From positions 1 through 50,074 of the forward strand of contig JAGOLX010000044.1 in NCBI GenBank assembly GCA_017993835.1: a DNA stretch of 50,074 bases, written 5' to 3'. Positions 1-50,074 of this stretch are shown one piece after another. Position numbers and translations under genes: made by a program. Origin of the DNA: Phycisphaerae bacterium (GTDB taxonomy: Bacteria > Planctomycetota > Phycisphaerae > Sedimentisphaerales > Anaerobacaceae). The notes beneath the pieces were generated by a model. It was not told the origin of the DNA and ran no database searches. It worked only from the letters and a program-made list of their open reading frames with translations. How positions within the stretch are numbered: position 1 is the first letter of the stretch; every line of letters begins with the position of its first letter.

Positions 1-2
1 CA

Positions 3-287
3 ATCGAATGGATTGGTCACCACAAATTCCCTTGCAGGGCGAGGACAGAACGGGTACGAAATGGCAAAGAACACTGGCTGGTTTTGACCCGATCCCCGGT
101 GGCTGGTCTTAACCCGATCCGTGACAACGAGACCCTGGTCTACAGGCGAACGGGCGCCGATTTCATACTCCACAGTGTTGCAGAGGACTTCGACGACGAT
201 GGTGGTCAACACAGCGACTGGGGCCGAGGTGAGAAGGGCGGCGACTACGTCTTCTGGCCTGTGCAGGACCCGATCGACCCGAATTGA
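3..287 (+). pseudogene. 3' fragment of a planctomycete-type exported or prepilin-like protein
   Basis: The frame is open from the window edge to a TGA at 285-287. The last 55 or so codons read like the conserved C-terminus of planctomycete proteins that end in a 'DFILYSVAEDFDDDGG...GGDYVFWPV' block: here LVYRRTGADFILHSVAED, then a run of Asp-Asp-Gly-Gly and GGDYVFWPVQD. The codons before about position 110 do not resemble any protein and contain two imperfect copies of a 20-base unit (76-95 and 101-120, GGCTGGTTTTGACCCGATCC and GGCTGGTCTTAACCCGATCC). No start with a ribosome binding site is visible; the only in-frame start is a TTG at 84. I infer a decayed gene remnant, though a gene entering from beyond the left edge cannot be excluded. 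Function unknown. Confidence 0.5.
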
Positions 288-324
288 GCCTGATATCTCC
301 CTGTGCCTCGTGTTCGATCCACAA

Positions 325-359
325 AGGGCATGGCCTCACTTCTGACGAGGCCATGCCCT
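325..359. terminator. Perfect 13-bp stem-loop between convergent gene ends
   Basis: AGGGCATGGCCTC (325-337) pairs perfectly with GAGGCCATGCCCT (347-359) around a 9-base loop. It lies between the stop of the gene fragment on the plus strand and the stop of the serine-hydrolase-like gene on the minus strand, so it probably ends transcription in both directions. There is no T-tract, so the mechanism is inferred from position and structure only. Confidence 0.65.
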
Positions 360-372
360 GCGCCCTGGCCTG

Positions 373-1407
373 CTACGGTATCTCCCACTGGGGGGAATGG
401 GGTCCGCCCTTGTCCTGCGAGTGTCTGTAGCCTGCGATGCCGTGCAGATCGAACAGCAGTTGGAACGGACTGGTCAGGCAGTACGGTGGGCGCTTCTGCG
501 TGATCAGCACCGCGCCGAGGCGTCCGCAGGGCTGGCACACCATGTAGACCTGCTGCTGTCCCTGCGTGGCGAACGTGAATGCGAGCGCTGCGAAGTCGCT
601 GTCGGGCTCTTTCAGGATGTCCCATCCGAGGCCCTTGTTGTCTTGGAGGCGCTCTTCCCAAGCCTCGGTTCGGATCAGCTCGCCGCAGATGTATCCGCCG
701 TTCAGGAAGTGCGCCAGGAAGCCGGTCATATCCGTGATGGTGCACTGGACTCCTGATACGTTGGGGTCGTCGGGGCTCACCGCCGCAAACGACGTGGCAC
801 CGATCGGTTCGGAGACGTACTGTGCCAGCAGTTCGTCGAGCGTGCTGCCTGTCGCGTCCGACAGGATGTCCTCCAGCACGGCGTATCCGACGTCTGATGT
901 TGCATAGGCGGTGCCCGGGACGGACCGGATATTGAGTTTTCCGTTCTTCCAGACGGGCGTCTGCTGGTCCGAATGAGAACGAGGCAGGCCGCTGCTATGT
1001 TCCAGGAGATGGCGAAACGTTAGGCCCGTCTCGGAGAACTCGTCGGGCAGACAGTCTGCATACGTGGGACTGTACCGGCGGATGTCGTCGTCCAAACTGG
1101 CGATGACGCCCCGTTCCAGCAATTGCAGGCACAGAGTGGCCGTCACCGGATTGGCGCCTCGGTAGGAGACGACCGCGTTGACATCTGCCTGGTCGCCGTA
1201 CGAGCCCACGAAGATCGTGTTGGCCTCGTAGACGAGTCCGACGCTGATGAAGTCACACTCGGCCAACTCCGCCGCGACCTTGTCCTCGACCTGCTGGACC
1301 TGTTCCTGCGGCAATGACATGCCAAGGCCATCGCCGCCGTCGCCAAGGACCATTTCCGCACACAACGACATGCTGAGCAGAGCGATCATCTTCCCGAGAA
1401 GCCTCAT
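373..1407 (-). CDS. Secreted beta-lactamase-fold protein lacking the catalytic residues
   Basis: A 344-residue protein. The start is the ATG at 1407 because AGGAGG sits nine bases upstream; the longer frame to 1434 has no such site. Residues 1-22 form a signal peptide. The rest resembles the serine beta-lactamase/penicillin-binding family (PF00144): the block 'LTFRHLLEHSSGLP' and the 'LQLLERG...SLDDDI' helix are clear. The SxxK motif, however, aligns with RGAN (residues 83-86), the Tyr-x-Asn motif of the PGT...GY segment reads TSD, and the third HxG motif is absent. I therefore call it a pseudo-enzyme that may bind peptidoglycan or a ligand without hydrolysis. It is divergent from, and a paralogue of, the C-terminal half of the sigma-factor fusion at 1606; both share the same tail (QDKGGPHSPQWEIP versus QDRGGPHKPVWEIP). 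The fold call is strong; the role is inferred. Confidence 0.85.
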   Translation of the reverse strand: MRLLGKMIALLSMSLCAEMVLGDGGDGLGMSLPQEQVQQVEDKVAAELAECDFISVGLVYEANTIFVGSYGDQADVNAVVSYRGANPVTATLCLQLLERGVIASLDDDIRRYSPTYADCLPDEFSETGLTFRHLLEHSSGLPRSHSDQQTPVWKNGKLNIRSVPGTAYATSDVGYAVLEDILSDATGSTLDELLAQYVSEPIGATSFAAVSPDDPNVSGVQCTITDMTGFLAHFLNGGYICGELIRTEAWEERLQDNKGLGWDILKEPDSDFAALAFTFATQGQQQVYMVCQPCGRLGAVLITQKRPPYCLTSPFQLLFDLHGIAGYRHSQDKGGPHSPQWEIP

Positions 1408-1529
1408 GGTTGTACCTCCTGTTCTGCCAGTCAACTGGCGGGTCCACTGATTGCCGATATGATTCGCCTTCCTTGCACGGTGTTGTTCCGGTCGACCGCT
1501 TACTAAACGCCATGAGGTCGGACCGGTTA

Positions 1530-1540
1530 CGGAATTTCCG
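1530..1540. promoter_or_regulatory. CGGAA-T-TTCCG palindrome in the divergent intergenic region
   Basis: An 11-base interrupted palindrome (CGGAATTTCCG) lies between the two divergent pseudo-beta-lactamase genes, about 120 bases from one start and 65 from the other. It could be an operator for both genes. No repressor gene is adjacent, and a short palindrome can occur by chance in GC-rich DNA. Confidence 0.3.
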
Positions 1541-1565
1541 AGAGGGCTGTGTTCTGCGGTTTTTT

Positions 1566-1598
1566 GGAAACCTTTCAGCGTCGATGTCGTTGTATACT
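1566..1598 (+). promoter_or_regulatory. Candidate ECF-type promoter of the sigma-factor fusion gene
   Basis: GGAAACC (1566-1572) followed after 15 bases by CGTTGTA (1588-1594) fits the general ECF promoter layout (GGAAC-like -35, CGT-like -10). A TATACT hexamer at 1593-1598 is an alternative sigma-70 -10 element but has no good -35 at 16-18 bases. Either way transcription would start just before the ATG at 1606, giving a very short or absent leader. An ECF promoter here would imply autoregulation by the encoded sigma factor, which is an inference. Confidence 0.4.
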
Positions 1599-1605
1599 CG
1601 ATTGC

Positions 1606-3360
1606 ATGGGAAACGACATGGACCGGAAACTACTGGAAACCGTCCAACGGGCTCAGAAGGGCGATCTGGAGTGTGTGGCCCGCGTTACGGAGATGGCCTC
1701 AGAGAGGGTCATCAGGTACCTCTACAGGATCAGCCTGGACCACCACGCGGCCGAGGACCTCTGCCAGGAAACCATGATACGTTTGCTCGAGTACCTACCG
1801 AAGATCGTAATCAGGGACGAAGGTGCGTTCTGGGCCTGGCTGTATCGAACGGCCTTCAGTCGGCTCCAGCAACATCACAGGGACCAGCTCCGGCGCCGTA
1901 GACATTGCGACATGCGATCCGATCCCAGTCTGACCGCCGCGACGGCTACGGACGATGAGACGCCTTTCGAGCAGGTCGCGCGCAGCGAGTTGGCCCGTGC
2001 TGTGTGGAAGGCCATCGGCGTTCTGAAGCTGCATCACCGTCAGATCCTGACCCTCCGCTGCCTGGAGTCGCTTTCCTATGCGCAGATTGCCACCATTACG
2101 GGCGGTACGCAGCTCCAGGCGAAAGTCCGTTTCTTCCGGGCCAGGCAATCCCTCCGGCGACAGTTGCTCCGGCAGGGCCTTGCCAAGGACCACCTGTTGC
2201 CCGCGCTGGGTGTCTTCGCGGCCGTCACGGCGGGCTCGGGGAAACGAGCTGCAGGTGTCGCGAGCGCCTCGCTCGACGTTGGCGTGGGTGTTGCGGTGAT
2301 TGGCATGGCCGCCACCAAGATGGGGGCCGCCGTGCTCACTGCCGCGACGGTGGGAGCCCTGGCGGTCGGTTCTGTGGTCTCATCCGGAGCCGCGGACTCG
2401 GTTGTGTCCACGAGTCGGACGGGCTTGTCCAGATACACAATCGATCGCATCGAAAAGCGAATCGAAGCCGATGCCCGACGCTTCAACTTCATCAGCGCCG
2501 GGTTCATCTATGACGCCAACGTGGCGATGACGACCTCACATGGTACGCGGGCCGACCTCGACAAAGTGCTTCCTTTGCGAGGCCCCAACCCGATCACCTC
2601 CACCCTGTGCCTGCAACTGTTGGAGGGGAGGACGATCGCGGACCTGGACGATCCGATCGCCCAATACAGCCGACGATTCGCGAATTGCATGCCCGTGCGC
2701 TATGCCGACACGCCGGTGACCTTCAGGCACCTGCTGGCCCATACCAGCGGCTTGCCCGACAGCTTGGGCGGCGGCCCTCTCGGCCGGGACGGCAAACTCC
2801 GCCTCGAATCCAAGCCGGGCGAGCGATACCGTCGCACTGAAGCCGGATATGTTGTTCTGGAGATGTTGCTCGAAGAGATCACGGGAAAGCGACTCGACGA
2901 ACTGATCCAGATCCGCATTGCGGCGCCGATCGAGGCCACGTCGTTCAGGGCACTGGCTCCGAACGACGCGACGGTCGCGGGGGTCGAGTGCACGATCACG
3001 GACTTGACGCGATTCCTGGGCCGGCTGCTTCAGGGCAAGTATGTGTCGGGCGGGCTGCTCCGCGTCCAGGTGTGCAGTCCGCAGGATTCGGACTCCCACG
3101 GGTTGGGCTATTCCTTGATCGCAAGCGCCCGGGATGGCCTGAGTCTGGTCTGGGATCACGGTACGTGGGGTCTATACGACTATCATTGCGCGTTTCAGCC
3201 ATGTGGGCGTCTTGGCCTTGTGGTGGTGGCTCAGAGGAAGGCTCTGGACCAGTTTCCCGGCGATTATCTTCAGACGCTGCTTGATCTGCTCGCGATCCTG
3301 GGCGAGCAGCATATGCAGGATAGAGGCGGTCCGCACAAGCCGGTTTGGGAGATCCCGTGA
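1606..3360 (+). CDS. ECF sigma factor fused via a membrane segment to a pseudo-beta-lactamase domain
   Basis: A 584-residue fusion if started at ATG 1606; ATG 1618 is nearly equivalent and the GTG at 1549 lies upstream of the likely promoter. Residues about 28-99 are sigma-70 region 2 (HHAAEDLCQETMIRLLEYL, then FWAWLYRTAF). Residues about 126-190 are region 4 (LHHRQILTLRCLESLSYAQI and a helix-turn-helix). Residues about 226-262 are a Gly/Ala/Val-rich hydrophobic stretch that I read as one transmembrane helix. Residues about 280-545 match the PF00144 fold and are paralogous to the divergent secreted protein at 373-1407. As there, SxxK is replaced by RGPN (325-328) and Tyr-x-Asn by RTE; a HGTWG third motif survives. 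The likely topology is sigma domain in the cytoplasm and sensor domain outside. ECF factors with C-terminal extensions are known in planctomycetes; I do not know this combination as a described type. No anti-sigma factor is adjacent, so the extracytoplasmic half may itself control the sigma domain. Confidence 0.88.
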   Translation: MGNDMDRKLLETVQRAQKGDLECVARVTEMASERVIRYLYRISLDHHAAEDLCQETMIRLLEYLPKIVIRDEGAFWAWLYRTAFSRLQQHHRDQLRRRRHCDMRSDPSLTAATATDDETPFEQVARSELARAVWKAIGVLKLHHRQILTLRCLESLSYAQIATITGGTQLQAKVRFFRARQSLRRQLLRQGLAKDHLLPALGVFAAVTAGSGKRAAGVASASLDVGVGVAVIGMAATKMGAAVLTAATVGALAVGSVVSSGAADSVVSTSRTGLSRYTIDRIEKRIEADARRFNFISAGFIYDANVAMTTSHGTRADLDKVLPLRGPNPITSTLCLQLLEGRTIADLDDPIAQYSRRFANCMPVRYADTPVTFRHLLAHTSGLPDSLGGGPLGRDGKLRLESKPGERYRRTEAGYVVLEMLLEEITGKRLDELIQIRIAAPIEATSFRALAPNDATVAGVECTITDLTRFLGRLLQGKYVSGGLLRVQVCSPQDSDSHGLGYSLIASARDGLSLVWDHGTWGLYDYHCAFQPCGRLGLVVVAQRKALDQFPGDYLQTLLDLLAILGEQHMQDRGGPHKPVWEIP

Positions 3361-3432
3361 ACGCATGGGCCGGCTGAGTTCTCGACTACAGACGTGCTTT
3401 CTGCCTGCGGTCCGGTTATCATCTCCGGCCGT

Positions 3433-4233
3433 ATGGATGCCTATGCTGTTGACCTTGAAGACGTCAGTGTCGTCCGTGGGGGACGGTCTCTGCTTGCCGG
3501 TGTCTCCTTGCACGTGCCGGCGGGGACTTGCTGTGCCATTCTGGGACCGAACGGTTCCGGCAAATCCACCCTCGTCTCCGTCCTGAGCGGCTATACCTGG
3601 CCCAGCAGGGGGTCCGTCGATATCGGCGGGCACGTGTTCGGCAAGGTAGATCTGGCCCGCTTTCGGCGGGGGATCGGTGTGATCGAGCCCTCCCGCAGCC
3701 CTGCGTTCGACGCCCAGATGTGGGTCCGCGAGGTCGTCGCCACCGGTTTGTTCGGTACGATCCGATTGCCTCTCCACAGCTCGATCCGACCCACGCAGTG
3801 GCGCCGGGTCGAAGCCGAGATCGACGGGCTCGGGCTTGCCAAGATGGGGGATTGCGTCTTCGCGCAGTTGTCCACCGGCGAGCAGATGAAGGCGCTCCTG
3901 GCCCGGGCGATGGTGGCCCAGGCGGGCCTGCTGTTGCTCGACGAGCCCACCGCCGGCCTGGACCTGGGGGCCCGAGCGTCCTGCGTTGCGGCGATGGAGC
4001 GGCTTCTGAACCGGCGTCGCCATCCGACCGTAATCATTGTCTCTCATCATCTCGATGAGCTTCCCTGCACGGTGGACCAGGTGGTCCTGCTCAAGCAGGG
4101 GACGGTGTTCGCGTCGGGTCCGGCCGAGCAGGTCTTGTCGTCCGATCGGCTCAGCAGGCTGTTCGGTTGCCGGGTCGAAGTGTTCCGCAGCGATGGGCGA
4201 TACGTCGCGAGCGTCCGCGTGGAGAACGGTTGA
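3433..4233 (+). CDS. ABC transporter ATP-binding protein (orphan)
   Basis: A 266-residue ATPase, started at ATG 3433 (the in-frame extension to 3394 has no conserved content). Walker A is GPNGSGKST (38-46), the signature is LSTGEQ (146-151), Walker B is LLLLDEPTAGLD (166-177) and the switch His is in SHH (204-206). The signature LSTGE and the overall layout resemble single-domain ATPases of metal, iron-siderophore or molybdate importers. No permease or binding protein is next to it; CheD follows after 26 bases. The partner permease must lie elsewhere, or this ATPase has a soluble role. ATPase identity is secure; the substrate is unknown. Confidence 0.9.
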   Translation: MDAYAVDLEDVSVVRGGRSLLAGVSLHVPAGTCCAILGPNGSGKSTLVSVLSGYTWPSRGSVDIGGHVFGKVDLARFRRGIGVIEPSRSPAFDAQMWVREVVATGLFGTIRLPLHSSIRPTQWRRVEAEIDGLGLAKMGDCVFAQLSTGEQMKALLARAMVAQAGLLLLDEPTAGLDLGARASCVAAMERLLNRRRHPTVIIVSHHLDELPCTVDQVVLLKQGTVFASGPAEQVLSSDRLSRLFGCRVEVFRSDGRYVASVRVENG

Positions 4234-4259
4234 CGAGTGTTTTGAGGGCGAACCAGGTC

Positions 4260-4748
4260 ATGACGACGATGCTGCGAAAGTTCCTCAGGCCCGGCGAGTT
4301 CTACACAGGGCGCGAACCGGTGGTGGCGGAGACGCTGGTGGGGTCCTGCGTCGCGGTCTGCCTATACAACTACAAGCAGGGTTTCGGCGCCATGAATCAT
4401 TTCCTGATGGACCGCCCGAAGAACCTTGCGGAGACCGATATCGGCCGGTACGGCGTGACCTCCACCCGGCATATGGTCGATGCCATGATGCAGATCGACC
4501 CGGAACCGACGCACTACCGCGCCACCATCCTGGGCGGCGCCGCGGTCCTCAAGACGGCACGTGAGGACGGGCGGATCGGGCAGGGAAACGTCGCGGCGGC
4601 GCTGGAGGTCCTGCACGCCGCACGCATCCGCGTCGCGGCGCAGGAAGTCGGCGGGACTCGCGGCCGACGCATTCGATTCAACACGCAGACGGGCGAGATC
4701 GAGTGCCGCTTCGCCGGCGACATCCCCGGCAGGAAGGCCGCCCCGTGA
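4260..4748 (+). CDS. cheD: CheD, chemoreceptor glutamine deamidase
   Basis: A 162-residue CheD. Family members deamidate glutamines of methyl-accepting chemotaxis proteins and interact with CheC. The catalytic Cys is C30 in LVGSCVAVCLY, the His is H47 in GAMNHFLM, and a Thr precedes the Cys (T25). The downstream blocks ILGGAAVLK, IGQGNV and EVGGTRGRRIRFNTQTGE are typical of the family. I chose ATG 4260; the frame is open further upstream into the end of the ABC gene, but those residues are not CheD-like. Its stop overlaps the start of the next gene by four bases (GTGA). No other chemotaxis gene is in the window, so its receptor partners are encoded elsewhere. Confidence 0.9.
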   Translation: MTTMLRKFLRPGEFYTGREPVVAETLVGSCVAVCLYNYKQGFGAMNHFLMDRPKNLAETDIGRYGVTSTRHMVDAMMQIDPEPTHYRATILGGAAVLKTAREDGRIGQGNVAAALEVLHAARIRVAAQEVGGTRGRRIRFNTQTGEIECRFAGDIPGRKAAP

Positions 4749-5638
4749 TTACCTCGCCCGCAAGGACGTGCGCCGCTTCGTCGCAGGCATTGCGGGACGT
4801 GCTCGACCGTGTGTACGAGCGGTACAACCGCAGGCAGTTCCTCGGCTCCGATCCCCTGCAGTTTGCGCATCGGTACTCGAATCGGCAGGATGTCGAGATC
4901 GCCGCGTTTCTCGCGTCGGCCCTCGCCTACGGCCGCGTGGAGCAGATCAAGCGGAGTCTGACGCAGCTCTTCGACCGGATGGACAACACGCCGTATGAGT
5001 TCACCTCGCGATTCGACAATCGCAGGCGCGCCAGACTGCGGAGCTTCAAGCACCGGTTTACGACGGGTGACGATCTGGCCGATCTGCTCGGGCTGTTCCG
5101 CCAGGTCCTGGACCGGCACGGCAGCCTGGAGGCGTTCTTCCTGCAGGGCTACCGTCAAGACCACGACAGCGTGCTGCCGGCGCTGAACGCGTTCTGCGAG
5201 TCTCTAGGCCGGATCTACAGGGACTCGCACGGAGGCAACCGGCCTCCCGCGGGGCTGAGCTATCTGCTGGCCAGTCCGAGCCGGGGCAGCGCCAGCAAGC
5301 GACTGAATCTGTTCCTGCGGTGGATGGTCCGCAAGGACGACGTGGACCTGGGACTCTGGACCTCCATCGACAAGGCCGGGCTGATCGTCCCCGTGGACGT
5401 CCATATGGGCAGGCTGTGCCGCATCCTGGGCCTGCACGCTGGCAAGTCCGCTTGTCTCCGCGCCGCGGTGGAGATCACGGCGGGATTCGCCCGGATCGAG
5501 CCGGCCGACCCGGTGAAATACGATTTCGCACTCTCGCGAATCGGGATTGTCGAAGACTGCACCGGCCGCCGGGGTGTACAATGCCAAGCGTGTGCGCTAC
5601 GCTGGATTTGTGAAGAAAGGGAGTATCGGACACTATGA
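4745..5638 (+). CDS. TIGR02757/DUF2400 family protein with HhH-glycosylase-like features
   Basis: A 297-residue protein started at GTG 4745, which overlaps the cheD stop. The family block DVEIAAFLASALAYGRVEQI (49-68) identifies it as TIGR02757 (DUF2400), a family of unassigned function. Two features point to the DNA glycosylase/endonuclease III fold: VPVDVHMGRLCRILGL (215-230), which resembles the VDTH-x-x-R segment carrying the catalytic Asp, and a C-terminal cysteine set C272-x7-C280-x2-C283-x5-C289, close to the C-x6-C-x2-C-x5-C iron-sulfur loop of endonuclease III. The cluster and fold are inference. The stop overlaps the ATG of the next gene (ATGA), so the two are probably co-translated. 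Confidence 0.85.
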   Translation: MITSPARTCAASSQALRDVLDRVYERYNRRQFLGSDPLQFAHRYSNRQDVEIAAFLASALAYGRVEQIKRSLTQLFDRMDNTPYEFTSRFDNRRRARLRSFKHRFTTGDDLADLLGLFRQVLDRHGSLEAFFLQGYRQDHDSVLPALNAFCESLGRIYRDSHGGNRPPAGLSYLLASPSRGSASKRLNLFLRWMVRKDDVDLGLWTSIDKAGLIVPVDVHMGRLCRILGLHAGKSACLRAAVEITAGFARIEPADPVKYDFALSRIGIVEDCTGRRGVQCQACALRWICEEREYRTL

Positions 5639-7377
5639 ATTCGGACGATCTGGAGAGATACTCGTCGGCTGTCACGCTCTCAGACATGGAGCTGTTCGTG
5701 TTTCCCGAGCTGATCTACAGCCTCGTGCTCGCGAACCTCATGAGCCCGGTCATTTGGAAGTGGCGGGACCTGGAGTCCTTCAACAAGCTGGCGGGCAAGG
5801 GCAGTTACCGCAGGCTCATGCGGCTGCGGCAGTTCATCATGGACGAGTTCGACTTCAATCTTGACCTCGAAACGTGGGGCCTGACCGACAAGAACGCCGA
5901 GATCCAGCGGTTTACTCAGTACATGTCGCCGCAGCAGATCGCGGCGAGCAATGCCCTGTTCGGTTACGAAGGCGACAAGTACTATTACGATGTGGACATT
6001 CGCAAGCACTTTGGGCTCGACAAGTACACCACGGACATCATCCCGTACTGGAAAACCGAAACCGCGGAGGCGATGGATGCGTTCCGGCTCAAGCCCGGCT
6101 ACGGCAAGGCGGCTGGGGAGTGCGTCTCGTTGGCGACGCTCTACGCCTCGGCGGTGTTCATCGTTTGCGGCGTGCCCCTCGATGACATCTTCCTGGTCCT
6201 CACGCCCCTGCACTCGCAGAACTTCATCGACCTGCAGGATGGCATCCTGACCAACAACCGGCGACTCGTGACCAAGACCATGTGGTTCAACGGCACCGAG
6301 ATCTCCAACAAGGCCCAGCGGGCCCTCCGCAACGAGCAGGTGACCGTCGTCGCGCACAACACAGGCTGCATCCACTGCCTCTACAGCGACGCCACGATCG
6401 ATCCGAAGGCCTACGAGCGATTCAAGAGCCGCCTGGCCGGCTACCTCTCGACCGATTTGAATCTGACCGTCTTCGCCAGCTTCCTGCGGTGTTTCCGCGA
6501 CTATCAGAGGTACTTCCAGATCTGTCGCGATTGTCACGGCCAGCCGCAGTTCATCCGGGCCGAGCTGCTGTACCACTACGAGCACGGCAGTCCGTTCAAG
6601 ATCGGCGACGACACGCACGACAAGCTGCTGGCAGAGGTCGCCGACGAGGATTTCGTGCGGTTCGAGTTGCCCGGGCGGATGCGATGCGACCGTCTCTGCG
6701 AATTCCTCAGGCAGGGGATCGACGTCCGGCGGGCGGACGGCCGTGACGCCATGCGGAAGTTCATCGAGCCGACGATCCCCGACGCCGACAAGTTCGTCGA
6801 GGAACTGCGGAAGTTCGTACACATGGAGGCGAACCTGCCGCCCGCCGACAAGAAGTTCTCCAATGACCATGTGATCCAAATCTCTCCCGACTGGAGCCGC
6901 GAGCAGATCATCGACTATCTGCGTCAGATCCGCTCTCACAATAGCACCGCGGACCTGGCGTTCTACGCGTTCCGCGACATGGAGAGTTGCGACTGGCGGC
7001 CCTTCCTGAAGGCCGCAATCGAGCGAAGCCCCGTCTCGCTGGAGAAGACGCAGGCAATGTCGGTGGGAGCGGTCTACGATTGGCTCCAGGGGCTTGCGGG
7101 CGTCTCGATCTACGACGGCAATCGCCTGGCCCAGCCCGATGAGGTCGCCAACTATCTCACCGGCGACGGCCTTGAAAAGGCGATCCTCCTGGCCAACGTC
7201 CTGCGCCACAGGTCTCCCGAACGAGATCTGCGCATGGAAGTGGACCGCAGCCGCGTCGTGGTCCGCGGCGAACGGGATTACGAGTTCTGCTCCGCCAAGA
7301 CGCTGCAAGGCCAGGTGGACATCACGCCCGAAGGCGAGATCGCCGTTGAAGCCCGCTCGTACAGGCCGGAGGGATAG
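5635..7377 (+). CDS. Large transglutaminase-like cytoplasmic protein of unknown function
   Basis: A 580-residue protein without signal peptide or membrane helix. The segment GKAAGECVSLATLYASAV (157-174, Cys163) followed by GVPLDDIFLVL and LHSQNFIDLQDG (His193, Asp199/Asp202) has the Cys-His-Asp order and spacing of transglutaminase-like cysteine proteins. The remaining 370 residues are not recognised; they contain CIHC and CRDCHG motifs that may bind metal. It is the last gene of the overlapping cheD-DUF2400 set, starting at an ATGA overlap. The transglutaminase-like call is moderate, based on one motif; a protease, amidase or catalytically dead binding role are all possible. Confidence 0.6.
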   Translation: MNSDDLERYSSAVTLSDMELFVFPELIYSLVLANLMSPVIWKWRDLESFNKLAGKGSYRRLMRLRQFIMDEFDFNLDLETWGLTDKNAEIQRFTQYMSPQQIAASNALFGYEGDKYYYDVDIRKHFGLDKYTTDIIPYWKTETAEAMDAFRLKPGYGKAAGECVSLATLYASAVFIVCGVPLDDIFLVLTPLHSQNFIDLQDGILTNNRRLVTKTMWFNGTEISNKAQRALRNEQVTVVAHNTGCIHCLYSDATIDPKAYERFKSRLAGYLSTDLNLTVFASFLRCFRDYQRYFQICRDCHGQPQFIRAELLYHYEHGSPFKIGDDTHDKLLAEVADEDFVRFELPGRMRCDRLCEFLRQGIDVRRADGRDAMRKFIEPTIPDADKFVEELRKFVHMEANLPPADKKFSNDHVIQISPDWSREQIIDYLRQIRSHNSTADLAFYAFRDMESCDWRPFLKAAIERSPVSLEKTQAMSVGAVYDWLQGLAGVSIYDGNRLAQPDEVANYLTGDGLEKAILLANVLRHRSPERDLRMEVDRSRVVVRGERDYEFCSAKTLQGQVDITPEGEIAVEARSYRPEG

Positions 7378-7455
7378 CCGCCGTCGTCTCCCAGGACGCC
7401 GTTGCGTGTCCGTGTTCCATGTCCTGAGAAAGACGGGCACGAGAGCGGTTTCCCC

Positions 7456-7485
7456 TTGATGTCCCTGTTGGCGTTGTTGTACAAT
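7456..7485 (+). promoter_or_regulatory. Sigma-70-like promoter, TTGATG-N18-TACAAT
   Basis: TTGATG at 7456-7461 and TACAAT at 7480-7485 are spaced by 18 bases, upstream of the secreted protein at 7644. The implied 5' leader is about 150 bases and shows no obvious structure. Confidence 0.5.
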
Positions 7486-7643
7486 CATACTGTAAACACA
7501 AAATGAAGCGGCGTCGGATGATACCATGGGAGGGTCTATCCGGAAGTGGAATGCCAGGAGAGAATCTGAGGCATGGAGCCTGCCCCTCGTTTCTTCCGAT
7601 GAGTCCGCTGCCATATATGGACAGATCTGGAAAGGAGAAGACG

Positions 7644-8294
7644 ATGAGGTACGGTTGTGTTATTCTCATGTTCGTCCTGGCCAATGTCGCCTGCGGGGGC
7701 GTAGTCTCCATTTCTGAATGGCACTACATCAGGGGATGGGCGGGTGGCTGGGGCAATGCGGGGCAAAGCTACGAGAGATCGGCATCTTTCCCCATCAGCG
7801 ACAGTGCGACGGCTCTCGGCTGGAACGATGTGCCTGTCACCGCTTCCAGTTCTGCCGGAAACTGGATGGTATCCGCATCCGTCACCGGGTCGATCTTCTC
7901 CGGCGTTGCGACGGCGGAATCGACCTATGTATTCACGACCGAGTGCCCTGTCCTCAGTCTTAAGATCACAGGCGCTGCATGCATGTACTCCTGGGACGGC
8001 ACTGTCGTTCGATACCGACTCACGGATCGCACGCTTGACGAGACGATCTTCTCGTATTCGTCGTCGACGAGCCACGAGTATGACTGCATCACGGTCAGTG
8101 AATCGTATCGTGTCAACGTGCAGCCGGGCCACGAATACGAGCTGTTCCTGTCGGCTGTCGCCTCGCAAGGGGATGACTCTACACCCCATTCGTGGCTGGC
8201 GGTACGTGTTCCCGCGCCGGGTGCGCTTGTGCTCAGCAGCCTTGGTGTGGCTGCTGTCTGTTGGCGTCGGCATGGGTGGGCCCGCCGCGCATGA
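7644..8294 (+). CDS. Secreted protein with PEP-CTERM-like sorting tail
   Basis: A 216-residue protein. Start ATG 7644 follows AAAGGAG by seven bases; the frame is open further upstream but without a site. Residues 1-20 are a signal peptide (MRYGCVILMFVLANVACGG). The body is Ser/Thr-rich beta-type sequence with no recognised domain. The C-terminus, VPAPGALVLSSLGVAAVCWRRH, has the Pro-x-Pro, hydrophobic segment and Arg-rich end of PEP-CTERM tails processed by exosortase. No exosortase is in the window. The stop is followed within about 30 bases by a fossil of the neighbouring esterase gene. Confidence 0.7.
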   Translation: MRYGCVILMFVLANVACGGVVSISEWHYIRGWAGGWGNAGQSYERSASFPISDSATALGWNDVPVTASSSAGNWMVSASVTGSIFSGVATAESTYVFTTECPVLSLKITGAACMYSWDGTVVRYRLTDRTLDETIFSYSSSTSHEYDCITVSESYRVNVQPGHEYELFLSAVASQGDDSTPHSWLAVRVPAPGALVLSSLGVAAVCWRRHGWARRA

Positions 8295-8326
8295 TGCGGA
8301 GGCGGGGACTGGATTTCACGAGTCCG

Positions 8327-8431
8327 TCTTGCTTCGCAGGCAACACGGCGCCGGACCACATCGACCATCTCCTCGGCTTGCCGGTCTTCCTGAGAGTACT
8401 CCTGGAGGACAGGCCGACAGAGTCGGTGTGA
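8327..8431 (+). pseudogene. Fossil of the 3' end of the GH43-like/esterase gene
   Basis: The reading frame FAGNTAPDHIDHLLGLPVFL and onward to RPTESV-stop is a diverged copy of the last 33 or so codons of the gene at 8660-10549 (FAGNTAPDHVDHFHALPAFL onward to KPIESM-stop). Homology continues past both stops into the palindromic repeat (8469-8554 and 10586-10673) with nearly equal spacing (38 and 37 bases). The fragment carries the His region of the esterase domain but no start. It is the remnant of a tandem duplicate whose body was deleted. Confidence 0.8.
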
Positions 8432-8468
8432 AGCCGCGTTCAAAACAGATGCAGGCCCAGACTGCATT

Positions 8469-8554
8469 TGTCATTCCCGCGGAAGCGGGAATCCACTTCC
8501 TGGAGACGTGCCAAGTCCTAAGGTTCCTGGATTCCTGCGTTCGCAGGAATGACA
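8469..8554. repeat. Palindromic repeat with TGTCATTCC/GGAATGACA ends, copy 1
   Basis: An 86-base element. The left hairpin is TGTCATTCCCGCGGAAGCGG followed by GAATCC; the right hairpin is GGATTCCTGCGTTCGCAGG followed by AATGACA. The two ends are inverted copies of each other, and each end is itself a palindrome. It resembles the ATTCCCGCG-N-CGGGAAT class of short interspersed repeats known from many bacteria (for example dRS3-like repeats). Copy 2 is at 10586-10673. Confidence 0.8.
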
Positions 8555-8659
8555 CCATTGGATCGAAGGTGTGTCAGTGAGAGGCGTGTCTTCCCCTTCC
8601 TTTGGCTGAAGAAGGACTCTACAATCGGGTCGCGAATTCAGATGAAAGGACCGTGGTCT

Positions 8660-10549
8660 ATGGCAACACGAATGAAATGGTTCGGGCTGTTTCTGCTGTT
8701 GGTTTCGGTCGCACAGGGCGGGCAGCCGGAGCCACCGGGACAGGGGAAAGACGGCAAGGCGGTCCACGAAGCGTATCTCTTCGCCCACATCACGCACGGC
8801 GACTACGGCCGGCTGTACTATTCCGTGAGTCTGGACGGCCTGCACTGGCGGCTGCTCAATCAGGGCCGGCGCGTGTCCGAGGACTACCGGGGGCACCCGG
8901 ACATCTGCCAGGGGCACGATGGGCGATACTACCTCGTGGGCAATCGCAACGATTCGGCTGGCGATATCAACTTCTGGGTGTCCGACGACCTCGTGACCTG
9001 GACCCGGTACAGCGATGTCACGCCGAACCTCAAGGCAACGCCCGGCTACGAACGAGCCTTGCAGCGGATCGGGGCGCCCAAGCTGTTTTACGACCAGGCC
9101 GGGTCGCAGTATGTCCTGACCTGGCACACGCCGCACGAAGAGGGAACCAGGGAAGACCCCGAGCGATACTGGGCCAGTCAGCGGACCTTGTACCTGACCT
9201 CGAAGGACTTGAAGGTGTTCTCCGATCCGCCGCGACGCCTGTTCCCCTGGGACATGGGCACGATCGACGTCATTATTCGCAAGCAGGGCGATCGGTACTT
9301 CGCGATACTCAAGGACGAGCGGTATCCCACCCTGGACTGGGTGACCGGCAAGACGATTCGCATCAGCGAGGCGGCCGGTCCGTTTGGGCCGTGGACGGAA
9401 CCGTCGGCGCCGATCAGTCCGAACTTCCGCGAGGCGCCGACGCTGATTCCCTCGCCTGACGGCAAGGCCTGGTATCTCTACTACGAGCAATATCCGGGCG
9501 TTTCCTACGGCCTGTCGGTGTCCGCGGATCTGCGGGGACCCTGGTACCAAATCTCCGGCTACACCTTCCACGATGATTGGGACAAGTACAGCCTGCCGCC
9601 CAAACTCCGTCATGGTTGCATGCTTGCCATCACGCGATCCCAGTACGATGGCTTGGTCAGTGCGTTTGGTCTGGGTCCCCAACAAGAGCGAGATCACGCA
9701 AGTCAGTTCCCTTCTCCGATGAGGGACGCAATCCGCGCCCACGAGCGGATTGAAAACAAGGCAGTCCCCGGCGTGTCGATTGTTCTCGACCATGCGTTGT
9801 CTAGGCCGGTCGAGGTCTATTGGGCCGATCCGAGATGCGAACTGCGTCGGATGGATCTGCTCATCCATTTTCACGGGGCGAGTTTCGTTCCGAAACGCGC
9901 CGGATATGAGTGCGGGCGCCCTCTCATCGTTGCCGTGGTGAATCTCGGGTCGGGCTCGGCGGTCTATGAGAATGAGTTTTCCCCCGAATCCACTTTCCCC
10001 GGGCTGATCGAGATGATCCGCCAATCCGTTTCCGAGAGGGCATCTGCTGAGATTGAGATTTCCGGGGTCTACCTGAGTTCGTTCAGCGCAGGGTATGGAG
10101 CGGTTCGGGCAATTCTGAGGAGTCACTCGTCGACGTTGGACGGGATCGTGCTGCTCGACGGTCTGCACACGGACTACACGCCGTCGGGCCGTGCGCTGTC
10201 ACAAGGTGGCGCGCTCAATACGGAGAAGCTGGAAGGCTTCCTGGAGTACGCGAAGCTCGCCGCGGCCGGCGAGAGGCATCTTGTGATTACGCACTCGGGG
10301 ATCTTCCCCGGCACGTACGCGAGCACGACGGAGACCGCCGATTACCTGATTGACTCGTTGCATCTGCAGAGGCAGCCTGTGCTCCAGTGGGGTCCTGGGG
10401 GCATGCAGATGGTGAGTGAGACGTGCCGGAACGGCCTGGCCATCCTTGGCTTCGCCGGCAACACTGCGCCGGACCACGTGGACCATTTCCACGCCTTGCC
10501 GGCATTCCTGGGGATGTTGTTGGACGACAAGCCGATAGAGTCCATGTGA
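8660..10549 (+). CDS. Secreted GH43-like beta-propeller fused to an alpha/beta-hydrolase (esterase-like) domain
   Basis: A 629-residue protein. Start ATG 8660 follows AAAGGA by nine bases, and residues 1-20 are a signal peptide; an in-frame ATG at 8642 lacks a site. Residues about 30-340 look like a five-bladed propeller of the GH43/GH117 type (repeated blades such as YYLVGNRNDSAGDINFWVSD, WYLYYEQYPG and GLSVSADLRGPW). Residues about 350-629 form an alpha/beta-hydrolase domain: the nucleophile elbow is SSFSAGYGAV with Ser476, the segment LLDGLHTDY follows, and the C-terminal His is H606 or H609 in DHVDHF. The likely role is removal of an ester group and a sugar from the same polysaccharide. 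Propeller catalytic acids were not identified by eye. A TACAAT hexamer lies at 8620-8625 without a good -35. Confidence 0.75.
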   Translation: MATRMKWFGLFLLLVSVAQGGQPEPPGQGKDGKAVHEAYLFAHITHGDYGRLYYSVSLDGLHWRLLNQGRRVSEDYRGHPDICQGHDGRYYLVGNRNDSAGDINFWVSDDLVTWTRYSDVTPNLKATPGYERALQRIGAPKLFYDQAGSQYVLTWHTPHEEGTREDPERYWASQRTLYLTSKDLKVFSDPPRRLFPWDMGTIDVIIRKQGDRYFAILKDERYPTLDWVTGKTIRISEAAGPFGPWTEPSAPISPNFREAPTLIPSPDGKAWYLYYEQYPGVSYGLSVSADLRGPWYQISGYTFHDDWDKYSLPPKLRHGCMLAITRSQYDGLVSAFGLGPQQERDHASQFPSPMRDAIRAHERIENKAVPGVSIVLDHALSRPVEVYWADPRCELRRMDLLIHFHGASFVPKRAGYECGRPLIVAVVNLGSGSAVYENEFSPESTFPGLIEMIRQSVSERASAEIEISGVYLSSFSAGYGAVRAILRSHSSTLDGIVLLDGLHTDYTPSGRALSQGGALNTEKLEGFLEYAKLAAAGERHLVITHSGIFPGTYASTTETADYLIDSLHLQRQPVLQWGPGGMQMVSETCRNGLAILGFAGNTAPDHVDHFHALPAFLGMLLDDKPIESM

Positions 10550-10585
10550 AGCCCGGTACAACGGAGCTGCGCGGTCCAGCGCAAT

Positions 10586-10673
10586 TGCCATTCCCCTGGA
10601 AGCGGGAATCCATCCCACCAAGGATGATTGAAATCCCAGGATTCCTGGATTCCTGCGTGACGCAGGAATGACC
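10586..10673. repeat. Palindromic repeat with TGCCATTCC/GGAATGACC ends, copy 2
   Basis: An 88-base relative of the element at 8469-8554, again beginning 37 bases after the esterase stop and closing with GGATTCCTGCGTGACGCAGG. The left palindrome is slightly eroded (CCCTGGAAGCGGG). It sits between convergent genes, so it could also act as a terminator. Confidence 0.75.
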
Positions 10674-10693
10674 GGGTCGGGTCGATGCATCTG

Positions 10694-11506
10694 TCAGCGG
10701 TCGGGATTGTAGCCCGCTCGCATGAACTCGAGGTCGTCGGTGCCGTCGGTGACCGGCCAGCGGATGCAGTCGGGATAGCCCACGTCCGTCATGGCCAGCG
10801 TGCTCTTCTGCTGCCACTGGTGCTGGATCGCGTGGCCGTCGGAGAAGGCGAGCACGCTGAGTCGGCCGTGACGCACAACGATCGGGTCCCACCAGCGGTC
10901 CCCCTGTTTCTCCAGGTTCCAGGACCCCCAGTTGTAGCCGCCGACGTCGGTCTTTTCCTCGAGGAAGACGTACTTGACGCCGGGGTTCTTGATCTGCGTG
11001 AGCTTCTTGTAGGAGGGGAATCCCCAGTTCACCATGAGCCAGCTGGTCGCGCCGGTGCCGACGTCGCCGTTCATGCCGCCGGGGACGCCGTAGCTGCGAT
11101 GCGTCATCTCGGTGCGGTGCCGACGGTCGCCCGGGCAATGGTAGAGATCGACCTGTTTGACGTAGGGGAACAGGGCGCCGGCCTCGCAGCCGCGTTTCTC
11201 GTCTTCCAGCGTGGCCTGGGCCCTCTGGACCGTGGTCCCGTTCTCGGTCCGCGGCAACTGGACCCAGTCGTACTTGATGCTGGGCGATGCGGAATAGCCG
11301 TCGTGGCCTCCGATGAGCGCGTCGTCGTTGTCCTGTGCGTACATGATCCAGGCGAGGACGAGCTGATGCTGGTTCGACTGGCACGCACTGCCCGCGGCCT
11401 GTCTCTTGACCCTCGACAAGGCGGGGATCATGATGGCCATCAGCACCGCGATGACCGCGATGACCACCAGCAGCTCGATGAGCGTGAAACCGCATTGCCT
11501 CTTCAT
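10694..11506 (-). CDS. Type II secretion prepilin-like (DUF1559/GspG-like) secreted protein
   Basis: A 270-residue protein with a type III (prepilin) signal MKRQCG-FTLIELLVVIAVI, cleaved after Gly6 with Glu at +5. The start is ATG 11506; longer frames add non-conserved residues. The body is the planctomycete 'prepilin-type N-terminal cleavage/methylation' protein architecture: CQSNQHQLVLAWIMYAQDNDD after the helix, then CPGD, a Trp-rich segment and LAFSDGHA, resembling the H-X9-DG-type proteins abundant in this phylum. It is likely exported or assembled through a type IV pilin-like route, with its peptidase encoded elsewhere. Confidence 0.85.
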   Translation of the reverse strand: MKRQCGFTLIELLVVIAVIAVLMAIMIPALSRVKRQAAGSACQSNQHQLVLAWIMYAQDNDDALIGGHDGYSASPSIKYDWVQLPRTENGTTVQRAQATLEDEKRGCEAGALFPYVKQVDLYHCPGDRRHRTEMTHRSYGVPGGMNGDVGTGATSWLMVNWGFPSYKKLTQIKNPGVKYVFLEEKTDVGGYNWGSWNLEKQGDRWWDPIVVRHGRLSVLAFSDGHAIQHQWQQKSTLAMTDVGYPDCIRWPVTDGTDDLEFMRAGYNPDR

Positions 11507-11577
11507 GCCGGCGTCCCTCACTGTTCGATCCTGACCGCCCCCGTCCATTCCAGCGGCCACATCTGCTTCATATCGAT

Positions 11578-11605
11578 AGTGTACCAGAAGCGAGGGAATG
11601 GTCAA
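11578..11605 (-). promoter_or_regulatory. Promoter of the prepilin-like gene, TTGACC-N16-TACACT
   Basis: On the minus strand TTGACC (11600-11605) and TACACT (11578-11583) are 16 bases apart, about 65 bases upstream of the ATG at 11506. Confidence 0.55.
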
Positions 11606-11680
11606 TACGCAAGATCGATCCTCGATCCGGCGGAGATGAAATGACTGCCTTGCTTCTCGTCTCTTGACCTAGCTGTTGGT

Positions 11681-13588
11681 CTATGGCGACGCCTCGCTAT
11701 TCAACTCCCACCACAATCTCGGATAGTCATTCCCTTCCTCGATCCACCAAACGTCGCCTGTGCCATTGACCGTCTCGCCGACGAAGTCCCAGCCGGTGTC
11801 GAGGAACGTCTTGGCTGTCTGCATCTCGGCCGGTTTCCTGCCGGTGCCGCCGCCGGGACTCGTGGTTTGGCCGCTGGTCAGCATGTCCCAGAAGCAGAAC
11901 CGGACACACTTGCGGGGACCGCGCGCCACGAAGCCGCCGAGGAAGCTGTCTCCGAAGACTGCGCTGCTCGAGTAGCAATTGACCACCATGGCCGGCGAGT
12001 CAGTGAGACCCACAAGACCGGCGACGTAGCCTCTGCCTGTGACGCTGATGCCATCTGTGTAACAATCAGAAATGACGCCGTAACTACTGCCGACCAACCC
12101 GCCGACGTGAATGCCGCCCCCGGCGATGCTTCCGCCCCGGGCGAAACAGGCGCGGATGACTCCCTCGCCCAAGTTGCCCGCCAGCGAACCGACACCATAT
12201 CCATGGTCCATCTGAATGTTCGGGTCTATCGCGCCGAGCATTTCGACGCGTGCATTTGGTCCACAGACGTACTCGAAGAGCCCAACGCAATTGTGCCGGG
12301 CGGGACCGTAGGTGAAGTTGGCGACTGTGTGACCACCGCCCTCAAATACACCTGTGAATGGATAGTATTCATTGGCGATGGCGAATGACTCCGCTTTCGC
12401 CAAGTCTATATCGTTCGTCAACCTGAAGTGGGCTCCCATCAGCCTGGGATTGTGGCCGATGCAATTCCAATCCTCGGGACTCGATATCAGGTACGGGTCG
12501 TTCGGTTCTCCTGTGCCGCCGGAAAACTGCGGCAGTCCAAATCCGGCCGGGAGTTGCCAATGAAGCACAGGGTATCTTCGCCCGTCTAGCGGTTCCGCCC
12601 AGATATCGTGCGGCCCATCTGCCTGTCCGACGAAATCCCACCCCGCGGCAATGAGAATGTTGGGGTCCTCTAGTTCTGTCGTGGTGAGGCCAGTGCCCCC
12701 GGCGCTGCTCGTCTGACCGGAGGCCTCCATATGCCAGAAGCAGTTGATCTCGACACTGCCGCCGCTTCTACCGCTTCCCATGGTGCGCCCGAGAAACCCG
12801 CCAACGCCTTCGTCGCCTTCGACGGATCCGCCACTGTAGCAATCCATGATGCGATTGGCATTGTATCCGGTGAGTCCGCCGACGTCGCGCTGACCGCTGA
12901 CCATACCGGTGCTGTAGCAGTGAATGATGCGGCCGTAGTTGCCCCCCACGAGTCCACCAACGCCGGTGCCGCCAACGACGGTGGTAGTGCTGTAACAGGC
13001 GATCAAGCTGCTGCGGTTGTAGCCTACCAGGCCTCCGACATATCCCGTCCGGCTGGTGATGCTGCCACCTTCGACAGAGCAATTCCTGACGGTGCCGGCG
13101 ACGAAACCAACCAACGAGCCAGCGGAGAAAGTGTGGTCGCCATACACCTGTGGGTGAATCAGTCTCAGGTTTCTCAGCTCGACGCCGGGATCATCAGCCC
13201 ACCCGAAGAGCCCGATCTCCGTTTCCATCTCATCGGTCACATGGCACGTGAAATTCGAGATCGTATGGCCATCACCGTCGAAGACGCCGCTGAAGCGCGT
13301 TGTCCGGATTCCTCCTTCTATCGCGTTCGTGATGGAAGCAATGACGGCCCTGTCGAAGATCTTCCCGCCGGGGAGGTTGGGGTCCAGGTCGATGTCGGCG
13401 GTCAGGATGAAGTGCTTGCCGTAGTCTTTGGGTGTCTCGCCCAAGGTGATCAGATCGGTGGCCGTGGCAATCTGATATGGATCGTTCGGCTCCCCCGTTC
13501 CGCCGCCGTATTTCGCCATGGTGGCGGAAGCAATGGTCAAAGCAAGACTGACACCCACAATCCCCTGGAATCCGCGAGTGGCGCGCAT
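11681..13588 (-). CDS. Secreted GLUG-repeat protein with two cassettes
   Basis: A 635-residue protein. GAGAGGTGATCTATG supports the start at 13588, and residues 1-25 form a signal peptide. Two cassettes each begin with GGTGEPNDPY (near residues 29 and 353), followed by an 'AHFRLTNDIDL / KHFILTADIDL' strand, a GHTISNF/GHTVANF strand and serial GLUG motifs (VGGLVGYN, VGGLVGGN, VGGLTGYN, VGGFLGRT, VGGLVGSS, AGLVGLT). Each cassette ends with a CFW-(H/D)M-x3-GQT(S/T)S segment and a GWDFVG...YP(V/R)L closing strand. GLUG motifs are found in bacterial surface proteins, including adhesins. No anchor or dockerin is present. A TACAAT hexamer lies on the minus strand at 13697-13702. Confidence 0.85.
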   Translation of the reverse strand: MRATRGFQGIVGVSLALTIASATMAKYGGGTGEPNDPYQIATATDLITLGETPKDYGKHFILTADIDLDPNLPGGKIFDRAVIASITNAIEGGIRTTRFSGVFDGDGHTISNFTCHVTDEMETEIGLFGWADDPGVELRNLRLIHPQVYGDHTFSAGSLVGFVAGTVRNCSVEGGSITSRTGYVGGLVGYNRSSLIACYSTTTVVGGTGVGGLVGGNYGRIIHCYSTGMVSGQRDVGGLTGYNANRIMDCYSGGSVEGDEGVGGFLGRTMGSGRSGGSVEINCFWHMEASGQTSSAGGTGLTTTELEDPNILIAAGWDFVGQADGPHDIWAEPLDGRRYPVLHWQLPAGFGLPQFSGGTGEPNDPYLISSPEDWNCIGHNPRLMGAHFRLTNDIDLAKAESFAIANEYYPFTGVFEGGGHTVANFTYGPARHNCVGLFEYVCGPNARVEMLGAIDPNIQMDHGYGVGSLAGNLGEGVIRACFARGGSIAGGGIHVGGLVGSSYGVISDCYTDGISVTGRGYVAGLVGLTDSPAMVVNCYSSSAVFGDSFLGGFVARGPRKCVRFCFWDMLTSGQTTSPGGGTGRKPAEMQTAKTFLDTGWDFVGETVNGTGDVWWIEEGNDYPRLWWELNSEASP

Positions 13589-13781
13589 AGATCACCTCTC
13601 GATGTGAGAGCCTGGCATGAACAGCGGCTCGACGCGAAGACAGCCAACGGCAGCGGGGGAGCAGAAAAGCCGGCTCCCCGCTAGTGGCATGACTCCATTG
13701 TACCCACTGCGAGCAAGGGATGCTACTGTTAGAAACACGCATTCTCTGTGTCCTGGCGAGGGAGTCTACAGGGGAAAGATG

Positions 13782-13810
13782 TTGGCAGCCGGCTGACTCG
13801 CATCTACAAT
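13782..13810 (+). promoter_or_regulatory. nrfHA promoter, TTGGCA-N17-TACAAT
   Basis: TTGGCA (13782-13787) and TACAAT (13805-13810) are 17 bases apart, a good sigma-70 match. Transcription would start near 13817, downstream of the in-frame ATG at 13811, which argues for the nrfH start at 13871. Confidence 0.65.
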
Positions 13811-13870
13811 ATGGGCTTAATATCGACAGCCACCCTGGCTGTCGGTTCTGGCGTGGTCCTGGGGTGTGGT

Positions 13871-14437
13871 ATGGACGTCGTAGGTCTTGTCAAATCGGCT
13901 GTGACGCTCGCCGGATTGCCCAGATTGCTGCAGGTGGGAATCTACGGCCTTGTCGGCATTGCCGTGGGCGGGACGCTCATCCTGGTCCGGATCGCGAACG
14001 CGACTTCCTATCTGTCTGACGATCCCTTGACCTGTATCAATTGCCACGTGATGATGGACGCTTACGCGAGCTGGCAGCGGGGCAGTCACGGCCGGGTTGC
14101 CGTCTGCGTCGATTGCCACGTTCCGCACAGCAACCTCGTGGCCAAATATGCCTTCAAATCCCGCGACGGGATGAGGCATTCGTACGTGTTCACGATGCGG
14201 ACTGAGCCGCAGGTCCTGGAGCTTTCCGCGGGGGCGGTGCCGGTCGTGCAGGCCAACTGTGTGCGGTGCCACAGCGGGCAATTCTCGATGATCCGCCTGG
14301 CCGACACCAGTGAGCGGCGATGTTGGGACTGTCACCAAAACGTCCACGGGGAGGTCCACAGCCTGTCGGCCTCGCCCGCGATGCTCCGGCCGGGCCTGCC
14401 CGACGCGGGACTGGAATGGATGAAGACCGGCGATTGA
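13871..14437 (+). CDS. nrfH: NrfH, membrane tetraheme quinol dehydrogenase of nitrite reductase
   Basis: A 188-residue NapC/NirT-family protein that takes electrons from menaquinol and passes them to NrfA. One N-terminal transmembrane helix spans about 20-40, followed by the family motif TSYLSDDPLTCINCHVM. Four heme motifs are present: CINCH (55-59), CVDCH (79-83), CVRCH (130-134) and CWDCH (151-155). The start is ATG 13871, because an upstream in-frame ATG (13811) overlaps the promoter -10 region and adds residues unlike NrfH. nrfA follows after 123 bases that carry a palindromic repeat. Confidence 0.93.
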   Translation: MDVVGLVKSAVTLAGLPRLLQVGIYGLVGIAVGGTLILVRIANATSYLSDDPLTCINCHVMMDAYASWQRGSHGRVAVCVDCHVPHSNLVAKYAFKSRDGMRHSYVFTMRTEPQVLELSAGAVPVVQANCVRCHSGQFSMIRLADTSERRCWDCHQNVHGEVHSLSASPAMLRPGLPDAGLEWMKTGD

Positions 14438-14441
14438 CGCT

Positions 14442-14512
14442 GTTCGTAGTGTGCCTGTGAGGGCATATCTTCCTGGGTGGGGAAGATAACGCCTTACGGC
14501 GTCACTACGAAC
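14442..14512. repeat. GTTCGTAGTG...CACTACGAAC palindromic repeat, copy 1 (inside nrfHA)
   Basis: A 71-base element with 10-base perfect inverted ends (GTTCGTAGTG and CACTACGAAC), internal GCCTGTGAGGGC and a right-hand AACGCCTTACGGCGT hairpin. It lies in the nrfH-nrfA gap. A second copy is at 45013-45124. In the transcript it would fold and could attenuate nrfA or stabilise one cistron. Confidence 0.8.
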
Positions 14513-14560
14513 GATGCTTCTGGTTGTGCATGTGACGAGGGATGAGAAAGGAGTGGAACG

Positions 14561-16018
14561 ATGACGGCCGAATCGAGCCCGAATGGAGCCAAGGCGAACC
14601 GGGAGAAAGCCCTGTTGTCCCTTCCCGTGTGGATGGGGATCGCGATAGCCGGACTGCTCGTGGTGGTCGTCGTGCTGCTCGGGCTGCTGGCGGTTTCGAT
14701 CATGGAACGGCGGTGGGAAGCTCAGCGTCCGGCGATAGCGGTCCAGCCGGTCGGCGAGTGGGAGATGGACAGCGAGGTCTGGGGCCGCAACTACCCGAAT
14801 GAGTACGAGTCCTACCTGCGGACGCGCATCACCGACACCAAGACCAAGTACGGCGGGTCGTACCCTCGCGACTATCTGGAGGGCGATCCGCTGCAGGTGA
14901 TCCTGTTTGCGGGCTATGGGTTCAGCAAGGACTATCGGCAGGCGAGGGGACACTACTACTCCGTGGAGGATGTGAGCAAGACCGCCCGCCTGGCCAAGCC
15001 GTTCCAGGCCGGCACGTGCTGGTCGTGCAAGAGTCCGGACGTGCCCCGCCTGATGAACACGATGGGAGTCAAGGAGTTCTACGCCGCCAATTTCCACGAC
15101 CTGACGCCCGAGATGACACATCCGATCGGCTGTCCTGACTGCCATGACCCGCAGACGCTGAGACTCCGCATCACGCGTCCGGCCCTCAAAGAGGCATTCG
15201 CAGCGATGGGCAAGGACATCAATCAGGCGACCCACCAGGAGATGCGCTCCCTCGTATGTGCCCAGTGCCATGTCGAGTACTACTTCCGCACGGACCCGCA
15301 GGAGGGGATGAAGAACTACCTGGTCTTCCCATGGGCCAAGGGCACGACGCTGGAGGCTATGCTGGCGTTCTACGACGGTGTCGAGCACACGGACTATGTG
15401 CACGCGATTTCGGGCGCGCCGATCATCAAGGCCCAGCATCCGGACTACGAGCTGTACCTGACCGGGATTCATGCGTATCGCAACGTCTCGTGTGCGGATT
15501 GCCACATGCCGTACCGCACCGAGGGTGGCGTCAAATACAGCGACCACCATGTGCGAAGTCCTCTGCTGAACATCGCGAACAGTTGCGCCGTCTGCCATCG
15601 CTGGGGCGAGGACGAGATCCGGACCCGCGTCGAGGGGATTCAAACCAAGACCGAGCAGGCCAAGCTGGCTGCGGAGGAGGCCCTGGTGAAGGCCCATTTC
15701 GACGTAGCGGCCGCAGCCCAGGCAGGTGCGTCTGTCGAGGATCTGGCCTTGCCGCGGAAGCTCCTGCGCTGGGGCCAGTTCCGCTGGGATTTCATCAGCG
15801 CCAACAACGGGATGGGTTTCCACGCCGCCCAGGAATCGATGCGTCTGCTGGGTGAGGCGGCCAATCTGGCCCAGCAGGCCCGCGTCGAGACGGCCCGCCT
15901 GCTGGCGCGACTGGGGGTCGCGCGGGCGCCGACATATCCCGATGTGTCCACTCGTGAAAAGGCATGGGAGGTGACTCAAGCATTCGTCGCGGGCAAGGGG
16001 GGTGCGCTGCTGCCGTAG
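14561..16018 (+). CDS. nrfA: NrfA, pentaheme cytochrome c nitrite reductase (ammonia-forming)
   Basis: A 485-residue catalytic subunit reducing nitrite to ammonium outside the cytoplasmic membrane. The active-site heme motif is CWSCK (153-157). Bis-His motifs are CPDCH (191-195), CAQCH (233-237), CADCH (311-315) and CAVCH (342-346). KAQH (290-293), between the third and fourth CXXCH-type motifs in order of heme sites, matches the KXQH signature used to diagnose NrfA and associated with the calcium site. AAGGAG lies eight bases before ATG 14561. The N-terminus is a 24-residue cytoplasmic stretch plus a long hydrophobic helix (24-47) with no clear signal peptidase site, so the enzyme may stay membrane-anchored rather than being released to the periplasm. 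It forms an operon with nrfH. Confidence 0.95.
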   Translation: MTAESSPNGAKANREKALLSLPVWMGIAIAGLLVVVVVLLGLLAVSIMERRWEAQRPAIAVQPVGEWEMDSEVWGRNYPNEYESYLRTRITDTKTKYGGSYPRDYLEGDPLQVILFAGYGFSKDYRQARGHYYSVEDVSKTARLAKPFQAGTCWSCKSPDVPRLMNTMGVKEFYAANFHDLTPEMTHPIGCPDCHDPQTLRLRITRPALKEAFAAMGKDINQATHQEMRSLVCAQCHVEYYFRTDPQEGMKNYLVFPWAKGTTLEAMLAFYDGVEHTDYVHAISGAPIIKAQHPDYELYLTGIHAYRNVSCADCHMPYRTEGGVKYSDHHVRSPLLNIANSCAVCHRWGEDEIRTRVEGIQTKTEQAKLAAEEALVKAHFDVAAAAQAGASVEDLALPRKLLRWGQFRWDFISANNGMGFHAAQESMRLLGEAANLAQQARVETARLLARLGVARAPTYPDVSTREKAWEVTQAFVAGKGGALLP

Positions 16019-16022
16019 GATC

Positions 16023-16511
16023 TCATCGCCTGTGGGATCGCGGGGGTCCGCCCGGCCGTCTGGGCTTGTGCTGCTGCTTGCGCCCGTGGGTCTTGGAGCG
16101 AATCTCCCTGATCTCGAACTTGCCTGGGGGTTTGCCCTTCGCACGCCGGACCTGCTTGGCAGGGGGGGAGTTCTTCTTGATGACGGTCAACGCGTTGCGG
16201 CAGATCTGTGCAGTCGCCGGATCGGGATGGGCGGCGCCTTCGATGAGGGTCTGCTCGGCGCGTTTCCGCATCCTGCCGCGCATCTTGCGAAGTCCGTAGG
16301 CCGCGGCCCCCTTGGCCTGGCGGGGGGCGTCGCCCAGCAGGGCCTCGCGCAAGATCTCCAAGCCGTCTTCCTGCATCCAGGAAAGGCGGAACGCGCTCTG
16401 GCGCACAATGGAGATGTTCGAGGAGTACAGTTGCCCTCGCAGTTTCTCCAGCAGTTCGATGGACGCCTCGTCCTTCTCACGTCCGGATGGCTGGCGTTTC
16501 TCCAGGTTCAT
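16023..16511 (-). CDS. Small HEAT-repeat-like protein with basic C-terminus
   Basis: A 162-residue protein convergent with nrfA (four bases between the stops). GGAGG lies eight bases before ATG 16511. Helical repeats such as SNISIVRQSAFRLSWMQEDG, ILREALLGDAPRQAKGAAAY and LIEGAAHPDPATAQICRNAL look like two or three HEAT-like units. The last 45 residues are strongly basic and rich in Lys, Arg, Pro and Gly, which suggests nucleic-acid binding or low-complexity contact. Function unknown. Confidence 0.75.
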   Translation of the reverse strand: MNLEKRQPSGREKDEASIELLEKLRGQLYSSNISIVRQSAFRLSWMQEDGLEILREALLGDAPRQAKGAAAYGLRKMRGRMRKRAEQTLIEGAAHPDPATAQICRNALTVIKKNSPPAKQVRRAKGKPPGKFEIREIRSKTHGRKQQHKPRRPGGPPRSHRR

Positions 16512-17135
16512 AGCGTCACCTCCAGCGTGCCGTGATGACTACAACTCGTTTGTTGAGAATCGGTGTGCCTGGGTCTCGACGCAGGCACGGGAGCCATCTT
16601 GTGGGAATCTGCAAGAGCCAAGATGTGCTCGATTGCTGCCGACTTGCCGGGCGGACGACAGACGTATGCCGTGGTTCCACCCGCTCCCTTCCTGGATTTG
16701 AGCATCCTTGCCTGCCCTCCAGTCGAAAGCCTACCCATCGGACTCTCTGCATCATATGCCATTGTCCCAGCAGCACTTGGGACTGTCAACAGTTTTTTTC
16801 GCGTGCCCTTGCGGCGGAGGCGACGTCGGGGTATCCTTTCGCCCGCAGCAGGGTCGGAATATCGATTTTTGTGTAACAAACCAGGATCTCAGAGCGTCTG
16901 ACTATATAAGCTGAGGGGACTCGTCGTCCGGTCTCGTCCCGACGAAGCGCTTGGGGACTGTGATGATGCACCGGGCGTCTCGGCTCGACCTTGAGGCGGC
17001 CGCGGTTCACAGCGGCGCTTCATTGCCGGCCAGGCGCTGGGCAGATGCCTCGGCAACTGTCAGGGTGTGTGGAACGTAAGGAATTGTCTTATATGGACTT
17101 GCAGGCTTGCCGGCTTGTCCGTTCGAGGTTATGGA
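16512..17135. other. Intergenic region upstream of the secretion operon, no gene recognised
   Basis: About 620 bases between divergent genes. Frames here are short, low in conserved character and conflict with each other. A TATATAA stretch at 16903-16909 and a TTATAT hexamer at 17089-17094 are the only AT-rich promoter-like spots, and neither has a good -35. The promoter of the operon beginning at 17136 is presumably here. Seen: no tRNA-like fold and no known riboswitch motif. Confidence 0.5.
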
Positions 17136-18866
17136 ATGAGGATGGACTCAAACGGCAGTGCGATTCAGAAGAAGAAGCTGGGCGAATTGCTCTGCGAGCG
17201 AGCCTATCTCGATGAGGCCGATCTGGGCGTCGCCCTGGCTGAGCAGAAGGTCAAGCACCGCCAGCTCGGCCAGATCCTCCTGGAGTTGGGCTACGTAACG
17301 CAGGCTCAGTTGAACGAAGCCCTGGCGATCCAGGCAGGGATCGAGCGGATCGACCTGTCGACGCTGTCCATCACAGGCGAGATCATCGGCCTCGTGCCTG
17401 CGGAGCTGGTCAGCAAGTACAACGTCCTTCCCCTGTGGCGCCAGAACGGTCGTCTGGCCGTGGCCATGGCGGACCCTCTCCAACTGCAGGTCACAGAGGA
17501 TCTGCGGCTGGTGACGGGCTGCCTGATTCAGCGATTCTATGCCGATCCCGCCCAGCTCGAGCACGCGGTGCTGAAGTTCTACGGCAGCAACGTCGCGCGA
17601 ATGTTGGACAATCTGACGCCGGCGGAGCAACGGATGGATGAGGATTCCGCCAACGGGGATTTCTCGCCCGCCAGACTGCACGAGCTGGCTCGTGAACCTT
17701 CTCTGGTCAACCTGGTGAATCTGATTATCTACGAGGCGATCGAGTCTCGCGCCAGCGACATCCACATCGAGCCGTTCGACCGGGAGGTGAAGATCAAGTA
17801 CCGGATCGACGGCCTGTTGGTCGAGAAGACGCCCTCTTCCAAGCGACTGCACGCCGCCATCATCTCTCGCATCAAGATCATGGCGAACATGAACATCGCC
17901 GAGCGATTCGTCCCCCAGGACGGGCACATCGAGTTCGTGGGCAAGAAGGGCAAGATCGACATCCGTGTCTCGACGGTGCCCACCGTGTTTGGCGAGGCCG
18001 TCGAGCTGCGCCTCCTGGATCGGTCTGCCTCGCTGATCAGTCTGCACGATCTGGGCATGAGCGACGCGACCCTCGATGGTTTCTGCAGATGCCTCAAGAA
18101 GACGCATGGGATCGTTCTGGTCACCGGGCCGACGGGATCGGGCAAGACGACCACCCTCTATGCGGCGTTGAACAAGATCTACTCGCCCACAGTCAAGATG
18201 ATCACGATCGAGGATCCTGTCGAGTATCAGCTCGAAGGGATCAACCAGATGCCGGTGAACGCCAAGAGGGGACTGACGTTCGCCACGGGTCTTCGCCACA
18301 TCCTCCGGCACGATCCGGACGTCATCATGGTGGGCGAAATCCGCGACCGGGAAACGGCCGACATCGCCATCCGGGCCGCGCTCACGGGCCACCTGGTCTT
18401 CTCGACCCTCCATACGAACGACGCCCCCGGCGCGGTCACTCGTCTGATCGACATGGGGATCGAGCCGTTCCTGCTGGCCAGTTCGCTGGAAGGCATCCTC
18501 GCCCAGCGGCTGGTTCGCAAGATCTGTCCGAAGTGCAAGGAGCCCTACGAGCCCGATGAGACCCTCCTGAAGAGCCTCAACGGGACTGTGAAGGCCACGC
18601 CCGGCGTGAAGTTCTATCATGGCGTCGGGTGCAACTACTGCAACCAGACGGGGATGACCGGACGAGTCGGGATTTTCGAGCTGCTTCGCATCACCGGGAG
18701 GATCCGCGAGTTGATCGCGTCGCGTCCCTCCGGCGACCAGATTATGAAAGAAGCTCCGGCCGACCACATCAGCATGGTGCATGACGGCATCGGCAAGGTC
18801 TTGCAGGGGGTCACGACGCCGGAAGAAGTCTTCCGTGTGGCCAAGACGATCGGCGAGGACGACTGA
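17136..18866 (+). CDS. gspE: GspE/PilB-type secretion ATPase
   Basis: A 576-residue hexameric ATPase driving pseudopilus assembly. ATG 17136 has GAGG eight bases upstream; ATG 17142 is an alternative. Residues 1-150 are the MshEN/GspE N-terminal domain (KLGELLCERAYLDEADLGVAL, LGQILLELGYVTQAQLNEAL). Then follow the N2 block LVNLIIYEAIESRASDIHIEP, Walker A GPTGSGKTT (about 331), the Asp box TIEDPVEYQ, Walker B GEIRDRETADIA and the His box LHTNDAPGAVTRL. The metal site is CPKC plus CNYC, typical of GspE/PilB. It opens a same-strand operon running to 31013. Confidence 0.95.
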   Translation: MRMDSNGSAIQKKKLGELLCERAYLDEADLGVALAEQKVKHRQLGQILLELGYVTQAQLNEALAIQAGIERIDLSTLSITGEIIGLVPAELVSKYNVLPLWRQNGRLAVAMADPLQLQVTEDLRLVTGCLIQRFYADPAQLEHAVLKFYGSNVARMLDNLTPAEQRMDEDSANGDFSPARLHELAREPSLVNLVNLIIYEAIESRASDIHIEPFDREVKIKYRIDGLLVEKTPSSKRLHAAIISRIKIMANMNIAERFVPQDGHIEFVGKKGKIDIRVSTVPTVFGEAVELRLLDRSASLISLHDLGMSDATLDGFCRCLKKTHGIVLVTGPTGSGKTTTLYAALNKIYSPTVKMITIEDPVEYQLEGINQMPVNAKRGLTFATGLRHILRHDPDVIMVGEIRDRETADIAIRAALTGHLVFSTLHTNDAPGAVTRLIDMGIEPFLLASSLEGILAQRLVRKICPKCKEPYEPDETLLKSLNGTVKATPGVKFYHGVGCNYCNQTGMTGRVGIFELLRITGRIRELIASRPSGDQIMKEAPADHISMVHDGIGKVLQGVTTPEEVFRVAKTIGEDD

Positions 18867-18935
18867 CCGGGGCCGATGGCATGGGGGCAGGCTGGGTGCC
18901 GTCCGATGAAACCCGGATGCCAAGCGGAGTAGACT

Positions 18936-20219
18936 TTGGGCCAGTTTTCCTACAAAGCAGTTGATCGGGGAGGAGGGCACGTCGCGGGCGTCGTGGATGC
19001 GGCGGACCGCCGCAGCGCCGTGGCCGCGCTGGCGCAACGCGGCCACTTCGTTATGGAACTGGTCGAGAAGGACCAGGGGCACAGTGCTCCCCCAAGGGCC
19101 GAGTCGTCGTCGAGCGGGGCCGAAGCGACCGGTTCGTCCGGCTTCATCGACTGCCTTCGCAACGGTCGCGTTTCCAGCCGGGACGTGCTGGCCATGACCT
19201 CGCAACTGAGCACCGCGGTTCGCGCGGGCCTTCCCCTGCTGAACTGCCTCGAACTTATGCGCAAGCAGCAGCGAAAGCCCGCGATGAGGCGGATGTTCGA
19301 GCACCTGACCAAGGCGGTCAGCGGAGGCAAGGCCCTCTCCGAGGCGCTGGCCGAACACAATGGCGTGTTCAATCCTCTCTATCTGTCGATGATCCGCGTG
19401 GGCGAGACGGGGGGAATTCTCGAACAAACCAGCACGCAACTGGCGATGATCCTGGCGCGCGAGGAGAAGATCAAGTCCAACATGAAGACCGCGGCGGCGT
19501 ATCCCATCTTCGTGCTGGGCCTGGGCATCGCTTCTGCGGTCCTGGTGGTCACCGTCATGTTGCCCAAGATCCTCGGGACGGTGGAGATGAGCGAGGCGAT
19601 GATGCCCTTGCCGACCCGCGTGCTCCTGGCGTCCAGCCACTCCCTGCGGGCCCTCTTCACCAGCGCCGGCGGGTGGGTCGTCCTGGCTGCTCTCGTGGGC
19701 GGTCTGCTGATGCTCCACAAATGGAAGAAGACCGCCGGGCGGGTGCAATGGGATGCCTTCCGCCTGAAGACCCCGGTCCTCGGGACGGTCCTGCAGACGA
19801 TTGCCGTCGGGCGATTCGCTCGCACGCTCGGCGCCCTGACCAAAGGCGGGGTCACGATCCTGGAATCCCTGGCGGTCGTTCGCGACACGCTGGGCAACGA
19901 GGTCCTGGCCCGCACAATCGACGAGGTGGCCGACAAGGTCAAGCGGGGCGAAGCGCTCGCGGAGCCCTTGGACCAGTCGGGCCATTTCCCTCCGCTGCTG
20001 GTGCAGATCGTCGCCATCGGTGAGCAGACGGGCAAGCTCGACGAGTTGCTCCTGAATGCGGCGGATACGTTCGACGCGGACGCCGACGCGGCGATCAATC
20101 GGTTCATGGCGATTTTCCCCGCCTTGTTGATCCTGGTCCTGGCCTTGATCATCGGCTTTGTTATTGCGGCGGCGCTGCTGCCCATTGTAATGATGTCGCT
20201 CAACGCCGGGATGGCGTGA
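18936..20219 (+). CDS. gspF: GspF/PilC-type inner-membrane platform protein
   Basis: A 427-residue protein with TTG start at 18936 preceded by GGAG. Two repeated T2SSF domains are visible (residues about 65-190, RVSSRDVLAMTSQLSTAVRA, and about 275-400, VGRFARTLGALTKGGVTILE), with transmembrane helices near 180-205, 235-258 and 380-415. It organises the assembly ATPase and the pseudopilus at the inner membrane. It directly follows gspE by 69 bases. Confidence 0.93.
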   Translation: MGQFSYKAVDRGGGHVAGVVDAADRRSAVAALAQRGHFVMELVEKDQGHSAPPRAESSSSGAEATGSSGFIDCLRNGRVSSRDVLAMTSQLSTAVRAGLPLLNCLELMRKQQRKPAMRRMFEHLTKAVSGGKALSEALAEHNGVFNPLYLSMIRVGETGGILEQTSTQLAMILAREEKIKSNMKTAAAYPIFVLGLGIASAVLVVTVMLPKILGTVEMSEAMMPLPTRVLLASSHSLRALFTSAGGWVVLAALVGGLLMLHKWKKTAGRVQWDAFRLKTPVLGTVLQTIAVGRFARTLGALTKGGVTILESLAVVRDTLGNEVLARTIDEVADKVKRGEALAEPLDQSGHFPPLLVQIVAIGEQTGKLDELLLNAADTFDADADAAINRFMAIFPALLILVLALIIGFVIAAALLPIVMMSLNAGMA

Positions 20220-20287
20220 TGAGGACGCCTGTCGAAAGGGGAACAAGAGAATCTGACGGTATCGTGGCTCATGCGAAAGGCTGTGGA

Positions 20288-20719
20288 ATGAGGCATATGA
20301 GACGACGAAGAAGGGGCTTCACGCTGGTCGAGCTGCTCGTGGTGGTGGGAATCATCGCGATGCTGGCGACCATGCTGGTGCCCCGCGTGTTCAAGGGAAT
20401 GGGCAAGGCGAAGACGGACATCGCGCGGGCGAAGATGGCGGTCATCGAGGACTCGCTGGCGCGGTTCCAGTACGACTGCGGCCGCCTGCCGGACGAGGCC
20501 GAGGGCGGGCTGGAATGCCTGCTGGCGCCTCCCGCGGAACTGGAGGACAAGTGGAACGGCCCGTATCTCAAGAAGAGCCAGCTCCTGGACCCCTGGGGCA
20601 ATGAGTACCAGTACCTCGCCGAGGGGCAGACGAACGTCGGGAGTTACGACATCATCAGTTATGGGGCCGACGGCGCCGAGGGCGGCGAGGGCGACAACGC
20701 GGATATCGTCAATGAATGA
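20288..20719 (+). CDS. gspG: GspG major pseudopilin
   Basis: A 143-residue pseudopilin. Start ATG 20288 gives MRHMRRRRRG-FTLVELLVVVGIIAML, cleaved after Gly10 with Glu at +5. The C-terminal GspG signatures are present: GRLPDEAEGGLECLL, WNGPYLKKSQLLDPWGNEYQY and SYGADGAEGGEGDNADI (calcium-binding loop). It builds the periplasmic pseudopilus. The stop overlaps the next start. Confidence 0.93.
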   Translation: MRHMRRRRRGFTLVELLVVVGIIAMLATMLVPRVFKGMGKAKTDIARAKMAVIEDSLARFQYDCGRLPDEAEGGLECLLAPPAELEDKWNGPYLKKSQLLDPWGNEYQYLAEGQTNVGSYDIISYGADGAEGGEGDNADIVNE

Positions 20720-21314
20720 CTCTGACGTCAACGTGCGGCGGCATCGGCCATCGTGTCCAGGGCATCGCGGGTTCACCCTCACCGAAGTCCTGGTGGTCGT
20801 GTCGATCATTGCCCTGATCGGCGGCGTGGGCGGCGGATACTACGCGGGCTCGCAGAAGAAGCTGCTCGTCGAGAAGGCGGCCCGGCAGTTCCTGTTGATG
20901 GCCCGGTACGCCCGGATCGTGGCCATCGAGCAGCAGCGTCCTTATGAGCTCGAGCTGGACCCGAACAACCGGGGTTTCTTTCTGGCAACCGTCCAGACGG
21001 ATCCTCAGACCGGCGAGTCGCTAAAGGTCCCCGTCCGGGATTACTTCTGCAAGCCGGTCGAATTCGAGGGGGACGTGAAGTTCGAGGACGTGCGATGGGA
21101 CGTGTCCGGGGAGGCCTCGTCCGACAATGCGGGCTTGGACGAGGGAATCGTCTTTATGCCGAACGGTTCCGCGGAATCGGCGATCGTTCAGATCGGCGAC
21201 GGCAAGACCCACTACTCGATTGCGGTGATCGCCGCGACAGGCAAGGCGAGCCTCTACCCCGGCATCATGACGGATATCAAGACCGCAAGCATCGATCTGG
21301 ACGTGCAGGAATGA
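20712..21314 (+). CDS. GspH-like minor pseudopilin
   Basis: A 200-residue protein. ATG 20712 overlaps the gspG stop. The prepilin signal is HRG-FTLTEVLVVVSIIALIGG (cleavage after Gly20, Glu at +5). The body has the GspH pattern of a helix followed by a beta sheet (LMARYARIVAIEQQRPYELE, then strands). The position after gspG and before an I-like gene supports GspH. Confidence 0.8.
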   Translation: MNDSDVNVRRHRPSCPGHRGFTLTEVLVVVSIIALIGGVGGGYYAGSQKKLLVEKAARQFLLMARYARIVAIEQQRPYELELDPNNRGFFLATVQTDPQTGESLKVPVRDYFCKPVEFEGDVKFEDVRWDVSGEASSDNAGLDEGIVFMPNGSAESAIVQIGDGKTHYSIAVIAATGKASLYPGIMTDIKTASIDLDVQE

Positions 21315-21766
21315 GAAACACAGTGGTGCAGAATGCCTGGAGCGCGAAGCCTCGCGGCTTCAATCTGATCGAGACCCTGGCGGCCAGCATGATTCTGTCG
21401 GGGGCGGTGCTCTCGCTCGGCGCCATCGGCACGAACACCCTGACGAACACGCGTCTGCATCGACACTACGAGCAGGCCGCCTCGGTGATCGATCTGCAAC
21501 TGGGCGTTATCGACTTCGCGGGAATCGACGAGTTCATCGAGGCCGGCCAGATGGAAGGCGTGAACGACCAGTTCGAGCTCGACTACCACTGGGCGGTGGC
21601 GACCGAGTTCACCGGGACGGACAACCTCTATCTCGTGAAGATCACAGTGACCTGGCTCGAAGGGAAGCGGCCGTACAGTGTGACGGCCCAGACCATGCTC
21701 AACGGCGCTTCCCTTGCGTTGGAAACGCAGAGCGGGACCGGCGCGGAGGAATCGCAGAACCCATGA
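21311..21766 (+). CDS. GspI-like minor pseudopilin
   Basis: A 151-residue protein, ATG 21311 overlapping the previous stop (ATGA). The prepilin signal is PRG-FNLIETLAASMILSGAV, with Asn at +2 and Glu at +5. The short body with DYHWAVATEF and YLVKITVTWLEGKRPYSV strands fits GspI, which caps the pseudopilus with J and K. Confidence 0.75.
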   Translation: MRNTVVQNAWSAKPRGFNLIETLAASMILSGAVLSLGAIGTNTLTNTRLHRHYEQAASVIDLQLGVIDFAGIDEFIEAGQMEGVNDQFELDYHWAVATEFTGTDNLYLVKITVTWLEGKRPYSVTAQTMLNGASLALETQSGTGAEESQNP

Positions 21767-22551
21767 CCCCGACGCGGCACAACGGATTCACCCTGGCGGA
21801 GGTCCTGGTGGCCTCGACTCTCAGCAGCTTCATCGCGATCGTCGCGGTCGGCGCGCTGAATGCCGTTCTGCGGACGTCGCAGACGGTCAACCAAGCCAGC
21901 GAGGTGAACGGCGAGGTCCGGTTCGCCGCCCGCATGTTGGCAAGGGACCTGGCCAACCTGTACCGGGATCCGAATCCGGAGAGCGTCAAGCTGGTGGGGG
22001 CTTCGCAGGGCTCGGACACGACGGGCCCGCCGTTCTTGACCTTTTACACGGTGGGACGGGCCCCGGCGCGGGCCGATCAGCCGGAGGGCGACGTCTATGA
22101 AGTCGAGTACTTCCTGGGAGGCAGCCGGGAGCTTGACGCCGAGGGCGGGTCCGACGAGCCGACGATTCTGTTCCGGCGGCTGTGGCCCAACCCGGACAAG
22201 GAGCGCGAGCCCGGCGGGATCTTGACGCCCGTCGCGGAGGGCATCGCGGTCTTCTACATTCGCTTCTCCGACGGCCAGGAATGGACGAACCAATGGACCG
22301 AGGAGATGCGAATCCTGCCCAAGCTGGTCGAGGTGACCCTGGGCACCGCGACGCCCGAGAAGGGCGATCCCGTCCTGGAGACATTCATGATTACGTTCCC
22401 TCGGATGGCCGAGGTCTCCGCAGGGCAGGCGCAGGAGGGTGAATCATCCGAAGGTCGGGAAGGCCGGCAGGAATCGACCTCGGGACCTTCGGACGAGTCC
22501 GGCAACGAGAACGCCCGCCCGACGGGCAACCAGGGACGGCGGGGGCGATAG
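21763..22551 (+). CDS. GspJ-like minor pseudopilin
   Basis: A 262-residue protein, ATG 21763 overlapping the previous stop. The prepilin signal is HNG-FTLAEVLVASTLSSFIA. The body contains FAARMLARDLANLYRD and VAEGIAVFYIRFSDGQEW, typical of GspJ. The C-terminal 45 residues are Ser/Glu/Gly/Arg-rich and probably disordered, an extension beyond normal GspJ. Confidence 0.8.
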   Translation: MTPTRHNGFTLAEVLVASTLSSFIAIVAVGALNAVLRTSQTVNQASEVNGEVRFAARMLARDLANLYRDPNPESVKLVGASQGSDTTGPPFLTFYTVGRAPARADQPEGDVYEVEYFLGGSRELDAEGGSDEPTILFRRLWPNPDKEREPGGILTPVAEGIAVFYIRFSDGQEWTNQWTEEMRILPKLVEVTLGTATPEKGDPVLETFMITFPRMAEVSAGQAQEGESSEGREGRQESTSGPSDESGNENARPTGNQGRRGR

Positions 22552-22553
22552 GC

Positions 22554-23891
22554 ATGAGAACGTACAAGGATAGCGCGAAGAGTGTCGGGGTGTCGCAGGG
22601 GAAACCTGCGAAGTCCAGGCCGGGCCTCGTCCTGGTCGCCGTGCTCTGGATGGTGGCCGTCATGATGGCCGTCGTCGCCGTGGTCGGCCGGACCGGCCGG
22701 CTGAATATGAAGATGTCCATGTCTGCCACGGACGAGGTCCGCTGCAAGTGGGCGTGCCGGGCGGGCATCGAGAACGCGATCGCGATTCTCAATGAGGATC
22801 TCAAAGACAGCGACTGTCTGTCGGATCTCTGGAGCGACAACGACGAGGATTTCAACGATGTGGCGCTCGAGCGGTGCCGGTACAGCGTGCGGGTGATCGA
22901 CGAGGCGAGCAGGCTGAACATCAACACCGCAACGAAGGACCAGCTCATGGCCTTGCCCTACATGGAGGCGGAGGTCGCCAACGCAATTCTGGACTGGCGG
23001 GACAATGACGACAATCCGCAGGCGGAAGGCGCCGAGGCGGGCTACTACGAGAACCTGAGCATCCCGTACAGGATTCGCAACGGGCCGTTCAAGACGGTGC
23101 GCGAGCTGCTCGCGGTCAAGGGGGTGACGCGAGAACTGTTGTATGGCGAAGACACGAACCTCAACGGCCTGCTCGACTCGAACGAACGGGACGGGGACCT
23201 GAGCCCGCCGTCCGACAACGGCGATCAGCAGCTCGACCAGGGCTGGATCGCCTATCTGACTTGCTACTCCTACGAGCGGAACGTGGATGCGGACGGCAGC
23301 AAGCGGGTCAACATCAACCAGGCGAATCAGCAGCAGCTTCAGGACGGGCTGGGCATCAGAGCCCCCCAGGCGAAATGGATCGTAGACAATCGCGGGCAGG
23401 GATACAAGAGCATTGGAGATCTGCTCAACGACAACAGCCCGGAGACCTCCTCGGGGAGTCCCAGCGGCAATCAGGACCAGGCGGAGCCGCTCGATAAAGA
23501 GACTTTCAGGCAGATCGCGGATCGCATTACGATCGCCGGCGAGGATCGTGTCCCCGGCAAGATCAACATCAATACGGCGTCGGTGGACGTGCTGGCCGCG
23601 TTCTTCGGCGGGGACGATCAGGCCCGTCAGACGGCACAGGCCATCGTCCTGAATCGGTCGAGCCTCCTGGAGGGGTTCACGAGTGTCGCCGATCTGCTGA
23701 GCCAGCAGTCCATGACGACCGAGCGGTTCAAGGCGGTCGCCGATCTGGCCACCGTCCGCTCGGATGTGTATACAATTCAGTGTCTTGCCGCAGCGGATGT
23801 CAGCGGGGCGCGCTTTCGGACGGAGTGCGTCGTGGATCGCAGCGCGTCGCCATGCACGATCCTGTATTGGTATCAGGGAGCTAACTACTGA
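22554..23891 (+). CDS. gspK: GspK pseudopilin tip protein
   Basis: A 445-residue protein. The prepilin-like signal is SRPG-LVLVAVLWMVAVMMAV, lacking Glu at +5 as is normal for GspK. Helix-hairpin-helix units recur (RLNINTATKDQLMALP, RVNINQANQQQLQDG, KININTASVDVLAAF), giving three copies rather than the usual one or two. The protein is longer than typical GspK (about 330). Its TGA overlaps the next ATG by one base. Confidence 0.85.
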   Translation: MRTYKDSAKSVGVSQGKPAKSRPGLVLVAVLWMVAVMMAVVAVVGRTGRLNMKMSMSATDEVRCKWACRAGIENAIAILNEDLKDSDCLSDLWSDNDEDFNDVALERCRYSVRVIDEASRLNINTATKDQLMALPYMEAEVANAILDWRDNDDNPQAEGAEAGYYENLSIPYRIRNGPFKTVRELLAVKGVTRELLYGEDTNLNGLLDSNERDGDLSPPSDNGDQQLDQGWIAYLTCYSYERNVDADGSKRVNINQANQQQLQDGLGIRAPQAKWIVDNRGQGYKSIGDLLNDNSPETSSGSPSGNQDQAEPLDKETFRQIADRITIAGEDRVPGKININTASVDVLAAFFGGDDQARQTAQAIVLNRSSLLEGFTSVADLLSQQSMTTERFKAVADLATVRSDVYTIQCLAAADVSGARFRTECVVDRSASPCTILYWYQGANY

Positions 23892-25354
23892 TGAGCAAAG
23901 GCGAAAGAATCCCGCATTCCGTGGTCGCGGCCGCGAGGGAAGACGGTCAATTCCGGGCGGTCGAAGTCCGCAGGCTGGATGGCCGTGTGGAGGTCGTGTG
24001 GATGCGCAGCGTGCCCGCGGAGAACCAGACGTGGAGCGGCTTCGCGGCCGAGTGCGGACTGGCGTCGCACGGAGACCGTCGGGACAGGACGGCGAAGAGA
24101 CACGCGCCGGCCGTGGTGGGACTCGACTCGACCGGCGTAGCGTTCTACCGGATCAACACGCCGCGAGTGGAAGAGCACGAGACCGCAGCGATCGTGAAGA
24201 TGCAGGCGGAATCGTTGCTCCCGCTGCCGGCGGACCAGATCGAGGTCGCATGGCGGACGTGCCCCTCGCACAACGGCAACATGGACATCACGATCGCCGC
24301 CGTGCGAAAGGAACACCTGGAGAAGTTCGTGGGCAGCGTGGAGGATTTCCGACCTCGCCACATCTTCCTGTCCTGTGAAGGGACGGCGAAAGCCTGGCAC
24401 GGGTTCTTCGCCGGACGGGAGCAAGAGGCGTTTCTCATCAGCTTGGGCACAGGGAATACGCAGGTATGCCTGGTTCAGAACGGCCTGGTCACGCGGGCGG
24501 GCGTGCTGGACGTGGGACTGTCCGATGTCGAGTTCTCCGGTCGCGGCGTGGAGCCTGGTCCGCCAACGGGAATCCTGGACCGTTTTGCCCGGGACGTACA
24601 GATCATGCTGTCGTCGCTCGGCTGGGATGAGACGAGTTCCCGACCGCTGCTCGTCCTCTCCGACGGGGGGCAGACTATCCAGGGGATTGTTGCGATGCTG
24701 GTCGCAGCCGGCTTGCCGGCCCAGGCGAGTGAGCCGCAGATCGAGCGTCTCAAGACGCCCGCGGGCTTCGGAAAACGCGAAGCGTATGAGTACCGCACGT
24801 CTCTGGGACTTGCGATGATTGCCCTGGAGAAGTCTTCGGCGGCCTTGGGACTCTTCGACCGCGTGCTGGAGGAACAGCGGCAGCAGAAGGCAGTCTCCGC
24901 CTGGCGATCCGTGGCCCTGGCGGGCGCCGCGGTTCTCATGATGTTGATTGCCTTGCTCGCGACGGTCTACGTCACGGACCTCGCCAGCGCCAGGCGGTGG
25001 GATGCGTTGGTGGAACAGCCCGAGTTCCAGGCGGCTCTGCAGCAGCAGTCGCTGGTCAAGACGGTGGCCCGGCACAGGCCGGATCTCCTCGAAATGCTGA
25101 CCGAGATCAACGCGGGCCAGAACGACGGGATCGTGCTGGACGGGCTGCTTTTCAAGAAAGGCTCCACGGTCACGCTCACCGGGCAGGCGGACAATATGGA
25201 GCAGATGTGGAAGTTTCAGGCGAATCTGCGAGCCCAGAAGGGGATCAAGGGCGCGGAGATTGCGAATGCCGCGCGGGATACCAAGACCAAGAAGGTCAAG
25301 TTCACGATTACGCTCGACTACAAGGAGTTCACGAAGAAGGGAGCTGCCCTGTAG
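23891..25354 (+). CDS. GspL-like PilM-PilN fusion
   Basis: A 487-residue protein. Residues 1-320 have the actin-like ATPase fold of PilM/GspL cytoplasmic domains (VVGLDSTGVAFYRI, SLGTGNTQVCLVQNG, LSDGGQ). Residues about 341-364 are a transmembrane helix (LAGAAVLMMLIALLATVYVT), followed by a PilN-like ferredoxin-fold periplasmic part (DGIVLDGLLFKKGSTVTLTG). The combination is what GspL is; it links the ATPase GspE to the periplasm. Confidence 0.8.
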   Translation: MSKGERIPHSVVAAAREDGQFRAVEVRRLDGRVEVVWMRSVPAENQTWSGFAAECGLASHGDRRDRTAKRHAPAVVGLDSTGVAFYRINTPRVEEHETAAIVKMQAESLLPLPADQIEVAWRTCPSHNGNMDITIAAVRKEHLEKFVGSVEDFRPRHIFLSCEGTAKAWHGFFAGREQEAFLISLGTGNTQVCLVQNGLVTRAGVLDVGLSDVEFSGRGVEPGPPTGILDRFARDVQIMLSSLGWDETSSRPLLVLSDGGQTIQGIVAMLVAAGLPAQASEPQIERLKTPAGFGKREAYEYRTSLGLAMIALEKSSAALGLFDRVLEEQRQQKAVSAWRSVALAGAAVLMMLIALLATVYVTDLASARRWDALVEQPEFQAALQQQSLVKTVARHRPDLLEMLTEINAGQNDGIVLDGLLFKKGSTVTLTGQADNMEQMWKFQANLRAQKGIKGAEIANAARDTKTKKVKFTITLDYKEFTKKGAAL

Positions 25355-25375
25355 CTCTTCGCAGGTGGAAGACCG

Positions 25376-25912
25376 ATGGCAAGAAGACTGAATACACGAG
25401 AGAAACGCGTGCTCCTGCTCGGAGCGGCGTCGGCGGTGCTCATCCTGATCTTCACGTATGGCTCGAAGGGATATGACTGCTGGACCGAGGCGCGGGCGAC
25501 CCTGTCCGCGGCCAAGCGGACGATCGGCGAGGTCGAGACGGACCGGAGCCGGCAGGCCGCCCTGGCGGCGCTGGTGCCTGTGTGCGAGGCCCCGCTGGTG
25601 GAGGACCAGCAGAAGTTCCTCTTCCGGGACCGACTGCACGAGCAACTGAAGAAGGCGGGCATCAACACGGAGCCCTTGCAGTTCCTGCCGGTGAGGAAGC
25701 CCAAGGGCGTCCCCTACAGGGTGCTGAAGATCAAGTGCAAGGGCAAGGGCAAGTTCGACCAGTTGCTCGACTTCCTGTCGCACCTGAACGAGAACCCCTA
25801 TCTGATCGGCGTGGAAGAGTTGCGGATCCAGTGCGATACGAAGGAGCCGCCGGAGAAGCGGAAAGACAAGGAGATCCAGATCGACCTGACGGTGAGCACG
25901 TTCGTCAAATGA
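25376..25912 (+). CDS. GspM/PilO-like membrane protein
   Basis: A 178-residue bitopic protein. The basic N-terminus and transmembrane helix (about 12-30, VLLLGAASAVLILIFTYG) precede a coiled-coil stretch (AKRTIGEVETDRSRQAAL) and a C-terminal ferredoxin-like domain (PYRVLKIKCKGKGKFDQLLD). This is the layout of GspM/PilO, the partner of GspL/PilN that precedes it. Confidence 0.75.
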   Translation: MARRLNTREKRVLLLGAASAVLILIFTYGSKGYDCWTEARATLSAAKRTIGEVETDRSRQAALAALVPVCEAPLVEDQQKFLFRDRLHEQLKKAGINTEPLQFLPVRKPKGVPYRVLKIKCKGKGKFDQLLDFLSHLNENPYLIGVEELRIQCDTKEPPEKRKDKEIQIDLTVSTFVK

Positions 25913-25949
25913 CATCGTGCGTCAGCGGAAAGAGAGGATTCATCGAGAC

Positions 25950-26690
25950 ATGCAGGTGAGAACAGGAGACATCCATCACGATGGGCGGGTCCCGCGGCTC
26001 CTGGCGGCAGCGGCGGTGCTGCTCGGCGTCTCCGCCTTCGCCAAGGTGGCGGCCTTCTACGTCGAGCGGGGACAGATCCAGGGTCTCGCTGGCCTGGCCC
26101 GGATCGGGGACGAGCCCAACGGCTTGGCGGGGTACCAGGACCAGGCGAAGAAAGCGGCCGAGGCGATCAAACAGAAGAATCTATTCATCAAGGAACCGCC
26201 CAAGGAGCACCCAATCAAACAGGTGGATGGGATTCTCGGCGACGAGGCGTTCATCGCAGGCCAATGGTACAAGGCCGGCGGCAAGGTAGGCGACGCCAAG
26301 ATCATCGAGATCGGGCCGACCTATGTGAAGGTCGAGTGGGAGGGCAAGGAGCAGAGCTTTGCCCCGATCGGCGCCGCGGTCTCTGCGCCCTCGGCACCGC
26401 CGCCGGCGCCGAAGGAGGTCAATAAGGAGCCGGCGCCCGAAGCGCCCAAGCCCGAGGCCAAGGCGGCGCCTGCGAAAGAGGCGACGCCGGAGCCTGTCGA
26501 ACCGGACGATCCCCTCGCGTGGCTCAATGTGAGAATGTCCGCTCGCTTGAAGGCCTTCCTGGTGGAGAAGTGGAATGGAGCTTCGGAAGAAGAAAAGGCC
26601 AGGGCCAAAGAGGAATGGAACCGGATGTCCGACAGTGACAAGCAGAGGGCGATCGATCAGATGGAAAGCCATGTAGATGAAATGCGATGA
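25950..26690 (+). CDS. GspC/PilP-like protein 1 with Pro/Ala/Glu-rich linker and C-terminal helices
   Basis: A 246-residue protein. ATG 25950 is chosen (GAGAGGA lies about 12 bases upstream); a GTG at 25917 is possible. A transmembrane helix (about 14-32) is followed by a GspC HR/PilP-type block: KKNLFI-x3-PKEHPIKQVDGILGDEAFI, GQWYKAGGKVGDAKIIEIGP, VKVEWEGKEQSF. This is the domain that contacts the secretin. Then come a 55-residue Pro/Ala/Lys/Glu linker and a helical tail (SEEEKARAKEEWNRMSDSDK). A paralogue follows immediately. Confidence 0.75.
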   Translation: MQVRTGDIHHDGRVPRLLAAAAVLLGVSAFAKVAAFYVERGQIQGLAGLARIGDEPNGLAGYQDQAKKAAEAIKQKNLFIKEPPKEHPIKQVDGILGDEAFIAGQWYKAGGKVGDAKIIEIGPTYVKVEWEGKEQSFAPIGAAVSAPSAPPPAPKEVNKEPAPEAPKPEAKAAPAKEATPEPVEPDDPLAWLNVRMSARLKAFLVEKWNGASEEEKARAKEEWNRMSDSDKQRAIDQMESHVDEMR

Positions 26691-27348
26691 TCGACATCAT
26701 GACCGGACCGAATCCTACACCCGCGGTCTGCTGGCCGTGGCGGTGCTTCTGGGTGCGTTGGTTCTTCTGAGGATCGCGGGGTTCGTGACAGCGTCCGCCC
26801 AAGCCCGCGCCATGGCTGCCACGGCAGACCCGAACGGGCGGGGTGTTGCAGAGGTGGGCAAGCTGCTGGCCGGCGCCCAGGCGTGTGCGGAGGAACTCAA
26901 GAAGAAGAATCTGTTCATCGTTGTTCCGCCGAAGCAGCATCCGGTCGGCGAGGTGCGCGGCATCCTGGGCGAAGAAGCCCTCATCAACGGCCAATGGTAC
27001 AAGGCCGGCGACAGCGTGGAAGACGCGAAGATCGTCGCGATTGAGCCGACCAAGGTTCGAGTTGCCTGGAACGGCCAGGAGACGGAGTTCCTGCCCATTG
27101 CCTCTGCCAGCGTCGAAGGAGGATCCGAGCGGTCGGGACCGCCCTCTCGCGGCGAGCGGTCGGGCCCGCGGCGAGGTCCGACATCGGTAATGACGGGCTC
27201 TCGCGGGGCTGCGCCGGGGCAGATGCAGGGCCGTCCCTCCCCTGAGGAGATCAACAAGATGCGGGAACGAATGCAGAACATGAGCCCGGAGGAACGAAGG
27301 CGGGCCATGCAAGAGATGCGTCAGAGATTTGAGGCGAGACCTCAGTAG
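26677..27348 (+). CDS. GspC/PilP-like protein 2
   Basis: A 223-residue paralogue of the previous protein, its start overlapping that gene by 14 bases. The transmembrane helix is LLAVAVLLGALVLLRIAGF. The matching block is KKKNLFI-x3-PKQHPVGEVRGILGEEAL, GQWYKAGDSVEDAKIVAIEP, VRVAWNGQETEF. The linker is Gly/Ser/Arg/Pro-rich instead of Pro/Ala/Glu-rich, and the helical tail contains NMSPEERRRAMQEMRQRF. Two C-like subunits in one operon suggest hetero-oligomers or alternative secretin contacts (inference). Confidence 0.75.
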   Translation: MKCDDRHHDRTESYTRGLLAVAVLLGALVLLRIAGFVTASAQARAMAATADPNGRGVAEVGKLLAGAQACAEELKKKNLFIVVPPKQHPVGEVRGILGEEALINGQWYKAGDSVEDAKIVAIEPTKVRVAWNGQETEFLPIASASVEGGSERSGPPSRGERSGPRRGPTSVMTGSRGAAPGQMQGRPSPEEINKMRERMQNMSPEERRRAMQEMRQRFEARPQ

Positions 27349-27374
27349 TCCCTGTTCAGGAAAGGTTTGTCTGA

Positions 27375-27827
27375 ATGAAGTCACCAAATGCCATCGCAAC
27401 CGTCATTTTGATCGTCGCGGCGCTTATCGCGGCGTATGCCATTGGTCTGCTGATTCGCCAAGCCAGGGTGGGAGATTCGTCCTCCCTTACCCCCGGTGCG
27501 GCAGAGGTCAATGAAACTCGCATCCGCGAGAGCACCGCGGCGCTGGACCACGCTCCAGGAACCGGGCAGTCACAGGATTCGCAGCAGGCCCGGGCGAAAC
27601 TCAAGCAGAAACGCACCGAAGACCTCCAGAAGATGGAGTCGGCGACGGAGGAACAGAAGGAGCAGTTCCGAGAGAGAATCCGGGACCGTTTCAGCGCGGA
27701 CCCGAACGCCAGGGCAGCCAAGAGACGCCCCGTGAGAGGCGCGGTGCCCGCGGCGACTCCGGCGACGCAGGACCCCAACGCGGGCTCCCAGGACGAGAAG
27801 GCCGGCTCGGATCCCAACGGCCGGTGA
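27375..27827 (+). CDS. Small anchored protein of the secretion operon
   Basis: A 150-residue protein with an N-terminal transmembrane helix (about 6-27, IATVILIVAALIAAYAIGLL). The periplasmic part contains a charged helical segment (SATEEQKEQFRERIRDRF) like the tails of the two preceding proteins, then a Pro/Ala/Asn-rich tail. There is no GspC-type block. It is not a recognised family; position suggests an accessory subunit of the secretion apparatus. Confidence 0.65.
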   Translation: MKSPNAIATVILIVAALIAAYAIGLLIRQARVGDSSSLTPGAAEVNETRIRESTAALDHAPGTGQSQDSQQARAKLKQKRTEDLQKMESATEEQKEQFRERIRDRFSADPNARAAKRRPVRGAVPAATPATQDPNAGSQDEKAGSDPNGR

Positions 27828-27878
27828 GAGTGGATTGCTGGATGAAACGCTAACACTGGATTGAAGTGAGGTGACACC

Positions 27879-30800
27879 TTGGAACGGTCAAAGATAGTTT
27901 TGTGGGTTCTGGTCCTTGTCGCGGCCGGTGTGATCATCTGGTGGGTGGGGTTCCGTCCGCCGGCGCCGGACCTGCCCCGCGTCGAACGGAAGGGGGGGGC
28001 CCTCGCGGGCGCCAGGGTGTCTGCGCCCAACGAGCCGAACTCGCCCGAGAGCGACACGGCGCCTGCGGATGCGAACCAGCCGGGGGACAAGGATCCGAAC
28101 CAGCCGAAGGTGCAGGCCGGTGCGCCGGAGCCCAACGCGCCTCCGAAGCCGGAAGCAGAGAAACCCTCGGAGGCGAAGCCCGCGAAGGCCGAAGTCCCGG
28201 AGGACCCGAACGATCCGCTGGAGGCGGTCAATCTCAAGGACGTCGAGATGAAGAACATCATCGAGAAGATCGCCCAGTGGACCGGCAAGGCGGTCATTCC
28301 CAGCGACGAGGCCATGAAGCAGAAGATCACGATCTATGCGCCGGACAAGCTGCCTCGGAGCAAGGCTCTGCTCAAGATCTACAGCGCCCTGCGAATGAAA
28401 GGCTTCACGCCGGAAATCGTGGACGACACGATCTTCCTCAAGCCGCTCAGCGAGGCCCGATTGGGAGTCCATCCGATCGTTCCCCCGGATCAGCCGCTGG
28501 CGGCCTTCGAGAACTCCGCTCAAATCGTGCAGAAGCTCTTCAAGCTGGCCAATTACCCTCCCGCCCAGATGGCGGAGATCGTCCGCCCGTTGATTGGCGA
28601 GTACGGGCACGTGGGCGCCGACGAGACGACCGGGACGCTGCTGGTGATCGACACGGTGGGGAACCTCATGCGGATCGAGAGCATCATCACGCAGTTCGAC
28701 GTCCCCGACGCCGGCAAGATCGCCACGGAGATCTTCGAGATTCACACTGGAGACCCGACGGAGATGGTCCAGGTGCTTCGTCTGCTCCTGGGTGGCACAG
28801 CAGACGGTCGCAGGGGCGGACAATTGCGGAGCAGCGGGACCTCCTCCCGACCGGCCAGTCAGTCATCCGGCGGCAGCGGCAAGGGCGCCACGTCCGTGGT
28901 CATCGGCGTGGGCGACATCCCCATCGTTCTGATCCCGGAGCCCAAGCGCAAGTGGATCATCGCCCGCGCGTCGCCGGAGACCATCAAGCAGATCGGCGAG
29001 TGGATCGCGAAGATGGACAAGGAACAGCCAATCGCGCCGGAGTACGAGACGGTTTCCATCGTCTACGCCAATGTGGATGAGGTCGCGCGCCGGATTCAGC
29101 AGTCTCTGGAGGACATGCCTGGCAGCGAGCTGCGTCCCAACGTGCTGGTCCAGCCGCTTTCGCAGACGCGGCAGATCATGATCTTCGGCCGGGCCGATCT
29201 GCGGCAGATGATCAAGAAGCTGATTGCCGAGGTCGACGTGATGCCCGGGCAGTTCCTGACGGAGGTCTTCGATCTCAAGCACGCCGACCCCGATCAGATC
29301 AAGACGAACATCGAGGGCTTGTATGAATCGCAGTCGGGCACCTCGTACAGCTACGGCTATCGCAGCTCGCGATACCGTGACATCCAGCCGAGCGAAACCG
29401 TGAAGGCCATCTCGTATCCGTCGATGGGACAGATCACGGTGATCGCGTCGGCGGAGAACATGGAGAAGATCCGCAAGCAGATTGCGGACTGGGACGTGCC
29501 CCTGGATGTGGACCAGGTCAAGCCGAGGATCATCGAACTGAAGAACTCCGATCCCGTCCAGATGGCGCAACTGCTGACGAAGCTGTTCTCCGAGGACTCG
29601 GAGGGCAGCAGCTCGCTGTTTCGCATCTTGTACTACGGCTATGACGAGATGGAGCAGAAGAAGAAGATCATCGGTCCGCTGTACGGGCAGTTGACCTTCG
29701 AGGAGGTCCCGGGGACCAAGAAGATCATCGTGATCAGCAAGATTCCCCAGGCGTATGAGGTGATCGAGCAGTTGATTATGGAACTGGACCGGCAGGAGAT
29801 GGCGGAGATCCCGCACGTCGTCCAGATCAAGTACGCCGACACCGAGGATCTCACGGAGCGGCTCAACGCCATGTTCAACGAGCAGGGGACGCCCGCGCCC
29901 ATTCGCCGGACGACCCGGGGCATTGGCGATTACTCTATGGACAGCGGCGACGAAGGGCAGAACCAGAACAGCCCTCGCAACAACCCCTCCAACAACAGCC
30001 GACAGAACAACGCGGATACCTACACGCCGCCCTGGTCTTCGGGAGGCGCGAGGCGGATGACGAATGAAGAGCCGATCAGCAACGTGATCGGACGGGTCCG
30101 GTTCATTCCGGACCCAAGGAGCAAGTCCATCCTGGTGCTGGCGCCCCCCGAGTTCCAGAAGAGCATCGAAGAGACGATTCGGCAGTTGGACGTGCCGGGC
30201 AAACAGGTCATGGTCAAGGCCGTGGTTGTCGAAGTGGACCACCAGGATATGACCTCCCTGGGCGTGCAGTTGTCGTCGAATCCCGCGGACACCTTCTCGG
30301 TCGGCGAGAACGGCATGACCGCCCTGGGCGAGCTGACGTATCTTCAGGAGCGAGGCTCCGCCACGATCGAGGTGGGAACCAGCGTCACGGGTCTGCTGGA
30401 CCTCCTGGTGAAGAAGGTCAATGCCAAGATCCTCAACCAGCAGTCGCTGTGGACCGAGGACAACGAAGAGGCGAGCTTCTTCAAGGGCCAGAGGATCGCG
30501 TTCCAGACGAGTTCCACGACTTCGGAGACGGGGATCAGCCGGACGCAGAACTTCGACTATCAGGATGTCGGCATGACGCTCGCCGTGCGGCCCAGCATCA
30601 CGCCGGAGAAGAATGTCGATATGATGGTCACCGTGCTGCTGTCCGACCTGACGGGCGACTCGACCAATGGCCAGCCCAACAGGCGAGTCATGAACAGCAC
30701 GACAAACATGATCGTGCAGAACGGCCAGACCCTCATGCTGGGAGGCATTCTCTTCCAGACGGACAGCAAGATCGAGAGAAAGGTCCCACTCCTGGGCGAC

Positions 30801-31013
30801 GTGCCGCTCTTGGGCGAGTTGTTCAAACATCACGACGTCAGGAAGGCGAACAACGAGCTGATCGTGTTCATCACTCCGTATGTGATGGACGAGGAAACGT
30901 CCGAAACGACCAAAGCGGAAATCATCGAGCAACCGAAGCAGAAACTGGAGACGGTTGAGGGCGAATTGAAGCAGATGTCTGAGGACTTGGAAGAGGCTCT
31001 GGAGAAGGACTAA
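27879..31013 (+). CDS. gspD: GspD-type secretin with expanded N-domain array
   Basis: A 1044-residue secretin, started at TTG 27879 with GAGGTG upstream. It has an uncleaved-looking N-terminal helix (7-25), a Pro/Glu/Asn linker (30-110), an N0-like domain (113-190) and about six further N1/N-type domains (near 211-277, 283-382, 388-455, 459-540, 547-635, 642-772), each showing the (I/V)xxLxxAD/(D)P...L...L pattern followed by IVIA/VI(A/S)-type strands. The secretin barrel occupies about 775-1003, with MVKAVVVEVDHQDMTSLGVQ and the closing LMLGGILFQTDSKIERKVPL, LLGDVPLLGELFK. Typical GspD is 650-700 residues with N0-N3, so the periplasmic stack here is much longer. It closes the operon. Confidence 0.9.
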   Translation: MERSKIVLWVLVLVAAGVIIWWVGFRPPAPDLPRVERKGGALAGARVSAPNEPNSPESDTAPADANQPGDKDPNQPKVQAGAPEPNAPPKPEAEKPSEAKPAKAEVPEDPNDPLEAVNLKDVEMKNIIEKIAQWTGKAVIPSDEAMKQKITIYAPDKLPRSKALLKIYSALRMKGFTPEIVDDTIFLKPLSEARLGVHPIVPPDQPLAAFENSAQIVQKLFKLANYPPAQMAEIVRPLIGEYGHVGADETTGTLLVIDTVGNLMRIESIITQFDVPDAGKIATEIFEIHTGDPTEMVQVLRLLLGGTADGRRGGQLRSSGTSSRPASQSSGGSGKGATSVVIGVGDIPIVLIPEPKRKWIIARASPETIKQIGEWIAKMDKEQPIAPEYETVSIVYANVDEVARRIQQSLEDMPGSELRPNVLVQPLSQTRQIMIFGRADLRQMIKKLIAEVDVMPGQFLTEVFDLKHADPDQIKTNIEGLYESQSGTSYSYGYRSSRYRDIQPSETVKAISYPSMGQITVIASAENMEKIRKQIADWDVPLDVDQVKPRIIELKNSDPVQMAQLLTKLFSEDSEGSSSLFRILYYGYDEMEQKKKIIGPLYGQLTFEEVPGTKKIIVISKIPQAYEVIEQLIMELDRQEMAEIPHVVQIKYADTEDLTERLNAMFNEQGTPAPIRRTTRGIGDYSMDSGDEGQNQNSPRNNPSNNSRQNNADTYTPPWSSGGARRMTNEEPISNVIGRVRFIPDPRSKSILVLAPPEFQKSIEETIRQLDVPGKQVMVKAVVVEVDHQDMTSLGVQLSSNPADTFSVGENGMTALGELTYLQERGSATIEVGTSVTGLLDLLVKKVNAKILNQQSLWTEDNEEASFFKGQRIAFQTSSTTSETGISRTQNFDYQDVGMTLAVRPSITPEKNVDMMVTVLLSDLTGDSTNGQPNRRVMNSTTNMIVQNGQTLMLGGILFQTDSKIERKVPLLGDVPLLGELFKHHDVRKANNELIVFITPYVMDEETSETTKAEIIEQPKQKLETVEGELKQMSEDLEEALEKD

Positions 31014-31042
31014 GCTGCCCATCGTAAGCCAGGAGGATCCAT

Positions 31043-31079
31043 GCGCCATGGGCGTGGTCTTCCGCCATTCCCATGGCGC
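31043..31079. terminator. 10-bp stem-loop between gspD and the convergent FAH gene
   Basis: GCGCCATGGG (31043-31052) pairs perfectly with CCCATGGCGC (31070-31079) across a 17-base loop. It lies between two convergent stops and probably serves as the end of the secretion operon. No T-tract. Confidence 0.55.
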
Positions 31080-31169
31080 GGGCGCCGAGCGGGTTCGACC
31101 GTCTGAGGGGGCGAGTTCCTCTCTATTCGGAATACAGGCTGCGAATCGGACGGCTGTGCGGACGGGAAA

Positions 31170-32138
31170 TCAGACCGTTTCGGTTGTCGCTCCGGCCAGG
31201 GGCTCGTAGAGCGCGGTGGGGCGGTCGCCCAGCGTGTTCGTCAAGACCCCGAGGTTCTCGATGGCGCACTCGATCCGGTCGGCGGCCTTGAGGAAGTTGC
31301 CGGTTGCGACGCCCACGCCGGAAGGGGTGCCCGTGCAGATCACGTCCCCCGGCTCCAGGGTCATCAGGTGGCTCAGGAACGAGACGATGTCGGCCACGCT
31401 GTAGATCATCTGACTCGTGTTGGCGTTCTGACGGACCTCGTCGTTGACCTTCAGGGTCATCTGGAGGTTCTGGACGTCGGGGATCTCGTCCCCGGTCACG
31501 AGGTACGGGCCCATCGGGCAGAAGCCATCCGCCCACTTGCCGTTGAGCCAGTCGTAGAAGTCGTCCCAGGGTCGCTGCGGGCGGGCCTTCTTGAAAGTCA
31601 CGCTGCGGGCGGAGACGTCGTTGGCGATGGTGTAGCCTGCGACATGGTCCAGTGCCGTCTCGCCCGGCACGCACTTGGCGTTCTTGCCGATGACCACCGC
31701 CAGCTCCAGCTCGTAGTCGATCTGCTCGCTGTAGACGGGCCACGGGATGGTCTGGCCGGGACCCGCGACGCAGGTCGAGGGCATCAGGAACGGGCGAGGC
31801 ACCGTCGTCCGTCGCGGCGAGTCCGACAGGCCGAGCTTGTACCCGTGATGGACGGAGGCTTCCTTGATGTGCTCGCTGTAGTTGCCGGCCAGGGCCAGGA
31901 TCTTCCCCGGCCGGGGAATCGGGGCCAGGAGGCGAAGCGAATCCAGAGGCGTCGCCTGCCTCGTGGATTCGCCGATCCGTCGGACCTCGTCGAGGCAGGC
32001 TGTCCCCCGGTCGAGGATCTCTCTCACACATCTCGGCGGGTCCTCGGTCTTCCAGGACGAAGGGACATCCACCACGCCACGGTCGGTCAAGACGCCGCAC
32101 GAGACCCCTGTGCCACGTTGATACGTCAGCAGTTTCAC
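31170..32138 (-). CDS. Fumarylacetoacetate hydrolase (FAH) family enzyme
   Basis: A 322-residue metal-dependent enzyme of the FAH superfamily, which includes hydrolases, decarboxylases and lyases acting on 2-oxo acids. The conserved blocks are PGKILALAGNYSEH, DYELELAVVIGK (metal-binding Glu residues), GYTIANDVSAR, RPWDDFYDWLNGKWADGFCPMGPYLV and ICTGTPSGVGV. The N-terminal 70 residues form the usual small domain beginning at MKLLTYQRG. No pathway genes are adjacent, so the substrate is undecided (ureidoglycolate-, 2,4-diketo-acid- or homoprotocatechuate-type are all possible). Confidence 0.85.
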   Translation of the reverse strand: MKLLTYQRGTGVSCGVLTDRGVVDVPSSWKTEDPPRCVREILDRGTACLDEVRRIGESTRQATPLDSLRLLAPIPRPGKILALAGNYSEHIKEASVHHGYKLGLSDSPRRTTVPRPFLMPSTCVAGPGQTIPWPVYSEQIDYELELAVVIGKNAKCVPGETALDHVAGYTIANDVSARSVTFKKARPQRPWDDFYDWLNGKWADGFCPMGPYLVTGDEIPDVQNLQMTLKVNDEVRQNANTSQMIYSVADIVSFLSHLMTLEPGDVICTGTPSGVGVATGNFLKAADRIECAIENLGVLTNTLGDRPTALYEPLAGATTETV

Positions 32139-32517
32139 GTTCGTATGTCTCCGAGAATCAAGGAGTTATGGATTCGAGCCGCATTGTACTGTTTCTTGCA
32201 GACGATGCAAGGCTGCGGATTGTCCATCCCGTGGCGAGCGGGGTTGTGTCCTATAAAGACGACAGGCTCCGTACTGGCGGCAAAAAGAGATGCGTTTCTC
32301 GCTTTCTCCGAGCATCAAACCGCACTGGCGATACTGAAAAGGCCGTATTCCCGTCTGATCTCAGGACGACGACCATTTGTCTCAAGCGAAAATCGCCCGC
32401 GGTCCGATGGAATCGGTGGCGGCCAACAGTCCGCTAACCGCGATTCCCCGTCGTTGGGGATTCGTGTGGCGGGTGGTGCCGCGACGAAAGAGAGTTCGTA
32501 ATGAAGGGGTGTTTCCG
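32139..32517. other. Intergenic region between divergent genes, no gene recognised
   Basis: About 380 bases. Short frames on both strands show no recognisable protein. No clear promoter hexamers, riboswitch or repeat were seen by eye. Confidence 0.45.
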
Positions 32518-33333
32518 ATGACACTGCGGGAGATCTTGGCTGGAACGAGCAATTGGCTGCGGTTCCATCGATATGAACCAGCGGGACACAGCGGGGCGGA
32601 ACTGGACAGTGACGGCCTGCTGACGATGACGCTGGACGTGCCCCCCGAGGATGAGACCGTTGCGCCTCTGCACGCCGAGCGAGGCGGGGGTCTGCCCAAG
32701 AGGCGGGCGTCGGCCTCGAGACCGGCTTCTGATGGTTCCGCGACCGTGACGTCGTTGGACCGGCGAGACTCCGTGGAGAAGCTCCAGGAGGGGTTCAACA
32801 GGCTGATCGACCAGCTTCAACAGATCAACGAGCACCTGAACGAGCAGGTGTCGCAGCACCACGATCTGATGGGACGCGTCAAGCAACTCCCCCAATTGCT
32901 CGAAAGCCTGCCTTCTGCGGTCGAGAACCAGAAGGTGCTGACCACGCAGTTGCTGGATCAGCTCCGCAGCTCTGCGGCAAAGGACCAGCAGTTTCTGGAT
33001 GTGGTGGGGCGGATTCCCGTGGAGGCGTCACGCCAGACGGACACGCTGTGCTCCATCGACCGCCAGCTCGCGGCTGCCGCGGATGCCGACGTGCAGATGG
33101 CCGCCAGTTTCCTGAAGTTCAGGGACACCCTGGACCGGCTCAACGGAAACACGGTCAGCAATACCGAGGGCATCCTCCAGATGAGCAGGACGTTCGCCAC
33201 GAGCGACCGCTATCTCAAGTATGTCGTGAATAAGCTCAACAAGCGATACGCCTGGGTCTTTGGCATCGCCGTGGGTGTCTGTGCGGCGGCAATCTGCGTC
33301 CTGGCTGGGATCGTCCTCTACCTGGCCGGATAA
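32518..33333 (+). CDS. Tail-anchored coiled-coil protein of unknown function
   Basis: A 271-residue protein. ATG 32518 follows AAGGGG by eight bases; the upstream in-frame extension to 32377 is unlikely. The N-terminal 90 residues are low-complexity and charged. Residues about 85-225 are predicted by pattern to be helical coiled coil (VEKLQEGFNRLIDQLQQINE, HLNEQVSQHHDLMGRVKQL). A single C-terminal transmembrane helix (about 248-270, VFGIAVGVCAAAICVLAGIV) leaves almost nothing beyond it, so the body is cytoplasmic. It lacks an MCP hairpin signature or HAMP domain. Confidence 0.75.
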   Translation: MTLREILAGTSNWLRFHRYEPAGHSGAELDSDGLLTMTLDVPPEDETVAPLHAERGGGLPKRRASASRPASDGSATVTSLDRRDSVEKLQEGFNRLIDQLQQINEHLNEQVSQHHDLMGRVKQLPQLLESLPSAVENQKVLTTQLLDQLRSSAAKDQQFLDVVGRIPVEASRQTDTLCSIDRQLAAAADADVQMAASFLKFRDTLDRLNGNTVSNTEGILQMSRTFATSDRYLKYVVNKLNKRYAWVFGIAVGVCAAAICVLAGIVLYLAG

Positions 33334-33337
33334 GAGA

Positions 33338-33366
33338 GGGGCCTGCACCGATTCGGTACAGGCCCC
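33338..33366. terminator. GC-rich stem-loop between convergent genes
   Basis: GGGGCCTG-C-ACCG pairs with CGGT-A-CAGGCCCC around ATT (33338-33366). It directly follows the coiled-coil gene stop and lies upstream of the convergent FN3/PA14 gene stop. It is a strong hairpin without a T-tract. Confidence 0.65.
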
Positions 33367-33457
33367 GAGGATAGTAACGGAAAGCGATGGTACAAGTCCT
33401 CCGGCGCCGCCCGGCGCAACCCAGCGGTCGGGCATTACCGCGAAGACGCTGTGCCAG

Positions 33458-36400
33458 CTACTTCGTCTTCAGCTTCACATTGTCGACGCCCATGGCGTTG
33501 TCGCTGATGTTGGCGATCTCGATGCCGAGCTTATGTCCCGCTCCCTTGCGGGCGCTGGCGGCCGAAAGCTCGAGCGAGTAGTTCTTCGGACCCTTCGGCA
33601 TCTTGAAGCTCTTCGAGCCCAGCGAGACGCGGGTGCCGTTGTTGTCGTAGAACAGCGTGAGCTTCAGGTTGTTCGTTTTGTCCCGGATGGCGCCGATCAC
33701 GACGGCGGCATCGACGGTCAGCACAAAGACCTCTCCGTCCGTGATCGTGTGGTCCGTCACCTGCCAGATCGACGGATCGCGGCCCCAGAGCAGCGCGGCC
33801 CAACTGCCGTTCGTCGGATTGGCACCTTTGCTGATACGGGTGCGGGCGAGTGCGTCCGTGCCCCAGCCCGGGATGTCCTTGAAGTAGGCGACGTTGCCGG
33901 GGTAGATCACGTTCTTGGTTGGGTTCGGCTGTTCGAAGCTGTAGTTCACAACGTTCACTGTGATCGGCTTGACCACTCGGGCGTTGCGGACCTGGAGGAT
34001 GCCCGTGCCGTCCGGCTGGCCGTCCCCGACGCCGAGGATCACCTGCTTGATGGCCTTGAGATCCACGCCCGAGAATCCGGACAGCAGGATCTTCCAGTTC
34101 ACCCAGTCCGTGGCAAGCGTCAGATACGGATTGCCTGGATAGGAGACCTTCGCGGACTTGCCAGCGTTGTCCACCAACGTCACGTACACCGGCGCCGCAT
34201 CATTGCCGCCCTGGGCGACGCCGACATCGGCCACCGCGTAGTTGCCGGCGATGTTGCCGGTCCCGGAGATGCTGTCGAACACGAAGGTCCGCAACTCGCC
34301 GGCGGCATGAGACGTGGCGGCCAGGCCGATCAGGACCGGGGTGTTCGCGTCAGCCATTTCGATCGTTACCGGATCGCCCAGCGGCGTCCACTCGTTGGCA
34401 TCGACAGAGAACGAACCTGTGAAGGTGTCGCCGACCCGCTCGAGCTTCACAAAGCAGGGCGCTGCGACAGCGGGGTCCGGGTTCGGGCCGGCTGCTGCCG
34501 ATCCGCCTGCGGTGGTTCTCCACTGGAAGCACGCGCCGTTGCCGTCGCCGCCTGTCAGAGCCATGATGGCGTAGGGCGAGTTCGCGTCCACGCTCTGGCG
34601 GATCATGACGCCGCCCTTGGCCCATCCGCTGGTGCCCGTGCCCACGCTGGCGACCCGGGCGATGATGGAGCCATCGCCGGTCAGCGTCTGGTACACGTAG
34701 CGGAATTGGTCGGCAGTGCCCCAGATGTCCGCGCCGGCGGCCAACATCGTGACCGTGCCGTTGCTCATGGAGACCTTCGGTGTGCCGCCCTTGAGCTGCA
34801 GTTGCAGCGAGGTCACGCCGTTCTTCGTCCAGTTCTGCGGGCTGGCGTACTCCTGGACCAGTTCGGTGATGAACGGATCCGTGGTGTTGTCATAGGTAAC
34901 CGCCACAGCGTCATCGATGACCGGGATGTAGTCGGCGACCTTGAAGCTCCAGACGTCGCCTGCGGTCACCGAGCCGTCCTCGGCCACTTCATCCACTTTC
35001 CAGTAGTAGGTGGTGTTCCAGCTCAGGGCAGCCGGGACATAGCTGGTCTCGGCCTGCTGACTCACGAGCGTCGAGGCGTCGCCCGCCGCCACCTTGGCCT
35101 GGTCCTTGCCCAGGTAGACATTGTGTGTGACGGCCTTCTGTCCGGCGATCCAGCTCAATGCTGGGGTGTCGCCCAGACCTTCGGCGCCGACCGCCGGGAG
35201 GGGATCCGTGGCCCACTTGACGAGCTGCAGCCCGCCCTGCGGAATGATCTCCTTGGGGATGCCCGGGCCGGACCATCGCAGGTAGGCCGTGGCGCCGCCG
35301 CCGTTCTCGTACATTTCCATCACGAGGACATACCGCTGACCGGCAACCAACTCGAGGTCGGCGCTGGCGTCTTCGGTGGTGCCGCGATCCCACCAACCGT
35401 TGGTGATCTGCACACCATTGAGGAACAGGCGGCCGCCGTCGTCGGAGGCGTCATAGAGCTTGTAGGTGCCTGTGACCGGCACGTTGAGCGCCGCGGTCCA
35501 CCGGCAGGAGAACCTATCCACCGGGATGTTCGGGTCCGGAGAGTTCACGCCGGGCGTGGCGTCGCCGCCCCAGTCGAAGTTGACCGTGGGAACGACCTTG
35601 ACGACCTTGGGCTCGCCGGACAGGGTCATGTTGTCCCAGTACTCGGCAAAAGCTCCGCCCTCGGGATCGTAGGTGGAGAAGCTCCACACCTCGCCGGGAT
35701 ACACGGTTCCGTCGGCGTCCACCTCATCGATTCGCCAGTAGTAGGTCGTGCCCGGTACGAGCAGGCCTGTGGCATCGAACGAGGCCTCGGCGAGCGTGGC
35801 CAACTGCGTGTTGGGATCGCCTGCGGCCACCAGTGCCTCATCCGTGCCGGCATAGAGCACGTGGGACACCGCGGTCTGCCCGGCGGTCCAACTTGCCGTG
35901 AAACTGATCGGCAGCCACAGGGCTCCGTCGCGCGGGTTGGGGACGTGGGCCGTCATGGGCATCACGGTGAAGCTCCAGACATCGCCTTCGGTCGTCATAC
36001 CATCGACATCGATCTCATCGACGCGCCAGTAGTATGTCACTCCCGGTTCCATGGCGTCCATATGGTAGTACATCGCAAACGCCTGAGTCGCCTTCAGGTC
36101 GTTGGGTCCGAGGACCTCGCTGGTCCCGAAGTAGACGTCGTGCATCGTCGCGCGGTATCCGGCGGTCCACTCGAACAGAGGTGAGGTCACGTCCATCGCA
36201 CCATCTGCCGGCTGCGGCTTCCAGGCGGTCCCGTTGGCGATGGCGCCATCTGTAAGAACGAAGTTGTTGATCCACTCACTGATCACTTCGCCGCGTGGGT
36301 CGTTGTCCTGACCGCTTGTCTGGAAGAAAATGCCCAGGCGACCGCCCGTCGTCGTATTGACAACGACAACCGGGTCCGCTCTTGTTCCGGCCTCGTTCTG

Positions 36401-36970
36401 AGCCAGAATCAATTCCGGCACCCAATCGCCTACGAGCTCATTAAGATGAAATGGGCGGTCACTTGCCAAATCCTGCAAAGACGGGGCGACGGCGTGACCT
36501 TCAAGCGTAACAACACATTGAGTGTCGTCATCCCACATCGTAATAGCGGGGATGTCCATCATATTTTGTAATCCACCCGCTTCATTATATCCCGCGGTTC
36601 CGACGTAGAACATATAGTCGCCGGTGTTGATGATGGTGTTGCCATCATCTAAGAACAGCTCGGCTATGGAACCATCGGGCTGTGCATTGCCTGCCGGGTA
36701 GATGGCGTTTGGGAATTGCCCGCACAGAATCAAAATGTCGGAGACACCGTCACCGGTGTGGGCAACCACCCAGTCCGCCAGGGCATCCTGTTGGTCTGCT
36801 GTGAATTGCTCAACAGCGGCTCCCGTTACGTTGTCCGCGATTTGCTGTATTTCGCGGTCGGCCGCACCTTGCGACCACCAGCCCGCAGGTGTCCAAATCG
36901 CTATGTCAATAGCCATAGCCGTCGAGCAACATGCGAGCGCCAGAACACACGCCAATACTTGATTCTTCAT
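33458..36970 (-). CDS. Giant secreted protein with FN3-like repeats, PA14 and laminin-G/DUF1349-like domains
   Basis: A 1170-residue protein. The start ATG 36970 is preceded by AAGGAGG; the frame to 37027 is not needed. Residues 1-20 form a signal peptide. Residues about 22-235 are an unrecognised domain (AIWTPAGWWSQGAADREIQQ). FN3-like repeats with the planctomycete motif 'GTTYYWRIDEVDADG..YPGEVWSF' occur near 240-357, 357-440 and 590-690. A PA14/GLEYA-like domain lies about 443-587 (TGTYKLYDASDDGGRLFLNG, ending with a GGGATAYLRWSGPG strand). A laminin-G/DUF1349-like domain (about 733-907) contains GWAKGGVMIRQSVDANSPYA. The C-terminal module ends NISDNAMGVDNVKL. No catalytic motif is apparent; it probably binds cell-surface or environmental polysaccharide. 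Confidence 0.8.
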   Translation of the reverse strand: MKNQVLACVLALACCSTAMAIDIAIWTPAGWWSQGAADREIQQIADNVTGAAVEQFTADQQDALADWVVAHTGDGVSDILILCGQFPNAIYPAGNAQPDGSIAELFLDDGNTIINTGDYMFYVGTAGYNEAGGLQNMMDIPAITMWDDDTQCVVTLEGHAVAPSLQDLASDRPFHLNELVGDWVPELILAQNEAGTRADPVVVVNTTTGGRLGIFFQTSGQDNDPRGEVISEWINNFVLTDGAIANGTAWKPQPADGAMDVTSPLFEWTAGYRATMHDVYFGTSEVLGPNDLKATQAFAMYYHMDAMEPGVTYYWRVDEIDVDGMTTEGDVWSFTVMPMTAHVPNPRDGALWLPISFTASWTAGQTAVSHVLYAGTDEALVAAGDPNTQLATLAEASFDATGLLVPGTTYYWRIDEVDADGTVYPGEVWSFSTYDPEGGAFAEYWDNMTLSGEPKVVKVVPTVNFDWGGDATPGVNSPDPNIPVDRFSCRWTAALNVPVTGTYKLYDASDDGGRLFLNGVQITNGWWDRGTTEDASADLELVAGQRYVLVMEMYENGGGATAYLRWSGPGIPKEIIPQGGLQLVKWATDPLPAVGAEGLGDTPALSWIAGQKAVTHNVYLGKDQAKVAAGDASTLVSQQAETSYVPAALSWNTTYYWKVDEVAEDGSVTAGDVWSFKVADYIPVIDDAVAVTYDNTTDPFITELVQEYASPQNWTKNGVTSLQLQLKGGTPKVSMSNGTVTMLAAGADIWGTADQFRYVYQTLTGDGSIIARVASVGTGTSGWAKGGVMIRQSVDANSPYAIMALTGGDGNGACFQWRTTAGGSAAAGPNPDPAVAAPCFVKLERVGDTFTGSFSVDANEWTPLGDPVTIEMADANTPVLIGLAATSHAAGELRTFVFDSISGTGNIAGNYAVADVGVAQGGNDAAPVYVTLVDNAGKSAKVSYPGNPYLTLATDWVNWKILLSGFSGVDLKAIKQVILGVGDGQPDGTGILQVRNARVVKPITVNVVNYSFEQPNPTKNVIYPGNVAYFKDIPGWGTDALARTRISKGANPTNGSWAALLWGRDPSIWQVTDHTITDGEVFVLTVDAAVVIGAIRDKTNNLKLTLFYDNNGTRVSLGSKSFKMPKGPKNYSLELSAASARKGAGHKLGIEIANISDNAMGVDNVKLKTK

Positions 36971-37606
36971 TTTCTGCCTCCTTCTTCCGATTGAAGACTG
37001 AAAGGGAACCCCGCTCCGGCTACACACCCGAGGGGCTTACAGTTCCCGGCGGGGAAGCGCCTGCCGTACCGTTGCGCACGCCTGCCGAGCATCCATCCAC
37101 CTGTCATAACCGCTGTGTACTTCCGTGACCCTGGAGGGCCACTGCGCAGAACCCAAGCCCAAAGAGATGGCATCCCTCGCCAAACAACAGAAAACACATC
37201 CCTGTGTCAATCAGAGACCATACACACCCTGCCTCCCGCGTTGGCTCTCTTCGAGAGCCGATCCCGCCAAGTCTCACCGTTACCACAATTGGCCGCAGAA
37301 AGCAACGGGGAAGTTGCCGTATCCGCAAAAAAAATTCCCCTGTGGTTTGCCTCGGCCTGACATTTGTCGCGCGGTTCTCAGAAGGACCGGTCAGACACCC
37401 GGTCAATTCAACTTATCTTGTCTTGTCATCCTGCTTGAATCACGCGCGGCGCTCCGCTACAATGACACGCTCTGGGGTCTGCAACCTCCGGGAGGGGCGT
37501 TCGTCGGACGTCCCGGATGCAGAACGCAGCCAAATCGGTCTTGGGGTGGGGAAGGAGTCGCCTGCCTCTCGGGCACGGCACGCAGGCAATGAAAGGGATG
37601 AGTCTC
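36971..37606. other. Intergenic region between two divergent genes
   Basis: About 635 bases. It contains the aldo/keto reductase promoter (37435-37463) and no recognisable gene. GGGAACCCCGC and GGCGGGG around 37007-37060 could pair into a hairpin in the leader of the minus-strand gene. The rest shows nothing I can name. Confidence 0.45.
37435..37463 (+). promoter_or_regulatory. Promoter of the aldo/keto reductase gene, TTGAAT-N17-TACAAT
   Basis: TTGAAT (37435-37440) and TACAAT (37458-37463) are spaced by exactly 17 bases. The leader to ATG 37607 is about 137 bases. Confidence 0.65.
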
Positions 37607-38539
37607 ATGGACAGGCACGCACACGTTTCCAGGGGTCGAATTCACCAATTCAGTCGTCGTCAGTTCGTGGGCGCATCGCTGGGGGCGGCCCTTGCGGCAG
37701 GGACGAAGTTCGTCTCGGCGGCGCAAACGCCTGCCGGCTCGTCACCCGCCACGCAGGTCGTGACGCTCGGACGGACGGGCATCAAGGCGTCTCGCCTGGC
37801 CCAGGGCACCGGCTGGAACGGCTCGGCACGATCTTCCGCACACACCCGCCTGGGCGAGAAGGCATTCAACGAGCTGATCCGCCACGGCCTAGAGCGGGGC
37901 ATCGCCTTCCTGGACGCCGCCGATCTGTACGGATCGCACCCCTATCTGCGCACGGCGCTCAACGGCGTTCCGAGGGACAAGTACATCCTGCTCAGCAAGA
38001 TCTGGCCGCGAACGGAGTATTGGAATCTCGCCTCCGGCGGGGCGCGGGCCGAAGTGGATCGATTCCGCAGAGAACTGAACTCCGATGTGATCGACATCTG
38101 CCTGATCCACTGCATGACGAACGGCAACTGGCCCAACGAGCACGAGCGGATCCGCGATGAATTGTCCGAGCTGAAGGCCAAGGGGGCGGTCCGCGCCGTC
38201 GGCGTGTCCTGCCACGATCTGGGGGCGCTGAAGGCAGCTTGCACACACCCGTGGACGGACGTCGTCCTGGCCCGCATCAACAATGTGGGCAAGGAAGCCG
38301 CCATGGATGGTTCGGTCGAGGAAGTCTCGCCGATTCTCAAACAGGCGCGGGCCGACGGGAAGATGATCCTCGGCATGAAGATCTTCGGCGCCGGCAAGCT
38401 GACGAGCCCGGAGCAGAAAGACGCTTCGCTCCAATACGTCTGGGGCAATGGTCTGGTGGATGCGGTTACGATCGGGATGCTCAGCATGGAACAGATCGAC
38501 GACACGATCGAACGGATGAACCGGGCCCTGAGCGCCTGA
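37607..38539 (+). CDS. Tat-exported aldo/keto reductase
   Basis: A 310-residue protein. ATG 37607 has AAAGGG nine bases upstream and gives a twin-arginine signal, FSRRQFVGASLGAALAAG (Arg17-Arg18); upstream ATGs at 37589 and 37598 are alternatives. The mature part is an aldo/keto reductase: LGRTGIKASRLAQGTG at the barrel start, catalytic Asp103 and Tyr108 in FLDAADLYGSH, Lys131 in LLSKIW and His168 in CLIHCM. These enzymes reduce carbonyls with NADPH; Tat export of folded, cofactor-loaded enzyme is consistent. Substrate unknown. Confidence 0.88.
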   Translation: MDRHAHVSRGRIHQFSRRQFVGASLGAALAAGTKFVSAAQTPAGSSPATQVVTLGRTGIKASRLAQGTGWNGSARSSAHTRLGEKAFNELIRHGLERGIAFLDAADLYGSHPYLRTALNGVPRDKYILLSKIWPRTEYWNLASGGARAEVDRFRRELNSDVIDICLIHCMTNGNWPNEHERIRDELSELKAKGAVRAVGVSCHDLGALKAACTHPWTDVVLARINNVGKEAAMDGSVEEVSPILKQARADGKMILGMKIFGAGKLTSPEQKDASLQYVWGNGLVDAVTIGMLSMEQIDDTIERMNRALSA

Positions 38540-38552
38540 CGCCAGCCATTGC

Positions 38553-38571
38553 TTCGCGGCGTCACCGCGAA
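38553..38571 (+). terminator. Short GC stem-loop after the aldo/keto reductase gene
   Basis: TTCGCGG (38553-38559) and CCGCGAA (38565-38571) form a 7-bp perfect stem with a 5-base loop, 14 bases after the stop. No T-tract. Confidence 0.5.
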
Positions 38572-38581
38572 CCATCGCACA

Positions 38582-38610
38582 TTGCCGCCGGAGGCGAAAT
38601 GTGCTACAAT
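38582..38610 (+). promoter_or_regulatory. Promoter of the CotH-like gene, TTGCCG-N17-TACAAT
   Basis: TTGCCG (38582-38587) and TACAAT (38605-38610) are 17 bases apart, about 90 bases upstream of the ATG at 38700. Confidence 0.6.
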
Positions 38611-38699
38611 GGATCACTGCTGGGCGAGGCGGTGTCGCGTTGGCTTCGCGGACTGCCGGGAGCCCTCTGCAAGGAGCGGTGTTCGAACTTGGTAACGCG

Positions 38700-41600
38700 A
38701 TGAAGTCTGCTCGTGGGGCACTTTGGGTCGGTGCGGTCAGCCTGTCCTGTCTTGTGGGGGTGTTGACGGCGGGCGCTGTGCCGGTAGCCCTCTGTGACGA
38801 CCTCCTGGCGAACGCATTCGATTCACGAGGCACGGGGCTGATCCGCTGTGCGGGCGAGAACGGCCCGATCATCACCGAGTTCGTCGCCTCCAACAGGGAT
38901 AGCCTGATCGACTCCTACGGGGAGTCCTCCGACTGGATCGAGATCTTCAACCCGACCTCCGAGACAATGAACCTGGAAGGCTGGTTCCTCACGGACGAGC
39001 TGGACGACCTCGCGAAGTGGCAGTTCCCGGCGGTTGAGCTTGCGCCGGGGGGGTATCTCGTTGTCTTCGCTTCGGGCCGGGATATGCGGGACCCGGCGGG
39101 CCAGCTTCATACGAGTTTCTCGCTCCAGGCCGAGGGGGAGTCCCTTGCCCTCGTCGAGCCCGACGGCTGGACCATCGCCTTCGCCTACCCCGACTACCCG
39201 CCGCAACTGGTGGACATTTCCTACGGCCTCAGCGGTGGCGGCGTGTCGCAGACCGAGACCCTCCTGATTGCCCAGGGTGCGCCCGCAAAAGCCCTGATCC
39301 CGACCGGCGCCGGCCTTGGCGAGATGTGGAGGCAAAAGGGATTCGACGACTCCGCATGGCTGACCGGCACGACGGGCGTCGGCTACGACTACCCCGGGTA
39401 CACGGGCCTGGACGTGGCGGCCATGCGGAATGTCAACCAGACGGTGTACGTACGGATTCCGTTCGATGCGCCCGAAGCGACGGACATCGACAAGCTGCTC
39501 CTGAGGATGCGATACGAGGACGGCTTCGTCGCCTGGCTCAATGGCTTGGAAGTTGCGCGGGCCAGCGCGCCGGCGACGTCGCAACTGGCCTGGAACTCCG
39601 GCTCGACCTCCAACCGGGAGGACGCGGACGCTGTCGAGGTCCAGGAGTCTGATATTACCCCCTACAAGGTTGTCTTGGCCGCGAGCGGGAATGTCCTGGC
39701 GATCCAGGGCCTCAATTCCAGCCTGAGCAGTTCCGATCTACTGATCCTGCCGGAACTGGTCGCCGTTCAGACGGAGGAGATCGACCTGGACGAGGTGATT
39801 GAGAGCTATCTTTTGGAGCCGACGCCAGGTGCGGCCAATCAGGGGTCCTTTGCGCAGATGGGGCCTGCGATTCGGAACGTCACGAAGAACCCGCTGCCTC
39901 CGTCGGCCCAGGAGGATCTGATCATCACGGCCGAGGTCTCTCCGGCGCTGGCGCCCGTTCGCGAGGTCCGATTGCTGGTCCGCGTGAACTACGCGGCGCA
40001 CAACCCTGCGGAGGGCCTGCCCATGGTCGATGACGGCACGGGGGCCGATGCCGCCGCAGGGGACGGGGTCTACACCGCGACGATTCCGTCCGAGTCCTAC
40101 GACGCCGGCGACATGGTCCGCTGGTGCGTGACGGCCGAGGACGTCGACGGCAAGGCCTCTCGCGATCCGCTCTTCCCCCATCCAGGCGACTGGCCCCAGT
40201 ACTACGGAACGGCGGTCCATGACCCTGTGATTATGAGCCAACTGCCGGTCCTGCGGTGGTTCACCGAGAGCCCAAGTGCTGCGGCGACGCGAAGCGGGAC
40301 GCGGGCCTCGGTCTTCTTCGACGGCGAGTTTTACGACAACGTCTTTGTCCGCCAGCGGGGCGGATACACCGTTGGCTCCGGCTCGAAGAAGTTCGTCTTC
40401 AACAATGGATACAAGTTCCGCTTCTCCGACGACTACGATCGCGTCAAGGAGTTCAACTTGAACCAGAACGGGAGCGACGCCAGCTACATCCGCCAGCCGC
40501 TCGCGTTCGAGACGCATCGGCTGGCGGGCTGCCCTGCGTCCTTGTCCTTCTTCATGCTGTCGGTGCTCAATCAGAGTGTGGAGGGCGCGAGGATCTTCAT
40601 CGAGCAGGTCGATGAGGCGTTCCTCGAACGCAACGACCTCGATCCTCGCGGCGCCCTGTACAAATTCGTTCAGCGGTCGCAGATTACGCCGGTGTTTAAC
40701 GACATCAACTCGGGCATCGAGAAGAAGACGCGGGAATATGAGGACTTCTCGGATATCGCGGCGGTCGTCGCGGGCCTGAAGGCGGCGACCGAGGAGCAGC
40801 GGAGGATCTTCGTCTTCGACCATTTCGACGTGCCCGAGATGCTCAACTACCTCGCGGCGCGGTGCCTCCTGCAGGACACAGACGACATCCGCAAGAACTT
40901 CTACTTCTACTGTGACACGGAGGGCACCGGTGAATGGTCCATCTTCCCCTGGGACAAGGACTGGACCTTCGGCGTCGTGGGCGATGGGTGGATCTACACA
41001 TCGCATCCCTTCCTGGGCGACAAAGCTCACGCCAAGAACGACGGCCTGCAGTGGAGCATCTTCCTGGACGTGATGTACAATCTGCCCGAGACGCAGGAGA
41101 TGTTCCTCCGACGGACGCGGACCGTGATGGATGAACTGCTCCAGACGACGAGCACGCCGCTCGCCCGGAGGTACTTCGAGAGCCGGATCGACGAGATCTA
41201 TGTGCAGGCCCGTGCCAGCCTGGGAAACCTCGACTCCGCAGTCAACTCGCTCAAGAGCTACTTCCCCACGCGCCGGACGCAGCTCTATATCACCTACAAC
41301 GTCGCCAACACGACAACCGTGCCGGCCGGCGGCAATCCCGGCATTCCCGACGCGCAGCCCGAGCGGGTGACGATCCGCTTCGGCAACTTCGAGTACGATC
41401 CCTCCTCAGGCAATCAGGATGAGGAGTATGTCGAGTTGGTGAACCCGAACTCCTATGCCGTGGACCTCTCCGGCTGGCGGCTGGCCGGCGGGATCGAGCA
41501 CACATTCCGGCTTGGGACCGTCCTCATCGCCGGCGGTACGCTCTGCGTCTCGCCCGATGTCCGAACCTTCCGCAGCCGAGCCGAAAGCCCCACCGGCGGG

Positions 41601-41729
41601 CAGGGCCTCTTCGTCCAGGGCAACTACAAGGGCCATCTATCCAATTCGGGCGAGACCGTCGAACTGATCGACCAGAACGACGACGTCGTGGACACGCTGG
41701 TCTACGACGGCGCTTCGGGCGGTCACTGA
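38700..41729 (+). CDS. Secreted CotH-kinase-like protein with two lamin-tail domains
   Basis: A 1009-residue protein. ATG 38700 begins a signal peptide (MKSARGALWVGAVSLSCLVG). No good ribosome site is adjacent, and an in-frame GTG at 38679 is an alternative. An N-terminal lamin-tail domain (about 50-140) includes IITEFVASNRDSLIDSYGES, SDWIEIFNP and GYLVVFASG. A beta-sandwich follows (about 190-350), with VYVRIPFDAPEATDIDKLLL. The CotH-like domain (about 510-840) shows RQRGGYTVGSGSKKF, FNLNQNGSDASYIRQPLAFE and the acidic motif FPWDKDWTFG. A second lamin-tail domain closes the protein (about 885-1009), with EEYVELVNPNSYAVDLSGW. CotH is an atypical protein kinase in Bacillus spores; secreted bacterial relatives are common but uncharacterised. 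Confidence 0.85.
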   Translation: MKSARGALWVGAVSLSCLVGVLTAGAVPVALCDDLLANAFDSRGTGLIRCAGENGPIITEFVASNRDSLIDSYGESSDWIEIFNPTSETMNLEGWFLTDELDDLAKWQFPAVELAPGGYLVVFASGRDMRDPAGQLHTSFSLQAEGESLALVEPDGWTIAFAYPDYPPQLVDISYGLSGGGVSQTETLLIAQGAPAKALIPTGAGLGEMWRQKGFDDSAWLTGTTGVGYDYPGYTGLDVAAMRNVNQTVYVRIPFDAPEATDIDKLLLRMRYEDGFVAWLNGLEVARASAPATSQLAWNSGSTSNREDADAVEVQESDITPYKVVLAASGNVLAIQGLNSSLSSSDLLILPELVAVQTEEIDLDEVIESYLLEPTPGAANQGSFAQMGPAIRNVTKNPLPPSAQEDLIITAEVSPALAPVREVRLLVRVNYAAHNPAEGLPMVDDGTGADAAAGDGVYTATIPSESYDAGDMVRWCVTAEDVDGKASRDPLFPHPGDWPQYYGTAVHDPVIMSQLPVLRWFTESPSAAATRSGTRASVFFDGEFYDNVFVRQRGGYTVGSGSKKFVFNNGYKFRFSDDYDRVKEFNLNQNGSDASYIRQPLAFETHRLAGCPASLSFFMLSVLNQSVEGARIFIEQVDEAFLERNDLDPRGALYKFVQRSQITPVFNDINSGIEKKTREYEDFSDIAAVVAGLKAATEEQRRIFVFDHFDVPEMLNYLAARCLLQDTDDIRKNFYFYCDTEGTGEWSIFPWDKDWTFGVVGDGWIYTSHPFLGDKAHAKNDGLQWSIFLDVMYNLPETQEMFLRRTRTVMDELLQTTSTPLARRYFESRIDEIYVQARASLGNLDSAVNSLKSYFPTRRTQLYITYNVANTTTVPAGGNPGIPDAQPERVTIRFGNFEYDPSSGNQDEEYVELVNPNSYAVDLSGWRLAGGIEHTFRLGTVLIAGGTLCVSPDVRTFRSRAESPTGGQGLFVQGNYKGHLSNSGETVELIDQNDDVVDTLVYDGASGGH

Positions 41730-41823
41730 CATTCTCCCTCCAGGCTGGTCAGACAAACCTCGCGTGTGGTACAATCCGGCGCGTGTCAGGAATGCACTCT
41801 GTTGGTGTCTGTGCGGAAGGAGT

Positions 41824-44800
41824 ATGAGCGTGCCGGTCGGACGATGGTTGTTGGTGGCGACCCTTGCGGTCGCAGCTTTGTCGCAGCCGGTCCCGGTTGC
41901 CCGAGCGGTTGCCGACCCTCCACGGGCGATGTTCGAGTACCAATGCGGAACCCTCCGTGCGGCTATTGAAGACCTTGTCGCGACGCACGGACGACGGTAT
42001 CCGAACGGCAGCGGCTATCTCCGCCGGCTCGACGAGTTGGTCGCCGACCCGACGGGGCTCGCCTCGCGACAGGATGCAGTGGAGCGGCTCCGACACGAGG
42101 CGCTGCTGTCGAACCCGCTGTTCGAGTTTGAGAAGGTGCTCGTGGTCAAGCGCGGGACCGTGCCCGAAGAGGCATCGGGCGCGGAACTGGGATTGCCCTC
42201 GAACGACCGGTGCAATTCGTCGCTGCCCCGCGACGGGTACGACAACGAGATCGCTGCGCTGTCTCTTATTCGACCCGACGCGGAGTTGACGACCCTGTAT
42301 CGGCCTGCTGGCGGCGGCTACGTTGGCGAGATGGACCTGCACTGGGACGCCGACCGACTGCTGTTCTCCCAATCGGATGCAACCAACTGGAAACTGTGGG
42401 AGATCCGCGTGGACGGGACTGGCCTGTGGCAGGTCTCCCGGATGCCCGACGATGTGGACAGCTTCGACGCGTGCTATCTGCCCAGCGGGCAGATCGTGTT
42501 CGGCTCGACCGCATCGTTTCAGGCTGTCCCGTTCGGGGACGGCGTGAACCGGGTCGCGAATCTCTACGTGATGAATGCCGATGGTTCCGGCGTCCGGCAA
42601 CTGTGCTTCGACCAGGGGCACGGTCTGCACCCGGGTGTGCTCGCGAATGGACAGGTGCTCTATTCGCGATGGGACCACGCGGGCGTCAACCATCTCTTCC
42701 TGCGCCTCCTGACGGCGCTGAACCCGGACGGGACGGCCCAGCGGGCGGTCTACGGCGGCAATTCGTGGTTCCCCAACGCACTGTTCTTCCCGCGGCCCTT
42801 GCCCGGTCGCAGCGACAGGCTGGTCTGCATCCTCTCGGGCTGTCACGGCGTACACAGGATGGGCGAGCTCGTGCTCGTCGATACGAGTCGCGGGTGGTTC
42901 GAGGGATCGGGTCTGGTCCGGCGGATCTCCGGACGGGGCGACTCCGTCGAGCCGAGGATCGCCGACCGTCCGGTCGAGGGCGACTGGCCGAAATTCCTGC
43001 ATCCATACCCTTTGAGCGACAAGCATTTCCTCGTCGCCTGCCGGCCCGACGCGAAGGCCAACTGGGGAATCTATCTGGCGGACACGTTCGACAACCTCGT
43101 CTTGATCCGCGAGGAGCCGGGTTACGCACTCCTGGAGCCGATCCCGATCATGAAACGGGTCAGGCCGCCCGTGCCGGTCGACCGGGTGAATCTCGAACGC
43201 AAGGACGGCATCGTCTATCTGCACAGCGTGTATTCCGGCCCCGGCCTGGCCGGCGTTCCGCGAGGGACGATTCGCAGCCTCCGCATAGTCGCCTACGACT
43301 TCAGTTACCCCGGGTCGGCGGGTCCGAACCTCATCGGGAGGGGGGGACCTTGGGATGTCGTGCGGATCATCGGCACGGTCCCGCTCGAAGAGGATGGTTC
43401 CGTGACGTTCCGCGTGCCCGCCAATACGCCACTGGCGGTGCAGGCCCTCGACCGCGAGGGCAAGGCGGTGCAGATGATGCGCAGCTCGTTTGCGGTCAGG
43501 CCGGGCGAGACGTTCTCCTGCGTCGGTTGCCACGAGACGCCGGCCCAGGTCACGCCCTCGCAACTGGCGCTGGCAATGTATCGCGAGCCACGTGAGATCG
43601 ATCCTTGGCGCGGTCCGGCCCGGGGTTTCAGCTTCGCCCGCGAGGTGCAGCCCGTGCTGAATCGGCATTGCGCGAGCTGCCATGACGGCAGGGCGGCCCA
43701 GCCCGATCTGCGACCACATCCGCAATCAGCCCGCGATCCGGGCGGCGTCGGGAAGTTCACGCCCGCGTATGAGTCGCTGATCCCCTACGTCCGGCGCATC
43801 GGGATCGAAGACGACGTGAGCTTACTGACGCCGGGCGAGTACCATGCGGACACGAGCGAGCTGGTCCAACTCCTTCGCAAGGGCCATCAAGGCGTCCGGC
43901 TCGACGCGGAGGCGTGGGACCGAATCGTCACCTGGATCGATCTGAATGCCCCATGCCACGGGACGTGGCGCGAGGCCTCCCCGATTTCCGGCGGCGTCCA
44001 CACCCGCCGGATGGAGCTGCGAAAGGCCTATGGCGGCCCGCTGGACGATCCGGAGGCGATTCCCGATTGTCCGAGATATGACGAGACGCCGCTCGAGCCG
44101 GCGCCGTTGCCCACGTGTGAGCCTGTGACGGCGGCGGGAGCGCCGTCCTTCGAGCGGATCGAGAGGACCGTCGAACTGGCGAAAGGCGGGACGTTGAAGC
44201 TCGTCCGCATCCCGGCGGGCGAGTTCGTCATGGGCGACGCGGCGGGAGAGCCCGATGAACGCCCCCCTCATCGGGTCCGAATCGAGGCGCCCTTCTGGAT
44301 GGGCGAGTGCGAGATCACGAACGCCCAGTTCCGGGCGTTTCAGCCGGACCACGATGGTCGGTACTATCAGAAACGACATGCTCGGCCCGACGACCAGGGG
44401 ATTCCGCTGAATGCCGCCGAGCAGCCGGTTGTCCGCGTCTCGTGGGAGCAGGCGACGGCGTTCTGCCGCTGGCTCAGCGAGCGGACGGGGATGAGATTCT
44501 CGCTGCCCACCGAGACGCAGTGGGAGTACGCCTGTCGCGCGGGGACTGCGACGCCGCTGTCCTATGGCGCGGTGGACGCCGATTTCAGCTTCTGGGCGAA
44601 TCTGGGCGACCTGTCGTTTGCCGATCCGGGCACGGGCGCATTCTCCGCGACTACCGGCGGGATCGAACACCCGGTCCTGGAAGGCGCCGGACTCAGCGAC
44701 CGACGATTCAATGATGGGTTCGTCGTGACAGCTCCTGTGGGACGATTTCGTCCGAATTCCTGGGGCCTTTACGACGTGCACGGCAATGCTGCCGAGTGGA

Positions 44801-44991
44801 CTTCCTCAGACCATAGGACATATGAGACGGATGGGACGGATACGACAGATGCCGGCCGGGACGGTCGAAAGGTCGTTCGCGGCGGCTCGTTCTCCGACCG
44901 GCCCGAGCGATGCCGCAGCGCATTTCGTCTGGCTTATCCCCCCTGGCAGCGGGTTTTTAACGTGGGTTTCCGCGTTGTCTGCGAAGACTGA
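41824..44991 (+). CDS. Diheme HZS-alpha-like beta-propeller protein fused to an FGE-sulfatase (SUMF1) domain
   Basis: A 1055-residue secreted protein. ATG 41824 lies only one base from GGAAGGAG, and GTG 41830, two codons further, may be the real start; a signal peptide follows in both cases. Residues about 90-560 resemble the hydrazine synthase alpha-subunit middle domain, a propeller with blades such as YVGEMDLHWDADRLLFSQSD, LHPGVLANGQVLYSRWDHAG and GDWPKFLHPYPLSDKHFLVA. Two c-type heme motifs follow, CVGCH (566-570) and CASCH (616-620). Residues about 790-1055 form an FGE-sulfatase domain (LVRIPAGEFVMGDAAGEPDE, PTETQWEYACRAGT, GLYDVHGNAAEWT, VVRGGSFSDRP). It is not evidence of anammox; such fusions occur in heterotrophic planctomycetes with unknown function. 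A TACAAT hexamer lies at 41770-41775. Confidence 0.8.
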   Translation: MSVPVGRWLLVATLAVAALSQPVPVARAVADPPRAMFEYQCGTLRAAIEDLVATHGRRYPNGSGYLRRLDELVADPTGLASRQDAVERLRHEALLSNPLFEFEKVLVVKRGTVPEEASGAELGLPSNDRCNSSLPRDGYDNEIAALSLIRPDAELTTLYRPAGGGYVGEMDLHWDADRLLFSQSDATNWKLWEIRVDGTGLWQVSRMPDDVDSFDACYLPSGQIVFGSTASFQAVPFGDGVNRVANLYVMNADGSGVRQLCFDQGHGLHPGVLANGQVLYSRWDHAGVNHLFLRLLTALNPDGTAQRAVYGGNSWFPNALFFPRPLPGRSDRLVCILSGCHGVHRMGELVLVDTSRGWFEGSGLVRRISGRGDSVEPRIADRPVEGDWPKFLHPYPLSDKHFLVACRPDAKANWGIYLADTFDNLVLIREEPGYALLEPIPIMKRVRPPVPVDRVNLERKDGIVYLHSVYSGPGLAGVPRGTIRSLRIVAYDFSYPGSAGPNLIGRGGPWDVVRIIGTVPLEEDGSVTFRVPANTPLAVQALDREGKAVQMMRSSFAVRPGETFSCVGCHETPAQVTPSQLALAMYREPREIDPWRGPARGFSFAREVQPVLNRHCASCHDGRAAQPDLRPHPQSARDPGGVGKFTPAYESLIPYVRRIGIEDDVSLLTPGEYHADTSELVQLLRKGHQGVRLDAEAWDRIVTWIDLNAPCHGTWREASPISGGVHTRRMELRKAYGGPLDDPEAIPDCPRYDETPLEPAPLPTCEPVTAAGAPSFERIERTVELAKGGTLKLVRIPAGEFVMGDAAGEPDERPPHRVRIEAPFWMGECEITNAQFRAFQPDHDGRYYQKRHARPDDQGIPLNAAEQPVVRVSWEQATAFCRWLSERTGMRFSLPTETQWEYACRAGTATPLSYGAVDADFSFWANLGDLSFADPGTGAFSATTGGIEHPVLEGAGLSDRRFNDGFVVTAPVGRFRPNSWGLYDVHGNAAEWTSSDHRTYETDGTDTTDAGRDGRKVVRGGSFSDRPERCRSAFRLAYPPWQRVFNVGFRVVCED

Positions 44992-45012
44992 CTGGCGAGG
45001 AGGAACGGAGCA

Positions 45013-45124
45013 GCTCGTAGTGTGCCCGTAAGGGCATCTCGTAGCACGGGCATCTTGCCCGTGATCCGGAATCATGGGTGGGACGCCCATGCTACGAATA
45101 ACGCCTTACGGCGTCACTACGAAC
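45013..45124. repeat. GTAGTG...CACTACGAAC palindromic repeat, copy 2, with a nested palindrome
   Basis: The outer parts match copy 1 at 14442-14512 (CTCGTAGTGTGCCCGTAAGG and AACGCCTTACGGCGTCACTA). Between them is an extra palindromic insert, CTCGTAGCACGGGCATCTTG, GATCCGGAATC, and a GGGTGGGACGCCCATGCTAC hairpin, absent from copy 1. It lies between convergent genes and may also terminate transcription. Confidence 0.8.
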
Positions 45125-45128
45125 GACT

Positions 45129-45809
45129 CTACTGCGGCGGCTCGAACTTGTAGCCGATCTCGCGAATCGTGTGGATGTAGATGGGGTTGGGCGGGTCCGG
45201 CTCGATCTTGTTTCGCAGAGTCGTCACGAACCGGTCGATGCTCCGCGAGCCGACGAATGAGTCGTATCCCCAGACGAGGTTCAGAATCTCGTCGCGGGTC
45301 AGCGCCCGGCCGGGATGTTTGACGAACAGCTCCAGCAGGCGGAACTCCTTGGGCGAGAGCTTGATCTCCTCATCCCTGCGAGTGAACTTGCGAGCGGGCA
45401 GGTCCAGCTTGCAGTCGCCGAACTCATAGACCTCCGGCTCGGTCTTTCGCACCCGTCGGAGCAGCGCCTCGGCCCGTGCGAGAAGCTCCTTGATGCTGAA
45501 CGGCTTGGTCACGTAGTCGTCGGCCCCGAGGTTCAGGCCCAGAACGACGTCCGACTCCTCCCCTTTGGCGGTGAGCATGATGATGGGCATGAGCAGGTTC
45601 TCCCGGCGGATGAGTCGGCAGACCTCGTAGCCGTTGATCTTGGGCAGCATGATGTCCAGCAGAATCAGATCGGGCTTGGCGTTCAGCGCCGCGTTGAGGC
45701 CCGACTCGCCGTCCTCGGCGGTGAGCGTGTGGTAGCCGTGGAACTCGAAGTTGTCCTTCAAGCCCCGCAGCATGGTGGGATCGTCTTCAACTATGAGAAC
45801 CGTCTGCAT
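45129..45809 (-). CDS. OmpR/PhoB-type response regulator A
   Basis: A 226-residue regulator. The start at ATG 45809 matches the receiver domain start (MQTVLIVEDD); no strong ribosome site is visible, and the upstream frame crosses a repeat. The receiver has Asp9-Asp10, phosphoacceptor Asp52 (LILLDIMLP), Thr and Lys in MLTAKG and DYVTKPFS. The winged-helix DNA-binding domain has LSPKEFRLLELFVKHPGRAL, VGSRSIDRFVTTLRNKIEPD and IREIGYKFE. It is a tandem paralogue of the regulator upstream on the same strand. No histidine kinase is in the window. Confidence 0.93.
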   Translation of the reverse strand: MQTVLIVEDDPTMLRGLKDNFEFHGYHTLTAEDGESGLNAALNAKPDLILLDIMLPKINGYEVCRLIRRENLLMPIIMLTAKGEESDVVLGLNLGADDYVTKPFSIKELLARAEALLRRVRKTEPEVYEFGDCKLDLPARKFTRRDEEIKLSPKEFRLLELFVKHPGRALTRDEILNLVWGYDSFVGSRSIDRFVTTLRNKIEPDPPNPIYIHTIREIGYKFEPPQ

Positions 45810-45825
45810 AGGCACACGGGAAGTG

Positions 45826-45898
45826 TGATGTTTGATTGTTGATTGTTGATTTGAAGAAACACCCTCGCCCTTCGCCTCTGAAATCAAAAATCAACCTT
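45826..45898. repeat. TTGATTGTTGATT / AAATCAAAAATCAAC inverted repeat
   Basis: GATGTTTGATTGTTGATTGT and TGATTTGAAG on the left are inverted relative to CTGAAATCAAAAATCAACC on the right, between the two response-regulator genes. It is markedly AT-rich compared with the surroundings. It looks like a short foldback repeat and separates the second regulator from its upstream paralogue. Confidence 0.6.
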
Positions 45899-45899
45899 C

Positions 45900-46604
45900 T
45901 CACTTCGAACTTCCTTCCGACTCCGAATCTGCGACTTCAAACCTGTATCCGATATTGGGGATCACGTGGATGTACCGGGGTTTGGCCGGATCGGGCTCGA
46001 CCTTGTTCTGCAGGCTCGCGACCGCCTTGTCGATGTCCCGCACGGTGATGAAGTGCGAGTAGCCGAAGACGGTGGCTCGGATCTCGTCCTGGGTCAGGGG
46101 ACAACCAGCCTTGCGGAGGAACAGGTGCAGCATCTTGAATTCGCCCGGCGTCAGGGGCACCTCCCGTCCGTTGCGATGGAGCGTGTGAGCAGCGACGTCC
46201 AGCCGGCAGTCGGCGAACTCATACGCCGGTGGTTCGGTGTCCTTGCGCCGCCGCAGGAAGGCCTCCGCGCGGGCCATCAGCTCCTTGATGCTGAACGGCT
46301 TGGTCACGTAGTCGTCGGCGCCGAGGTTCAGACCGAGCACGATGTCCGACTCCTGGTCCTTGGCGGTGAGCATGATGATCGGCATATCGAGGCCCTTCTC
46401 ACGGATGTGCGAGCAGACTTCGTAGCCGTTGATCTCCGGCAGCATGATGTCGAGCAGGATCAGGTCGGGCTTCTCTTTCAGGGCGGTCTCCAGACCCTGC
46501 CTGCCGTCCAGGGCGGTCAGGACGTAATACCCCTTGGCCTTGAAGTTGTCTTCGAGGCCCCGTACCATGGCGGGCTCATCTTCCACGATCAAGACTGTTC
46601 TCAT
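45900..46604 (-). CDS. OmpR/PhoB-type response regulator B
   Basis: A 234-residue regulator starting at ATG 46604 (MRTVLIVEDE). The receiver has Asp52 in LILLDIMLPEINGYEVC, MLTAKDQESD and DDYVTKPFS. The winged-helix domain includes LTPGEFKMLHLFLRKAGCPL, VRDIDKAVASLQNKVEPD and IPNIGYRFE. The receiver domains of A and B are very similar while the DNA-binding helices differ more, consistent with duplication followed by change of target. It is likely the first gene of the pair. Confidence 0.93.
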   Translation of the reverse strand: MRTVLIVEDEPAMVRGLEDNFKAKGYYVLTALDGRQGLETALKEKPDLILLDIMLPEINGYEVCSHIREKGLDMPIIMLTAKDQESDIVLGLNLGADDYVTKPFSIKELMARAEAFLRRRKDTEPPAYEFADCRLDVAAHTLHRNGREVPLTPGEFKMLHLFLRKAGCPLTQDEIRATVFGYSHFITVRDIDKAVASLQNKVEPDPAKPRYIHVIPNIGYRFEVADSESEGSSK

Positions 46605-46665
46605 CGGCGACCTTGTGGACTGCTTTGTGCCGCGACCTGTCGGCCCTCGGCCGAACCGAGAGTAT

Positions 46666-46695
46666 ACGATAGCCGCGGAGGGCCCTGCGAGTCAA
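46666..46695 (-). promoter_or_regulatory. Possible promoter of response regulator B, TTGACT-N18-TATCGT
   Basis: On the minus strand TTGACT (46690-46695) and TATCGT (46666-46671) are 18 bases apart, about 60 bases from the ATG at 46604. TATACT (46661-46666) overlaps as an alternative -10 but at a poor distance. Confidence 0.35.
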
Positions 46696-46879
46696 CACAT
46701 TCCGGCCCCGGCGCTGCTCCGGGATCGGTGTTCGATAGGCGGGTTTTGTCTGGCGGACTATGGGCGGGCGTCGTATGATACGCCGCATCCGGAAAGCAGC
46801 GGGCCTCCTCGGAGGCGTTCCGCGGCGAGGATGCTCGCGGGCGGCTTTCCCTTTTTCCTATAGGTTTGGAGTGTTGGAT

Positions 46880-47911
46880 ATGAAAGCGCTGGTCAAACGC
46901 AAGGCCGAGATCGGACTCTGGATGGAGGACGTTCCTGTGCCTCGCATCGATATCAACGACGTGCTGATCGAGGTGGTGAAGACCTCGATCTGCGGCACGG
47001 ACGTGCACATCTACAACTGGGACGCCTGGGCCCAGAAGACGATCAAAGTGCCGATGGTCATCGGGCACGAGTTCGTCGGGCGGATCGTCGAGATCGGCAG
47101 CAACGTGCACGACTTCCACGTGGGCGACCTGGTCAGCGCCGAAGGGCACGTCGTGTGCGGACGTTGTCGCAACTGCCTGGCCGGCCGGCGGCACCTGTGC
47201 AATGCCCCAAGTGGAATCGGGGTCAATCGCACCGGCGCGTTTGCCGAGTACATCTCCGTGCCGGTCACGAACCTCTGGTACTGCGACCCCTCGATTTCGT
47301 TGGACGTTCTGAGCTGCTTCGACCCGCTGGGCAATGCGGCCCACACCGCGCTGAGCTTCAACCTCGTGGGTGAGGACGTCCTGATCACCGGCGCCGGTCC
47401 CATCGGCTGCATGGCCGCGGGGATCGCCAAACAAGTGGGCGCTCGTCATGTCGTGGTCACCGACCTCAATCCGTACCGTCTCGAGCTGGCCAAGAAGGCC
47501 GGCGCCACGCTGGCAGTCGACGTCCGGACCCAGACAGTTGAGGACGCCCAGAAGAAGCTCGGCATGAAGGAGGGTTTCGACGTGGGCCTGGAGATGTCGG
47601 GCAATCCGCAGGCGGTGCGGAGCATGATCGCCAACATGGCTCACGGCGGCAAGATCGCACTGCTCGGCATCCTCCCTCCCACGGAGATCGACTGGAACGC
47701 GGTGGTCTTCAACGGCCTGACGATCAAGGGCATCTACGGCCGGGAGATGTACGAGACCTGGTACAAGATGACCATGCTTATCCAGGGCGGCCTGGACATC
47801 ACGCCGCTGATTACCCACCGATTCCCCTACACCGACTTCCAGAAGGGATTCGACGCGATGCGGTCCGGGAACTCGGGCAAGGTCGTGCTGACGTGGAAGA
47901 ACGGAGTGTGA
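46880..47911 (+). CDS. tdh: L-threonine 3-dehydrogenase
   Basis: A 343-residue NAD-dependent zinc medium-chain dehydrogenase oxidising L-threonine to 2-amino-3-oxobutyrate. Catalytic zinc ligands are Cys38 and His63-Glu64 ([21 protein letters not shown]). Structural zinc cysteines are 93, 96, 99 and 107. The nucleotide site is GAGPIG. The [10 protein letters not shown] segment and the length distinguish Tdh from other family members. ATG 46880 has TTGGAG eight bases upstream. kbl follows on the same strand after a 229-base gap containing a large palindrome. Confidence 0.95.
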
Positions 47912-47949
47912 CACGGGCATGTCGCCCGTATGTCCCGTATTGCTGAAAC

Positions 47950-48104
47950 AAACTCGAAATCCGAATCTCGAAATCCGAAACAAGCATGAATGACCGAAAC
48001 GCAAAATCCGAAACGGCTCCCGCCGGATCGCGACAGCGTTTTGGACATTTGGGTTTTGTGCTTTGCATTTGTTTCGGATTTCGAGTTTCGTGCTTCGGAT
48101 TTCT
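47950..48104. repeat. Large imperfect palindrome of AATCCGAAAC motifs between tdh and kbl
   Basis: The left arm (about 47950-48014) carries CGAAATCCGAA, CGAAATCCGAAACAAG and GCAAAATCCGAAAC; the right arm (about 48038-48104) carries the inverted forms GTTTTGGACATTTGGG, GTTTCGGATTTCGAG and CTTCGGATTTC. The whole could fold into a stem of about 60 imperfect pairs. An AT-rich repeat of this style is common in planctomycete genomes (recollection, not searched). A small ACGGGC-ATGTC-GCCCGT hairpin precedes it at 47913-47929. Confidence 0.75.
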
Positions 48105-48140
48105 GACAGCAGGCAGGCTTGCTGTCGGGAGGATGTGAAT

Positions 48141-49331
48141 ATGTTTGGCGACATGAAGACGTACCTGGCCGGGCAGCTCGATGAGATTCGTCACGCCGGG
48201 TTGGAGAAGCCCGAGCGGATCATCACGAGCCCCCAGGGCAACCGGATCACCGTCTCGACCGGCCAATCCGTCGTCAATATGTGCACGAACAATTACCTGG
48301 GTCTGGGCAACCATCCAGACGTGATCCAGGCCGCGAAGGCGAGCTACGAGAAATGGGGTTTCGGCCTGGGTTCCGTGCGGTTCATCTGTGGTACCCAGCA
48401 GCTCCACAAGGATCTCGAAGCCGCGGTCACGCGATTCCTTCGCACTGAGGACACGATCATCTACGGCTCCTGCTTCGATGCCAACGGCGGCCTGTTCGAG
48501 ACGCTGCTCGGACCCGAGGACGTTATCATCAGCGACCAGTTGAACCACGCGAGCATCATCGATGGAGTGCGCCTGTGCAAGGCCCAGCGTCTGCGGTTCA
48601 ACAACAGCGACATGGGGGACCTCAAAGAGAAGCTCCAGTCGGCCAAGTCGTCGCGGTTCCGCCTGATCGCCACGGACGGTGTCTTCTCAATGGACGGCTA
48701 CGTCGCCAAGCTCGACGAGATCTGCGACCTCGCGGACAGGTACGACGCATTGGTCATGATCGACGACTGCCACGCGGCGGGCGTCATCGGCAAGTCCGGG
48801 CGCGGCACCACAGAATATCGCGGCGTCATGGGCCGGGTGGACATCATCACCGGCACCTTCGGCAAGGCCCTCGGTGGCGCCAGCGGCGGCTTCACCTCCG
48901 GCCGCAAGGAAATCATCCAGATGCTCCGCCAGCGGAGCCGGCCGTACCTGTTCTCGAACACCCTGGCGCCTGCGATCGCAGCGGGCTCCCTGAAGGCCAT
49001 CGAGATGCTCGAACGCTCGACGGAACTCGTCGACCGCCTCCGCGACAACACGCTCTATTTCCGCGAGCGGATCGGGCAGACCGGCTTGAAGGTCCTCCCG
49101 GGCGACCACCCCATCACGCCCATCATGCTGGGCGACGCGGCCCTGGCGCAGGAGATGGCTCGACGCATGTTGGAGAAGAGCGTCTACTGCATCGGCTTCT
49201 CCTACCCGGTGGTCCCGCAGGGTCAGGCCCGCATTCGCACGCAGGTCTGCGCCGCCCACACCCGCGACGACCTGGACTTCGCGGCCGGGAAGTTCGCGGA
49301 GGTCGCGAAAGAGCTGCGTCTGACCGGATAA
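48141..49331 (+). CDS. kbl: Glycine C-acetyltransferase (2-amino-3-ketobutyrate CoA ligase)
   Basis: A 396-residue PLP enzyme that cleaves 2-amino-3-oxobutyrate with CoA to glycine and acetyl-CoA, the step after Tdh. GGGAGG lies eight bases before ATG 48141. The alpha-oxoamine synthase family motifs are present: [44 protein letters not shown] (Asp208 and His211) and the PLP-binding Lys242 in [13 protein letters not shown]. Length matches the family. It is the second gene of the threonine-degradation pair. Confidence 0.95.
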
Positions 49332-49359
49332 TCACGCGGGAGGAGGGGCGAACATAAGG

Positions 49360-49388
49360 CTGGAAATGACTGGCTCGGCCGGTATAAT
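49360..49388 (+). promoter_or_regulatory. Promoter-like CTGGAA-N17-TATAAT upstream of the last gene
   Basis: A perfect TATAAT (49383-49388) with a weak CTGGAA -35 (49360-49365) at 17 bases, about 70 bases upstream of the ATG at 49457. Confidence 0.5.
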
Positions 49389-49456
49389 GGACCCATAGCG
49401 GCGGCCTCGTGCCGGCGTCCGGCGTGCGACCGCCCCCCAATCGGAGGATCGAGACC

Positions 49457-50074
49457 ATGAGACATCTGTATTGTGCATGGGTCGGGTGCTTGTTTGTCCT
49501 CGCTGGACAGGCGGCACTTGGCGCGACGAGCGAGTACGTTTTCATCACCGAGCAAAGCGGAGTCATCCAGACGGGCGGATTCGCGGGCGTTCACTGGACC
49601 TACGTTCTCGACGGGCGGTTCCAATTGGCGATTGACGCCGATGCGGGAGTTGCGTCTTTCGCGTCGGTGGACGCCAACGCGACGGGCGACAGCCGGACCC
49701 TGGACCTGAACGATGTGTTCAATATGACAGGCCTGACCGGCACGGTCGTGTCCGATACGTCCATCCGGTTCGCAGGCAAGGCCGACGATGGCAGCAGCGT
49801 TCTACTGACACTGACCTTGAAGGATAACCTCGCGTACCTGAGCGGGGGAACCACTCCGCCGGCCGGCAGCGCGGACTTCTTCGTGTTCAGTCTCGACGCG
49901 GTCGCCCAGCGCAAGTACGCCGGTGGTGTCGGCGAGCCGAACGATCCCTACCAGATCGCGACGGCCGCCGATCTGATCGCCCTCGGCGAGACTCCCGCAG
50001 ACTACGACAAGCATTTCGTCCTGACAGCCGACATCGACCTTGACCCCAACCTTCCGGGAGGCAAGATCTTCGAC
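49457..50074 (+). CDS. Secreted GLUG-family protein, N-terminal part (runs off the window)
   Basis: The frame is open from ATG 49457 through the window edge (206 codons, no stop). GGAGG lies eight bases before the start, and residues 1-22 form a signal peptide (MRHLYCAWVGCLFVLAGQAA). Residues about 25-150 are an unrecognised beta-rich domain (TSEYVFITEQSGVIQTGG onward). From about residue 155 it enters the same lead-in cassette as the protein at 11681-13588 (GEPNDPYQIATAADLIALGE, DIDLDPNLPGGKIFD), so GLUG repeats are expected beyond the edge. Confidence 0.85.
   Translation, partial: MRHLYCAWVGCLFVLAGQAALGATSEYVFITEQSGVIQTGGFAGVHWTYVLDGRFQLAIDADAGVASFASVDANATGDSRTLDLNDVFNMTGLTGTVVSDTSIRFAGKADDGSSVLLTLTLKDNLAYLSGGTTPPAGSADFFVFSLDAVAQRKYAGGVGEPNDPYQIATAADLIALGETPADYDKHFVLTADIDLDPNLPGGKIFD

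Follow-up and report, generated by a model that had tools for sequence, protein, structure and literature searches.

Most ECF sigma factors rely on a separate anti-sigma factor. Activation by proteolysis has been shown for IutY of Pseudomonas putida (ECF243; PMC8999054) and proposed for ECF52 (SCO4117; PMC5826349). In Bacillus thuringiensis, PbpP, a separate beta-lactam-binding protein, acts through the anti-sigma factor RsiP on sigmaP, and in BlaR1 a transpeptidase-like sensor is covalently acylated by the antibiotic, with a cytoplasmic protease as output and BlaI as repressor (both PMC8092216). Within the planctomycetes, ECF sigma factors of Gemmataceae carry WD40 repeats (PMC8567305). Here we describe a divergent gene pair of a Phycisphaerae bacterium in which one gene (protein P0001) joins an ECF sigma factor, through a family-specific linker and transmembrane (TM) segment, to a PF00144 (class C beta-lactamase/DD-peptidase) domain devoid of the catalytic Ser, Lys and Tyr, and the other (P0002) encodes a secreted paralogue of that domain. 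Our literature searches found no report of a sigma-beta-lactamase fusion in planctomycetes, comparison with Jogler 2012 and Casas-Pastor 2021 being outside their scope, and no publication on the anchored ECF family to which P0001 is assigned below.

The pair sits at a contig edge, since the window analysed here (50,074 nucleotides) is an entire contig that starts 373 bases before P0002. Both frames are open over the extents given in Table 1, as originally predicted for this divergent arrangement. Pfam matches in P0001 are Sigma70_r2 (residues 34-96; 1e-10), Sigma70_r4_2 (131-183; 9.7e-07) and PF00144 (330-547; 5.7e-23), and P0002 combines a signal peptide with PF00144 (87-308; 1.7e-18), in keeping with the predicted secreted copy of the sensor; the two PF00144 scores of 82.1 and 67.3 bits compare with a curated cut-off of 27. 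Against TIGR02937, P0001 scores 68.8 bits (cut-off 42.9) and, with regions 2 and 4 only and an ECF fold, it is an ECF sigma factor.

Table 1. Features of the divergent gene pair, in window coordinates
Feature	Position	Strand	Basis
P0002, secreted PF00144-like protein, 344 aa from ATG 1407	373..1407	-	ORF call, Pfam
P0002 C-terminal tail HSQDKGGPHSPQWEIP	376..423	-	pair alignment, related-genome search
P0002 PF00144 domain	484..1149	-	Pfam
P0002 RGAN (R83-N86) at the SxxK place	1150..1161	-	alignments
P0002 predicted Sec signal peptide, residues 1-22, without a good lipobox	1342..1407	-	sequence, hydropathy peak at residue 3; cleavage site by inspection
Candidate anchored-sigma family promoter copy, 5' of P0002, AAATTCCGTAACC...ATGGCGTTTAGT	1502..1537	-	weak
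Candidate ECF-type promoter GGAAAC-N16-CGTTGT, 5' of P0001	1566..1593	+	sequence; alone not significant
P0001, ECF sigma-linker-TM-PF00144 fusion, 584 aa from ATG 1606	1606..3360	+	ORF call, Pfam
P0001 sigma-70 region 2, residues 34-96	1705..1893	+	Pfam; AlphaFold2 pLDDT over 90
P0001 sigma-70 region 4, residues 131-183	1996..2154	+	Pfam; AlphaFold2
P0001 conserved anchored-sigma family linker, residues 194-239, extra helix 194-210	2185..2322	+	alignment, AlphaFold2
P0001 transmembrane helix at about residues 240-259, preceded by cytoplasmic K238	2323..2382	+	hydropathy
P0001 RGPN (R325-N328) at the SxxK place	2578..2589	+	alignments
P0001 PF00144 domain	2593..3246	+	Pfam
P0001 C-terminal tail HMQDRGGPHKPVWEIP	3310..3357	+	pair alignment, related-genome search

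The outer domains of the two proteins share 42% identity over 314 residues and can be aligned to the final residue. We aligned their active sites with those of five further PF00144 proteins encoded in the genome and of a relative that belongs to the same family but to another genus (genome G015). RGPN of P0001 and RGAN of P0002 fall onto SxxK, and RTE and TSD, respectively, onto Y-x-[NS], so that both motifs expected of an active PF00144 enzyme are absent from both copies and the two losses originally predicted are upheld. At the third motif (H/K-x-G), P0001 retains HGT and P0002 has TFAT instead. By contrast with the pair, the G015 relative is intact (SVSK, YSS and HAG), and SxxK is present in all five paralogues. 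As judged from these sequences, P0001 and P0002 are members of PF00144 by fold profile and not as enzymes, and, since the copies disagree at the second and third active-site motifs, shared pocket chemistry is not indicated. Both carry four cysteines at aligned positions (335/93, 361/119, 462/222 and 533/294 in P0001/P0002), which are missing from the G015 relative in the alignment. The predicted common C-terminal tail is likewise confirmed: 16 residues (HxQDxGGPHxPxWEIP) run through the last residue of both proteins. Among 61 related genomes the tail occurs in no gene other than these two, and a general sorting or protease signal was therefore rejected as its explanation. The G015 relative itself (L027, G015:C140, 8777-9781, minus strand) is lipoprotein-like and adjoins two lipoproteins rich in TSYGS/THNG-type repeats, with no sigma factor nearby.

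Instead of the single hydrophobic helix that had been described, P0001 has two hydrophobic stretches (residues 218-236 and 240-258). One membrane helix is nonetheless favoured: hydropathy averaged over 56 family sequences peaks at 241-259, directly after a conserved basic (K/R) position 238, so that a single membrane crossing, leaving the C-terminus outside, is the likeliest topology, in agreement with the signal peptide of P0002. The TM helix and the extracytoplasmic placement of the PF00144 domain thus both stand as predictions. AlphaFold2, run with 56 sequences, gives a two-domain sigma factor, whose residues 1-105 and 121-205 mostly exceed a pLDDT of 90, and a further helix at 194-210, the linker/TM region being of low confidence. 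The best PDB matches of this sigma model are ECF factors, with target-normalised TM-scores of 0.84 to SigW bound by RsiW and 0.79 to CnrH bound by CnrY, and lower values, about 0.3-0.4, to RNA-polymerase-bound forms. The match of the model to anti-sigma-bound forms fits an inhibited resting state without proving it, because predictors favour compact forms. Structure prediction thus supplied a confident ECF fold for the sigma part but not for the outer domain, for which two sequences yielded a pLDDT of 44 and a model that we did not use.

The same genome encodes four further ECF factors that can be aligned with P0001 across region 4, the linker (ALxVFGKxTAxxxAAAA...LxVG) and the TM segment. A profile of the sigma-linker-TM part, built from these five rows, detects the family in 103 of the 159 genomes of the window's order (P0001 itself, being one of the rows, scores E 3e-111). 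Across a phylum sample of 294 genomes the family appears in only three, all from the window's order; beyond that order, no sampled genome passed the cut-off applied. Named members come from Sedimentisphaerales/Phycisphaerae MAGs, with one in a MAG labelled WOR-3. The great majority of distinct family proteins (92 of 101) carry an outer domain of about 360 residues that belongs to no Pfam family (WYYFPEGPxGPxMLR...). P0001 alone among the 101 carries PF00144 and, as in a minority of the family, is without the WYYFPEGP domain; several members consist of sigma and TM parts only, and L070 and L091 bear other C-terminal outer domains of about 180-190 residues, which represent further natural domain swaps. 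The outer domain is thus a swappable module, and P0001, by the alignment of its cytoplasmic half and TM segment, belongs to the anchored ECF family, its own outer domain being a domain swap. That planctomycete ECF factors can carry C-terminal domains, as stated in the original prediction, accords with this order-wide family as well as with the WD40 types (PMC8567305). Loci of the WYYFPEGP type (L004, L005, L006, L028-L057 and L094-L173) occur in several copies per genome. A short class (L003, which is C101 of the window's own genome, L061, L069, L072 and L077) has sigma and one or two hydrophobic segments but lacks an outer domain, and the sensor of these members may come from a partner protein.

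Genes of the family are preceded by a conserved element, AAAANNCGTTAC and GTGGCACTTA separated by 15-17 nt, mostly about 35-70 nt ahead of the start codon and seen upstream of L004, L037-L056, L118, L150 and others. We modelled it on 60 non-redundant upstreams, training on one half and testing on the other, both ways; 57 of the 60 held-out upstreams scored above 95% of shuffles, a figure somewhat inflated by related sequences. This element probably serves the family as its own promoter, under autoregulation. No site of the kind precedes the P0001 gene, the best score there being below zero. A partial site at 1537-1502 faces P0002; it comes fifth among the sites of the whole window, both strands taken together (p about 0.013 on the intergenic strand), and hints at transcription of the secreted gene by an anchored sigma factor, which may be P0001. 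We rejected a generic family-wide promoter of the form GGAA(N)C-N14-18-CGT because such elements are not above chance in the family; the GGAAAC-N16-CGTTGT element before P0001 is by itself not significant.

Going beyond these observations, we hold with moderate confidence that P0001 is a single-chain receptor-sigma factor with a pseudoenzyme ectodomain, released by proteolysis or conformational change, with the secreted paralogue providing feedback or tuning. In the resting state the membrane would retain the sigma part in inhibited form. The pseudoenzyme outer domain would bind a ligand or a protein and thereby trigger release, most likely through regulated intramembrane proteolysis, for which IutY is the precedent, or through a conformational change. 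The freed sigma factor would transcribe a regulon that may include P0002, which would compete for the ligand or bind the receptor and in this way tune the system or feed back on it negatively. One inactivation of the enzyme domain, followed by its duplication, would have given rise to the two copies, both being kept by purifying selection. That P0002 binds the same ligand, or the receptor itself, is plausible because fold, cysteines and tail are shared. Because the pocket motifs differ, direct contact between proteins, by way of a conserved surface or the tail, is no less likely than a common small ligand. Site-2 protease genes (PF02163) are present in the genome; a control shows them to be universal, so their presence proves little. 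The narrower version of this scheme, in which the pseudo-beta-lactamase is a non-covalent sensor of a transmembrane receptor-sigma factor controlled by a self-induced secreted decoy, the whole having arisen by a single domain swap and a single duplication, is possible but somewhat doubtful.

The sigma factor might alternatively be regulated while it stays membrane-bound, by a conformational change passed through the TM segment and linker with no proteolysis. Strong conservation of linker residues 194-239 across the family, as expected of a transmission or inhibitory element, and the existence of members of the C101 type, with sigma and TM but no outer domain, speak for this possibility. It nevertheless appears unlikely, as a sigma factor must engage a moving RNA polymerase and as IutY, which has a similar layout and has been studied experimentally, is freed by proteolysis (PMC8999054).

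Fusion, divergent pair and tail are known from a single genome among all those searched. Scanning genome contigs with the domain pair gave 20 pattern matches with no relative among them; class and phylum searches with the pair, in which the best first-look candidates per genome were scored so that distant members could escape, matched the window alone; and of the viral-contig scans, one was empty and one returned a single distant PF00144. The genes after P0001 encode an ABC ATPase, a DUF2400-like protein and a transglutaminase-like protein, and three sister genomes, one of them with CheD too, keep this order without the pair. The pair thus stands at a variable place, and the neighbours do not obviously form part of its pathway. 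Since sisters without the pair conserve the neighbourhood, we rejected a functional connection with the downstream ABC gene. In one sister genome (locus L082, G005:C279, about 2900-3300), the position that the sigma pair occupies in the window, immediately ahead of the ABC gene, is taken by a reading frame similar to the beginning of an IS30-type transposase; the site may often receive insertions. Elsewhere in the window, positions 17067-31010 (+) hold type II secretion genes (GspE, GspF, GspK and GspD-like).

Confinement to one genome, the variable position upstream of a conserved block and a sigma gene without the family promoter would all suit a recent accident, in which a captured enzyme domain was fused and duplicated without functional coupling to the sigma factor, leaving a passive, drifting outer domain. 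The coding sequences argue otherwise and make such an accident unlikely. Over 313 codons (Nei-Gojobori), P0001 and P0002 differ by a dN of 0.58 and a dS of 1.63, the latter near saturation, for a ratio of about 0.36, and divergence is highest at third codon positions (0.60, against 0.45 and 0.35), which indicates purifying selection on both copies as proteins; neither frame has been interrupted, and the two proteins, 42% identical overall, have kept the RGxN segment, the four cysteines and the tail. The original prediction had read the substituted motif shared by the paralogues as conserved non-catalytic function and not decay. The argument against decay finds support in selection after the duplication, but a conserved function is not supported: a motif common to two paralogues is one evolutionary event, not two; neither the fusion nor the divergent arrangement recurs in any other genome searched; and intact SxxK does exist at that position, in the G015 relative and the five paralogues. 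The last two outcomes are among those that the original prediction had itself named as contrary to it. Comparison of the copies indicates that SxxK was lost once, before a single duplication, and is shared in its substituted form by descent. The pair is real and unusual but confined to a single genome, and the wider anchored family is the more general finding. That the domains are still enzymes with an altered mechanism, using for example a conserved Cys or Thr nucleophile and signalling through the reaction or its product, is highly improbable: the structural motifs TFRHLLxHxSGLP, PG and GLG are retained and one of the four new shared cysteines, C335/C93, lies on the former SxxK helix, but conservation between the copies does not extend to the second and third motifs, and we know of no PF00144 enzyme with such an altered site.

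The preferred reading, a single-chain receptor-sigma factor with a pseudoenzyme ectodomain, belongs to an order-wide family in which the sigma factor itself bears a membrane anchor and an exchangeable outer domain. The natural swap to a recognisable dead-enzyme fold offers a handle on the role of the outer domain and on the activation of anchored sigma factors, and the secreted paralogue is an unusual element of such a system. Compared with its own family, P0001 is alike in sigma part, linker and TM segment, with PF00144 replacing the WYYFPEGP domain and the family promoter missing. The Gemmataceae proteins are likewise planctomycete ECF factors with large C-terminal domains, made of WD40 repeats instead of PF00144. 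With BlaR1/MecR1 it shares an extracytoplasmic PBP-like sensor on a signalling protein; the parallel drawn in the original prediction extends to an extracytoplasmic fold of the penicillin-recognising type but is otherwise loose, as the BlaR1 sensor is covalently acylated, whereas P0001, a PF00144 protein with a sigma output, has by Pfam and alignment neither an acylatable Ser nor a cytoplasmic metalloprotease domain. As in PbpP-RsiP-sigmaP, a penicillin-binding-type domain is linked with an ECF sigma factor, but here it is fused to it and lacks the catalytic Ser. IutY and ECF52 differ by their anti-sigma or zinc-finger part and by outer domains that are unrelated; between region 4 and the TM segment of P0001 no such Pfam match was found, and a functional equivalent could lie in the linker. 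Like them, however, P0001 is predicted to unite a cytoplasmic sigma factor, a TM segment and an extracytoplasmic C-terminal part on one chain.

Follow-up and report, generated by a model that had tools for sequence, protein, structure and literature searches.

An HzsA-like diheme protein fused to an FGE-type domain in a Phycisphaerae genome, and its conserved family outside anammox bacteria

The origin of hydrazine synthase (HZS), which to our knowledge is chemically unique, is debated. Homologues of its alpha subunit, HzsA, have been described outside anammox bacteria in clades I-IV (Hagglund et al. 2025, PMC12758564); according to the accessible parts of that study they are few, lack Tyr591 and are co-located with fused HzsBC-like genes, and those of clade I also lack His772. 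Genes resembling hzsABC were reported from Phycisphaerae metagenome-assembled genomes (MAGs) of the Oslofjord, and the sections of that study available to us propose a broader family of enzymes acting on other substrates (PMC10732223). The protein described here resembles the members of clades I-IV and the Phycisphaerae MAG proteins in being HzsA-like and non-anammox, but it belongs to a family whose members carry a fused FGE-type domain and are far more numerous than the proteins covered in the accessible parts of those studies (PMC12758564, PMC10732223). The word 'sulfatase' does not occur in the accessible main text of either study, nor do 'formylglycine' or 'SUMF1' in that of PMC10732223. 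HzsA homologues outside anammox are thus already published, and the fusion with an FGE-type domain is a variant for which no description was found in the open-licence literature searched, an earlier one elsewhere being possible.

The fusion gene lies in a stretch of 50,074 nucleotides that was analysed as a whole and is called the window here (Table 1). A preliminary description of this DNA had read the gene as joining an HZS-alpha-like propeller, two heme sites and a SUMF1-type domain, and that reading was right because Pfam matches to HZS_alpha and FGE-sulfatase and two CXXCH motifs are present. The propeller is seen by structure match and without a Pfam match, and cytochrome c Pfam matches are weak and below cutoff, the best at residues 626-652. 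An extracellular location, which had been put forward as conceivable, gains support from the signal sequence recognised by eye, and the protein is putatively secreted.

Table 1 Features of the fusion gene and of other genes in the window
Feature	Position	Strand	Remarks
HzsA-like/FGE fusion gene, whole open frame	41764..44991	+	1075 aa; likely start ATG 41824 or GTG 41830
Sec-type signal sequence MSVPVGRWLLVATLAVAALSQPVPVARA	41824..41907	+	begins at ATG 41824; by-eye sequence inspection
Beta-propeller, HZS-alpha/TolB-like, residues ~121-500	42124..43263	+	structure match to 5C2V_A and TolB
HZS_alpha middle domain PF18582, residues 501-591	43264..43536	+	Pfam, E 1.1e-26
Heme alphaI motif CVGCH, residues 586-590	43519..43533	+	sequence motif and alignment
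Heme alphaII motif CASCH, residues 636-640	43669..43683	+	sequence motif and alignment
His708, candidate distal ligand of heme alphaII	43885..43887	+	invariant, 79/79 members
FGE/SUMF1-fold domain PF03781, residues 813-1072	44200..44979	+	Pfam, E 3.3e-47; Asp1045 replaces first catalytic Cys
LTD-CotH-kinase protein	38601..41729	+	directly upstream of fusion; same neighbour in G005 and G006
Aldo/keto reductase	37517..38539	+	upstream of CotH; twin-arginine-like N-terminus (by eye)
NapC/NirT-type NrfH cytochrome	13748-14437		nrfHA-like pair
NrfA, cytochrome c552 nitrite reductase	14561-16018		nrfHA-like pair

An AlphaFold model of the protein, built from 79 sequences and containing no hemes (pLDDT 91.3, pTM 0.90), has hydrazine synthase alpha (5C2V_A) as its top match in the PDB (Foldseek, E 1.2e-26), and VIA-align superposes the two at Z 33.5 and 3.0 A over 558 residues (model residues 72-689, which are protein residues 121-738). 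Profile-profile comparison with 12 true HzsA proteins (hhalign) gave a probability of 99.8% and an E value of 2.6e-28. What is predicted, with confidence, is a complete HZS-alpha scaffold of propeller, middle domain and C-terminal cytochrome c domain, on which the two CXXCH motifs are placed as in HzsA (5C2V; PF18582, NF052339). The remaining C-terminal part has an FGE/PvdO fold in the model, with PDB matches to Treponema variable protein 1 (Z 30.0), which we take to be a putative ligand-binding protein, and to PvdO (Z 29.8), PorK (Z 26.0) and FGEs (Z ~25-26).

A GTDB scan returned at least 575 relatives among at least 584 pattern matches, and the best 80 loci, which were analysed here with gene positions from a simple open-frame picker and no gene finder, are all fusions extending to the end of the FGE domain. 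The two heme motifs are conserved far above chance across these homologous loci: exactly two CXXCH occur in the aligned region in 80/80, with a spacing of 50 in 74. By their record titles, fifty of the loci are assigned to Planctomycetota, 15 to Verrucomicrobiota, three each to Lentisphaerota and Hydrogenedentota and one each to Armatimonadota, Pseudomonadota, Nitrospirota, Kiritimatiellota and Sumerlaeota, with four unassigned; most come from MAGs, and the lone unusual phyla may be binning errors. Many of the fusions (L081, L162 and L204 among them) exceed 1300 aa through an extra N-terminal stretch of ~300 residues that the window protein lacks and that had no Pfam match in the three proteins scanned.

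For comparison with true HzsA, anammox genes were located with the NCBIfam model NF052339 (E 1e-80) in 17/294 genomes of the phylum, and twelve loci were used. The alignment of the fusion family comprises 79 members, namely 78 of the 80 loci (L138 and L144 were left out as truncated) and the window protein, and its HzsA residue numbering (H587, Y591, H689, H772) matches that printed in the accessible parts of PMC12758564 and PMC12607021. The CXXCH motifs of the fusion protein line up with those of true HzsA, and Cys586, Cys589, His590, Cys636, Cys639, His640 and His708 are invariant in 79/79 members. Unlike HzsA, the fusion protein has Ala594 in the column of Tyr591, where Tyr occurs in 0/79 members, and none of the 79 has a Tyr within 8 residues after the first heme motif. 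The zinc ligand Cys303 is also missing in 79/79, replaced by Asn in 77; this residue is variable in some anammox lineages too, as stated in the accessible text of PMC12758564. The spacing of the two motifs is 50 residues in the fusion protein versus 102 in HzsA, and an insert of ~50 residues between the hemes of HzsA is missing. His708 is offset by one residue in the alignment from HzsA His772, the distal ligand of heme alphaII, and is therefore only a candidate for that role. From the sequence, heme alphaI of the fusion protein is predicted to have a ligand set unlike that of HzsA. The additional C-terminal FGE-type domain is a further difference from HzsA, as is the lack of adjacent hzsB and hzsC in the window.

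The overall fold, the two hemes and a beta-gamma-like gene elsewhere in the genome might be taken to mean that the protein is a true hydrazine synthase alpha subunit, from an unrecognised anammox bacterium, but we regard this as extremely improbable. Membership in hydrazine synthase was rejected because tests for the defining ligands showed them to be missing (Tyr591 and Cys303, each in 79/79), and the lost insert speaks against it as well. The fusion protein scores 58.2 bits with the NCBIfam hydrazine_alpha model, below the cutoff of 800, and the window's genome has zero matches to that model at E 1e-80, versus the 17/294 phylum genomes with one. Judged by its sequence, the fusion protein is no hydrazine synthase, and the family probably has a redox role other than hydrazine synthesis. 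We caution that hzsA matches alone should not label such MAGs as anammox.

The C-terminal domain shares with the SUMF1/FGE family (PF03781; FGE, PvdO, PorK/GldK and Treponema variable protein 1) its fold (Z 25-30) and the family motifs, but differs from it in lacking the copper Cys pair and in having a heme protein attached at the N-terminal side. In alignment to a Streptomyces FGE, the catalytic copper Cys pair (C336/C341 in the human enzyme) falls on Asp1045 and Cys1050. Of the 79 members, 74 have Asp at the first position, two have Thr, two Asn and one Glu, with Cys in none; at the second, 39 have Ala, 30 Cys, seven Ser, two Thr and one Gly. Because the complete pair is retained in no member, copper-dependent formylglycine formation is unlikely; we rejected an active FGE, and formylglycine generation by this domain is probably not to be expected. 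Its fold neighbours suggest, by analogy, a binding role.

It could be argued that the FGE domain is catalytic all the same, either activating sulfatases via formylglycine or oxidising a bound substrate, with the heme part supplying electrons or oxygen. The clear FGE fold, the ~26 sulfatase genes of the window's genome (28 match rows) and a sulfatase-cluster gene directly before the fusion in four loci (L128, L131, L132 and L136) would fit such a role, but we consider it quite improbable given the substituted Cys positions and the distribution of sulfatases, which are about as rare near the fusion as far from it (4/86 near neighbours vs 3/86 distant genes). The near set was drawn from 127 genes on the same strand only (the first 95 in locus order minus nine beta-gamma or MauG-like genes), and the far set from 214 genes on either strand, shuffled (113 minus one MauG-like gene and the last 26). 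No sulfatase gene lies on the window's contig. The association with sulfatases that the preliminary description had suggested surveying is therefore not above background, and the link was rejected.

The strongest functional link of the fusion, not noticed in that description, is to an HZS beta-gamma-like gene. It is the commonest other neighbour family, found in 20 loci, and encodes a protein that combines a propeller with a diheme part; three genes of this cluster that are MauG-like without a propeller (L146, L188 and L189) were dropped before the count of 17. In joining a propeller to two hemes it resembles both the HZS beta-gamma fusion (NF052342) and MauG/CCP diheme proteins, but it differs from the former in scoring 139-177 bits with the NCBIfam model hydrazine_BC in 4/4 proteins tested, where the cutoff is 1250, and in being absent beside the window's fusion gene. 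A model of one such protein matches HZS beta (5C2V_B) at Z 42.3, the next propeller reaching 36.1. The diheme part is poorly predicted (pLDDT <50 at residues 416-483) and the HZS gamma chain is not among the 50 matches listed for this model, so the NCBIfam match is the basis for identifying that part.

Within the DNA examined, the beta-gamma-like gene is near the fusion in 17/80 named loci, and in 13/80 it is on the same strand and adjoins the fusion or is separated from it only by an HzsA-like gene, often with overlap; it was not found in 63/80 loci, 26 of the 80 having <2.2 kb on one side. In the window's own family it accompanies 14 of the 36 fusion loci examined (the window's included, and one interrupted by a contig end), a set that has several contigs in common with the 17/80. 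The named loci and the family loci share contigs more generally (for example L127/L075, L137/L079 and L139/L086), and their counts should not be treated as independent. In G005, CotH is followed by the fusion and, with a four-base overlap, the beta-gamma-like gene, and the order in G006 is identical. Co-occurrence extends to whole genomes: across the 89 genomes of the family, 46 have both HZS_alpha and beta-gamma-like genes, three only the former, four only the latter and 36 neither (Fisher p 6e-17), and in genomes of at least 3.7 Mb the corresponding numbers are 42, 1, 1 and 6 (p 3e-6), p values that overstate independence because the genomes are related. The beta-gamma-like gene was present in 32/32 fusion genomes of the family (counted by hand, among the matches listed).

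On balance, and with modest confidence, we favour the reading that the fusion protein supplies the alpha-like component of a periplasmic redox complex that is HZS-like but non-anammox, its FGE domain being of a recognition type. The protein would be exported and carry two covalently bound hemes c on the HZS-alpha scaffold, with heme alphaI ligated by the histidine of its own CXXCH motif in place of Tyr591, and with heme alphaII bis-His ligated (His640/His708) and acting as an electron relay. The FGE-fold domain, without its copper Cys pair, may serve as a substrate- or partner-binding module. To judge from the operons of relatives, the family would have originated as the alpha-like member of an HZS-like complex whose partner is the beta-gamma-like propeller/MauG-type diheme protein, and the complex would exchange electrons with periplasmic cytochromes and oxidise or reduce something besides ammonium plus NO.

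The window itself contains no beta-gamma-like gene, and the sole copy found in its genome is on another contig (C62) and is divergent (35-49% identical to the query, in pieces); the partnership may therefore be loose or lost there. The gene beside this copy, called an aldo/keto reductase by eye, was set aside as dissimilar to the window's one, its only match being to a TAT signal. The copies found in six fusion-bearing genomes of the window's genus (G000, G073-G076 and G078) are all divergent. These observations suit a different reading, that the protein is a diheme cytochrome acting on its own at the surface or in the periplasm, its HZS-alpha scaffold only transferring electrons, with no beta-gamma complex in the window's organism and with the FGE-fold domain, together with the CotH/LTD neighbour, anchoring it to glycans or other proteins. 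The position of CotH/LTD directly next to the fusion in the window, G005 and G006 and the fold match to Treponema variable protein 1 are compatible with it, but in many relatives the fusion gene overlaps beta-gamma genes within operons, and this and the tight co-occurrence across genomes argue against it, and we hold it to be plausible, if somewhat doubtful. The complex with a beta-gamma-like partner is the reading we retain. The fusion family suggests that Planctomycetota and Verrucomicrobiota have a periplasmic redox system yet to be characterised, and a large conserved family that combines an HZS-alpha scaffold with different heme ligands, and with an operonic beta-gamma-like partner in many relatives, offers many testable proteins.

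HZS_alpha is present in 49/89 genomes of the window's family, and the window's genome alone has six HZS_alpha genes, one of them fused. In a quick tree of 58 rows, with SH-aLRT support only, 26 labelled fusions and two further rows that end in an FGE-type domain form one clade (support 100), so that a single fusion event is the simplest reading of these sequences. Next to it stands a clade of unfused HzsA-like genes (99) that includes a gene of the window's genome on contig C26, and true HzsA is distant. HzsA-like genes occur in tandem arrays next to the fusion in L077, L078, L088, L154 and L190, some with a third CXXCH. A phage origin is without support because the viral contigs searched yielded no fusion and a single HzsA-like locus, which matched residues 163-728. 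More speculatively, and on the whole unlikely in our estimation, PVC and some other bacteria might possess a large class of HZS-like alpha/beta-gamma redox complexes that has gone unrecognised, the alpha subunit having acquired its FGE-fold recognition domain a single time before radiating. Such complexes would catalyse a novel hemoprotein reaction, with a substrate that is not ammonium plus NO, and would belong to the broader enzyme class that provided the scaffold for anammox hydrazine synthase.

The nrfHA-like pair noted in the preliminary description as handling nitrite and ammonium is indeed present in the window; it lies ~26 kb from the fusion, and a nitrite/ammonium link is unsupported. 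Among the matches listed, NrfA occurs in 11/32 fusion genomes versus 4/57 others of the family, mostly in two genera, and the excess is gone in genomes of at least 3.7 Mb (11/30 vs 4/20, p 0.35). The proposed survey of nrfA co-occurrence thus gave no significant excess over background in large genomes, and the link was rejected. A search with PF13447 (HAO-type) returned zero matches in the window's genome, as did its control everywhere.

Gene order in the window runs from the aldo/keto reductase through CotH to the fusion, followed by response regulators on the opposite strand, and one other genome has a gene 63% identical to this aldo/keto reductase ahead of its fusion. In L162, L164, L203 and L204, and partly in L170, from genomes labelled Phycisphaerae, Nitrospiraceae and Hydrogenedentota, the fusion lies in an operon, missing in the window, of DhaL, an aldolase, a small secreted-type gene, the fusion, the beta-gamma-like gene and a RidA-type gene, which hints at carbon metabolism in these relatives. 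Elsewhere in the window, positions 17067-31013 hold a Type II secretion/type IV pilus-like cluster (GspE, F, J and K, a PilN-like protein and a secretin), and a single frame at 1549-3360 combines sigma-70 regions 2 and 4 with a beta-lactamase-family domain, an unusual fusion.
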